Source: Tubulanus polymorphus (lineage: Eukaryota > Nemertea > Palaeonemertea > Tubulaniformes > Tubulanidae). From it: a DNA stretch of 64,000 nt. Shown piece by piece: positions 1-64,000 of this stretch; position 1 is the first letter of the stretch; every line of letters starts with the position of its first letter. The stretch spans positions 969,855 to 1,033,854 of the forward strand of contig NC_134030.1 of NCBI RefSeq assembly GCF_964204645.1, in the 5' to 3' direction. The position numbers and the translations under genes were made by a program. The notes beneath the pieces are model-generated. The model was not told the DNA's origin and did not search any database. It worked only from the letters and a program-made list of their open reading frames with translations.

Positions 1-3000
1 TCCGATAGACGGAGTTTGTGGTGGCGGAGGAGACGCGACCGCGGCCGGCGTCTCAACGAAACAATCGGGCGATAACGGATCGGGGGTCGCCGTGCCGCTG
101 TCCGTACGTGAACTACGCGCTCGCCGCAGCAAGTTCGTTTTGTACGTCATGAATCGGCGTTTCTCTTGTATTTCACAACGTAGGTGGCGCTCCGCGAACT
201 CGATATCCGACAAATTCTCGATCTATAGAAAAATATAGAAGATATCGCGTTAAATTACAACCAGAGAAAAAAGGAATCAGGGCTTAGGCTTAAGACCAGT
301 CTAAGACCAACTTAGTTCTATAGCTAATCTAACAACTTAAGACCGATCTTAAGATTTAAGACCACTTTTGGACTTAAGTCTCGACTATGGAACCGGCCCC
401 AGGGTTCCAAAGTCCCTCAAGATATCCTCAGTGAGGGCTGTTTTTTTTAAGAGGTTCCTCGCACCAAAATTCAAATTCCCTGATTTTCTAGATGAGGGTC
501 AGTTATTTCTCCGATCTATAAGAAGAAACCTTTGGAACTAGCTATAAACCGTAATGCGGACTTGTTTTTGGATACTTACGTCCTCGGTTTCCTCGATGAG
601 TTTTTTGACGATTATTTGAGGCGTTGGTGGATTATGATTTTGAGGTTTCGGTTCGTCGTTATCAGACGTATGAACTGATTGTATCAGATTCACTTCGTCC
701 GATGACGGTTCATCGCGTGTCAAATCTCTCCATCTAGAAATATAAATCATATTCAAATGTTACAATTCATTCATCATTTTTACATGTTGCAGACCAGCTT
801 AGAGGCAAAAGTGAATCGAAGAAGTCGGTCGCAAGTTGATAATTTCTTTTTTAATTAGACCAGTCAAAGACCTGTATCATCTACCCAATCGCCAAATCCC
901 ATAATTCCCCAAATTTCTTAAAACTTCGATTTCAAATTTGCAATTCCACATAAGCTATTCCCAGAAATTCTACATTTTCCAAAACTCCTGGGCCCGGTTT
1001 TATAGTCTGGTATTAACTTTAACCTAGGGGCTTACTCTATTGAAATGCATCAAGTTGACCCCCGGGTTAAAATTGATGCCAGTCTATAAAACCGTGCCCA
1101 GAGTTTTACAGGATTTTGGTGAAATTTTAATTACAATCTTTTTTTAGCTTATTATCTATATTGTCACATCTGAATGTGGCTATTCTTCTGATATCTTAGG
1201 GTAAGATATCGATATATGTGATCATAGATTGATATAGCTGATTATAGATTATTTATATATCTGATCATAAATTATTTATATATCTGACCCTATAATATTG
1301 ATATATCTGATAGTAACATTATCACAATATCTGAAGACAGTAAAATGGTGAATAAAACATTGATTTAGTTAGATAGTGAAATATTTGAGATGACGATATC
1401 GATGTATCTAAATGAATTGATATACTGAGATTGATTTATGAAACTTACTTCGGCGTTACGATTTCTTTATATTCTAGTTTAGTAACTCTAGTTGCCGCGG
1501 CGATGCTGTACGGTATAACGATATTGTTGATGTCGTAATCGCTCTCTAGGCGGCGCTTACGCATTAAATCTTTCATTTCACGCAGCATTCCGTGCGGACA
1601 GCTCTGAGACATACCGCCGCCGCCACCAGGGGGCGGTGTATCTCGAGGACTGGTTAATGTAGAACTAGACGGTGTACGTTCACGGTCGAATCGGTTGTAA
1701 GGGAATGAGAGACTGCTTCGACGTTTCTTCAGAGCTATAAATATACAATCACAACTTCAGTAATTCATCAACTTCACACGTTAAATCTGACTGTCTCGAC
1801 CCTACACCCCTCTCAGTCGGACCCTGCGTCCCCCTCAGCCTGAACCCTTCTCAGCCTGGACCCAGAACCCCTCTCAGCCTAGACCCAGAACCCCTCTCAG
1901 CCTGGACCCAACAACCCTCTCAGCCTGAACCCCTCTCAGCCTGGACCCAACACATACGTACTCTCATCCCCCAACTCAGATATCTGATACTTCATCCCCA
2001 ATCTACACCATTTGTTGATCCTGGGCTCAGTCATGGCCCAAGTGCAAAATTGATCTTAGATTTTTAGACTAGTCTCAAGTTGTTTGATTGACAATCAATT
2101 TTGATTAAATATAACTTAGGTCTTAGATCTGTGTGGCCCCAGTCTGTTCAAGGATGCAGATTTTTGTACTCGAGTGGTTCCAGTTAGCTGATTGACACAG
2201 TCTCATTTCTGTAAGATGTTCAGAACGCAGTATATAATATCTACCTGCGAGACGCGCTGCACGTTTTTTGCGTATCTCAGATCGAGATAGTTGAGATTTC
2301 TCTATTTTAGGCGATGATAACGGTCGGCCGCGTTTCCTCACTTTCCCGTCTTTATTATACTTTGTTCTGTATTTATGAGTAAGTAATGACGCAGCTGATC
2401 TCGCCGATAGTTTACCCTTAGACGTCTGGTGGTTCTTCATTTTATCATTACCGTCCGGTAATTTGTGTTTCCTACAATTGTAAATCAGTTTAATTCTTGA
2501 TTCAGTTGCCGTCTCCGGATATCTCTGATTTTTCTACAACATGACAGTTATTTTGACATTAAAAAAATAACTATATTATTAAAATACAGTGGAACCTTAA
2601 ACTCTGTTCTTTATAACTGATAGTTTTCTATACTAGTGAAACCATGTTACCACAAACTCCTGGGCCCGATTCCATAGTCAAGACTTACGACCTAAAGTGG
2701 TCTTAAATCTTAAGACTGGTCTTAAGTTGTTAGATTGGCTATAGAACTAAGTTGGTTTTAGACTGGTCTTAAGTCTAAGCCCTCACTATGGAACCAGCCC
2801 CTGGAGTCCGATAGTTCATTACATTCAGTGGCAAGTTAATAAAGATGTCATATTTGGGATGAAATTTTAGTAGTGACTTGTGGATAAAAGTGATTCTCAA
2901 GGGAACTCGCTGAATCAAGTTGCCCTTTGCAAATGCAACATGTGAAATCTAAATGAATTTTCCAAATATTTCCCCGATGTTAGGAAAATTTCCCAAATAT

Positions 3001-6000
3001 TTCCAAACTGGGAATCATTGTTTCAAAATTCCCAAGATTTCCCCGAATTCCCTGTTCAGTGGGGGAACCATGTAATGAAGTTTTAAATTACCTGTATTTT
3101 CGTTTTGGACAGTTAATTTTGATAGCGGCGCCAGCCGCGGCTGATTTCGAGATGGAATTGTGTCGGTTTTGCCATTGACCAGTTTTCATCAATGATTCCA
3201 AGTGAACACGCAACGGAATATCTAAAAACAAATTTGTCGATTAATTATCATCAGCTCGAAGGAAACTTTTCAGATTCGGGTCATTCATTTATTACGTACA
3301 CATTAGGGGAGGGGGGAGGGGGGAGGGGTCAGTGCTATTACGTACTGCATTGCTTTATGTATATGAAAAAATGGCCGATTTTTAGTACAGAGAGAAGGGA
3401 GGGGGAGTTGAACAAGCTCTGCTCACTTAGGAAGACCATTTATTTATTACGTACGCATTAGGGGAGGGGGAGGGGTCAGTGCAATTGCGTACTGTAATGC
3501 TTAATGTATATCAAAAAATGGCCGATTTCAAATTCAAATTCTATGCGTACGTAATAAATGAATAATCCGAATTCCACTTTTCTCTTTGAATTAGCGTCGG
3601 GAGACAATGTTCTAATTCTGTGAAACAGGATTTCTGATGCCTGAACACATTTTATATTAATCCAAAATCTCTTGATTAATGAGAATTTAAGGAATCAAGT
3701 CACATGAAAAAACTTCAAACGTACCTTGAGGGAATGATAGCACACGATGGAAGGAATTATCAAGCAGCGAAACTTTCTCCGCGATCGACATTGTTTCTGT
3801 ATCCATAGCGACGGTATTATTATAACGTCCGCCGCACATGACGCACGGTGCCGACAGCGGCGGGTAACAATGACATTTCACCGTTGACAACCGCGCCGAT
3901 TTCACGTTCATCTCGTGTAAACCGAACGTCCGCAATAATTTACGTTTGCGATAATTAGAAATCGGACGACATCTAGCTGCCTGTTGCCACGACGACGATG
4001 AATCCATTGTTGTCTGTTCGGGATGAGTCGTAACCAGTCCGTTAACCTGATGATGATGATGGGAGTGGTTACTGATTTTCGGACTATTTACAGGTGTCAG
4101 TAACGCCGGTAACGAATGGATCTGTTTCGACTGGTTATCTATATTGTTTAATATCGTTGCTAGGTGACACGGAGATGAGTCGGTCGGGTCGGTCTCCGTG
4201 CCCGCTGCTCTACCGGTCAGCGAGGTCAGTATCTGCGACGCCGACGGCCGCACCTGGTCCCCTAGCGTTATTGCGCCTTTAGAACTGCGGATATGTCGGT
4301 ATATATCGGTTTGTTGACGAATAAGATATTCGAGATCGGATACTTGCGCTTGTAACCAAGTCCAACGAGCAGCGACGCTCGATCTCTGCTGTTCCCATTT
4401 ATATTCAGCTCTATTAGACCTAAATTATAAAACAAATCACTCAAATACAATATCAAATACAGTAAACTTAGTTGGGACTGCTGTAAATATTTCACCGAGT
4501 TGAGAATCAGGGAACTCGGTAGCGTTTTGGGACTGCTGGAAATATTTCACCGAGTTGACAATGAGGGAACTAGATAGATTTAACTCAAATTCAAACACGC
4601 CAACACTTCGGTCTTCTGCATCAGATTTAATAACTGACAGTATTGTTGTCGTAGTTATCGTACCCTTCCCGGAAGGCATCGTGTTACGAATTAATATCAT
4701 AACGAACTAATTAATTAAACATCCTTTCATTGTGATGCATTCATATATACAGCACAGTCACTCAGTCAGAACAGGCTGTATGACGAATACTGAATGTCGA
4801 GTATATAGTCAACTATTGATTGAACTTTATTCATATATAACACTGTACACTGTACGTGATCAACTGTTCTACTTTCAATACTGAGTGATATATGTCTGAA
4901 AACTAGATTTCATTAATATACGTATTATAGCAATAAAGGCTCCTGGGGGGGGGGGGGGAAGGGGGGTTTGTATTAAATAACTTATTCAATTTATTCCGCT
5001 TATATTTCAAACGCAAAATCGTAAATTCTGGTCTAAATATGGAAACTATTTCATTGTCAAAACAATAAAGGCATAAAATGGGACATAGTCGTAAAATATA
5101 AATATTTAAAATATTTTCCAACCCTGCACTACTTGTGGTTCCCCCCTCGCGCATAAGGAGACAGTTAACTGCGTTATTCGTAAGGCTTCGCAGATGTTAC
5201 GATCAATAATCTAGGAACGCAGTATAATTCATTACGATCAACTGTTCAATATCGTCAAACAGTTGCGAAAAGACCCCAGCGATGTTTTTTAAGGGGGTAT
5301 TTTAAGGGGGACTTACTCGACCCGTTTCTCAACCCAACTCGAATCGCACACTAACAGACAGCAGTGTTCTAGAACAGTCTGATGTTATATAAGTACAATG
5401 ATATTCTAATGACCTTCAGCATTAGTACGCTAAGTATTGCGAGTGAATAGTAATACACTGTATAGTACAAACTCTAATAGTGCAGCTGGAACTGTCTCAA
5501 TTCTTATCTGCTACTAATTCCATTCACTACAAGGCCTTTCTAACAGTAACTGTGGCTCCTTGAGGTCATTTATCAAGTAGGCTACACACTTAAGCAGATG
5601 GTTGGTTCCATAGTCGAGACTTACGTCCAAAAGTGGTCTTAAATCTTAAGACTGGTCTTAAGCTGTAAGATCAGCTATAGAACTCAGATAGTCTTAGACT
5701 GGTCTTAAGTCTAAGCCATGACTATGGAACCGGCCACTGTTGCTTAGTCATGGCTTAGACTTAAGACCAGTCAAAGACCAACTTAGTTCTATAGCCAATC
5801 TAACAAGTTAAGACTGATCTTAAGATTTAAGACCACTTTTGGACATAAGTCACGACTGTGCAACTGACCGATGAGGATTAAGTATAAACTAACCTATGAA
5901 GGGGGGAGGGGTGAAAATTGGCCACTTTTGACAAGAAAAGGTTTCAAGGTGCAAGAAAGACAATGAGTGCGACGCCCCCTATTAACACACGCTGATACTT

Positions 6001-7231
6001 ACAACGAGCGATATTTCAACTGTTCGTTTTCAGCCGTGAATCTGGAGGGGATTTCCCCACTGGCGGCGGCCATGACGGGTGAATCATTGATTGAATCCTC
6101 GTCACAACTCTCTCCGCCTGAACTACTCTCGGTCGCGTCCGAATCAAATCTCGTCTCTACGCATGAGATTTTACGTTCCAGATGAAACGCTTTACGATCG
6201 ATCTCCGTACGAGTCGCCGCGTCCAGATGGATAACACTATTAGGCGGCGTCGACGGACCGGTACCGGCGAGACGTTGTTTTAAAGAGATCGCGCGGACTG
6301 CGGCAGAATTCGTCGTACGGACCGCGGCGGGCGTAGAAGTCTGTAGTTTACGAACTAAATTCACGAGCGAAGCAGTCGACATGTTTTTAATATCGTCGCT
6401 ATGCAACAATTCCGCTTTCAGCTCCGGTAAACGCTCGTTGTTGATAGATGTCGCCACCGTCGTTTCTAAGTTTCTCATTTGATCGTGAACGAACGCAGTC
6501 ATCTGATTGGTCGAATGATCGTGAACGCGACACGCTTGTAACCGGCGTAAACGTCTCAGTAAATATTGCGATCGTTTTTCCTGTTGTTTCTGACGTCGCG
6601 TCACTTCGCCTAAACGATCCTCCTGCGGCGAGCGAGGACGAGACGCCGGCGGAGGTATACGCACCGCGCGTACGCCCGAACGCTCGGTATCCACGGTAAC
6701 GCGAGAACCGCCGGCGACGTCGTCGTCGGCCGCGGCGGGAATCGAACCGGAATCGCATGGATTACGATTCGAACCGTCCGATTCACTTTCCTCGTCGTCG
6801 AGTCCCGTCGTCTGTTCGAGGTTGACGACCATTTTGTTTTCCGTATCGTGATTCGCTTCCGTTTTTTCTTCCGGCAATTTTGACGTTTGGTTTCGATGTT
6901 GATTCATACTATCGGCGTACTCACCAGGGGGCGTTGTTTGTTCGTCACCGGCGACGACCACAGCGTCCGGGAATTTCCGCACCGATTCAATATTCAACAG
7001 CGACAGCGGAGATTTCAACAATTGACCCGCGTGGTCGCTATGACGATGATGTAAAAATCCGTTGTTACGCGATAAAGAAAGTAATGTAGTTTTTGACAGC
7101 GTGCAGAGCTTTTGCATCGGAAAACACGATGTCAGCGAACGATCGTCTAGCTCACCGGTCGACTGCGCCGGGGTCGACTGAGCTGCGATCCTCTGAGAAT
7201 GAGTAGCGGCCTCCGTAAGTGCTGGAGCCAT
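1..7231 (-). CDS. KANSL1: KANSL1, KAT8 regulatory NSL complex subunit 1 (3' end beyond window)
   Basis: Scaffold of the nuclear NSL complex, which carries the MOF/KAT8 acetyltransferase to promoters. Coding exons in transcript order: 7231-6003, 4419-3725, 3221-3092, 2471-2245, 1734-1449, 733-580 and 222-1 (open at the edge). All junctions are GT/AG and phases agree, giving 981 residues so far; human KANSL1 is about 1105. I start at 7231 rather than the upstream in-frame ATG at 7273 because MAPALTEAA matches the vertebrate N-terminus. Family landmarks: an Arg/Gln-rich helix around [10 protein letters not shown], the acidic block [14 protein letters not shown] (about 383-396), the [20 protein letters not shown] segment (about 428-447), a CVMCGG cysteine pair, and the PEHE region beginning YDINNIVIP (about 827), which in this family recruits the acetyltransferase. 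The PEHE region continues with KWRDL and IENLSD in the last two exons. Confidence is high for identity, slightly lower for the exact N-terminus. Confidence 0.93.
279..403. mobile_element. Palindromic element, CTTAAG family, copy 1
   Basis: About 125-bp self-complementary unit. The right end GACTATGGAACCGGCC is intact and the left end is truncated. The interior alternates GACCAGTCTAAGACC and TTAAGACC motifs around CTTAAG. It lies in a KANSL1 intron and has the form of a foldback MITE. Confidence 0.7.
989..1101. mobile_element. Palindromic element, second family
   Basis: Inverted ends GGGCCCGGTTTTATAGTCTG and CAGTCTATAAAACCGTGCCC about 110 bp apart. The interior contains CCCCCGGGTTAAA. A partial relative lies at about 62152-62213. 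Confidence 0.65.
1795..1965. repeat. Degenerate tandem repeat (CTCAGCCTGGACCCAG)
   Basis: Roughly eight imperfect copies of a 16-30 bp pyrimidine-rich unit in a KANSL1 intron. Confidence 0.65.
2661..2806. mobile_element. Palindromic element, CTTAAG family, copy 2
   Basis: Both terminal inverted repeats are present (GATTCCATAGTC... and ...CACTATGGAACC), with GGTCTTAAATCTTAAGACTG in the centre. It lies in a KANSL1 intron. Confidence 0.75.
3283..3570. mobile_element. Palindromic element with ATTTATTACGTAC ends
   Basis: The ends TTCATTTATTACGTAC and GTACGTAATAAATGAAT are inverted about 290 bp apart, with an internal copy and G-rich GGGGAGGGG patches. It is a MITE-like unit beside a KANSL1 exon. 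Confidence 0.6.
4455..4575. repeat. Two-copy duplication next to a KANSL1 exon
   Basis: A unit of about 61 bp containing GGGACTGCTG and AATATTTCACCGAGTTGA occurs twice just upstream (transcript sense) of the 4419 acceptor. Confidence 0.6.
5601..5736. mobile_element. Palindromic element, CTTAAG family, copy 3
   Basis: Full unit with GGTTCCATAGTC and GACTATGGAACCGGCC ends. It is followed almost at once by copy 4 in the opposite orientation. Confidence 0.75.
5743..5868. mobile_element. Palindromic element, CTTAAG family, copy 4
   Basis: Reverse-orientation neighbour of copy 3 in the first KANSL1 coding intron. The ends are more decayed (GACTGTGCAACTGACC). Confidence 0.7.
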
Positions 7232-7273
7232 ATTGGCCCGACAACATAGCCTCAATGGCAAAGGAGTGTACAT
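5999..7273 (-). CDS. KANSL1: KANSL1 first coding exon
   Basis: Large 5' coding exon, with its donor at 6003/6002 (GTAAGT). Translation runs open from 7273, but the conserved Met is at 7231. The exon encodes a low-complexity Ser/Thr/Arg-rich N-terminal half, the basic helical segment, and the FDSD...SSSGGES acidic motif of the family just before the donor. Two of its CCACCAGGGGGC-like strings are discussed under findings. No 5' UTR exon could be fixed; the sequence upstream of 7273 has no clear promoter element. Confidence 0.85.
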   Translation of the reverse strand: MYTPLPLRLCCRANMAPALTEAATHSQRIAAQSTPAQSTGELDDRSLTSCFPMQKLCTLSKTTLLSLSRNNGFLHHRHSDHAGQLLKSPLSLLNIESVRKFPDAVVVAGDEQTTPPGEYADSMNQHRNQTSKLPEEKTEANHDTENKMVVNLEQTTGLDDEESESDGSNRNPCDSGSIPAAADDDVAGGSRVTVDTERSGVRAVRIPPPASRPRSPQEDRLGEVTRRQKQQEKRSQYLLRRLRRLQACRVHDHSTNQMTAFVHDQMRNLETTVATSINNERLPELKAELLHSDDIKNMSTASLVNLVRKLQTSTPAAVRTTNSAAVRAISLKQRLAGTGPSTPPNSVIHLDAATRTEIDRKAFHLERKISCVETRFDSDATESSSGGESCDEDSINDSPVMAAASGEIPSRFTAENEQLKYRSL

Positions 7274-10200
7274 AAATTCTGTGTTTCACAAATTTTGATC
7301 GTTGAGAACATTATAACTCGATCCTGTTCGGGGTTGAGCCCTGCAGGTGCTGCTGGCTCACTGCCCAAAACTCTTCTCACCGCTGTCCGATCAAACTGTC
7401 TGAAAATCCAATAATTACACATCAATCAACTATTCAAGACTTAAAGCGACAAACTGTTAATTAGGGTGTTGTTAATTGGTCATAATTAGACTCGGGGTCG
7501 GGTTTAATTGTAAAGGGTCACAGGTCAAAATCGTCAAAACAAATCGTTGTTTTACACAACACAACAGCGTTTACACTTCAACTATAACACGTGATTCTTT
7601 CTGTGATGAATCGGAATGAACTTTTAACCGATCTTACAGTTTATAAAACGACCATACATCATAACAACCCTAGTTAAATATAGATCGGGTCCGTACCGGC
7701 GAAATACACCCTTCAGATAACCCGGACAGAGTTCGACAGTCGGAGAAATACGCCCCATAAATGAAATACACCGACTCGATACACATACAACATGAGCTCA
7801 TCATTAATACCACGTGATTACAGACTGAGAGAGGCCACGTCTAGACTATGAATACAGTCAACATTTCAAACGCATATTTACCCCTTTATTCTCGAAGCAA
7901 AGCGCCCGAAATTGTAGCGTCGCAAACTTCACGAATAGCGATCGCCCTTGCTTTAGGTTTTAGATCCATCGGTGGGCTAATAATCCGTAAATATAGCGCT
8001 GAAACGGCAGTCAAATCGACGGCGTCATTTCTGACACAAACACATAGAATTGCGTCAATACTCGATATCCCCCTCTACGAACTATTGCCTGATTGGTCGA
8101 ACGCGCTCGGCTTCTAGTCGATCAGTTCAGCGGACACCGCCCCGCTCGAATTCCAGGTTATTCCTACGCGATTAAGCATTAAACCATCGACAGATTTCGC
8201 AGAAATCGGGATCTTATTAACGACGTTTAAAACCTTGTTTTATGAAAATGTAATTGTGACTTTTGCCCGCGGCGATTCACGAACGCGGACGCTTCGATTG
8301 ATCAATGCGAGGAGGGAGGGTACTCGCTCATCGAATGCGTCGAACTAATTCGTCGGCTTATAATTATGACAGTATATGTAACATATTTCCTCTTTGTTAA
8401 ATATTTCCCAAAGGACGATTAACCGTTTTTGTTCTCGTAGATATTCAAATTCACCTGTTGGTGCGGACATATATTCAAAATTCTCAATAATTGGTGAAAA
8501 TATGACAAAGAAAATGAAATTGATAAAATCTTTCGATATTAAAATTATAATAGTTTTATAAATAATCTTGGAAATTCTTATTTCATCATTTCGTTTGAAT
8601 CTAAAATGATGAAATGATTCAGATGAAAAAAAACTAAAAGAAAAACTATCGACAATATCTTCGACCACGCCCAGTGTCGCGCGCACCGAGCCTTGGAGAC
8701 GGTGGATTCAAATTAATTAAAACGGCGTGAATTTCCGTTATTTGTGGTGATGATCGAACAGCTATAGCCTAGATACCACTTAGATTTGACTCAGAGTTAA
8801 AATCAGTAGATAACTTTAGCGGGAATCTGGCATTTCATTTTCAACTGGGATTCGCGCACTTCAGCGAGGAGAATAACAAAACTCAAAGACTAAATAGCCT
8901 TCCAGAACCGTCATTTGAATTTAGGGGGGGGGGGGGCAAAGAAATAACAACGATATTTGCAAAAGGGCGCTTAATTTTCCAACATTTGTACGCCCTGTTT
9001 CAAAAAATCAATTATTAAGATGTCTCATCAAGCTTGCAGCTAGTAGATTTTTTCAAGACAATTTAGAAGGTTGCTGAATTATTGGAAAGCATTTCGCTCG
9101 AGTACCTACACCTAATCACGGACGTTTAAACCACATTGTCCATGACCTGATGAGTAGTGAAAGCTGCGTACTTCGAATAAATTAAGTTAACCTTACAATC
9201 TATAAGCTTCACGTGTTTAAGCCAGTGAAAGTTTAAGGATAGACCCACTGCGCGCCTGTAGGGCCGGATTATAAATCTATCACAATAGCGTTAAATCGAT
9301 GTATTTATTTCTAGTTTAGATAGTATTGTTTTTCTAAGGTAATTTTCGGTAATTGGTCGAAACACGCGAAAACCTATATAGCGGATTTCAGTGTGAGAGA
9401 GTATGTACACAGAACCAGTACTAGCCCTGAGAGTTGATCATACCTATATATGTGTGCCTTATCGTCGTATTTAGATGGGAATTCATGATGTCTGGCTACT
9501 AAATGGTAAGGATATACATATTGAATGTGTCTTTTTGCATTGGCTAAATCGTTAATGTAATGTAAAATTCCACAATTGTTGAAAGACTAAAATGTTTATT
9601 TAAACATACCAGAAATATTTCGGGTGGTTCATCAACGATCTTCTTTCGTAGACTTTTTAGACCGAAGAATGGGCCCGAGAAGGGTTGAGGTATTTTTTAG
9701 TATTTCTAGATAGATTTTTTTTCGACAGTGTTTCAATAATTTACAAAGTAATTCTTTCATCGCGGTGGATATTGTGATTTATTGATAAATCATGAATTGT
9801 TCGGAAATTCTCTGAACACTTGAAATGTAACAACGGCGGCCTCGATCGCGAAGCGAAGCGCAAACATTTACCAAAACTTCGGCAAATATAAACATTAAAT
9901 CGAGGAATAGTATACTAAAATCAACACCACGAAATTGTATAATCTCTGAAACCCCTAAGTTATCTATGTCGGTACGTGTCCACACTACAGCCCGAGTGTC
10001 CACACTACAGCCCGAGTGTCCACACTACAGCCCGAGTGTCATACCAGCTGAAATTCTGAAATGTAAAAGGATTAAATACTTTCTGACGACAGACGCCAAT
10101 CAGGTAAAACAGTTTCATCTCAGAAAATATCATAAACGTGAATCGAATTATTCAATGATCCTGAATAAGGGATTGTCCCTAATTATTTATTTGATTGGTA

Positions 10201-10899
10201 GATTTCGGTTGATTTTTGTTTTGATTCGGTGTCCCTTACAAACCAACCACACCTGCAGGGAGCGAAACAGGGCTGGTTTGATTTTGAAATCGGAAATCGA
10301 AGTATATATTGTCGGTGGTCGAAATTACAGATTTTTTTGTTTAAATCAAATTATTTCCATTAAACTTATATGACCAATCCCTCTCCGTCTGCCGGGGAGC
10401 ATGTTCAATGCAGGCAGGGAGGGAGGCTCCGTGTGCCAGGAGGGAGGCTCCGTGTGCCAGGAGGGAGGCTTTCTCAGACTGGGAAATATCTTTATCAACG
10501 CCGCACTTAATCAACGCATGTCGCGACTCGCAACTCATGTATTTGAAGTGTGTGTTTAATCTTATCTGTTAACATGTGCCACGTCGGGTCATTGGACCAA
10601 TTGCACAGATAGTGTCGGGGGGGGGGGGGGGGTGACAATATCTGGTGGTGGTTATTGAGTGATCGGTGTCTTCGGTATTTGTCGAAACGTCGAATAAATC
10701 ATTAACAAATGTTTCAGACTCTTAATCTATTTAATTGTCGGATTCTATCGAATCTGCTACAAGGAAGGACTCGGAGTGTTTCATTACTGGTTATTTAGCA
10801 AAATAATTTTATTCATCTCGGGTGGGGGGGGGGGGCTGATTTTCGAATTATGCGCCCAAAAAATTCCATATGCAATATCGGTGCCTTTTATCTTCGCAG
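7274..10899. other. Spacer between divergent KANSL1 and dixin
   Basis: About 3.6 kb separating the KANSL1 start (-) from the first dixin-type exon (+), so both promoters should lie here. I see no TATA box that I would defend. It holds short G runs (about 8926-8937 and 10618-10632), a 20-bp unit repeated three times at about 9975-10040, a 21-bp G-rich unit repeated at about 10410-10475, and AT-rich unique sequence. Small open frames such as 7848-8117 have no family resemblance and no splice context. Confidence 0.6.
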
Positions 10900-11706
10900 A
10901 TGGATGGCTACCCGATGAGTTGTTTGATGGATCTGTGCTTCATGCAACAACAAACTAGAAATATGTTTCATCAGTCGTATTCGAATCCGGATTTAGGGAA
11001 CGAAAGCACGCTTACGCCACCTATATCGCTAGATGAACGACCCGGCGCAGACGGCTGGGATAGTGACGATTCCGATGTCACGAAGGTCAAACTGGAATCG
11101 AATACGCCGTCCTATACGCGAGCGGCGCGGGCTGTAGAGGCCTTCTTACAACTGTGGCCCCCAGCAGCGCCGACACCGGTCTCCAGATCGCATAGCGCTC
11201 ACGCAATCCAGTCCCGTGACTGTCAGCCATTGCTACTGAATCCCAGACCACACAGTAGCGGTAACCTCAATCCACGGGCATCGGGCAGGTATACCGTCAC
11301 AGGACCTGCTCAGCAAATTACAGAACAATTCTTATGTAAACAATCCAGCCTCCCGTGGCAGAATGGCAGCGCCGCTGCCGAAGATCTGGATCGTACCACC
11401 GAGCAGAGACGGAGCGCGTTCGTGCGGGTCCCAGCGCGTAGCCGGCGAAACGATAAACCCAGCAGCAGCGGCAACGCCACGCGCGGCCCAACCTCGGGCC
11501 CAGCCCAACGCAACAAGGGGAACCCGCTCACCACCTTCGAAGCCGGTCCTGGTAAACAGGGGCTTCCTAGGGTAATGATAACGGCGCCTGTCGCTGCTGG
11601 CGAGGATAGCGGTAAAACCGGCGCGGTGAAATCAGCACCGACAGTGAGAAAACCGTTCGTCACGCCGAGTGAAGACGCAAATATTAGTGAAGATTCAGAA
11701 CATCAG
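10900..11706 (+). CDS. DIXDC1: Candidate alternative first coding exon of dixin (long form)
   Basis: 269 in-frame codons. A good acceptor (pyrimidines then CAG at 10897-10899) lies directly before ATG GAT GGC, and a donor CAG/GTATAA at 11707, ending in phase 0 with ...SEHQ. The only compatible downstream acceptor I found is at 17557, where the dixin CH exon begins QQLQAYVAW, also phase 0. The product would be a Ser/Pro/Arg/Gly-rich, probably disordered N-terminal extension with no recognised domain. It is GC-richer than its surroundings, as coding exons here are. It could instead be an exon of a separate unrecognised gene; the open frame and splice sites are seen, the link to dixin is inferred. 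A spliced product would be about 945 residues. Confidence 0.6.
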
Positions 11707-12560
11707 GTATAATTCATTTTTATTTCTGCACCTTCCTCGACTCTTTATCACTGCTGCTTAGCTATAAGCAGTGGCACAAGGCCCTATTAACTTTTGCCCG
11801 TGCCTTGTGCCGGACCCGTGATTCAAGCATTAAATAATCTTATTTTTATGAGGCTGCAGTGAGTTTGCCGTGTACCTCATGTCAGCAATTCACAGAATAA
11901 ATTATTACCTGCACAGCCTGAGATGTGCAGCCTTTGATGAATTCCATATATGAAATTCTCTCATTTTTTAAAGAATAGTTAATCGTCGGATTCCGGCCCG
12001 CTAACTTCCGTCATTTCAGTCATTTACAATTCAATAGTTTTTCGCTTTAAGATTTATCTTGCTAAACATGGCGTAACACTATCTAACGCTTTACATCCGC
12101 ATTGCCGAGAATCCTCGCTCTTGAACGGATACTCGAGCACGCATAATACAACCGTTAGACACTAGGCGCCGTATTGAGCACTCTGACGCTAATACTTACT
12201 TGAACACAAACCTCTTGACGAAATATCAGCTTCATAGGTGGCGCTCCTAACGCGGAAGTAAATCTAGCTGTCAAAATTAATTTTTTCTCGCTTAAAAAAT
12301 GTTTTCGCCGTAAAAACCCTCGTGGTTTGAGAGTTGGATTATAAAAAGTTCTTCGGAGGAGATACGTTTACAACTGTTTAAGTGTTCAGGCGTTTGGTCT
12401 GACCACCAAAAATATCAAAGATTCTATTTGAGAATAAAAAAAGAATCGATTTGAATCGTCGACTTCATCTCTGATCCACTCTTGACTGAGTCTCCGTGTG
12501 CGTGTTTGTCAGTTTGTGTGGATCCTACAGTCACACTGATCTCAATAATACTTTAAACTA

Positions 12561-12572
12561 ATGGATGTGCAG
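12561..12572 (+). CDS. DIXDC1: Candidate short first coding exon of dixin (MDVQ)
   Basis: A four-codon start, ATG GAT GTG CAG, followed at once by a GTAGGA donor. Phase 0 fits the acceptor at 17556, giving [13 protein letters not shown]. Vertebrate dixin long forms likewise carry only a short leader before the same QQLQAYVAW motif. The evidence is position, phase and that parallel; with so few codons it is not conclusive. Confidence 0.5.
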
Positions 12573-15500
12573 GTAGGATTCGCTCTAATTAATTATTCAT
12601 ATCAATTTGAAATGAATTGGAAACTATTCGAGCTATCACAATGAATTCTGTTGATGATATATAGATTAGACTCTTTTAGGTTTTTGTATTTTGTTATTTT
12701 ATTGATCATAAATCAATAATGCGTACCTTGTTAGATATTTTATTATTAGATGGATTTTGTTTATGGTCTGGATACATGTGATGTGCCAAGGCCCAAGGGC
12801 TAGTAATATTCGAACACGGGGTCCGAACTAAAAAGAAAGGGCATTTCTTGGATCAGCCACTCTGAAGGAGGCTACAAGTGGGTTCTAACATCAGGGTTCG
12901 ATCTGTTTGAAAAATTCCATCAGAAAAGATGCATTTTCCGAGAGATTGAGTGTAAAATCTATAGAGAAACGTTCAACTTCAACGAGAAGGCCAAAGTACC
13001 CTAGAACCCCCTCTTAGATTCACCCGTAATTTAGACCTAACTTCTAAGATACACTCATGAGTTGAAACCCTTAGATTCGGATCAGTTTCCGGACACATTT
13101 TACCCTCATCAAAAAACCATAAGTTTTTTTTAACACCCTCAACCCGCTACGCGCCAGGTAGGGCATAATAAGCGGGTTTGATATCTCTTTTCCCAATGGG
13201 GGAGAGACCAGAGAAGAACCTTCGACCAAAAAACTCTGTCGCCACCAGGGTTTGAACCCATAAACCCTTGATTGACGAGACCAGTGACCGGCGGCTTAAA
13301 CCAACTCGGCCACTGCGCCTCTCGAAACCATAAGTGTTAATGGTTTGAACGGTAGTAGGTCCACCCCCAACAATCACCCTTATTCACTCTCTAGTAATGT
13401 AGAAAAAATGCGCCCTAAAAAAGCATTCAAATTTTTATGGGTAAACAGGATATTTAAGAATTGTTAAGAATTTTTTAGATCCGGGGCTGACTACTCCTGA
13501 GCTAATAGGCTATAGTCGTTAGAATGTAGAATGCATTTTTGGTATTGATTGAAATAAAAACAGTTATTCCTGGTCTATTCATTACCTGTATACAATAGTC
13601 TCAATGTACAGCCAGGGCTCTGTATGAAATTCAAGACACTCTCTTGTTTATTCAACTATTCAACTATTATTATCAACTGATTTATAGTAATCTTCGTAAA
13701 ATACCTTTGGAGATTGAAATATAAACAATAATAACTACAGCGGAATTGAGTTGTTTTGATTTGATAAATTAAGCAGATTTCACGGTCTGTCGATTACTAG
13801 TTTCACTAATATCACCGTATAAACAATCTCTCAATATTGTGTAGTTTTTGTTGGATTCTTTGCAACAAGTTTTATGATTGTGAAACGGTGATTTTTGTAT
13901 TTATTGAAAACATAAAAGTCACCAGAATTATATGTTTCAAGTATCAACTGAACCTTTCAGCATCCAGTATCCTGAAAAGGTTTTACTATCAAATCATTTC
14001 TAATATCTTCCTTAATTCTCTCTATCAGAAATTGATTAAGGAGTTTATCTGTTTGTTTTGAGGAGCTGGTTAATGGGCTAGTATTCAAATTGGTCCTAGG
14101 GCCAGTTGGCGGTAAATATAGGCCCATTAGCTAAAATTACGCAAGCAAAAATTCCAATTCAGCAACCAGCATCACGTGAGGTTTTACTATCAAATCGATT
14201 TAATTCTCTCTATCAGAAATTGATTAGGGAGTTAATCCTGTGTGTGGAGCTGGTTTTTGGGCTGTGTTCAAATTGGTCCTGGGGCCAATTGCCGGTGAAT
14301 GTTGGTTAAAATTCTTCAGCTAGAATTACTTGAGATATAAATTCCATTTCTTCAAAGTAAGCAAATATCCCTCATTGATTTATGAATTGAATGAAGGATC
14401 ATTCATTTTCTACTGTTTTAGGATAGAAATATCGAGTATCCAGATTCATTACACATTTCTAGTTGATTATTGAAACCCCTGATGGCCTTCATTCTGTTAT
14501 TATTAGACCCTGCGTCAGAGAGGATCAGTATGGAAACTCCAGTGATATGTCGCTGTGTTCTCGGGAGACGAGGCCATTTACATCTTGTAACATATTTCTA
14601 TTTCTGTCAGTGATTCATCTGTCTGGTGATTATAATCAATAATACTTGTCGCTTAGTAACCATTCATTCATTCAGTCTTTATTTCGTTTTTGGTAAAATA
14701 AACAACATAGATATTCAAATGTTCAAATATTCATGTCTGGATTCATGTCTAGAACTACATTATTCATGTTTATTTTGCATATTTTTTTTAGAAAAAAATG
14801 ATAGTGCATGACAAAATGTACAGGTTTTGAACATATTTCCCCAGTCAGAAGCACATGTAGCCGATACCTCCAGTCTGAGCTGCATTCAGACAATCGCTAG
14901 TTAGTCCACTCTAATTAGGCCCCTACCAGGAATGGACCAATTTGGAACAGACCAACTTAGTAAGATAAAATCCCACTATTTAAAGATTAAAGAATTTAAA
15001 AACCAGAATTTATTTATTAAATCTAAAATATATAAAAGACACGACGTTTCGATCTCACCCTAGAGATCATCGTCAGGTGTGAGATTAAGATTAAAAACGG
15101 GGGGGGGGGGGGGGGGTATATATACAGAGGTGGACAGGTTAATTGAGTAAATTGGTGAGTGAGTAAATAATTAGTGTTTGGCAAGGCATGAAGTAATATA
15201 CTTAGAAAGAAGGGAATTATGTGGAGAAAAGGCATTATTAACTTAGTGCATTCACTGCTAGATGTAATTAATACTGTGATGGACTGGTAATTGAAGCATA
15301 ATTTCTAGAAATGGTCCGTTGTAAAATTATGTAGAATGATCTGTCTTAACTTTGACCGTTTGGTCTGGTCTAAATTGGAATAGACCAAAAAAAGTTTTTT
15401 GAGTAAATTGATTCATTATTTTGATTGATTGATTTTTCCAGTGATTGAATATTTAAATCTCGTTCTGAATTGCGATGAAGACAAGTTTTAATCAGATAAA

Positions 15501-15610
15501 TAGACGTAACAGTGAATTCTCCACTGGTTGGACGGTAATTTTAAGATTCCGCTATTCAGCCTGTATTGCTGCTGCTGCTGCCGCTGCCGCTGCTGATGCC
15601 ACTACCTCTG

Positions 15611-15641
<31 letters not shown>

Positions 15642-18600
15642 CGCTGCTGCTGCTGCTTGTGTTAAGATTAAAACCCACGAAAGATTGAAAAATGAAATTA
15701 TTTAATCAATGATTAAAATCAAAATTTAAAAGACACAATATTTCAGGCTCCCTAGGGACCATCGTCAGAAGAGAGAATCCGAAATTTGATTTTAATTCTT
15801 GATAAATACGTTTTGGACAATAACCCGGTTCTCGTGTGTTTTCAAATCTAAATTTAATTTTTTTTCAAATTTTGCTTTTAAATTTGTACATATTGTAGGT
15901 TTCATGTGTATGGATAAATTTCATTATTTATGGGTTTTAATCTTATTATTTTCTCTACGCGTCTGAGTGTCCAGCGAGGCTTTGCTACAATTGCTTGTCT
16001 TTTTATGCAGTTTTTCATCACTTGCTTTTCATCGCTATCAAAGATAGATTTTATTGAATATAATGAATTCACATCGATAAGATGTGGATGATTTTTCACT
16101 CGCTGATCAGTGTGTGTTGGCATGTCAATTTATGGTTATATATTTACTGTGTTTTATATCAAAGATTTAGATGATCATAGACCCCATCCTGACTCTATGT
16201 AATAGATAGAAGATAATCCCTTTTTCTTGCGTAGCTTGAAGACAAATAAAGGTCTGTGAGATCAAGTCCTCCGTGGTTTAGATATGAGTCTTAAGTGTTC
16301 ACAGCCTTGGACATGTAAAGATAATATGCCGTTGAAATTAAAGATATATATTTATTGTCGCTTTGCTCTTTTCACCGGAACTGAAATTACTAAATAAACA
16401 CCTCTCAATTTTATGTAGGGTGCTTTGTAATTTAGTTTTAAGAATGCTTCCAGTTTTCTAGTGTAAACACTTAATGAATCAATTGACTGATTTGAATGCT
16501 GCTTGTCTCACTTATTCTCCACATTTCAAAAAAAGTTTTACGGCACTTGTCTTCAGTGTAGATGCATGCTTAAAAGTAGGGGTTCGGCAAGAAGTGATGA
16601 ATTAATGATTACTAGCTTTAAGGCTTAGCTTTTTTCGCAAAGTTATTATATTTTTGGAAAATTTCACGGGAGTATTCTATCACACCGATGAATTCTTGAA
16701 GTCCAAAAATAGTCGAATGACTGTCCACAGATTTGCTAGACAAGTAAGATGGTCTTATTAACCTTGACTAAGCCGCTGGCCCTTTTGAGTTTTATATCTG
16801 GGCCACTGTCATAAATAGTATGTATGTATAAGCAAGCATAACGTATGCCTGATAAAAAACTAATAAAACTGTTATCTTAGTCATGTATTACATATAGCAC
16901 TAACCTATGTATATTATGGTATACAGTTGTACCGGAACTTAGGCCCCTATGACGTGTCATTACTGAAACCTTGACCTTAATCTTCGAAAAAACATCAAAA
17001 CTTATCAGACGCAAATTTAATCATAAAAACTCTGTTCAAGTCGTCTCATTACTCAAAAATGTTTAATCTGTAAAAAAAGGAAAAGATAGTTCTTTATAGG
17101 TTTAATAACTAGTTTATTTATGATGCGAGCTTTTGCTACTAATGCAGTAACTTCATGGGTTCTAGACTCATTTACCCGATGAAGCCATAACTATATTAGT
17201 AGCTAAAACTTGCACTCTAAGTACTATTTGATTCTACGTTTGACTAATTCCACACCAGGGCCTGGTTTCTTAGACTGAGTATCAAAGTTATCCGTATAGG
17301 TAAATCCTCAATCTGGGTAACAACCATTGAAGTAATAATGAGAAACCATGGATATAACTGACATATTTCAAAATATTCCTTTGAACCATTTTGCTTTCAC
17401 ATCTATGAAACCCAGTCTTGGTTAACACAGGTCCTCTACAAAAAACTGTTTTCAAAAATTTTGCCCGACATTTTAAACGTCCATCTTACAGGAATATTTC
17501 ATTTGATTACTGATAAAAAAGTGTTGATGACATTTTTGTTTGATTATTTTTTACAGCAACAGTTACAAGCCTATGTAGCATGGACGAATTCACAGTTAAA
17601 ACGATTGAGTTCGGGATCCTATCGAGTCGTCGATGATCTTAGACATGATTTACAAGATGGAGTTACGTTAGTTCAATTAGTAGAGGTACTATGTAAGTAT
17701 CCTGATAACATTGCCGACAAAAATCAAATCATCTTAATGAATTGTTATTTAACCCTTTCAGTGCTGACTAATCAATACCCTAAAGTGCTGGAGATAATTT
17801 GAAAATTTTTAGAAATTCCACCCTAGTGTGTTGAATAACGGGAATACCACTATAGTGCGTCTACACCGCGGCGCGGTGTATCGTTAGTTACTAATATTTC
17901 ACTATGTTTGACACGTGCTGCCATTTTTCAAGAGAGATAATTACTAATGACTTATTACATCAATACACCGCAGTGTGGTGTACTAGCAAAATCCATCACT
18001 GATTTATACACTGCACTGCGGTGTAAACGCACTGTAAACTAACTTTAAGGAGCAAAACCCATGGTTGATGATTTAACAGTTTATTCTGACAATTTCTTTG
18101 ACTAGAAAAAATTTTGAAACTATCAGCGTAAACTGTTGAACCATCAACTGTCGGTTTTGCTCGTAAGGTATGAAGTTATTTATGTAATGTTGCTGTATGT
18201 TGTTTGTATTTGAAGCTGGTGAACAGTTAGAAGGTGTTTGTAGAACTCCACACGCCCTCACTCAGATGAAACAGAATGTGGAAAAAGTGTTAGAATTTAT
18301 GTCTAATAATCAAATTAGAATGCATCATACAACAGCGAAAGGTTTGTGTTAAAACTACAAAGTTCCATGGTTCCCTGAGTTTGACTCAGAATCGTTTTCA
18401 ATGCTTTCACGCTTGAGTTATATCTTAATCAACGAATCCTGGATCCACATCCACAGTGATGACATTTAAAAAATTTTTTTTCCTAGATTCTAAAAACTCT
18501 GACCAAATTTCTTCAATTTAGCTACGGTTATCAAAACGTTTTGAATTTCAAGAAATTTATTTTTTCGGATTTTATGAATTTTCAAATATTTCACTCATTT

Positions 18601-21600
18601 TCCTATTTGTTTAAATGAGAAAATTTTGTAAAAAAGTAAATATTGTGTTTTTTCTGACTATTATTGTAGATATCGTTGAGGGCAATCTGAAATCGATAAT
18701 GAGATTAATTCTAGCTTTAGCCGTTCATTATAAACCGAGCAGCGTAAAACTATCAGCGCAAAAACAGATGCAACGAGCTGGAGCTAAACAATCAACAGGG
18801 ACTACTCAGGTTAGTCATACTAGTGCTTAACTATTAACAATGACTTCTCAGGTTAGTCATATTACTACTTAACTATTAACAATGACTTCTCAGGTTAGTC
18901 ATACTACAACAGGGACTACTCCACAAATGCAAACATTCTAGGGGCTGATTAAGGGAAAAAGTAGTCCCTGTAGGCAGGTATGATATCTGAGAGGATGAGG
19001 TCAAATTTGCAGGTTTTAATGATCTCTGTCTTGATGATAAGGACATTTCAGTGGGAAAGGAAGGGACCAGATGCTGTTAACAACCCCTTTGTCTCCCCGG
19101 CCATTCTCCTCATGAACATCAATAGAATTTTACTAAACATTTTGAATGAAGATGAAAGAACAAAAAATTGTTTTTTTTTATTTCAGGGTTTACAGAACGC
19201 TGCAGTAGCAATAGCTGAAGCCAAACGTGAAGCGGTTACTAGTAATATTCATAAACTACATAAACCAGTAGAATATCAACAACATGTTGTTTCTAATAGG
19301 TACGTTTACAACTAACAAACTACACGCGTGCTCGTCTCGGAGCTTAGATATGTATCCAAATTGAGAGTGATATCAGAATTCAGATTTCAACTTGGGAGCG
19401 ATATCAGAATTCAGATTTCAACTTGAGAGTGATATCAGAATTCAGATTTCAACTTGAGAGTGATATCAGAATTCAGATTTCAACTTGAGAGGGATATCAG
19501 AATTCAGATTTCAACTTGAGAGTGATATCAGAATTCAGATTTCAACTTGAGAGTGATATCAGAATTCAGATTTCAACTTGAGAGCGATATCAGAATTCAG
19601 ATTTCAACTTGAGAGCGATATCAGAATTCAGATTTCAACTTGAGAGTGATATCAGAATTCAGATTTCAACTTGAGAGCGATATCAGAATTCAGATTTCAA
19701 CTTGAGAGCGATATCAGAATTCAGATTTCAACTTGAGAGCGATATCAGAATTCAGATTTCAACTTGAGAGCGATATCAGAATTCAGATTTCAACTTGAGA
19801 GCGATATCAGAATTCAGATTTCAACTTGAGAGTGATATCAGAATTCAGATTTCAACTTGAGAGTGATATCAGAATTCAGATTTCAACTTGAGAGCGATAT
19901 CAGAATTCAGATTTCAACTTGAGAGCGATATCAGAATTCAGATTTCAACTTGAGAGTGATATCAGAATTCAGATTTCAACTTGAGAGTGATATCAGAATT
20001 CAGATTTCAACTTGAGAGTGATATCAGAATTCAGATTTCAACTTGAGAGTGATATCAGAATTCAGATTTCAACTTGAGAGTGATATCAGAATTCAGATTT
20101 CAACTTGGGAGCGATATCAGAATTCAGATTTCAACTTGAAAGTGATGATATCAGAGTTACGATTTTTCAAAACGATTACTTGTTAAACAATGTTTGAACT
20201 GTTAGTTTCCATTGACAAAATTCAATTGAAGAAAAACCCACCATCACGAAATAAAACTGAGGGAGAAAAATCAAAGCTGTTTTGAAAATATCTCAAAGAA
20301 TTGAATTTGATTCATCGAATCATTAAACTCTTTGAAAAGTTTTTAAAGGTTTTTCTCTTCAAGAGAAATCTCATGCTGTACAAGCAGACATGTTACATGC
20401 ACATGTGTGAAAACTACATGTACATGTTGGTTGAAGAAATCACCTATAAATATGAATAGAATTATCTTCATAATTTTCAGGCCACAAGACAGAGAACATC
20501 GATTCAGTTATTTCAAACCACCACCGATCACTACAGCGGTCGTAAATAACACCAGGTTCGAAGAGTCATCAGATCACGCCAGTAGTTGTAATAGTCCGTT
20601 GGGAAGTATCTCAGTTAGTCCGACATCCAGTATTAGAGTATCTAGTCCAACGAGTAGCGAAGACATACAAACAACTAGTAAATCATCGTCATCACAACCT
20701 AAACAACAACGAGGTAGAAATTATCTTAAACATTACATTTCAACTCAACCTCCCCTCCCTTTCTGTTCCCCCCTCCATTACTCTCCCTCCCTCCCTCTCC
20801 CCTCCCTATTTATTCCCTCGCCCCCTCCCTCCCTCCCTTTCTGTTCCCCTCCCTCCCATCCTCTCCGGCCCTCTACCCTTCCACCATGTACACAATCTAA
20901 AGTAGGCAATTTTTTTCCCTCTCCCTCCCTCTCTCTGTACCCCTTCCCCCTCCCCTCCCTTCCTCTCCGGCGCTCTCCCATGTGTGCATACCTATCAATG
21001 CCCCTGTAGTACAATCCCTCTCCTTTATCCCCTCTTTCCCTCTATATTCTCTCTCCTCTCTCCTCTCTTCTCATTTCCTCTCTCTCTCTCTCTCTGATAT
21101 GGAATAAGAGAGAGTTAGTTCACTCTTACTGTGATTGTTTTTAACACTTGGTAAATCTCTGTCAGATCAATGAAAGTATGAATGAATTTAGTTTATAGCG
21201 AGATTCACTGTAGTTCACACGTGGACTGTATCGCTCATATCACCACAGTTCAATAGTTCGCCATTTTGATTTCCCAGATTGATGATCGTTTTGTGAAATG
21301 GTTTGTGGATTTTTCTGTTCGTTGTGTTTTGTAGCCGATAATTCTCCAGACGTCGACGAATCGGAATCAATTGAAATTTACAATCAACTTCTCTCGCAAC
21401 ACAACGACATCGAAATCGATATCTCGGATACTAAACAAACTCTCATCTCATTACAACAACTTGTAAGTATTACACATCACAAGGGTTAGTTGCACTGTAA
21501 AGGCTTAAATTTAGGGCCAGTCTAAACACTTTTTGGTTCTATAGCCAATCTAACAACTTAAGACCAGTCTAAACTCATTTTAGTTCTATAACCAATCTAA

Positions 21601-24600
21601 CAACTTGAAACCCGTCTAAGCTCGTTTTGGTTCTATAACCAATCTAACAACTTAAGACCAGTCTAAGCTCATTTTGGTTCTGTAACCAATCTAACAACTT
21701 AAGACCAGTCTAAGCTCATTTTGGTTCTATAACCAATCTAACAACTTGAAACCAGTCTAAGCTCATTTTGGTTCTATGACCTATCTAACAACTTAAGACC
21801 AGTCTTACGATTTAAAACCACATTTGGATTTAGGTCATAATTGGCTCCTGAATCCATGAGTCTATGATTCAGGACCCAGTTCCATAGTTCTGGACCACAT
21901 TGTGAAATTAGGTCGAGTTCTATAGTTCAAGTTGGTTTAGATTTTGTCTTTGGTCTCAAGATACAGCAATCACTGAAACTTAATTCATAACAGACCGTCC
22001 TCGCTTACCAGGGCTCGTTTTCTGAGCTGATCAGTTGTATTATGTTGTATTGTAGTTGTTGCACGATCAGCCACCAGATGGCGCGGAGGAAGCTCCGATA
22101 TTCGAAGGATCGTCTGCCGAGGAACAAATCGTACGTGATTATAAAATCCGTCTGCCGTCGTCTGTCAACAACAATGTAAACCGTTATTTTTAAAATGTCA
22201 TTCATTATATTGATTTTAAAGGTTATATTCAAGAGTAAATTACAATTAACGGAACAACAATTACACGAGTGTCACAACGAATTATCAAAAGTAAGGAGCG
22301 AATGTATGCAACTACAAGGTACTAAAGTAAGTAGCCCATATTGCACTAACATTATTAGTCATTTCTAGTCACTTTGATTCGGGACCCAGTTTAGTTTGAA
22401 ATGTACATTTGTGCCATATTTTATTAGTTATGATTGGTGCTATAGTGACAAATTTAATTCATTTCCAGAGCCAACAATTCATTCAAAACCAACTGTTCCT
22501 GATTTTCAGTATTTGTGACTATTTTAAACGAGAAATACTGATTTAATTTGTTCGATACATTTGCAGAAATATGAAAGGGTCTTCCTGTTGATTACTGATT
22601 AATTTGCACAGAAGTATGAAAGATGTTACTGTGGTTCTTACTGTTGATTACTGATTAATTTGAACAGAAATATGAAACATGTTACTGAGGGTCTTTCTGT
22701 TGATTACTGATTGATTTGAACATTTTCTCTCATATTATCAATGAAATGTTACGGAAAAAAATTCAATTTGTTACTGATAGCAGTTTTCAGAGGTTGGCAG
22801 CCAATGTTTTGAATCTATAGAGTATAATTTCAACTCTCCTAGAGCCGTATTTATACAAAGGATTGTGGATGTGAACTGAGGTCGACTGTTGGCATCATAA
22901 CTTATAATATCTTGTTTTGATTTTTTAGACCGGTCTCCAGCAACGTCTAACCGAACAAGAAAATGCATTTTTACAAATGAAAGCTGAATTTCTGCATAAA
23001 GAGATCACGCATCAGAACATAGACAGTGAGAAGGTAAATGAAATAACCCTAAATTGGGGTCAGGGTTGGGGGGGATTGGGGTCAGGGTGGGGGGGATTGG
23101 GGTCAGGGTGGGGGGATTGGGGTTAGGGTGGGGGGGATTGGGGTTAGGGTGGGGGGGGGATTGGGGTCAGGGTTGGAGGGGGGGATACCGAGCAGTGAGC
23201 ATCACAGGTTCTAAAACAGGCTTCCTAAAGATCAGGGAAAATCTGGAAATTCTGACTCTTCTTAGAAATCATGGAAAATTCAGTAACCTCTTGATAAGAA
23301 ACAGCCCTCACTGAGGATATCTTATAATTTAATCAGAGAATTTGACTGTTTTGGTGTCTTGTTGTTCTTGCTGGTGACGAGTGACACAAGGAACCTCTTG
23401 ATAAGAAACACTGAGGATCTTGTAATTCAATTAGGGAGTTTATGGTCAAGGGTCCTGGACCCAGTTCCACAGTTGTGAGTTTAGAGTTAACTCTGAGTTA
23501 AAATTAGTTCATTTTCAATGAGTTAACTCAGGTTCAAATCTTAACTCTGAACTGTGGAACCGGACCCCGGAAATAGAGAAATATCAAGGTGTGTTTACAA
23601 GTGCTCAAGTTTATTTTTTGTCTGCTCTTTTGTTTTTTAGAGTGAATTTCAGAAACGTTTGAATGAAAAAGACAATCAACTTAAAGATCTAAGAGTAAGT
23701 ATTCAACTGCACTCTCTAGATCCTCAATGTTAGTTACAAAAAATAAATCTGAAAATATTCAATTTCCTGCAGAAGTTGATCATATTTTAATTCCTTAAAA
23801 GCGTTTCACATTGTCAAAATATCAAAGTTCTCCTACATAATTTAGAAAATAATTTAGAAATTATCTATCAATCAATTAGAATATTTGAGCTGCCTCTTAA
23901 GAAGATATTTAAGGGTGATTATAATTTTCACAATATTTTTGATCGATTTTTCAGAAAGAATCGACGCATAAAGATCGCACAATAAAACAACTGAAGGTTT
24001 GTTAGTTTTAAACGCGGATTTCTCACACTGAATTCTCCATTATTTCTGTTACTGACGCGTGATATTTATTTCTAGGAGGAATTAGAACATCAAAGAGAAG
24101 AACGAGATGCGTCGGTGCAAGCGCTCAGAACTCATATACAAACACTCAGTGAAAAACTACAGAAAGTTGGTGAAACTGAGGTAGAGTAGGAGTTAACTTT
24201 TCTGAGATCAGTTGCTCAAAAATATGATCTGCATGAGTTATGTAGTAACAAACCCTTGTTTCAGTTCCACAGTTCTGAACCCTGGATTCAGTTCCACAGT
24301 TCTGAACCCTGGATTCAGTTCCACAGTTCTGAACCCTGGATTCAGTTCCACAGTTCTGAACCCTGGATTCAGTTCCACAGTTCTGAACCCTGGATTCAGT
24401 TCCACAGTTCTGAACCCTTGTTTCAGTTCCACAGTTCTAAATCCTGGATTCAGTTCCACAGTTCTAAATCCTGGATTCAGTTCCACAGTTCTGAACCCTG
24501 GATTCAGTTTCACAGTTCTAAATCCTGGATTCAGTTCCACAGTTCTGAACCCTGGATTCAGTTCCACAGTTCTGAACCCTGGATTCAGTTTCACAGTTCT

Positions 24601-27562
24601 GAACCCTGGATTCAGTTTCACAGTTCTGAACCCTGGATTCAGTTCTGCCATTCTGACCTAATTCAACTCCAGTGATAAACTTAGCTGAAAGAACTGATGA
24701 ACTGAGTCCTGTTGTTAATATAGGAGATTAGATTCTCTGATATTCTAATTTTTGCTGTGTTCAAATTGAAGGCTGCCCTATCGGCTCGCGTGGCGTCTCA
24801 GGATCGTAAAATGGCTCGATTAGAAGGCAAAATGAAACAAGAAACTCAGTCTAATTATCAGGGAACGTCTCCAAATAATGTAAGTACAGTGAGAGGACCA
24901 TCCCCTAATGAAACATCTTGCAGTAGATCCAGTTAAATCCTAATTTATTAGGATTTTTATTTACGGTTAATTTGTTTAAAATGTAACCATTAATGAAAAC
25001 ATTCTGAGTCCATGCTGCGATGATAATATCATAATGTTTCCTTGAGCTAGTGTAGTTTATTTCTACGTGACTATATCCAAATATTCATCTTCAGGAATAT
25101 TTGATAGCAGTTTGGAGCTGACTATTGGGATATAGTTGAAACGTTGAGTACTAGCTTAAGTAACCATTTTGTATTAAGCTTGTTTGACCGAATCACTATT
25201 TGTTTGACTGTATCGCAATAAGACATGAAAGTAGAAACATTGAGTTGTATTTATTATGATAGAACTGTATTCAGGATTTCACCGCTGGTCGAACGGAACA
25301 AATAGAAGTTTTACAAGATTCAATCCGTCAACTGCGTTATAATCTACCGCACGATGAACGCAACCAGGTGGCGCTAGATACTCTAGAACATACTCTATCT
25401 AATATACTGACTAGATACAGCCATATACAGTCTACACAATCTAAACAAGTAAGTTTTAGAAATACCCTCCCAGTAATTCAGGATCCAGTTCTACAGTTCC
25501 ACTGTTCAGGGTCCAGTTCCACAGTTCTGGATCCAGTTCCACAGTTCTGAACCAAGTTCCACAGTTCTGGATCCAGTTCCACAGTTCTGAACCCAGTTCC
25601 ACAGTTCTGAATCCAGTTCCACAGTTCAAGGACTCAGTTCCACAGTTCTGAACACAGTTCCACAGTTCTGGATCCAGTTCCACAGTTCTAAACCCAGTTC
25701 CACAGTTCTGAACCCAGTTCCACAGTTCTGAACTCAGTTCCACAGTTCTGGCTCTAGTTCGAAAGCTTTGAATTGTTAATAGTTTTAATATAAGGTAAAA
25801 CGACTGTTTAACTGGGTTCTGAGTTTCGTCTATATAACTTTCAGTTCAAATAACATTATTGTTACATTATTGATTTTTAGAATAACAGTGGTGACGCCCT
25901 CTATAGTAGTAGTAGTGTACTAGATGGAAGGTCGTCGTCTGCAGCTGCGTCTGTGATGTCATCGATGATGTTCGATTACGATCGTTTAGATAATGGGAAT
26001 AACACGTTAGATCACAATTCCACTAAAATACTCTATTTCTCTGATCACACTGTTACACCATTCATGTGTACAATACCTAAACGGTAAGACTAATCCCACT
26101 CTCCACTCCGTATTCTCCACTCCCCCACTCCCCCTCCCTACTCCCCCCCTCGCTGCTGGCAATGTATCCCACCCTGAATTAGCCATTCATGTGTACTGTA
26201 CCTAAACATTAAGATTGATCCCACTCTCCACTCCTCACTCTCCACTCCATACTCTCCACTCTCCCCTCTCACTGCTGGCAATGTATCCCACCCTGAATTA
26301 GCCAATACTCCACTCTGGCAGATCTGGGGGCAAAGCCTTCATCCAGTTGAGCGGTCTTCCGCAAAGTGCTGATGAAAAACTAACCTACTAAATGATTGAA
26401 ATATTTTATATTTCCAATGTAATTCTCTGACCAGAAATTCCACAGGTATTACATGAAAACGCATCTCAATTTGGTGCCCGCTCGGATCAGTTGCACTTCT
26501 CGAAATCAACCTACGGGCCCTCACTTAAAATACGGGTACTATGTCTATCCCCAGGCTCCTATACCTGAATTATGTATTTTGATGTATCTTTTACAGATTA
26601 GGTTTGGTAACATTGAAAGATTTCAAACAAATCTACGACAGACAAGGAAATTTTAGATATCATTTCAAATCGTTGGATCCAGAATTTGGAACCGTTAAAG
26701 AAGAGGTAATTAATTAACATAAATTAACATAAATTATAGACCATCCAATTATTCAATCCTTGAATAAAGAAGAGGTAATTAATTAACATAAATTATAGAC
26801 CATCCAATTATTCAATCATTGAATAAAAAAGAGGTAATTAATTAACATAAATTATAGACCATCCAATTACTCAATCATTAAATAAAGAAGAGGTAATTAA
26901 TTAACATAAATTATAGACCATCCAATTACTCAATCATTAAATAAAGAAGAGGTAATTAATTAACATAAATTATAGACCATCCAATTACTCAATCATTAAA
27001 TAAAGAAGAGGTAATTAATTAACATAAATTATAGACCATCCAATTACTCAATCATTAAATAAAGAAGAGGTAATTAATTAACATAAATTATAGACCATCC
27101 AATTACTCAATCATTAAATAAAGAAGAGGTAATTAATTAACATAAATTATAGACCATCCAATTATTCAATCATTAAATAAAGAAGAGGTAATTAATTAAC
27201 ATAAATTATAGACCATCCAATTATTCAATCATTAAATAAAGAAGAGGTAATTAATTAACATAAATTATAGACCATCCAATTATTCAATCATTGAATAAAA
27301 AAGAGGTAATTAATTAACATAAATTATAGACCATCCAATTACTCAATCATTAAATAAAGAAGAGGTAATTAATTAACATAAATTATAGACCATCCAATTA
27401 TTCAATCATTAAATTAACATAAATTATAAACATCCGATTACTCTCACATTAGTTCAGGATTTAGAAGTTATTGATATATTTTTATAGATCAGCAATGATG
27501 ATGATATTTTGCCCGGTTGGGAAGGTAAAATCGTCGCGTGGATTGAAGAGGATCACGGTTAG
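12561..27562 (+). CDS. DIXDC1: Dixin (DIX domain containing 1), Wnt/Dishevelled pathway protein
   Basis: Cytoplasmic regulator that binds Dishevelled and Axin through its DIX domain and actin through its CH domain. Body exons: 17557-17692, 18216-18341, 18670-18809, 19187-19299, 20481-20713, 21335-21462, 22056-22130, 22222-22326, 22929-23033, 23641-23694, 23955-23996, 24076-24180, 24772-24879, 25275-25448, 25881-26083, 26597-26705 and 27488-27562 (stop TAG). Every junction is GT/AG and in phase. With MDVQ the protein is 680 residues; human long form is about 683. Order: calponin-homology domain (about 5-115; [35 protein letters not shown]), Ser-rich linker (about 177-255), coiled coil (about 265-495), linker, DIX domain (about 601-680; [35 protein letters not shown]). 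Introns are unusually rich in minisatellites. Identity is very sure; the 5' start is uncertain. Confidence 0.94.
13125..13324 (-). mobile_element. tRNA-derived SINE with 11-bp target-site duplication
   Basis: About 200 bp. On the minus strand the head reads as a type II (Ser/Leu-like) tRNA, with A box TGGCCGAGTTGG and B box GGTTCAAACCC. It is followed by an unrelated body and a short A tail. The 11-base direct repeat AAACCATAAGT flanks it at 13114-13124 and 13325-13335, which proves target-primed insertion. It lies in the first dixin intron. Confidence 0.88.
15566..15660. repeat. CTG/CCG trinucleotide tract
   Basis: Interrupted GCTGCTGCC repeats in the first dixin intron. The open frame here encodes only an alanine run. 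Confidence 0.8.
17100..17225. mobile_element. Palindromic element, AACTAGTTTA family, dixin intron
   Basis: The arms GATGCGAGCTTTTGCTACTA and TTAGTAGCTAAAACTTGC are inverted, with CTTCAT.../...GATGAAG in the interior. Confidence 0.5.
18060..18175. mobile_element. Palindromic element, GATGATTTAACAGTTTA family, copy 1
   Basis: Inverted arms GATTTAACAGTTTATTCTGA and TCAGCGTAAACTGTTGAACC in a dixin intron. The same family occurs in the dixin 3' UTR. Confidence 0.6.
19361..20147. repeat. 31-bp minisatellite, about 25 copies
   Basis: Nearly identical units containing GATATCAGAATTCAGATTTC with few substitutions (GAGAGTG/GAGAGCG). Units abut without spacers. It lies in the dixin intron between the exons ending at 19299 and starting at 20481. 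Confidence 0.95.
20745..21095. repeat. CT-rich low-complexity tract
   Basis: CCCTCCCT / CTCTCT pyrimidine-rich stretch directly after the dixin exon ending at 20713. Confidence 0.8.
21493..21850. repeat. Tandem array derived from the CTTAAG palindrome
   Basis: About six to seven 47-bp copies containing TTGGTTCTATAACCAATCTA and AACTTAAGACCAGTCTAAGC, which are internal parts of the CTTAAG family. It lies in a dixin intron. Confidence 0.75.
23050..23182. repeat. G-rich 20-bp array
   Basis: GATTGGGGTCAGGGTGGGGG units, with four or more G runs each, right after the dixin exon ending at 23033. Confidence 0.8.
23451..23570. mobile_element. Palindromic element, GTTCCACAGT family (dixin intron)
   Basis: The inverted ends GGACCCAGTTCCACAGTTGT and ACTGTGGAACCGG flank AACTCTGAGTTA-type inner repeats. 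A relative lies at 32771-32879. Confidence 0.65.
24255..24655. repeat. 27-bp minisatellite, about 15 copies
   Basis: CAGTTCCACAGTTCTGAACC plus CTGGATT. Because 27 is a multiple of three, it leaves long open frames on both strands. It lies in a dixin intron. Confidence 0.93.
25480..25760. repeat. GTTCCACAGTTCTG minisatellite in a second dixin intron
   Basis: About 13 copies of a 20-21 bp unit, the same core as 24255-24655 with different joining bases. Confidence 0.9.
26696..27415. repeat. 59-bp array that copies a splice donor
   Basis: About 12 units, each with TAAAGAAGAGGTAATT, the end of the dixin exon (26705) plus its donor. See findings. Confidence 0.93.
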
Positions 27563-27782
27563 CCGACGGTGACCTGTAACTGATGACATTGTTGTGATAT
27601 GTTTAAACCGATGCTGTGTTATGCAGCTAGTTCGCTTTGCTCTGAATTCATTCCTATTCAAGAAACTGCGTTAACGCGATGAGTTTGAGAGTTGAGTTTG
27701 AGAGAGTTCATGTCAGCTCTACTAGTAGTTAACATGACTGATAGAGATACTGATATTAATCTCAGTATTACAAAGTTATTGA

Positions 27783-27906
27783 TCAAAAGCCACAGTTCAT
27801 GATAAACAGTTTATTTTGATAGTTTCTTTCCTTTTCTTTGATGATGAAGTTTTACACTCAAAACTATCAGAATAAACTGTTAAATCATCAACTGTAGATT
27901 TTGCTC
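27783..27906. mobile_element. Palindromic element, GATGATTTAACAGTTTA family, copy 2
   Basis: Arms CAGTTTATTTTGATAGTTT and AAACTATCAGAATAAACTG would fold into a long hairpin in the dixin 3' UTR. Confidence 0.6.
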
Positions 27907-28575
27907 GATCTACTAAGAAGAGTTTGCGAGTTTTCTAACGAGATTTTCGTCAGTTCTCTAGGAGTTTAAGACGAGTTTTCTTGGATGTCTGATGTGCCAA
28001 ATATAATGTACTTACAGTCTACATGCAAAAAACATAAACATAATATTGCAAGGCGTTGTTGCGCAATGCTTGTGGATTTATTGATCGATGTTATATCGAA
28101 TTGATTAAACGTAAAATCCTTCCTCGTTCTAAATAATTCATTCCAATGTAAATAATATTCACTGAATATCAATATGTCTCGATGTTTTTGTTTTGAACTG
28201 TTATTGATCGCTGTATGATTCTATAATTGAGATTTTAACTTAAAAAATTCTTGTTCGCTAGGTGTAAATATGTGGAGAATGTGTGGGGGTGAGAGAGGGG
28301 GAGGAGGGGGTGACAGAGGGGAAGGAGGGGGCTTTGAGATTGAGGGAGGGATGAAAGGGGGCTTTTTAAATCAATTTATTTTTTTAGTTTATTCATGAAT
28401 GCCTTGATTGTATGAATTTAGTTTTACCGGTTTAAAATATCATCAATCTGTTCAGAGTTTGGGTTTAAGTAAAATGCGCATGTCTTTTTATTGTTTCAAC
28501 TTGAAAATTATTTTTATCATATATAAATATGATGATTGTATTGAGGCTGTATTTGCAAAAAGATTTTTGTTTTCG

Positions 28576-28581
28576 AATAAA
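28576..28581 (+). terminator. Polyadenylation signal AATAAA of dixin
   Basis: Canonical hexamer about 1 kb past the dixin stop codon, inside AT-rich sequence, with a GT-rich stretch (GTGTGGTTGTTCC) about 25 bases further on, as expected of a downstream element. Confidence 0.55.
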
Positions 28582-28606
28582 TGTTTAATACAATGTATTT
28601 AACAGT

Positions 28607-29555
28607 GTGGTTGTTCCTTTTTGTTACCGCTAGGGGGATCTGACCTTGTATAGCTGCTGCCCCCTACTGGCATCTATAGAAACAAGAATGACTTGTATAT
28701 CCGGCTGCTGATCCGGGTAGCGATGGCGAGTACTGCTTAGATATGAATATATTTATTGTAACTATTGCCATGCACCGCAGCCATGGATCACTTGAGGGCG
28801 CAGTCTTGGGGGGGGGGGGTCCACCGCCGCCCCCAGAGAGATGTTTGAATATAATACACATTACATGAATGTGTTTTCATTCCATGGCCCAGCGACAACA
28901 GAAATACTCTAAACCAATCCCCCATTCGACAAAAAGATGATCGGATTCCTTGGTCACTTTAAATCACCGGTGTAGACTCGTCAGCATGTTGCGCGTTCTC
29001 AACACGTGCAGTGCATCAGCGAAACTGTCATCATTGGAAAGATTAATATGGGAGATGCGTAAAATAATTCTAACATATAGCCACACACTGACGTGGAGAA
29101 CAACTAATAAGTTTAAAACCCACTACACGACGATGATCTCGAGTGAGAGTTCGACGTTGTGTACGTACTTTGATTTTAATTCTTAATGATTAAAATTCGC
29201 CTTCAATCTCTTAAATTCTGAATATAGTCGGTTTTAAACTTATAATTTGAACAAATATAATTGGACATCGATACAACGACACGTGTTGGAACATGACACT
29301 GAAAGTTGTTGCACAAAATCACGGTAATGACACTCTGGGAAGCTCGTTTTAGAATCTAGAACATTTTAATGATGGATCAGATGTCGCTTGTCACAAATAA
29401 TTGGTGGTTGAAAAATGTTGAATTCTAGAATTGCTGGAGGAAAGCAAATGATACAAATCATAAACGTTAGTTTAATCTCTCCACACTGAGTAGGGAAGGA
29501 ATTCCGTTCGTTGCATTTTGGTGAAGATTGCATCGTGATGTTGTAGTCCGGTAGA
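28607..29555. other. Spacer between dixin and the GRL101-like receptor
   Basis: About 950 bp holding a G run (about 28808-28820) and otherwise unique AT-rich sequence. The receptor promoter and any 5' UTR exon would lie here; I see no certain core promoter element. Confidence 0.5.
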
Positions 29556-32500
29556 ATGGAACAGCGACTGAGAGCGTGGTTTATAGCGTCGCTGATCGTC
29601 TGTCAAGTTCGCATCGCACACGCTGATCGCGCGGACTCAACCGAGGAATCGTCTGTGATGGTTACTTCGTCTTGTAACAATACTTGGTACCCGGTCGATT
29701 CTAAGTCCGGTTACATCGTTTCACCGAATTATCCGTTGTTAACGCGCGGTGTTGACTGTGGTTGGTTCATCAACTGCTCTTTACCGGGAACTTTTCACGT
29801 CCAAGTTTACTTCAATATTGAGCCGTCAATATTCTGTAGTGATAACTACCTTCTCGTCGGTGAGTCCGATAACAGATTCTGCGGCGATGGAAAACATGAA
29901 ATCAGTCGCAAAGATTCGATCTCGTTGATGTTTAGGACTAAGGTCGATGGTGCGCGGGATAGTCGAGTTTATATCATATATCGCCATGAACGAAGCCGAT
30001 TGAAAATTAGTCACAAATGCAGCAATTATTATGTCCAATTGACTAAATTGCCAACATCGTGGGGATACAAATACAACATAGGCCTGCTAAGGAATTGCCG
30101 GCTGTTCTTGGAATGGGTCGGGATGCCAGATGATTTTGGTTTTAATTTGACTTTCACGGAAGTAGATTTCAGGGAACGCTCAATTTCGGTGACGGCAGCT
30201 AAAATCTACGACGGATGGAACAGCAGCAGTGAACCTATAGGTCTTATACGAGAACAAACCGGACATCCACCTTCATCATTCTATACTAAAACGAATAAAG
30301 CCATTTTATCTTCGACAAATCCTCAACAGTATCTTCGATCAGTGCTGTTAATTCAGATGTATAAAATATCAGATTGGAACGTCTCTAATCCGTTAATTCA
30401 AATCTCTAATAATCAGTCTGGAGTGCTCATTCCTGATGACAACAGTTTACACGTAATAACTCGATCAAAACACTTACACTGCTGGTCTATCACAGTGCAA
30501 GTGTTACAGTACGTCGTCTTCAACTGGACACGTGATCTCAGCACATCCGGTGATGTCATTGGTATATATAAACTAGAAGGGTTACGCGTTGTAGGAACTG
30601 ATATTTTACTCGGTTACAACCACCTGGAATCACTGAGTGTCAAATCTGAAGGCTTTCTCGTCGTACTGTGCGTTCTTTTAAGAGATGAAGTTATTATGTC
30701 GATCGTAGAAATATTTTACAAAGTAAATTCGCTATCGATAGATGATTTGGATGTTTCCAAATCGACGGTAAGTATTTCATAAGTTATCAAAAGATTTCAG
30801 ATAGTTATTTCCATGAATTAAATTGCGTTAAAAGAATTGACTTCTATGATCAAAATGAAAATAGAATTTCTAATATAGGTAGCTATAACGTAGGTTATAA
30901 ATGTTGAATTTCTAAAAGCTATGCTCCAATTCAAACTGTTGTTGATATTCATACTTACAAATAAATACAACGAGACAAGTAGTACTTTATAAGTGTAACT
31001 AGTTTAGCACGAACTTGCGCTACTATAGCTTCATCAGGCGAATGAGTGAATGAGATGTGACGTGTTTGACAGAGAGTGAGCACAAACCTGAACACAGACA
31101 CTATAGTAGCAGCTTCATCGGGAAAATGAGTCGAGTTCATGTAGAAACAATGCAGTATTTCAAAGGGCATTCCGTCCTGTGTTTCTCCAATGAATTTACT
31201 CATTCGCCTGATCAAGCTACCCTATATTAGTAACGAAAGCTCGTGCGTCTAATAAACTAGTCACACCTATAAATTACTATCCATCTCGTTGTTTCTATTC
31301 TACACCCGGTTAACACCAGGCTACTTTAAGAATGTATTTCAATATGAATGTTTATAATGTGATAATTGACGATGGAATTATTACAGATCCAGATCCCCAA
31401 TGAATGCAGGTACTCATACGCACTATTGCCGTTGCTGAATAGAAAAACGTTCACGTATCGGGTGACTACACATCGGTTGAAATGGCGAGTGGATATCACC
31501 GAAAAACAATTCGAACTTACCGTCTTATCAGGAAACTGTGAGCGAGCTGGATTTTACATATACGACGGTGGTAATTTCACAGCTAGACGTTACGGTCCGT
31601 ATTGTCCAGGTTTGAACAGATACGACCGCAACATCGTCAGTCTGATTACATCAGGTGGACCGGTTACTGTGTTAGCATACGCTTATAACTGGGACGGTCA
31701 GTTAACAATCCATAAGAAACTTTCGCAATGTATCATGTTTCAACCTACTGACTGTGACGGGTATGTTTTGAAGGAGGGAGAAAGTCAGATCAATATGACG
31801 TCACACTGTGTCGTGATAACACCTGAAAACCGGCGCCTTCCTTTGAGAAAAATTTATATATTATCAGAACACGAATATCAAATTGCCGAATGTCTCCCGG
31901 AACATGTAACCTATTTATCGTGCAATATGGATATCAGAGCGAGCCTTATCAAAGGTGATACAATCAAGAGAAATTTAGTATTAAACGAGGTTACATTAAA
32001 AAGTTCTTATTCATTTTTGGGTAATCCCCTAATACTGAAACTGAGACAAAAGTGCCTGGAAGTTAAAAAGAAGCCTGACAGGGCAAACGACTTGTGTGGA
32101 CTGATACAGTCACCGAACTACCCGGCACCCGCGGGTTCCACTGTTCAGACTAAATACTATGCGGTTTATTATAAATATGATTATAGACGATTTCGTTACT
32201 ACAGATTCATGATAAAATACTTTGAACCGATTGAATGCGTTAAAAGATCCCGACTTGATAAAGATCCAGTCTTGTTCGTAGAACGTATGAAAGATGTCGA
32301 ACACACTCTAACAATCTGTGGACGTCACTCGGGGCATACGCTTTTTAGTCTTTCGAGTTATGAACATAATTTCCGAGTGAAAGACAGAATCCCAACGTTT
32401 CAAATACAATATGTTCTTGAGGAATCGTTACCAATAAAAGAGTCCGACAATGAGTGTGAAGTTGCTTTTCTAGATTCGGGAATTTCCTGCATAAAATATA

Positions 32501-35500
32501 TCAGAGATAAACGTCTGAATTGGGAGAACGCTGAATTGTATTGTAGACAGAAGTACGCGGGGCATCTACTCAGTATCAACTCAGAACAGGAGATGATTTC
32601 TATTAAAACATTATTCGCTACGAAACTACTTCTTGATGCATATTCACAGGAAGCGCTTATAATGATGATTGGATTGAAACTACAGGTAAATTATATCAAA
32701 TAAGGATGTAAAATGCAGGTTTCGTTATATATGATATAAATCGACGACACATTACCTACACTTTCAAAATTCTGGACCCAGCTCCGCAGATGTGAGTTAA
32801 GATTTGGTTCAGAGTTTACACATTGAAAATGAACTGATTTTAAATCAGAGCTTACTCACAACTGTGGAACTGATCTGAGAATTTATAACTAAGGATCCCA
32901 TGATTTTCGATATCACGATTTCACAATATTGTTTGTACTTATTATATTATGTTCTATTCTAGTTGAAAACTGGTAATTATTTATGGTCTGACGGGAAACC
33001 GATGAGTTATACAGAGTGGTATATACCTACAAATAACGACACGATACCAGAAGTTATTCAAGGATTGATATCTCCTTTAAGAAAACAACCAGTGAGTAAC
33101 GTTAATATGCCGTGTACGGCGATGATACTGAATAATCCACGAGGATCAGCGAACTGGATTAGATTTCCCTGCGGAATCGAAGAGGTTCACACGAGTTTCA
33201 TTTGTGAATCGGAAATAGTTGACAATAAAACTCGAAGGAAACTAGAAGTTGAGACATCAAATTCTACAAATCAAGACAAACTTTTTCCACGGGAAACTGC
33301 ATTTAAAACCACAAGTTTCGATGACTCGAGTTGTACGATTGGTTGGGTAAGCATGAATAAACGATGCATTCAAATATTGACGGACTGGAACAAACATCGC
33401 TCATTAGATATAGATAGTGCGACAGAAATGTGTCGTGGCATCCGTGGTGAAATAGGCGCAATAGTAAGTCACACTGATATAGAAATTATAAACTTAATAC
33501 AAACATTTCACTATCAACATCAATATGGCTCAATACTGGCGATGGCTGCTAATGGTGGACTGCTGGTTATAAATCCAATAATCACTAGAGATGAAATTAC
33601 TCATGTTCAATCAGTTAAATGGACGATTAATCGGTTTGAAAATGTAACAGATACAGCGCATTCTGTTTTGTGTTCTTACAATGTAACTGGTGAAGAGTTA
33701 GCTTCTATAAGCGGTTGTAAATCGTGGCAGTTTAAATGTAACGATCAAAGATGTATCAGCGACCATCGCGTATGTGACACCAGAAATGACTGTCAACACG
33801 GTGAAGATGAACTTAATTGCTCGGACATCAATTTACATAGTCAGTTTCACTGCTCTGATGGTCAGGTTATATCAATCAGTGGTTTCTGTGATTTCATTCA
33901 GGACTGCGTGGATGGTTCTGATGAGAACTCGTGTTTTCATTCCGCATGTTTGTCCGAACAATTTCGCTGTAGCAGTGGTCAATGTGTGAGTAGGTTTAAA
34001 AGATGTGACGGAGTTACGAATTGTAAGGACGGCTCCGATGAGAAGGAATGCGCCGCTGAACTGTGTCAGGGATTTCTGTGTAACAGTGGAGACTGTATCA
34101 GTGTTCAGTTGTATCAGGATGGTGTCGTGGATTGCAGTGGAAGCCTAGAAGAGGATGAGTTAGTAACTATTGTTACAGTGAATCCTATGGTTCTTTGCAA
34201 CGATGGAAACCAATGTTCGACTAACTTCACAAATCTCTGCATAGAATCTGATGAACAAAGGTGTTCTTTCGATTCTCCTCATTGTTATTCAAGACGTCAC
34301 AGATGTATTCTAGAAAGAATGACGAATGGTTACCCAGTTTGTAGAAATCTTGAGCATGTATTGAGATGTGAAGAATTTGAATGTCCAGCTGGTACTGTGA
34401 AATGTCCAGCATCGTACTGTATACCAATCGGGCAGGTGTGCGATGGTCAATCAGATTGCCCTAATTCAGAAGATGAGCAAAACTGCGAGACATTTTCATG
34501 TCCAGGAATGTTTAAATGTGGTCAGGAAAATCGATGTATTCCACAATCCGAAGTTTGTGATGGTGTCGTAAATTGTAAACATACAATCGATGACGAGGCT
34601 TTCTGTAACGTCGCGTGTCCTAGAGGCTGTCAATGTCAAGGTCATCGGATTGATTGTGGAAATACTGGTTTATCAAATATAACTCGACTTTTCTCGGCAT
34701 CAACTCGAGTTTTAATTTTGTCCGATAACCACATTTTCGTGGATAAGTTGACGTTTGTTTCATACGGCTATCTGCGTATCCTCAACATCTCCTCAAATGA
34801 ATTAACTTTTATTCTACCAGAGTCGTTCAAAAATCTGCATAATCTACATACATTAGACCTTACACATAACAATATAACATTATTATCCGCGGATACATTC
34901 AACGGTTTGCATAGATTAAAAGAGTTATTCATAACTGAAAATCCAATTCGTTACTTGCAACCAGACAGTTTCCGAGGTTTGAGGTCACTCGAAATGTTGG
35001 ATCTTCATGGACTTCTGATATTGATGCTTTCTAAACATGTTTTTATGGGTTTATCTTCATTACAAACGTTGAATATCAGCAGTAACAGAATCAACTATAT
35101 TTCACTTTACGCATTTTCTGGCTTAACTTCACTTGTAAGTCTTGATATGATGCACAATTATAAAGTTATTTCTGCCAACAGAAATCTTTTCGACAATCTG
35201 ACATCGTTGGTCTCCCTGGCATCCGATGCTTACAAATTTTGCTGCATGGCTCCGAATGTTGACCAGTGCCTTCCCGAAGCTGATCAATTTTCCTCCTGTT
35301 CTGATCTGATGGGTAACACAGTCCTCAGAGCTATCATCTGGGTGATCGCTTCATTCAGTTTTTTCGCTAACGGAATCGTCATTTCTCTTCGTGTTCGAGC
35401 GATTCGATTCTCCTCCTCAAATCCATCCTCAGACATCATCATCATCAATGTTGCTGTGTGTGATTTTATGATGTCTATATATTTGTTTCTGATCGCTGGA

Positions 35501-36214
35501 ACCGATTACATTTATAAAGGTAACTACTTTCTCCATTCTGAATCATGGACGGACAGTTTGTTTTGTCGTCTTGCTGGAATCGTGGTGTCTATTTCTTGCG
35601 AAGGATCATTGACATTTTTGCTCGTCATGACGCGTCATAGATTTTCAAACATTGTTAATCCATTTTCTGGAAGTCCAATAACATCTCCGAGACATGTGTC
35701 CGTTATATGCTGTCTATGTTGGATTTACTTGTGCACTATTGCTACACTACCTCTTGTCCCTCTCCCTTATTTTGGACGTAACTTCTACGGAACTACAGGA
35801 GTTTGTTTACCTATGAATTTAATTTCAATTGATGTCAATGCCTGGCAATATTCATTCGTGATTTTTGCTGTATTTAACTCAGTCCTACTTGGTACAATAA
35901 TGGCAACTTACGCGCAAATGTACAGACTCGTTTCTGGAAGCAGGTCCGGTTCGGGCAGAGCTGATCCGACCGAACTGATTTTAGCACGCAGGAGTTTGGT
36001 GATAAATCTTTGTAATCTATTTTGCTGGATGCCGTTAATTACCGTTCAGGTTTGCGCAGTTTTCCGGGTAGAAATACCGAATCAAGTGGCGGCTTGGCTG
36101 GCGGTACTGTTCCTACCGATCAACTCGTCACTGAATCCCCTGCTTTACACAATACTGACTATCGATATGAAATCCATACTAGCTAAAACTAAACGCAGGC
36201 AACATAGGAAATAA
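29556..36214 (+). CDS. GRL101-like receptor: CUB / C-type lectin / LDLa / LRR / 7TM
   Basis: Predicted surface receptor of about 1920 residues in three phase-0 exons: 29556-30767, 31387-32685 and 32963-36214 (stop TAA). Domains in order: signal peptide (about 1-24); CUB-like modules (about 40-150, 160-270, and a clearer one near 638-745 with CGLIQSPNYP); C-type lectin domain split by intron 2 (about 760-917); a second degenerate lectin-like domain (about 961-1074); six LDLa repeats (about 1088-1388), four with six cysteines and SDE/EDE calcium sites, two lacking cysteines; a cysteine-rich LRR cap (CPRGCQCQGHRIDC, about 1389); about six LRRs; and a rhodopsin-type 7TM (about 1627-1910). TM7 keeps NPLLY; the DRY site reads TRH. 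LDLa plus LRR plus 7TM is the layout of snail GRL101 and the relaxin-receptor group. The ligand is unknown. Start chosen for the signal peptide. Confidence 0.9.
30768..31386 (+). other. Receptor intron 1
   Basis: Phase-0 intron (GTAAGT...TTACAG) between CUB-coding exons. It is nearly half occupied by a palindromic element at about 30990-31266. The small open frame on the other strand lies inside that element. Confidence 0.75.
30990..31266. mobile_element. Palindromic element, AACTAGTTTA family, receptor intron
   Basis: Outer arms GTGTAACTAGTTTA... and ...TAATAAACTAGTCACAC, with inner CTTCATCAGGCGAATGAGT / ACTCATTCGCCTGATCAAG arms. A shorter relative lies at about 17100-17225 in the first dixin intron. 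Confidence 0.65.
32771..32879. mobile_element. Palindromic element, GTTCCACAGT family (receptor intron 2)
   Basis: Left end GGACCCAGCTCCGCAG and right end CAACTGTGGAACTG are inverted, with the same inner GAGTTAAGATT / AATCAGAGCTTAC pattern as the dixin-intron copy. Confidence 0.6.
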
Positions 36215-36249
36215 TGAATGAATATCTTCATCTTTTAATTAATTAATTT

Positions 36250-36255
36250 TTTATT
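36250..36255 (-). terminator. Polyadenylation signal of the single-exon GPCR
   Basis: AATAAA on the minus strand about 37 bases past the stop at 36292. It lies inside the only sequence available for the 3' UTR of the convergent receptor gene. Confidence 0.5.
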
Positions 36256-36291
36256 AGGTTCAACTGTTAGAGGTATATGAAGAGCTTGAAA

Positions 36292-37251
36292 TCACTGGTT
36301 ATTTTTGAGTGAATTTCTGCAGCGGATTTTCATACAGAAATATTCACGAATTTCTCGTCCCAGTAAAAGATATATGTAGAAATTTATCACATAGTTCCAC
36401 ATTTGAATTTGATTGAAAATGTCGAACAGAAATTCACTCTGTTCTGGTGGGATTGGTAACAATGAATTAATAGTGTTTGGAAGTGTAAATATTGCAAATG
36501 CGAGTGAGACTGTAACGAGCATTATTGTTGTACGTTTTGATTTCGTAGTTTTCTGATCGGACGATACCATTTTTGAACTTCTGAATAACTGAATTATTAT
36601 AATTACGTTTGATGTTAGGATCAAAGATAAAGGCAGAACGAAAACGTGAATGACGAATAAGGCAAAATATATTCTTTGGTCAGATAATTCGTAGAAACAC
36701 CCAAAAGACTGGTCAGTAAAATGTATCGAAAAAATAGGGCTTAGATATAGAATCAGTACATTAACTGCAATAATTATGAATATAACAAATCTAGCGAATT
36801 TCGGGGTGCATATCAAACGAGATGTGAACGGGAAGAGAACAACTGCCGCACGTTCTAGAGATATCGCTACTATTAACCACGAACTATTCCAGCCGGAAAG
36901 TGCTATTGCAAATTCATAGATTTGACAACTGATCAGTGAATTCATCAGGTATATTGGACCATCTTTAACGTGCAAGAGAACAAACTGTAAAGCAGGCATC
37001 AGAGTATAATTGATGTGATACATCGAATCGCTGAGAGATAAAACTATCAGATAGTTAGCGTAAGATAAACTGCGGAATCTACGACTTATCATTATCAGGA
37101 AAGTAGCCGAATTTCCAAACACTCCAAACAAGAACAATGTAGGCAGAATGACCAGTGACACTGTGAGATAAATTCCAGATCTGTTCACTACGGACATTAG
37201 AGCGATGTAACTGCTGTACGTTCGACCAATTGGCATCTGAGTAGAATTCAT
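36292..37251 (-). CDS. Single-exon rhodopsin-family GPCR, probable peptide receptor
   Basis: 319 residues, intronless. Extracellular N-terminus with NST and NRS glycosylation sites, then seven membrane segments (about 30-56, 65-92, 105-130, 152-175, 190-220, 240-263, 278-300). Class A marks: GNSATF in TM1, the paired cysteines C109 and C185, ERA at 133-135 in place of DRY, and an FTLPN bend in TM6. TM7 reads NFYIY where NPxxY is usual, so the proline is missing. This is typical of the divergent peptide or orphan receptors expanded in protostomes, such as FMRFamide-receptor-like genes. No ligand can be assigned. It ends 77 bp from the stop of the GRL101-like gene on the other strand. It may be a retrocopy-derived gene, since it lacks introns. 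Confidence 0.82.
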   Translation of the reverse strand: MNSTQMPIGRTYSSYIALMSVVNRSGIYLTVSLVILPTLFLFGVFGNSATFLIMISRRFRSLSYANYLIVLSLSDSMYHINYTLMPALQFVLLHVKDGPIYLMNSLISCQIYEFAIALSGWNSSWLIVAISLERAAVVLFPFTSRLICTPKFARFVIFIIIAVNVLILYLSPIFSIHFTDQSFGCFYELSDQRIYFALFVIHVFVLPLSLILTSNVIIIIQLFRSSKMVSSDQKTTKSKRTTIMLVTVSLAFAIFTLPNTINSLLPIPPEQSEFLFDIFNQIQMWNYVINFYIYLLLGREIREYFCMKIRCRNSLKNNQ

Positions 37252-37639
37252 GATTTACGATAACGACCTGTTTTAGGTGTGAACTGACTCTATATCAATA
37301 GAATGATGCAAATTAAAGCCATCTCATATTTATCAGAGCTCATTGTTCGCATCAAATGAAAAATCAATTCTTAGAAAGAATTTATACAGATTTTGTGAAA
37401 TTTTGATATCTATGTAAATATGAACGTAACTAAATTAGACGTCAATATTCGTTGTACAACAATTCATTGTAAATGTTGAAATATGTTACAGTTGAAAATC
37501 TGAACAGGGTGGAAAATGTTTGCACAATATCAATTCGTTCTGCGAGGACAGAATGAAATCACAATGAATGTCATACCTGTAAGCAGGACAATAACACACC
37601 CGTGGCTCGATGGGGTTGAACAATGATGATTTCATATAG

Positions 37640-37870
37640 CATCCGTACTTCTCTGAATCAGTGTCACTTATTACTGGGTTCGAACCTGGGACACCCCTGT
37701 ACATCATCTATTCAGCATCAGGACCACTCTGAATCAGTGTCAGTAATTACTGGGTTCGAACCTGGGACACCACTGTACATCTTCTATACAGCATCAGGGC
37801 CACTCTGAATCAGTGTCAGTAATTGCTGGATTCGAACCCGGGACACCCCTGTTCATCCTCTATTCAGCAT
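37640..37870. repeat. 75-bp tandem unit, three copies
   Basis: Each copy has CTGAATCAGTGTCA and TGGGTTCGAACCTGGGACAC. The self-complementary GGTTCGAACC resembles a tRNA B box. Confidence 0.8.
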
Positions 37871-38524
37871 CAGTACCACTGCTGAATCGCTCTGAATCTG
37901 TGTACATTCTGATGGGACATTCGTTTATCATCACATTTGAGAATACGCATCGATTTGGAAAATCCTGAAAACGGCGTCAATCTCAGTGTGTAATTGGGAA
38001 ATTTCCCATCGGATGAGCCACTATTTAGTTCATAAAAATTCCGCTGCCGTTTTTTTGTAGCGGCAGCACCGAACGGTTGAGACATATTGCACTTGTTCAA
38101 TTCTACTGTGGCATGTGAGGAACACTAATAAGTCGAATTCGACCCCATCTATCAAAACTTAATGTTTGAAATAAATAATTTTATCAACGCAATGCCTTTA
38201 TTTTTTATTGATATGATTTTAAAATCAAATGTCAAGCCATTTTTTGTAGAACTCTTTCCTCAGCGAATGTATTAGTATTCGGTAAAGCGGCAGCGTAGTG
38301 ATGAGTCACATGCCACAGGAAGAATTTAAAGCAAATTAAATTTTATTTTCAGATGATTTACAAAAATTTAATAATCGATATTTCACTAAGACACTACTTA
38401 AGTAACCTGTTATCGATCAGATGAACAGCTCTCGCAACTAGAATGCTCACCACAGGTCACCCAATGTGACCAAAAATAGATCAATCGTTTCAAAGATAAC
38501 TTAACGGTTGGTGCCGCACAGTCA

Positions 38525-38610
38525 CCAGTGTGTAGTACGGTGGTTGAGTGGTTAGAGTTCTAGCCTATTCGGCATTAGGTACAGAGTTCGGAGCCGGGAC
38601 TATCGTCGAT
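38525..38610 (+). mobile_element. Decayed tRNA-like SINE head
   Basis: GGTGGTTGAGTGGTTAGAG matches an A-box region, and AGTTCGGAGCCGGGAC is a decayed B box about 40 bases on, as in a type I or II tRNA. No functional tRNA fold is expected. Confidence 0.45.
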
Positions 38611-39454
38611 TTTTTAACAAAAAATGTGCTGAACGTTATTCGTTATTTCATAAAATTATTAATAATTTTAATATAATCGTCATTTCAATATATTTGATAA
38701 ATGATTTTTGCCCTTAATGATTACTCCTTCTAATGGACCGCCTGCTGTGCACTAAAGTCTCACGACGATCCAATATTAAAAACCGTTAGACCGTTAATTC
38801 AAACTTTTGAATAACGTCACAGTTTCAAATCGATATATGAATAAGTACAACGTTGATTGAAAATTCTATCGAAAGCAGACGGGGAATAGAATGCGCATGA
38901 AACAGTAGTTGATTTATCGGCGCTGTCCGTCTGCTCCAACGCTTCAAACTGTCAAAAAATGCGGAACAAAAGAATACATTAATCATCACCTAGTAACCGA
39001 ATAAAACAACAGTGATCATCGTAATGTATCGCACGTTTCTCCACCAGTAGGTTTCCATGGTAACCGTAGCTGCTCAGTGATGCTGATGAGGCTGGAGAGG
39101 GATGCTATGTACTAACTGGGTTTATCACGACTGATCATACTGTGTGTTTCTTTGTTATTGGTTTTTTCTAATTCCGGTGGTTGTGGATGGCAAACACTTC
39201 CGACATGGCTTAATGTCATTCTGTTTCTGAAGGTGAGAACCGCGCGCAACAGACTGTGGATGCTGCTGCACTTAGTCTCTTGTGGTAACAATGATAACCG
39301 CCTCGCCCGGATAAACCGAGGCTTGGCCAGACGGCGAGGAGCACCAATATCCACCCAAAACAGCAGTGTAACAGGCCCCACAGAATGCCTAGGTCTCAGT
39401 TCTTCCACAGTTAGAGTTGGAGTTAACTCGGAACTCAGGATCCAGTTCCAGAGC

Positions 39455-39740
39455 TGTGAGTTAGAGAGAGAGAGGGAGAGGTGAGAGGGAGTGAGAGGAG
39501 GGAGACAAGGAGAGAAATCGTGAGAGAAAAAAGAGAGGTAGAGAGAGACAGAGGGAGAGAGGAGATGGGGAGAGAGGGGAGGGGAGGGGAGGGGGAGAGG
39601 GAGAGGTGGGAGACAAGGAGAGAAATGGGGAGAGACAAAAAAGAGAGGGAGACAGAGGGAGAGAGGAGAGGGAGGGAGAGAGGAGACGGAGAGAAAGGGA
39701 GGGAGAGAGGAGAGAGGAAAGTGAAAAGAGAGATAGAATG
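39455..39740. repeat. GA-rich low-complexity tract
   Basis: Purine-rich GAGAGAGG / GGGAGAGG sequence. Open frames over it are compositional. Confidence 0.85.
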
Positions 39741-40329
39741 ACTTCTGTGTAGGGGTTCATCAGTAAATCTAAACTGATCATTACTGCACTGTGTCTGGCG
39801 CCACTTCTAAGTGCTTCTCCTTATCATTTTACAATTAAGTCTCAGATATAAAAGTGGTTTCTCAAATTTAGCCGTCTTTCAGATGGTCACTTGATCTCAG
39901 ACAGATTAATGTTAATGAAACGTGACGCGACACTGTCGACGATCCGCGGGCGGTTGGGATTTGTTAAGGCGTCCTCGATTAGTTTTAGACCGATTTTTGC
40001 CTCCAGAAATAACGACCGAATAATATTCTAATGATTACACTGAGCGATGGCCTATTTGAATTGAAAGGTTCTTAGGCTTACTATATCAAATATAGACCCC
40101 CAAAATACCATTTAGGGATCTTAGGTTTAGTGACACCTATATGATATACTAAGCCTAAAAACCACAAACCTAAGACCTTCAGATATCTCGTGACACCCTG
40201 AGTGATGATATGCTTTTGAGTACGGTACCGTGGGCCTACGCTAGCTGGGCTCGTCACTCGTCAATTGAATCTGAGATGAAAAATATCGGAAATGGAATGA
40301 TTTAAAATCTAAATTCAAACTTGATTGAT

Positions 40330-40460
40330 TTTATTGGAATTTGGTCAGCAGCGTCTCGCCGTAAATTGGGATTCGAACTCTCCAGGACACAGATTCGACC
40401 TAATAAGTCCATAGGTGACTTAGAATAAGTAGCTAACCTCAATCGATTGCCGCAGTAGGC
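40330..40460 (-). mobile_element. Decayed tRNA-like SINE head
   Basis: On the minus strand the B box GAGTTCGAATCCC is intact and preceded by a type II-length arm. The A-box region is degenerate. Confidence 0.4.
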
Positions 40461-40757
40461 TTTTTTTTATTCCTAGGTGTATTTAGACAGTGAACTCGTT
40501 TCCTAGGACAGAAAAGGTTTCCGACCTACCCTCACTACCCGGGGTCCCCTAATTCACCCCAGTCCTGCTAATTGACCACATCTACTATCCCCGGTTGCCA
40601 GGGTACAGCTCTCATACATATATCAGATTAACTGATAATTCAAGCTAATCTCACATTCTGAAACTGATATTAGTGAGATTTTTAAAAATCACCATGGCAA
40701 CACTATTAAAAAAACCGTACATCAATCATTAACAGTTCTTTTCATTTCAGTGATAAA

Positions 40758-40860
40758 ATCTGTTGCTGCTGCTGCAGCTGCTGCAGCTACTGCACCTACT
40801 GCTGCTGCTGCTGCTACTGCAGCTACTGCAGCTACTGCTGCTGCTGCTGGTTCTAATGCC
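40758..40860. repeat. CTG-type trinucleotide tract
   Basis: GCTGCTGCAGCTACTGCAGC repeats with CTA and ACC interruptions. Confidence 0.8.
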
Positions 40861-42732
40861 AGTTTGTAGTGATCAATTACTTTTACATAATGCAGTATTA
40901 AGTGTAATGAAATTCAAAGATGCTCTGGTTACAAGCATGCTTCAGTTTCTGATCGGACCATGCCATCTCTCTTTTTATGACTGGATGCATTTTTAGAAAC
41001 TTTACGGCATTAATTTGAATGAATAGATAGTTTACGGTAAACAGTTCAGCGGCTGTGATTAATACAAGTCTCAAGTCACCGTCTATTGTTAACTTTATTG
41101 CTACTTATAATTTACGAATCATCGACACGCGAGACATAAGCATACCAGAAACAGCGATGTGTCGGTGCAGAGAATACAGTACCCCACCAGGAGAACCCAG
41201 CCTTTAGTCGTCGGACCACAGGAAAACTGCGGGCAGAAATTGGTCTTCAGTCTTCGAACTGCTGGAGTTGTTTTCAGTGAAAGTATACACACAGAAAGTG
41301 AGCCAATCAGACTGTCGCCACCCGCCACACACTAAACTGTATAACTATTAGTCTAGTATTGAATATCACCACATGGGGGCGCTTTCTCGTAAGTTGTGGG
41401 GGTGTGGATTAATTAACCGAGATTAGAATTAAGTGCCGGAGTAAATATGGAGTAAATATGGATTATTCATCGTCGAGTCAATAAAGTATGAATCATTTAA
41501 TAATTAAAAATGTACTCGCATTTCATAGAGAGTAACAATGAGTGGTTGCTAAGGTTGCCTGTATGCTGGTTGCTAGGTATAAGTGGCTGTTATATAGCGG
41601 ATATACTCTCTCATGTTCTCGTGTAGCGTAAGAGTGACACTTCAATTGATCAGCATTCAACAAAAAACCTGCGCCATAAAAAACAAGATTCCGATCGTGG
41701 CGTAGAGCTTCACCACAAACATGTCATTCCTCTTTTACACAACATAAATACATTTCACAATTATTTACTTCGATTTAAGCAAAAAAATCTGTAAACTCGA
41801 CCGCCGATCACACAACTATATCTGCACTTCGATTTCCAGTTTCAAAATCAAAGGAAATCTACCAATTAAACAAATAACACGGTCAATCCGTATACCTAAA
41901 ACACTCAAACTGCATTCGAAATTTATATCTGAAAATTATTTTATTATTATCATTTATTTATTGTATACAAAATGTTGCTTTTTCAAATGAACGAATGAAA
42001 TTCAAGGTTAAATTAAATTAAATCAACACAATGTAAGACAAATACTAGAAAACAAAATATCAAAATTGCGACATAATTTACGAGTGAAAATTCATTATCG
42101 ATATCATATTTTTCCTATTATCATTATTTCTACATTTCTATAATGACATAAAGTTTAAGCATCAATGAATTAAATACATTTTGAGAAGAAAATTTTTTAA
42201 ATCCTAATTCATTTTTTTTACACAAAGTTGACATGAATATAAAAAATTAATTTAATTACATTTTCATTATTAGTATCTAATTATAATTATGATAATGATG
42301 CATAGACTGAAAAACTGGGTTTAGCTGAAAAAGTCATAATTTATCGAAACATTTGTACACAGGTTTTTGTTTTTTAAATATTAGTAACAAACATGACACA
42401 GAAATCTGTGGTAGGCTTTAGTTTGACACATTGAAATCATGATTACAGATACTAAATGTTAGTTTATGTTATATTGTAACATCAAGAGAATATTTTTACA
42501 CTTTGTTTTGAACATTATTTGAGAATTTGATGAATCCAGTTCCATGGGGGTGAATCCAGTTCCACAGTTGTGAATCTAGTTCCACAGTTCTGGGTTCCAC
42601 TATTTTGAACCCCTTTCCATAATGACATTCAGTTAAGTTCAATTCGACAGAGTTGTAAATTCTAACAGAGCTGTCGGTTCAACGGTGAGTTCATTTCAAA
42701 ATACAAATTTACTGTTAAGTGAAATTCTACCC

Positions 42733-42876
42733 CAGGGGACGGTTCCATAGTCATGGCTTAGACTTAAGACCAGTCTAAGTCCAACTCAGTTATATAGATA
42801 ATCTAACAACTTAAGACCGGTCTTAAGATGTAAGATCACTTTTGGACTTAAGTCTCGACTATGGAACCGGCCCCAG
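42733..42876. mobile_element. Palindromic element, CTTAAG family, copy 5
   Basis: Complete unit with both GGTTCCATAGTC / GACTATGGAACCGGCC ends, in the spacer upstream of the VANGL 3' end. Confidence 0.75.
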
Positions 42877-43139
42877 AACTGTGGAACTGAATTGCGATTG
42901 AACCGGTAAACGTTAGTCCCGACCTGTTCATTCCACTTCAGATGGTCTATTGTAAACTCAGCTAATGACCTCAGCGGTAAACAGTACGATAAAATATACA
43001 TATGCAGATATATATCTATATATATATATATATATTTATATTCATAATGTACAACATTCAGCAGTCAATTATAATTATAATCAATAAAGTGAAGAAAGGA
43101 CGTAGTAGTAGTTGGATAATAAAGGGTTAATATGTACAC

Positions 43140-43260
43140 TGATATATACACAACCGGGTGGCCCGTAACCCGGTCACCCTCGGGGCGCCCGTAACCCGGT
43201 TACCCTCGGGGCTCCCTGTTACCCGGTCACCCTCGGAGCGCCCCGTTCATAACCGGAACA
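43140..43260. repeat. 34-bp CG-rich tandem unit
   Basis: Three copies of CCCGTAACCCGGTCACCCTC followed by GGGGCGC. Confidence 0.7.
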
Positions 43261-43620
43261 ACCTCACTGAATCATAAACAGCTCCGGATTACTCCAGCTA
43301 ATTCAACGGGTAATATATCCGTGATCCATGGGAGGGGAGGGTTATAATATCGTCATCCAATTATTTAGGTAAATGCTTTTTGATGAATTGCAAACATCTG
43401 GGGGCAGAGGTTGAAACTTAGTTGAAATTTGCAGCAGCCCGTTCTTATTGGACAACAATGGACTAAAACACCTATTGATGCGTATCCAAGGATACACGAT
43501 CTTCATCCAAAAAAATGATCACTGAGTGACCATTTAAAAACAGCCAAACACTCTCTGAGTCCGGGTTGTAAAGATAATATAAAATCCCTGCACACTAAGA
43601 ATAAAAACAGTTAGAAATGT

Positions 43621-44140
43621 TTCTTTGAGCTAGTGTAGTTTATTCAACGTTTCGACTAAATCCTAATAGTCATCTTCAGGAATACTGTATTCCTTGAGCT
43701 AGTGTAGTTTATTCAACGTTTCGACTTTATCCTAATAGTCATCTTCAGGAGTACTGTATTCCCTGAGCTAATGTTGAATAAACTACACTAGCTCAAGGAA
43801 TACAGTATTCCTGAAGATGACTATTAGGATAAAGTCGAAACATTGAATAAACTACACTAGCTCAAGGAATACAGTATTCCTGAAGGTGACTATTAGGATA
43901 AAGTCGAAACATTGAATAAACTACACTAGCTCAAGGAATACAGTATTCCTGAAGATGACTATTAGGATATAGTCGAAACGTTGAATAAACTACACTAGCT
44001 CAAGGAATACAGTATTCCTAAAGATGACTATTAGGATAAAGTCGAAACGTTGAATAAACTACACTAGCTCAAGGAATACAGTATTCCTAAAGATGACTAT
44101 TAGGATATAGTCGAAACGTTGAATGAACATTAGCTCAAGG
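43621..44140. repeat. Inverted tandem array of a 70-bp unit
   Basis: Two units in one orientation (to about 43770), then five in the other. Each has CTGAAGATGACTATTAGGAT and GTCGAAACGTTGAATAAAC. A diverged copy lies at about 25030-25150. Confidence 0.85.
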
Positions 44141-44261
44141 ACTATTTGTAGAAACAAATTACGAGCTCATTGAAACATCTCTGGCGACTGTATTTTTTTA
44201 TTCTCAGCTGCGACAGGAGGGATTTTATACGATGATCGTTGACTCGAGATGTATGTGTCAT

Positions 44262-44276
44262 ATATAGAGAGAGAGT

Positions 44277-44374
<98 letters not shown>

Positions 44375-44420
44375 GAGAGAGAGTGAGAGAGAGAGAGAGA
44401 GAGAGAGTGAGTGAGAGACT
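44262..44420. repeat. GA dinucleotide microsatellite
   Basis: About 75 GA units with occasional GT interruptions; probably highly length-variable. Confidence 0.95.
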
Positions 44421-45034
44421 GGTGGTGAATGAGGTGTAAACACTAAAATGACTCATTCTCTTGCTGCTCTTACCACTCGATACACAGATACACGATACAC
44501 AGTTACTGGATACAGGTGAATGTATTGATCCGATACACGATACACCTGGTAGTGTCATCGCAGACGGCAATGACACATTCATCAACAATTCCACCTGAAA
44601 TCCTCCGTTCACCCAACTATTGATCCATTCAAATAATGAAATTGTTTTTCCTGTTGAATACAGATAGCCGGGCTGGTATCAACTCCTTAAAGACCTCCCC
44701 CTCCCCTCCCTCCCTCCCCTCCTCCCTGTATGGGGCATTCTATCACACATATTTATTGGTACCATACAAAGCCTGAATAGACATATGTATATATACACAC
44801 ACATTAAATACATTTCATAGATAGAAAACTTATTTACAAATAAATCCTTGAGATTATATAGAACTTAAGTGAACTTTAGCTCCCTCGGCATCAGAGAGCT
44901 TAAACACTCCCCCTACGACCCCCTCCCTCCCTCCCCAGGAGATTTATACTCCCCGTTCCTCCCTAGCAGAGATTCCTACAGATTCCCCTTCTACAGTGAC
45001 ACACACAGCAGACCCAGCCCTCCCGACCATGAAT

Positions 45035-45180
45035 TTCCCTGCCCGAAATCCACCCTGCCTGACTCCACCCTGCCAGACTCCACCCTGCCTGACTCCACCC
45101 TGCCTGACTCCACCCTGCCAGACTCCACCCTGCCCGACACCCTGCCAGACTCCACCCTGCCCGGCACCCTGCCTGATATT
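45035..45180. repeat. 15-bp CTGACTCCACCCTGC array
   Basis: About nine copies; period 15 keeps all frames open. Confidence 0.85.
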
Positions 45181-45421
45181 CTACTGATTGTTGATATTGT
45201 TTCTCAATGATATGAACCGACAAACAACGACTATCATTATCATTATTATATATCGATATCGATGAAATAGCACATGAGATATAATAGTGTTTTTGATATA
45301 TCGAGAAACATGGAAGGCATTCTTATAAACGACAAGTTACTCTGAATTTTGGTAGAAATATAGAATTAATTTGTTTAACTGAGTTGTTTTTAATGTGAAG
45401 CGAGAAGAGAAGCCATTATTG

Positions 45422-45427
45422 TTTATT
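45422..45427 (-). terminator. Likely polyadenylation signal of VANGL
   Basis: First AATAAA on the minus strand past the VANGL stop, about 490 bases downstream. The 3' UTR in between is largely made of the repeats at 45600-45926. Confidence 0.4.
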
Positions 45428-45599
45428 ACACTAGATATGTTTATATATATATATATACAGACCATGACTAAACCATCTCTGCTGATCCGTGACTGAACCA
45501 TTTCTGCTGAACCAACTGAACTGACCAAGCAAAAGAGAACAGCGCGCTATTGTTTTTTTTCCTAGGTTGTAATGATACATAGAGACAACAGTTAACAAC

Positions 45600-45926
45600 A
45601 ATAACTCCCGGTGACCTCCAGTACGGGGAGGACCCGTGTGACACCGATGTAGGGAGTACTCCCGCGTAATTCCGGTTCTAGTACAGCGGATAATTCCACC
45701 AGTATGGGGAAAACTCCACAACTCTGATAAGGATAGGACTACAGCGATGTGACTCCATTATGGGGAGAACTCGGCCCGCGTGAGGTACTCCAGTCTCATA
45801 CGGGGGTCGATGTGACTCCGTTATGGGGAGGACTCCCGCGTCAGGTACTCCAGTCTCATACAGGGGTCGATGTGACTCCGTTATGGGGAGGTCTCGGCCC
45901 GTGTGAGATACTCCAGTCTCATACGG
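45600..45926. repeat. VANGL 3' UTR minisatellite overlapping the stop codon
   Basis: Three clear 60-64 bp copies (GATGTGACTCCGTTATGGGG ... TACTCCAGTCTCATACGG) plus decayed copies. The copy nearest the gene contains the TGA stop at 45921-45919. Confidence 0.85.
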
Positions 45927-47719
45927 AAGTTTCCGAATTTAATCGTAACACAAATTTGTTCGTTTTCGGATCGATGACCTCCTCGGTGAGACTATAATGC
46001 GGTATCTTACGTAACGTGCACAGTAGCGCCACCTCTCCTTGACGCAGTTGAAAAATGCAGCCGTCCTCGACGGCACGACTGAGTAAAGTATCGCAGATTA
46101 AAACCCACGGTTGAGTTCGCCTGTATTCGCGATCGCTCAGGATTACCGGACCTTGGGTAATGTATTTCTCGAGGAAAGCTTTCGGCGACATATCGTAACT
46201 AATACACGTCGCTAGGTGTTGCATTATTGACTCCATCGTGTAACGAGGCTGTTGCCGTGTGATACGTAGGTATTTTTGTAACGCACGAGCCATGGATGGG
46301 AAAATAGACTGAGCAGCTTCCTGCGGGTCCATCGGTATAGCAGGACCTGAAAATATAAAACAACATTCTTAATTACATCAGTTTGATTATTACATGTTAG
46401 GAGAGGAACAGAACAGAGGGGGAGTAGGGGGGGGGGGGGGCAGAACAGAGGGGAGGGGACAGAACAGAGGGGGAGTAGTGGGATGGGAGGGGACAGAACA
46501 GAGGGGAGTAGGGGGGGCAGACCAGAGGGGAGTAGGGTGAGGGGCAGAACAGAGGGGGAGTAGTGGGAGGGGAGGGGACAGAACAGAGGGGAGGGGATAG
46601 AACAGAGGGGGAGTAGTGGGAGGGGAGGGGACAGAACAGATGGGGAGTAGGGGGGGGGGCAGACCAGAGGGGAGTGGAGGACATATCCATTGTAACAATT
46701 TAAGAACAGTCTCTCATTTTTGGCTCAGTAACTGGTCTAAGCTTGTTTTAGTGCTATAACCGAATTAAGTCTTGATCAAGGAACTGGGCCCGGATCATAA
46801 AATCTAAAAAATCCTAACTCCCGCATGGCCATCTGGGACCTTTGACCAACTGGGATGAAAACGAACACGTTCTGTTCGACGGTGTTTACTGTTACTGGCT
46901 CCTACTGCAAACTAGATGTGGTTTATGGATTAAAGGGTTAAAACACTTCATACAAATAGTGAATATTCATTCACTGGATGAAGAATGTGTTGAAATAAAA
47001 ACTGAGTCAAGTGAAAATCGATTTAATGTTCATTTAAACAAATAGCATTTCATAGCGAACAAGAGCAGAGGTATAAAACACAGTATCAGGTGAGCTTCAT
47101 GGAATGTCATAGAGAATACTCCATCAACACTACCAACACTACCCTGCCATAGGGGAAATAATGATTGTTCATCCTAGCAAAATGCAGGGCAGTATTAGCA
47201 GGTACCCCTCAACCGACCACTGAGCGGCGCCACTCACGGCTGTACCAATCGTCTCCACTTTGAACTAACAGGATGAACTACACATGGATTGATGAGAGAC
47301 CAGTGAAAGACTGACTGACTGCTACCACTTGGATTCAAACACATGAATCCTGGATTGATGAGAGACCAGTGAAAGACTGACTGACTGCTACCACTTGGAT
47401 TCAAACACATAAACCCTGGATTGACTTATTGTGTGATGGTTGACGAAGATCTGTCCATCATTAGTAAAACACTGTTTTCTAATTCAATGTTTGGTCTACG
47501 CTCACAGTGTCCTCTGCTGCCGAGCTCTGAATCAGTTCATCATTGAATAATCAATGCTACTTTTAATTGCTGCAGATTCTGATTGGACAATAATTAAACT
47601 AATCATTTACAAGAGAAGCAACACATCCCCTGAACCCCTCAGAGAGTTTGCCACATCTCCCCGCGATGTTCAGCATGACTCATAATGAAATCAACAAGCC
47701 GATATTCAACAGCGGCGGC

Positions 47720-47752
<33 letters not shown>

Positions 47753-50360
47753 GCCAGAAGCAATCTCTCTTAGACAAGTTTTAAAGTTCAACATGTTGAA
47801 GATGTTTCATAGAATTGAATCCTCATTAGACACAAATTCAAACTGTGAAATACATGAGCAGCTTTTGAAAAAAATCCACCCTCGATGAATTCCGACTACT
47901 TAATCAGAGAATAGATCGACCTCGCGAGACTCTTCATTTTGGTCCAAATACCGTGGATGAATGCCAACAACTACTTAAGATTTCTAAATCACATTGCTGT
48001 AGCACACATGGGTGAAATCTATTTATATTCCACCGGGAGAGCAGAGTTTCTGAGATCTGTTCTCAATCTCTCTCTCAGAAATATCTCAGGTAAATTCCAC
48101 ACTTTATAGAGATAAAATCAACCACAGAAACATCAGTGGAACACTGTGAATTACTGAGAATCTATAAACCACAGGTAGCTGTTACACCTCACACTAACCC
48201 TTACATCACAGGTAGCTGTTACACCTCACACTAACCCTGACACCACAGGTAGCTGTTACACCTCACACTAACCCTTATACCACAGGTAGCAGTTACACCT
48301 CATACTAACCCTGACACCACAGGTAGCAGTTACACCTCATACTAACCCTGACATACAAAGATCACTGGAATCTCCATCGAGAAATCTTTAACCCATGATG
48401 TGTATGCGTGTAGATCTTTAGAGCTTTTCACAATTTTCTTATTAATCGTTTATTAGTTATTCATTCTAACCAACATATAACTAGGTCATGGATCTATGAT
48501 ATATGACCTTGGCATGTAACTAGGTCATGGATCTATGATGTATGACCTAGGCATAAGTTTAAATGCTTAATTATCAAAAAATATCTTTGAAATTTTGGAA
48601 GTGGGGGGTTAGGAGAGATGGTGGCAGGGGTGTTAGGGAGGATGGGGACAGGGGGCATTAGGGAGGATGGGGACAGGGGGCGTTAGGGAGGATGGGGACA
48701 GGGGGCGTTAGGGAGGATGGGGACAGGGGGCGTTAGGAGAGATGGTGGCAGGGGTGTTAGGGAGGATGGGGACAGGGGGCATTAGGGAGGATGGGGACAG
48801 GGGGCGTTAGGAGAGATGGTGGCAGGGGTGTTAGGGAGGATGGGGACAGGGGGCATTAGGGAGGATGGGGACAGGGGGCATTAGGGAGGATGGGGACAGG
48901 GGGCGTTAGGAGAGATGGTGGCAGGGGTGTAAGGGAGGATGGGGACAGGGGGCATTAGGGAGGATGGTGGCTGGGGCGTTAGGGAGGATGGGGACAGGGG
49001 GCGTTAGGGAGGATGGGGACAGGGGGCGTTAGGGAGGATGGGGACAGGGGGCGTTAGGGAGGATGGGGACAGGGGGCGTTAGGGAGGATGGGGACAGGGG
49101 GCGTTAGGGAGGATGGGGACAGGGGGCGTTAGGGAGGATGGGGACATGAGGTGTTAGGGAGGTATTTTAAAATCTCAATATATTTTTACCTTTCATAGAA
49201 TCGTCAGTGAAACGTTTAATATGAGTAAAAGCTTCTTCGGCCGCCGTTAAAAGTCTCGCTTTACGTTTCTTCACACGTCTGCGATATTCCTCCTCCTCGT
49301 AGAATCGATCGTTATGACTACTGTCTCGTTTACGAGCGGCGGCCGCGAATATCGCTCGACTCGTTCTCTGAGGTTGAGCCGCCGGTTGACCGGTAACGCC
49401 GTCTACGTCGTAGATTTTAAATCCGGTCATGTTTTTGTTGGCGTTACGTCTCGGCGCCGCGTCCAAATACGGATTATACGCGTCGAAATCCATGAAGTAT
49501 TTTTCTAAGCACCAAACGGCCGCGCGTTGTATCGACAGCTGACCGATGTTATAATATCGCGTTTCTCCGTCCGGTGACCGCACGACCTTGACGCAGTATT
49601 GCGGTTGAAGTTGCCGGATTTCGATGAGAATTATCGCGAGATAATGAATAAATAAAAGAGCGTCGACGAGACTGACGCTGAACAGCAGGATGCTGTGATA
49701 GTCGCGAACTTTCTTATCGAAAATACGCACGCCATAAAATAACCAGAACGCAAACGTCAACAGAAACACGAGAAACAACAATAGAGCGCGGAAAATAAAT
49801 ATACGCGGCATCGTCGCCTTCGGGCGTCGGAAGAATACCGCTCCGGTACCGATTAATAATATCAATAGTTTAAACGCGAAACTGATCAATAATCCTTCGC
49901 ATTTCGGGCCGCATTCGTCCTGTTTCCAACCGTTTATTTCTAATTTCGGCATTATGACCATCGCTACGGGCGACAGGAACGCGACGGTCGATAGGACCGC
50001 GGCGAGGATCGTACCCGCGTATCGCATACAATCGAAATCTACGCTTTCTTCCATATCTTTAGTCATACGAGTCATATCCTCGACGGAGAACCCGGTCTCG
50101 CTGGTCGCCCCGGTGATAGCCGTCGTATTGTCGCCCCAGTTATCGTCCTGCGGTAGAATCTGAACCTCGATTCGTTCCTCGTCACGACGAGGTATCTCAT
50201 CGCCACCAGGGGGCAGCGGCGGTCGATTCATCTGTTCTCGACTGCCCGAGTGCCGACTACGCCGATGATGACGATGACCCATGTGACCGCTACCATGACT
50301 ACGATACGAGCGCTCGGATCGACCGTCGCTGTATCCCGACCTCACTGACTCCACATCCAT
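45919..50360 (-). CDS. VANGL: Vang-like planar cell polarity protein (Van Gogh/Strabismus)
   Basis: Four-pass membrane protein that with Prickle, Frizzled and Dishevelled sets planar cell polarity. Two coding exons, 50360-49190 and 46346-45919 (stop TGA), joined in phase 1, give 532 residues; human VANGL2 is 521. The N-terminus MDVESVRSGYSDGRSERS is Ser/Arg/His-rich, as in the family, and carries the phosphorylated-type serine cluster. Membrane segments lie at about 115-137, 155-175, 186-209 and 223-246. The cytoplasmic C-terminal half carries QLQPQYCVKVVRSPDGETR, SIQRAAVW, RKRDSSHNDRFYEEEE, EEAFTHIKR and MDPQEAAQSIF, and ends in the PDZ-binding ETSV. N-terminal Met matches vertebrate MDTES. 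One gene is seen, consistent with the single invertebrate orthologue of VANGL1/2. G-rich arrays sit at both ends of its intron. Confidence 0.97.
46395..46690. repeat. G-rich array near the VANGL acceptor
   Basis: GGACAGAACAGAGGGGGAGT-type units with long G runs on the plus strand. In the VANGL transcript this is a C/U-rich tract just before the 3' splice site. Confidence 0.88.
48170..48355. repeat. 37-bp tandem repeat, five copies
   Basis: AGGTAGCTGTTACACCTCAC plus ACTAACCCTGACACCAC units inside the VANGL intron. Confidence 0.85.
48600..49165. repeat. 25-bp G-rich minisatellite, about 22 copies
   Basis: GGGAGGATGGGGACAGGGGG plus CGTTA, with a higher-order variant using GAGAGATGGTGGCAGGGGTG. 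It ends about 25 bases from the VANGL donor. Confidence 0.93.
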
Positions 50361-50419
50361 TACTCCTGATTATAACTTACTCCTCCTGTCGGTTAATCCT
50401 TGATTATCATCTTCATCAT
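50361..50419 (-). promoter_or_regulatory. VANGL 5' UTR segment with a short upstream ORF
   Basis: A pyrimidine-poor but usable acceptor (TATTTTTAG) at 50421-50420 suggests that the first coding exon begins at 50419. An ATG lies exactly at that boundary and opens an eight-codon upstream ORF ending TAA at 50393, 32 bases before the VANGL start. Such uORFs usually lower translation of the main frame. The acceptor is inferred; the uORF is seen. Confidence 0.45.
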
Positions 50420-53400
50420 CTAAAAATATAAAATATAGATATTGAATTTAAACATGTCTTCTGAATTGTATAAGGTTATTGATTAACTTTCTGGAGATAT
50501 GACTGCACCATTACACCCATCCCCCTCCCCTATTCTCCTTCCCACTCCCTTTGTACTCCCTCAACCCTCCCTATATACTCAGTCACCCCTTCCTATATAC
50601 TCAGTCACCCCGGCCCTAGCCATGTAATCAGTCTTCCATACCTATGTACTGAGTCACCCCTACCCATGTACTCAGTTACCCCTCATCAGGAATTATATCA
50701 GATAATTCGGTTTATAACTCAAGCAAACATAGGTTTTATAACTATCAAACACTTGAGAAGAGACAAGAGATATAGAGAGTGGAGAGAGAGGGAGAGAGGG
50801 GAGAGGAGAGTGGGGGAGGGGAGAGAGTGGGGAAGGGAGAGAGGTGGTTCAGCAATTCATGTCTCTCATGTAACAATGTTGTAATTATCGCTATAAAACA
50901 TTGATGTCCGATGTTTCATTAATGTGTGAAATGTGATAATAAAACAGTGATCCTATAAAACAGAGGTCCGTCGCTTACAGCTGTCGTCATAGAACAACCG
51001 AACAGTCGAGCTGCAGTTTTTCTATATCAAATACTCATTTATGTTATCGGTAAGAAAACAGTGCCTGCTGCAGTAAGACTTATCAACCGCAGTAAGACTG
51101 ATCACCCGCAGTAACACTGATCAACCGCCGAGAAGAACGTGATATATCAAATTATTGATCAACGACAGAAATTCAATTCTCACAACGGGAAAAAACAAGG
51201 AACAAATCAATAACAGCTAAAACACAGTTACACAACCAGTACGAGAGATAATCCACGGATCTGAAAATCCATGAGATAATCCTCAGCAGATCTGATAATC
51301 CATGAGATAATCCATAGAATAGATAATGTATGTAAGAGATAATCTAAACACACAAATCATGTTAATAGGAGATTTATAAAACACTTTTACGCACAGTTAG
51401 GAAGAGAGAGGAATACAGATGAGAAGGGCTTCAACGGCTCTGAACAGAGATACTCATCATACCTCACCTCAACTCACTGGTTCTCAGAAATCATATCAAT
51501 ACAGTGGTAGATTATCAATATCTGTAGCTCACACCCAGCACTCACAGACCCTCACTTGGAGGAAGCAACAACAGATGACAGTACTTTAACACAGGTACAA
51601 TATGAGGGGCTTAGACCGGTCGTGAACAGATCCTGAACAAAATAATGTACACCTCACCTCACCTCACCTCAACACACCTCACCTCACCTCATCTCAACAC
51701 ACCTCACAGATTGATTCTCAGAAATCAAACTGCCCAATAGAGAGGTAAATATCTGTATCTCAACCCTCACCTCACCACTCAAGCCGATAACTGCATGCAA
51801 CAGATGACAATCAGTCAGTATCAGTCAGAGAGTTCCGATGAAAGCTGGAGATCATCAGATTCTGTCTTTTCCGGTGTCTAGAGACAACACAGTAGATTCT
51901 ACTCACGTTCCTCTCTCTCTCCTCTCTCTCCTCTCTCCTCTCTCCTCTCTCCTGACTGACTGTTGAATAATTCAATCTTCCACTAGTGACATTTCTACTT
52001 AAATAGAAATGACAACACGCAGGCTGATCTACTGAGGATTGTGGGGGGGGGGGAGGACTCCTGGTGTTGACAATAGACACAAACTTGATAGACAGATAAA
52101 TAATAGTCAATAATGAGCACTAATTAATCCGTAAATAAACATTATTAATTAATTACAGCTTGTAATTAAATCATTATAAACACCATGAGTCAATGTAAAC
52201 ATGTATGTCATATGGGGCTACAGGGGTTCAATATACACAATATAAATCCATACTAATCCATCACCTGTTAATCCTCAATAATCCTATATCATTTATCTAT
52301 AAGTGCCCACAATTATTATTGTAGATATTCCATTAAAATGCCTTCCAGGTTGGTTCTTATTGCGCAAGTTGATTCATTTATATTGAATCCGAGCCGATTT
52401 TCAGGGTATCCGAACCCCAACATGCTTACAATTTCAACCATTCGTCCGTAGCCAAAATGTTGCTTTTAATCAAGATCTATCTTAATCAAGGTCTTTAACT
52501 GAAGCAGAATCGTCGGATTTCTTTCGCATTTATCTTACACGTCAGATATTGTTATGTATCTTCTCCAAATTCTGATAGAATAAATAACCAGCCAAGTAGT
52601 TTTCGATATTTAAGGCAAAACTATTTATTTGACGCACACGAGCTGACTGGGAGTTACTGATAAAATTTTAGTAATTAGTATTAAGCACAGAGGGAAATTA
52701 TGACGGAGCACTGACTGCGAGCACTGACTGCAGTAACATTTTGGAAACAACAACTTTCTAACGTTTCAATCTCATTGAGATTATTTAGATCAATTCTCTA
52801 TTAATCATTCATCGCATTTTAATGATCCCCGAAACTAAAAACACAGAGAAAATAAATTCAAACACAACATTGAATGGAACAATACCGGAAATTGTGGCAT
52901 CGTGATTTACCACAGTTGCGGTTCAGTCGAGGTCCGTCTGTCAAATAATGCCTCAATGCTTCAGTCATTGTTTACTATTAATCAGATTGAGACAATAAAT
53001 CACACGCAATAATCAAACATCAGCGTTAATTAACCCTTTACCAGTCAGAGTGGACAGTAATTATCATTAATTCAGGGGTAGAGAAAGTAAAGGCGCGATC
53101 ACACGGAGACAATTTCGCCCGGATCCGAGTCAAATTTCTAACAGATCAGGCCCGTAACATCATTTGGCACAAATGTGAATAGTTGTTCCAGGACAAAAAT
53201 GCTAATGCGATCACTGCTAGTAAATTTCAAAACCTCCCGTGACACTTATGTGGGCTATGTTCATTTTGAACAGAGTTTTTGTGTAATAGTTTGAAATGAG
53301 ACCGCTGCGACTAGAGGGGGGTCTCTATATTGTAAAACACTTGATCTATTTATACGGGCAGCTTATATTAGTTCAATAGACTGTTTAAAAACACTTACAT

Positions 53401-56400
53401 GGTTGAATACTAAAAACTGTTTAATACTATGGTCTAATATACTGTATTCTATACCTAACATTGTTAGATTTGATGAATAAATGAAATATTATAGATCGGA
53501 GTCAGTATTTGGAGCAGTAAAGATGAACTATTAATATCCTAGAATCTAGTTCCACATCTACAAGTAAACAAGAGATCCACGGATCTTTATATCTCGGGCG
53601 CTATAAATAAGTCAAATGAAAAAAAAAAACTGGCGGATTTAGGTGGGGTCTGGACCATGGCCTTGTCCACTGAAGTTGCTGACCGACCTAACACCGATTC
53701 TCTCAGAAATTGTCTCAGATAGATTTCTAACTCCTGATAGCGCGTCCCCGCTTGAGGAATAACCTTCTTTTTCTATTAAGACCTGTGCCTTCCAATTTTC
53801 ACAGAACCGCCCCTTGTAATTTAGTTCATTTCAAATGTTTCATCTCCACAGTCAAATTTACACATTTTTGCGCCTGATACTGGAGTATTTGACGGGGGAA
53901 GCTCTATTGATGGATAATTGTGTCGAGAGATACATGAATAGGTTCTTATACCATAAACACCTGACCTCAACTTATCATGTTTCTAGCAGAACAGTAAAAA
54001 ATAAACAGTTTGAGTTACATCTCACTCAGTGAGAGCTGAAACTCTAGCAGGGATCAGTGAAATCATGTATGAAAGGAGTTTCACAGGGATGAAATCTAAA
54101 CCTGTTTATATAAATGAGATTAGATGAAGAAATTAACACTTCTTTATCCAGTTTGAATGGTTGACTCCGGTTAAAATCAGTTCCTTTATCAATATGTTAA
54201 CATAATCTCAGTAAAAATACAATCAGCTAAAAAAGAGGAACAAATCAAATCTAAACTGATAATGCGCACCTCCCTACGGAATTCAAAGGAAAAATGAAAA
54301 ATATCAAATACAGAATATCGACTGATACTTAAACATTCTAATTCATAAACATGTTCTCTTCCAGAAATGAGGTTATGTTTTCCCTTGTAAATGCTCTATT
54401 TTGTGAATGCAGCCCTCCCTGACTCTGCCTCTGAAATTAGCTCGAATTTTCAATGTTTTTTAACCATCATTCAAGTCAAATTCAAACTGAGAATCGCGCG
54501 GAATTGCCGACGAGAAAATATGAACATAACCTCAAATTGTTACGTACAGGTAGCAGATTATAAAGTGGTTCTTTTCAAAAAAAGATACCTAAAGATTTCG
54601 CTTAATGCTTAAATATTAGACGGATTCTAGAGAATAATATTCTTAATAAGTTCGTACATAAAACTCATTCTTTCGCGACTATCAAAGGTTATTTGTTCGT
54701 TTCATAGAAAACTGTTTATATTTCTCGAGAGTTTCATGAGAGTCTCACGAGGGATTAAAATACAGACCTTCTAATTTAACGCATGAATTAACATTTCACT
54801 ATCAGTAATAAATAATACTACTGCTCGTGAATAATTAAATTATTCCAACTGTCCAAAATATCTCAATAAATTCAAGTATGAGATATAATCGGGTGCCTTG
54901 AAAATCTTTAACGTCAATATTTGAATATTTACACTAGAAAATTAACCTCACTTATATAGATGGCCAATTTTGTCGAATTTTTTTTTTTGGGGTAAAAGAT
55001 AAACATGAACACAGAATATTTCTGATTCAGGATCGATTTTCACGTTTTCGTAATAACAATGATTTTTCAACGCGAAAATTAAAAAAATTTCACTCCAGTT
55101 TTAAAAATTACCCACTCATAACAACTGTGGAACTGAATCCCAGTATCCGCGATTAGCCTTCCACCCACAGCGCTCTCCAAAATCGAAATTCAACTATTAC
55201 TGTCATTATTTTACTTCTCTGAATTCAAAGACAGACAAGAATCGAGCAGTTTGTAAAACATTCACGAAAAATGTCTTTCTCATTAAATATTATAATGAAT
55301 TCCTGTGAATCGGCAATAAATGAATCAACACGGAATCTCAAACATGAATCGGGGGACAGTTTAATTATAGGTGTCAATATCTCGACACTGTGGTGCGTGC
55401 GTCAAACTGTTATATGAACAATCAATAGAAAAACACGTCTTATACTTTTAATATTTGATCTATGTTTCCAATTCAATCACATGATCTCCTCGCTGAGGCT
55501 ATCCAGATATCTAAAGGGAGCGTTTATACATGTGGAGGTACAATCTAGCTGATATCTTCCTAGTTTCCCAGCTCCACCTTATCAGACAAGAGTAGAACGC
55601 TCATTACTTCTATCCCAATTTCAATAGTTTTTATAATTGTACAGTATATAGAACCATTGGTTATAACGGAAAGATTTTCTGGTCTCCTGAAGTTCGCTGT
55701 AATGAGGTTCTGCTGTAGAGAAACTGCAAACTTTCCTCCTACCCCCCCCCCCCCTATAGACTGTTCTTAAATCCACACATCAAATACACCCCTGATTTTA
55801 TCACGCATATACCATAAAACTAACACCAGCAAACCTTTAATCTCTTTACAGTGATAATTCATGTGAGTTCCAGGAACTAATACAGTTATACAGCAGACCA
55901 AACCATTTTATTCCTCCCCTGAGAGAGAGATGCAGGGTGGAAATAGCACAGTACAGTACACACCTCTTCTGAATACAGTGTGACTAATCATTCTCCCTCT
56001 CACCTCTATCCATATATCACCAAATATTCAGTCTATATCAGCTTCGAGACAGAGACTCGTTCCACAGGTCCAGAGCGTGAAAATTCAGTAAATTTTCGTT
56101 TAAATTTCAGTACACAGAATTTCAATACAGTACCATCAAACTGAAAGAGTTCGGTTTGATTCAGAGATAACTGTTTGACTCAGATGTTTGTTGAAATATT
56201 TTCCTGACCCTACATTGAGGTATTAACTTGCATATTGCTCTTAAGTCAAGCAAACTTTCAGGATCCAAAACGATCAGACCTCGGAGGAGTATGTCAGATC
56301 AGTATATGTCCCTCTCACTCCCCCCCCCCCCCCCGGTGAACTCACATAAGCAGGAATCGAAGACCTTTGTTTAATGTATTAATTTAGTCATTGTCACCCA

Positions 56401-56889
56401 TTATTATTATCAATATATAAACACTTTATCCAAACCCATAAAACATGTAAAAGCTTTTCATAAAGTAAACATTAAAACAAATATAAGTCATATCTAATAA
56501 GCAATATTACATAGACATATATGGAAATATGACTTGTCGAAGGGGTCCTAGTTTTTAAAGTAACGTGTCAATAAAATGACAGGCAAAATATATAGGTTGA
56601 TTTCGATGAGAATGTACTGAGCTAATACAACAGGTTTGACTGCAAAAACAACTCATTGTCTACGGTTTATATTCACACAGCTGCTGAGTTTTTACGTTCG
56701 ATTTGATGTCAATAATATTGAATTACACCGACTCACAGTGTATTATATTGTATATAAACTACTGAGAAATCAAGAAATGAATTCATTCAATTCGAAGCTA
56801 CTTTTGTGATATATCTGAAATAAAACCACTGCGACAAATTAGGATGACTTAATTTTGATAAAATGATAGATTTACATTAAGAATGGCAC

Positions 56890-57055
56890 ACCCTCCACCA
56901 TCCGCCCGCCACACTCCACCCTCTGCCCGCCACACTCCACCATCCACCCTCTGCCCGCCACCATCCACCCTCTGCCTGCCACACTCCACCCTCTGCCCGC
57001 CACCATCCACCCTCCGCCCGCCACACTCCACCCTCTGCCTGCCACACTCCACCAC
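56890..57055. repeat. Pyrimidine-rich tandem repeat
   Basis: CCACCCTCTGCCCGCCACACT-like 15-30 bp units. Confidence 0.8.
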
Positions 57056-57354
57056 CTTAAAATTATCAGTATTACATAAAATGGACAATCTTGACCACAT
57101 TTATACAGTTAGAAGCATCACCTGCATGAAAGACTATACAAATCTATACGTGACAACTTCGCTATTGTTGAAGATGACTTTGAAATGTCGAATAAACTTT
57201 TAGCTCGAGGACACATTCGCGATTTTTACTTCACTCGAATGTAGGATTCTTCCGAAGATAGGAACGGCCTCTAATAAATCTCTTCGGGCGATTGAGACAA
57301 ACATCTCAGTTTGTTAGAGTTGTCTGTAAAACATGATATCAGTAACACGAAGTA

Positions 57355-58885
57355 CTGTGAGCCTACAGTATCAGCAGTGTAGACAGTCACAGCCTGAGCT
57401 GAGTACTGTGAGCCTACAGTATCAGCAGTGTAGTCAGTCACAGCCTGAGCTGAGTACTGTGAGCCTACAGTATCAGCAGTGTAGTCAGTCACAGCCTGAG
57501 CTGAGTACTGTGAGCCTACAGTATCAGCAGTGTAGTCAGTCACAGCCTGAGCTGAGTACTATGAGCCTACAGTATCAGCAGTGTAGACAGTCACAGCCTG
57601 AGCTGAGTACTGTGAGCCTACAGTATCAGCAGTGTAGACAGTCACAGCCTGAGCTGAGTACTGTGAGACTACAGTATCAGCAGTGTAGACAGTCACAGCC
57701 TGAGCTGAGTACTGTGAGCCTACAGTATCAGCAGTGTAGTCAGTCACAGCCTGAGCTGAGTACTGTGAGCCTACAGTATCAGCAGTGTAGTCAGTCACAG
57801 CCTGAGCTGAGTACTGTGAGCCTACAGTATCAGCTGTGTAGTCAGTCACAGCCTGAGCTGAGTACTGTGAGCCTACAGTATCAGCAGTGTAGACAGTCAC
57901 AGCCTGAGCTGAGTACTGTGAGCCTACAGTATCAGCAGTGTAGTCAGTCACAGCCTGAGCTGAGTACTGTGAGCCTACAGTATCAGCAGTGTAGTCAGTC
58001 ACAGCCTGAGCTGAGTACTGTGAGCCTACAGTATCAGCAGTGTAGACAGTCACAGCCTGAGCTGAGTACTGTGAGCCTACAGTATCAGCAGTGTAGACAG
58101 TCACAGCCTGAGCTGAGTACTGTGAGCCTACAGTATCAGCAGTGTAGACAGTCACAGCCTGAGCTGAGTACTGTGAGCCTACAGTATCAGCAGTGTAGAC
58201 AGTCACAGTCTGAGCTGAGTACTGTGAGCCTACAGTATCAGCAGTGTAGACAGTCACAGCCTGAGCTGAGTACTGTGAGACTACAGTATCAGCAGTGTAG
58301 ACAGTCACAGCCTGAGCTGAGTACTGTGAGCCTACAGTATCAGCAGTGTAGACAGTCACAGCCTGAGCTGAGTACTGTGAGCCTACAGTATCAGCAGTGT
58401 AGACAGTCACAGTCTGAGCTGAGTACTGTGAGCCTACAGTATCAGCAGTGTAGACAGTCACAGCCTGAGCTGAGTACTGTGAGCCTACAGTATCAGCAGT
58501 GTAGTCAGTCACAGCCTGAGCTGAGTACTGTGAGACTACAGTATCAGCAGTGTAGACAGTCACAGCCTGAGCTGAGTACTGTGAGCCTACAGTATCAGCA
58601 GTGTAGTCAGTCACAGCCTGAGCTGAGTACTGTGAGCCTACAGTATCAGCAGTGTAGACAGTCACAGCCTGAGCTGAGTACTGTGAGCCTACAGTATCAG
58701 CAGTGTAGACAGTCACAGCCTGAGCTGAGTACTGTGAGCCTACAGTATCAGCAGTGTAGACAGTCACAGCCTGAGCTGAGTACTGTGAGCCTACAGTATC
58801 AGCAGTGTAGTCAGTCACAGCCTGAGCTGAGTACTGTGAGCCTACAGTAACAGCAGTGTAGACAGTCACAGCCTGAGCTGAGTAC
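57355..58885. repeat. 51-bp minisatellite, about 30 copies
   Basis: The unit contains CAGTCACAGCCTGAGCTGAG and TACTGTGAGCCTACAGTATC and is over 95 percent alike between copies. As 51 is 17 codons, both strands carry open frames of over 430 residues. Variants at three or four fixed positions recur in patches. Confidence 0.96.
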
Positions 58886-59567
58886 GTGTGACTTTATAAT
58901 CATTGACAACACAATGACAATTAGTCACCAGTCTCTCCCAGTCTCTCTCTCTCCCTTCCTTCATCAATCAAACTTATACATGACATCAAATACGCTTCAA
59001 CTCCTTCTCGTGTTGTGTATAAACGAATAAAAACAAACATCCATTAATCATCAACCTCAATATAATCTCTGATATAATTATCAAACTCCTCCTTCCAGCG
59101 GATGATGTAAAACATCATACATCCATAACGATAGTTATTTATGATCTATGTAAAACATCATTACAACTAAGGAATTTCATACGGAAATTATAATGAATCA
59201 GAGCTGAATTTATGAGAATTTGTTCATTCAAGGTAAACATTGACAGCTTAAAAACCTATGTACCCCCCCCCCCCCCTGCCCGCCAATTACCAGTCAGTCA
59301 GCCTGTCAGCTAGGCTGCAAGTCAACCAGTCAGTCAGCAAACCAGCCAGCTAGGCTGCAAGTCAACCAGTCAATTGGCCTGCGAGTCATCCAGACAATCA
59401 GCTAGCCACCGATACCTGCAGCATTCAGCTACAGTCTTATAAACCCGAGCACTAATCTCGACTCAACATCAACTTACAAATTTAAGCCAATTTACAATAA
59501 GGTCCATCATCACACTCCAGATTAGAATAATAGAACTTTGTTATAGGATGACCTCAGATAGGCCTAT

Positions 59568-59765
59568 ATCATTCTTCTTCTTCTTTAGAGTAATGTGGAG
59601 GACCCGTAGTTGGGCATTGTCCCACAGCGTCTTTTTTTTTTAATCAGTGAGTCGACGAACACTGATATGTGTCCTGCCTGAATGCATGGTTTCACTAGGA
59701 TTCGAACCCTCAACCTCTCAGTTGTGAGTCAAACACCTTATCCACCATGCCACAGGACAGGACTC
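59568..59765 (-). mobile_element. tRNA-derived SINE
   Basis: The minus-strand head TGGCATGGTGGATAAGGTG (A box region) and GGTTCGAATCC (B box) resemble a type I tRNA with a CAC-like anticodon loop. A body of about 110 bp ends in a GAA-repeat tail. I found no clear target-site duplication. Confidence 0.75.
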
Positions 59766-60443
59766 ATTTTTTACAACCCTAGAATTTTATCCCAAATAAG
59801 ACAATTGTGATTGTCAATTTTGATAATTTCATACTGAATATATTGTCAATTTTGATAATTTCATACTGAATATAACAACAAACTATCGATTATTGAGAAA
59901 AATATTATCTGGTACCTTGAAGTTCACGAGCTTATCAAAGGTACATTGAACTTTCGATATTAAGCAGGTTTGAGATGTAGAAGGTCGAGGTGGATAGAAT
60001 CAAATGAAGCAGGTTTCATCCAAGATAGAAACATGTGGTAAATATAAAACATCTGTCTACGCTAACTGATACTACCTGAGGAACTGGAGATAGGGAGGGA
60101 AGCACCACAGCAAACAGGCTTTGAATGAGAGCATCCTACAGCAACATCATCAGCGCATCTCTTAATACTCCAAGAGCTGGCGTACCCCGAGCAAAACCTA
60201 GATCAGCTCAGAATTACCCAACCCCACTGCTTACACAAATATAACCTTCTCTTCATTATCAAATATTTCCATCCCAAATCAAATCTACCGAAATATAAGG
60301 ATGCTCAATAAATTCTCTTTTGATTTTGTCATTGGATTGAATTTGGTTTAAGAAACTCGTCCTAAATTTGACGTTTTATAGCGATGTAGATAGAACGAAT
60401 AGGAGATATTTTAAGCAATAAACAAGAATAGATTAAAACTTAC

Positions 60444-60520
60444 CGGGTCTCAATAATCCTATACTATTAACAGGTACGTTCTTTTCGTTAAAAACGATCC
60501 TAAAACGAAGACCGCATCAT
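60444..60520 (-). other. Possible non-coding first exon of VANGL (donor only)
   Basis: A strong minus-strand donor, CCG/GTAAGT, occurs at 60444/60443. A first exon of VANGL upstream would join the acceptor at 50420. Only the donor is seen; the exon's 5' limit is arbitrary and the link is speculative. Confidence 0.2.
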
Positions 60521-60895
60521 CCACCATAATCCTGAACACTGAATTGATTGATTGATGGAATAGCTCCGCCCATCTCCTCCCTCCGAATATACTTCAAACC
60601 TCGATCAAAACCGAGTTTTCAGCGAATTCTATAGAATTCAAATAATTACCCTGATTAGATACTAACTATTTATATTTTATTTCAGTATTTTGGGGTAAAT
60701 CTGATGGCGGTTTGTGATCCAAGAGAACGGATTCAGCTTGACTAAATCGGGCAGAACAGCCCATATACCGGGTTCGGCAGTGTTCGGAATTTACCTGAAC
60801 TCGGGGATTTCCGCCAGCCGAGTGTTCGGGTATCTCCGTAAACCGAGTTCGGAGGTGTTCGGGTAGGGTTAGGGTTAGATGGCAAGGATTCTAGT

Positions 60896-60985
60896 TTAGA
60901 CTGGTTGCCTGTTCCATTCAATTAGACTGGTTGCCGGTCTCTATCTTCAATTGAATGGGACAGGCAACCAGTCTAGTTTTCTAAA
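60896..60985. repeat. Short inverted repeat
   Basis: AGACTGGTTGCCTGTTCCAT and ATGGGACAGGCAACCAGTCT form arms about 30 bp long around an inner GACTGGTTGCCGGTC copy. It would extrude as a hairpin. Confidence 0.7.
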
Positions 60986-61319
60986 CGATGTATTTATTAC
61001 TCGCGATCTCCACCGTCGCGTGCTGCCTTTACATAAACAATAAGCGGTAAATCTGTGAACTAATTTCTAACCTCACTTGCCACAGTAAGACACCGATCGG
61101 CAGCCGACGAAGTTAATCCCAGTCCAGTGACTAAATCGCAAATTTAGCACCAGAGGCTGAAAGTTGTTGGGAATGCGTGGCTGTAAATCATAAATAAAAT
61201 ATATATTAAACTAAAAGTATGTGTTTATGTTGATGGTTGAGTTTTTGTCAAGGTGTGGAATGCGCGTTTGTGCCGATCATACAGCAACTTATGATTGTTT
61301 GTACATCAGCCAGAACCCA

Positions 61320-61440
61320 GGTCCACTCATTAGGATCCAGTTCCACAGATCAGGATCCAGCTCCTAGGATCCAGTTCCACAGATCAGGATCCAGCTCCTA
61401 GGATCCAGTTCCACAGATCAGGATCCAGCTCACAGAATCC
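61320..61440. repeat. GATCCAGTTCCACAGATCAG array
   Basis: Four to five imperfect copies sharing the CAGTTCCACAG core seen in the dixin introns. Confidence 0.75.
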
Positions 61441-61689
61441 AGTTGCATATAGTTTGATCCAAGGTTAGACTTAGTAATATGTTCATTTCCACAGTGTTAG
61501 TTTTGACTTTAATTTTGAGCATACAAAAACATCTCGATTCAACGGACGGCTAATTACGATTCAAGAGAGGCTTCTAGGTATAATGTGAACAAATGTTTTA
61601 AATGAAGTTAAATGATTTAATGTAGATAGTTTAAAGTCGGTGAGCCTCTGATTTTAATCTATACATGTTCACGGATTTGTCCCATTATA

Positions 61690-62462
61690 ACCTATTTCTT
61701 ATAATCACAGGTCAGCGGTCGCCATTGTGTCCGGATTCAGGTTGAATTTTGATCGACTTTTTTCACAATGGAATCGGTGCGCATTCCTTTACCGGATATC
61801 GATCGTATGGTATTGTTATAGATAATCGCTTGGATGGACCGCAACTCTTCCGATCCATTTTACCTGACCAGCACCTTCCTTTCGACCACTGGACACCAGA
61901 CAGCGAACACCTCCTGTGAAAATTCTCCCGGAACCCGAACGTGTTTGGTAAGTGTTAACATTTGACATAACCATTAGAAATTTATTCGTAAGAAACTTTA
62001 TGAACTTGTTTCATTTCCGCTTATGTTTTCCGCACCCAGTTGAACAGTTTAAGAATGATTTTGACTCTTTAAAAGTTAAATTTTTTGACGATGAAATAAA
62101 TTACTCTTACTAAACAATTCATTTCAAATGTGGCTGACTCTTGACTGGTTAAACTCAATTAGATTGACTTTAAGCCCGGGTTAATATTGATACTGCTCTA
62201 TTAAACCAGCCCCTGTTCTCAATTTTTTAGTTTTATTGCCAACAATTCGTACTTAACCGTTTTTAGCTTAATGTTCTCACAAACTCGCTAGGCCATGGTG
62301 GCAAATTTTAATTTCATTGAAGTTTGTACTGTTTAATACATGTCATCAAAATCAAAATAATTTGAAGTGTTCAATGTGTTGTCCTCTTTTGTAGGATAGC
62401 GAAAACACACTGTTCGAAATAACTGAAGTCTGAACAAATCGTTGAGAAGCGCAATTCTTTTT
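61690..62462 (+). other. Candidate 5' exons of an unidentified transcript
   Basis: An ATG at 61834 opens 38 codons (MDRNSSDPFYL...) ending at a strong donor TTG/GTAAGT (61948). An acceptor TTTTGTAG at about 62395 leads into a short exon that ends at TTG/GTGAGT (62463). Spliced in phase 0, the frame stops after 12 more codons, so this is either a roughly 50-residue peptide or a 5' leader of a gene beyond the window. No family recognised. Confidence 0.3.
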
Positions 62463-62539
62463 GGTGAGTAAGTATATATCGCTTTCTTTCATCATTTTCA
62501 TTCTTTTACAACTCCCAGTCTTAAATGTATCAATCAGTT

Positions 62540-62665
62540 TCCCTCAGGCCAGGTACCCATCTTGGGTGGAGCAGGGAGGTCACCTCCCTGAGTGTCGTGC
62601 GGAATTCGAACACGCGAGTTGGCTTCCCAGATTCGAACGCGACAACCACGGCTCGCCCGCCGCTG
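62540..62665 (-). mobile_element. tRNA-like SINE
   Basis: The minus strand shows GAGCCGTGGTTG (A-box like) and two GTTCGAAT B-box-like strings. These are followed by a body with the inverted GGGAGGTGACCTCCC and ACCCAAGATGGGT hairpins. Ends are not defined. Confidence 0.55.
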
Positions 62666-63169
62666 TTAAATCTTTCGTAATTTTTTAGGAGTCCTAAAAC
62701 CATTTTTAGTCTGAAAAAATTGTATTCAAAACTTCTGAAAAAAACTTTACTTATTGAGATAATACGCAAATTCATTTCTGAAATCCCTTTTGTCGAACCG
62801 GGTGATTTATCTCATCGCTATATCTGCGGCGAAAAAACCGATATGCGCGAGCAGTTCTGAACGGTGGGGAATCCCCGTAACGTTCTCCGCAGCAAAGCCA
62901 CGTGACACGACTAACTTGTACGTGCGTGCTCCGTATTAGTGAAGACCCTGTTACTGGGGTCATCATTCTAAAACAAGGTTATTCACGAGATGCTGGTGCA
63001 GAGATCGCCGCCAGTACTCTTAGACTAGTTGAGGTCACACTCGAGAGGAGCGAGATTTATAAAATAGATACCGCGCTCTTTGAATTGATGTCAGTATTCT
63101 TTAGATCTCTCAAACCGGCTGAGTAACTTTTGAATTTTATGTTTTCTAGCATTTGCTGGTGAGTCATCG

Positions 63170-63515
63170 ATCCACACCGGGGACCTCACCCTAGGAGCAG
63201 CAAGTAGGAGCATCCACAGGGACCACACCTAGAAGCAGCAAGTAGGAGCATCCACAGGGACCACACCTAGAAGCAGCCACAGGGACCACACCTAGGAGCA
63301 GCCACAGGGACCGCACCTAGGAGCAGCAAGTAGGAGCATCCACAGGGACCACACCTAGGAGCAGCCACAGGGACCGCACCTAGGAGCAGCAAGTAGGAGC
63401 ATCCACAGGGACCACACCTAGGAGCAGCCACAGGGACCACACCTAGGAGCAGCCACAGGGACCACACCTAGGAGCAGCCACTGGGACCACACCTAGGAGC
63501 AGCCACAGGAGGGAC
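63170..63515. repeat. Compound minisatellite (24 and 36 bp)
   Basis: GGGACCACACCTAGGAGCAG followed by either CCACA or CAAGTAGGAGCATCCACA, alternating. Confidence 0.88.
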
Positions 63516-64000
63516 TGACCTGAATTGGGAATCACTGAATGGAAAAGATAAGTAGAGATATATTTATTATTAAACTACAATATTTTTGGAGTACAGGTCT
63601 TGAGATGTTTTCAAACTTCCCATCATCTCTTCAGGTGTTTCTGTTGTAGTATGTGGTTATTTTTCTGTTCAGGTGTCGCCCCCATATTTTTCTGATTGCT
63701 AGCAAAAAACAGGGTTAAATTGCTGTATCAAGCATATTACGATGTTAGATTAATTTGTTCTTGTTGTTCAGGCATTTCTGCAGTTTTTGAATGTTTTGAT
63801 GTAAAGTCCATCACCGATTTACACACCGCATTCAGGTATTCTCTATCGTGATAAATTGTGAATCAAAAACTTACATATTTAGACTTAATTAGAAATTCAT
63901 TGGTTCAAAAGGTTTTCATTTATAAAAAAATGTTAAAATTGATTGAAAATAATTACATTGTTGTAATGGGAGTGATTTTTCGACCCTAATTAACATCGAA

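What the first reader, a model, noticed from the sequence alone, without database searches (positions are those of the whole stretch)
26597..27562. Tandem array that duplicates a splice donor about 12 times inside the DIX domain
The 59-bp repeat starts in the last ten bases of the exon and includes the donor, TAAAGAAGAG/GTAATT. About 11 perfect decoy donors therefore follow the true one. Using any decoy, or keeping the intron, reads GTA ATT AAT TAA and stops, removing the end of the DIX domain ([10 protein letters not shown]). Splicing must pick the first donor, or else array length tunes how much functional dixin is made.
Basis: partly seen in the sequence, partly recalled or inferred. Interest (0 to 1): 0.72.

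Follow-up and report, generated by a model that had tools for sequence, protein, structure and literature searches.

The report
Minisatellite repeating a dixin splice donor
A short piece of DNA that spans the end of one exon of the dixin gene has been copied in a row, leaving eleven exact look-alike splice signals behind the real one; similar arrays are known in lancelet genes, where splicing was reported undisturbed, so this is a striking new example of a known oddity rather than a new kind of switch.

Summary
A 59-bp minisatellite begins in the last ten bases of dixin exon 13 and repeats the donor: AAGAG|GTAATT occurs 12 times, one true donor and 11 decoys. Using any of the 11 decoys, or keeping the intron, ends the protein at VKEEVIN* inside the DIX domain. 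A genome-wide pattern search found the junction word only at this locus (12 of 12 matches), so it most likely arose in place.

The reading that array length tunes dixin output is not supported. The same gene carries a second, smaller donor-repeating array at 18800-18907. Arrays fill 36% of the gene's non-coding span but hold only 20 exonic bases, which fits neutral minisatellites stopped at coding edges. Such junction arrays are known in lancelets as 'mirages'; globin RT-PCR and Adh data suggest that they do not disturb splicing (PMC3087553, PMC3902484; passages read). Human IFI6 is the counter-case, where repeat-borne donors are used (PMC4526556, passage read).

Verdict: a real new member of a known kind, with many perfect decoys. 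Donor choice was not measured, because no RNA data were available.

The parts
26597..26705 (+). dixin exon 13, carrying the middle of the DIX domain up to VKEE
26706..26711 (+). true 5' splice donor GAG|GTAATT, phase 0
   Evidence: gap-free dixin alignment across the junction
26696..27414 (+). 59-bp minisatellite that begins in the last 10 exonic bases and repeats the donor 11 more times (first unit 69 bp)
26775..27370 (+). 11 decoy donors AAGAG|GTAATT at 26775, 26834, 26893, 26952, 27011, 27070, 27129, 27188, 27247, 27306, 27365
26739..27389 (+). 12 acceptor-like sites TTATAG|AC, one per unit; 11 of the 12 lie 35 nt upstream of a decoy donor, the last has no donor after it
   Evidence: matrix from 14 acceptors of this gene only
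27412..27451 (+). diverged partial copy of the repeat without the donor, array's 3' edge
27488..27562 (+). dixin exon 14, last exon with stop TAG
18800..18907 (+). second junction-spanning array in the same gene: 42 bp x 2.6, donor CAG|GTTAGT at 18810 (true), 18852 and 18894 (decoys)
17557..27562 (+). dixin coding exons from a CH-like region (label recalled, not scanned) to the DIX domain: 14 exons, 13 introns, 624 codons plus stop, no internal stop; edges set by eye

Best explanation
This is a junction-spanning minisatellite of the kind called a 'mirage'. A segment running from the last ten exonic bases of dixin exon 13 into intron 13 was duplicated in tandem, then expanded and homogenised by slippage or unequal exchange. 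Splicing keeps to the first donor, so the copies lie silently in the intron. Shown here: the array, the decoys, their stop consequences, and the absence of the unit elsewhere in the search made. Inferred: the mechanism of expansion, use of the first donor, neutrality.
For: 12 identical donors in 59-bp register. The junction word was found only at this locus, 12 of 12 matches, so no dispersed element is likely to have brought it; the 7 other hits of the wider DNA search are other AT-rich repeats. Only 3 of 59 columns vary among the 11 decoy units, a young or homogenised array. The edge copies deviate most: a 10-bp insertion at the 5' edge, a diverged donor-less partial copy at the 3' edge. A second such array lies in the same gene, and arrays cover 36% of its non-coding span while holding 20 exonic bases, against 530 expected under uniform placement. 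Only first-donor use gives the conserved DIX sequence. GTs of equal or better matrix score that are not donors in the gene model occur elsewhere in the gene, 23 of 511 outside the array. For lancelet mirages, Adh3 data and globin RT-PCR are said to suggest no interference with splicing; a second paper says the same of Adh and TnC and infers it for PGBD5, whose splice sites are largely predicted.
Against: No transcript was available, so donor use is inferred. Each unit also carries an acceptor-like site, scoring 8.6 in 11 of 12 units; 6 of the 14 true acceptors reach that in leave-one-out, and 6 of 592 other AGs outside the array, so mis-splicing is possible. Conditional on arrays taking at most 12 exonic bases, two straddled donors in one gene is more than expected (mean 0.24, P 0.023; counting donors and acceptors together P 0.076), so placement alone may not explain them.
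Confidence: 0.86

Rival explanations
1. The array is a length-dependent rheostat: decoy donors (and decoy acceptors) draw off part of the splicing into transcripts with early stops, so array length sets how much full-length dixin is made.
For: All 11 decoys match the true donor from -5 to +6. All 11 lead to an early stop 57 to 647 nt upstream of the junction. Acceptor-like sites occur in all 12 units. Human IFI6 uses repeat units as donors (passage).
Against: No conservation or expression evidence was available. Authors of the lancelet papers conclude that mirages do not disturb splicing. A second, short array at another donor of the gene suggests a repeat-prone locus rather than a control device.
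Confidence: 0.07
2. The array is intron-gain raw material, or the intron itself arose from tandem duplication of an AGGT-bearing exon segment.
For: The dixin intron position (VKEE|ISN, phase 0) is shared with neither the Dvl-like nor the Axin-like gene of the same genome. The lancelet globin paper proposes that mirages can make new introns.
Against: By eye, the 3' end of intron 13 and exon 14 show no copy of the repeat. Differing positions among three old gene families do not date the intron.
Confidence: 0.04
3. Assembly artefact: the repeat count was inflated by the assembler.
For: Minisatellites are often misassembled (general knowledge).
Against: The units are not all identical: 3 columns vary in different combinations along the array and both edges differ. 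The contig is 23 Mb. Neither fact excludes a wrong copy number.
Confidence: 0.03

Closest known systems
Lancelet 'mirages' (Adh3, globins BflGb6 and BflGb9, TnC, PGBD5)
   Same: [quoted passage not shown] ordinary splicing reported or inferred (PMC3087553 and PMC3902484, passages read; the original Adh paper was not held)
   Different: Here 12 donors are identical from -5 to +6 and all 11 decoys give a stop. The globin cases have units of 150-160 bp, with 6 and 3 units in two haplotypes of BflGb6, and Adh3 units are 10-72 bp. The host here is an unnamed animal in which no GFP-family hit was found (no positive control).
Human IFI6 (G1P3, 6-16) minisatellite with multiple splice donors
   Same: A minisatellite supplies several splice donors
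   Different: In IFI6 two downstream repeat units are used as donors and the transcripts encode different isoforms (PMC4526556, passage; the 1995 paper seen only as a reference). Here decoys would stop the frame.
Intron creation by tandem duplication of AGGT-bearing segments
   Same: Tandem duplication copies a splice signal
   Different: No sign that this intron was born from the array; its acceptor side looks unrelated. The Gao and Lynch 2009 paper was not held, so only its mention in PMC3087553 was seen.

Membership tests
Mirage (junction-spanning minisatellite) | Tandem repeat unit that spans an exon-intron boundary | tested here: met
   Unit includes 10 exonic and 49 intronic bases; exon edge fixed by the conserved DIX frame
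Mirage (junction-spanning minisatellite) | Repeats carry splice signals | tested here: met
   11 of 11 decoys keep AAGAG|GTAATT
Mirage (junction-spanning minisatellite) | Regular splicing is undisturbed | not testable with these tools
   No RNA data; only protein conservation across the true junction
Mirage (junction-spanning minisatellite) | Length instability between alleles or cells | not testable with these tools
   One assembly only
IFI6-type multi-donor minisatellite | Downstream repeat donors are used and encode different isoforms | tested here: inconclusive
   Use could not be tested; if used, all 11 decoys would give the same truncated protein, VKEEVIN*, not a set of isoforms
Dispersed repeat or transposon insertion at a splice site | Same unit elsewhere in the genome | tested here: not met
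   12 of 12 matches with up to 3 mismatches lie in this array
Dixin (DIXDC1, Ccd1) | C-terminal DIX domain closest to dixin | tested here: met
   PF00778 4.3e-23; best PDB chains are dixin 2.6e-28 against Dvl 1.4e-12 and Axin 6.1e-8
Dixin (DIXDC1, Ccd1) | CH domain and coiled coil before the DIX domain | not tested
   The upstream exons were read by eye only; no family scan of them was made

The most novel reading that the evidence does not exclude
The array is a hypermutable chain of 11 decoy donors, each with an acceptor-like site 35 nt upstream, so that array length, changing between alleles or cells, sets a fraction of poison transcripts and thus dixin dosage in Wnt signalling.
Probability: 0.06. 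Interest if true: 0.62.

Novelty: new member of a known kind. Interest (0 to 1): 0.3.

Why it matters
Twelve donors identical from -5 to +6 in one transcript form a clean natural test of how a 5' splice site is chosen when the local signal cannot tell the candidates apart: only position and upstream exon context differ. It also adds a case to mirages, which the papers opened here describe only from lancelets, with a possible (unproven) extension to another animal group. It is not, on present evidence, a regulator of dixin.

Tried and rejected
Transposon or dispersed-satellite origin: rejected, the junction word was found only at this locus; the wider DNA search's 7 other hits share only AT-rich ATAAATTATAAAC-type repeats inside another dispersed element.

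Recursive (zero-length exon) splicing at AG|GT: rejected. AAGAG|GT scores -5.3 as an acceptor, below the lowest true acceptor of the gene at -4.8 leave-one-out (small matrix, and the margin is narrow).

Intron gain from the array: not supported. Naming the organism: no COX1 hit and no GFP-family hit, the latter with no positive control.

Base rate: 20 loci of 10 kb at places I chose gave 6.2% tandem-array coverage (period 10 or more) against 14.5% in the window, so the window is array-rich. Five thousand bases of one locus (L043) read N and were kept in the denominator. Two of the 20 loci (L037, L044) were placed at the other two DIX genes. In the 2 loci holding DIX exons of those genes that I ran through TRF, no array reached an exon end that I had identified. 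A genome-wide count of junction arrays was not possible.

Papers: searches on competing donors gave 2 off-target papers and 0. Searches on junction repeats gave 3 papers, 3, 9 and 18 with 8 listed. Of these I opened PMC3087553, PMC3902484, PMC12783039 (passages concern arrays within an intron) and PMC3188502 (its 'mirages' is an unrelated title in the references); the rest I judged by title and abstract start.

Full report
What is there. The window lies in a 268-Mb assembly of 77 contigs, at C6:969855-1033854; its genes look like animal genes. A gene on the + strand, 17557-27562, can be read as 14 coding exons with one stop, at the end. The exon edges were found by eye from AG/GT sites and frame, and the 5' end of the gene was not sought. 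Its last three exons encode a DIX domain; a 56-residue fragment from the last two matches PF00778 (4.3e-23) and is closest to dixin among solved structures (2.6e-28; Dvl 1.4e-12; Axin 6.1e-8).

The array. TRF reports 59 bp x 11.7 at 26722-27414 with 98% matches. In register with the splice site it begins inside the exon: ten exonic bases, 26696-26705, are shared with the unit. AAGAG|GTAATT occurs 12 times: the true donor at 26706 and 11 decoys, the first 69 bp on and the rest 59 bp apart. Only 3 of 59 columns vary among the decoy units; none lies within -5 to +6 of the donor, and one, at exonic position -6, differs in 2 units. This is what a young or homogenised array looks like and says nothing on selection.

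Consequences. All 11 decoys, and retention, give VKEEVIN*. The stop would lie 57 nt (first decoy) to 647 nt (last) upstream of the exon junction; by the usual rule, recalled, such transcripts would be candidates for nonsense-mediated decay. The lost part includes beta 5 of the domain. In mouse Ccd1, Lys446 and, in beta 5, Lys462 take part in the head-to-tail contacts, and a Trp466 mutant was tested (PMC5552852, passages). My placing of Lys446 in VKEE, just before the cut, and of Lys462 and Trp466 in KIVAW, beyond it, is inferred from the sequence match. A decoy product would therefore not be a normal DIX domain (inference).

(a) A second array in the same gene, 18800-18907, 42 bp x 2.6, repeats the donor CAG|GTTAGT of exon 3 at 18810, 18852 and 18894; both extra donors also give a stop. 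A pattern search with up to 3 mismatches found 5 places, 3 in this array and 2 elsewhere with 3 mismatches each. (b) Each 59-bp unit also has an acceptor-like TTATAG|AC, 12 in all, 11 of them 35 nt before a decoy donor. Scored with a matrix from the gene's own 14 acceptors, 11 of the 12 score 8.6 and one 6.6. Six of the 14 true acceptors reach 8.6 in leave-one-out, and 6 of 592 other AGs outside the array do. Inclusion of a 35-nt unit would also stop the frame, in 3 of 3 cases tried. The matrix is small. (c) A 60-bp array at the end of a VANGL-like gene (label recalled) on the other strand covers its last codon and stop, and repeats them so that GTATGA occurs three times.

Is it surprising here? 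Arrays with period 10 or more cover 14.5% of the window, against 6.2% of 20 loci of 10 kb at places I chose. In the dixin gene, ten arrays (merged by hand, shortest-unit repeats dropped) cover 36% of non-coding sequence but hold only 20 exonic bases. Uniform placement would give 530 exonic bases (none of 3000 trials as low as 20) and 3.8 straddled donors against 2 seen. If each array may take at most 12 exonic bases, the expectation is 0.24 straddled donors, with P = 0.023 for 2 or more donors, or 0.076 for 2 or more junctions of either kind. The limit of 12 was chosen after seeing the data. So arrays are common here and coding sequence is kept nearly free of them; two donor-edge arrays in one gene is then at most a little more than chance. 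Zero of 13 acceptors are straddled. Donors may be more tolerant, because copies fall downstream of the real site (inference).

Origin. The junction word was found only at this locus (12 of 12 matches), so the copies were most likely made in place. Dixin intron 13 sits at VKEE|ISN in phase 0; the Dvl-like gene is cut after DDDFG and the Axin-like gene at GNYK. Labels for these two rest on the DIX hit plus recall. The positions differ, which does not date the intron.

Which donor is used. No RNA is at hand. Only the first donor yields the conserved sequence, gap-free against dixin chains. The 12 sites are identical over the nine bases scored, so choice must rest on position or exon context. The gene has 23 other GTs outside the array, of 511 not used in the gene model, with an equal or better donor score, so such sites are not rare in the gene.

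What is known. Tandem repeats spanning exon-intron boundaries were named 'mirages' in lancelet. PMC3087553 (passages) reports them in globin genes at donor and acceptor sides, cites Adh3 and other loci, gives 6 and 3 units in two haplotypes, and says that Adh3 data and its own RT-PCR suggest no interference with regular splicing. PMC3902484 (passages) adds PGBD5, where the splice sites are largely predicted, and cites TnC and Adh as not giving aberrant mRNA. The Adh paper itself is not held. Human IFI6 is the opposite case: two downstream repeat units serve as donors (PMC4526556, passage). The present array is anatomically a mirage; the criteria of undisturbed splicing and of length instability could not be tested.

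Organism. No mitochondrial COX1 hit and no GFP-family hit (no positive control, and exons are searched one by one). With the genome size this argues weakly against a lancelet, where such arrays were described. In the paper searches on junction repeats the only papers I recognised as describing mirages were the two lancelet papers; two others were opened and do not describe junction arrays in the passages seen, and the rest were judged by title and abstract start. I therefore cannot say that the type is unreported elsewhere.

Verdict. The regulatory reading is possible but unsupported.

Noticed in passing
window 45745-45926: 60-bp array (2.9 copies) that covers the last codon and stop of a VANGL-like gene (label recalled, - strand) and repeats GTATGA, so the stop codon is present three times.
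   Followed up: partly
window 24251-24645, 25494-25750, 42531-42589, 61331-61444: Several separate arrays share a related unit around CAGTTCCACAGTTCTG (by eye from the TRF consensus units), as if one minisatellite motif had seeded many sites.
   Followed up: no
window 25040-25170 and 43621-44128: Similar sequence by eye (CCTTGAGCTAGTGTAGTTTATT and CTTCAGGAATA) in a dixin intron and in two adjacent 69-bp arrays of opposite orientation.
   Followed up: no
L002-L008: Dispersed AT-rich element seen at 7 places: palindromic stretches around AGACGTACGTAAGAATCC beside a central ATAAATTATAAAC microarray, with what looks like coding sequence nearby (by eye, not translated).
   Followed up: partly
window 29547-36214: Long open frames that look like LDL-receptor-A and leucine-rich repeats followed by a rhodopsin-like GPCR, like snail GRL101 (recalled, not scanned).
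   Followed up: no
window 48603-49162: 25-bp array beginning 27 bases after the likely donor of a VANGL-like exon without including it.
   Followed up: partly
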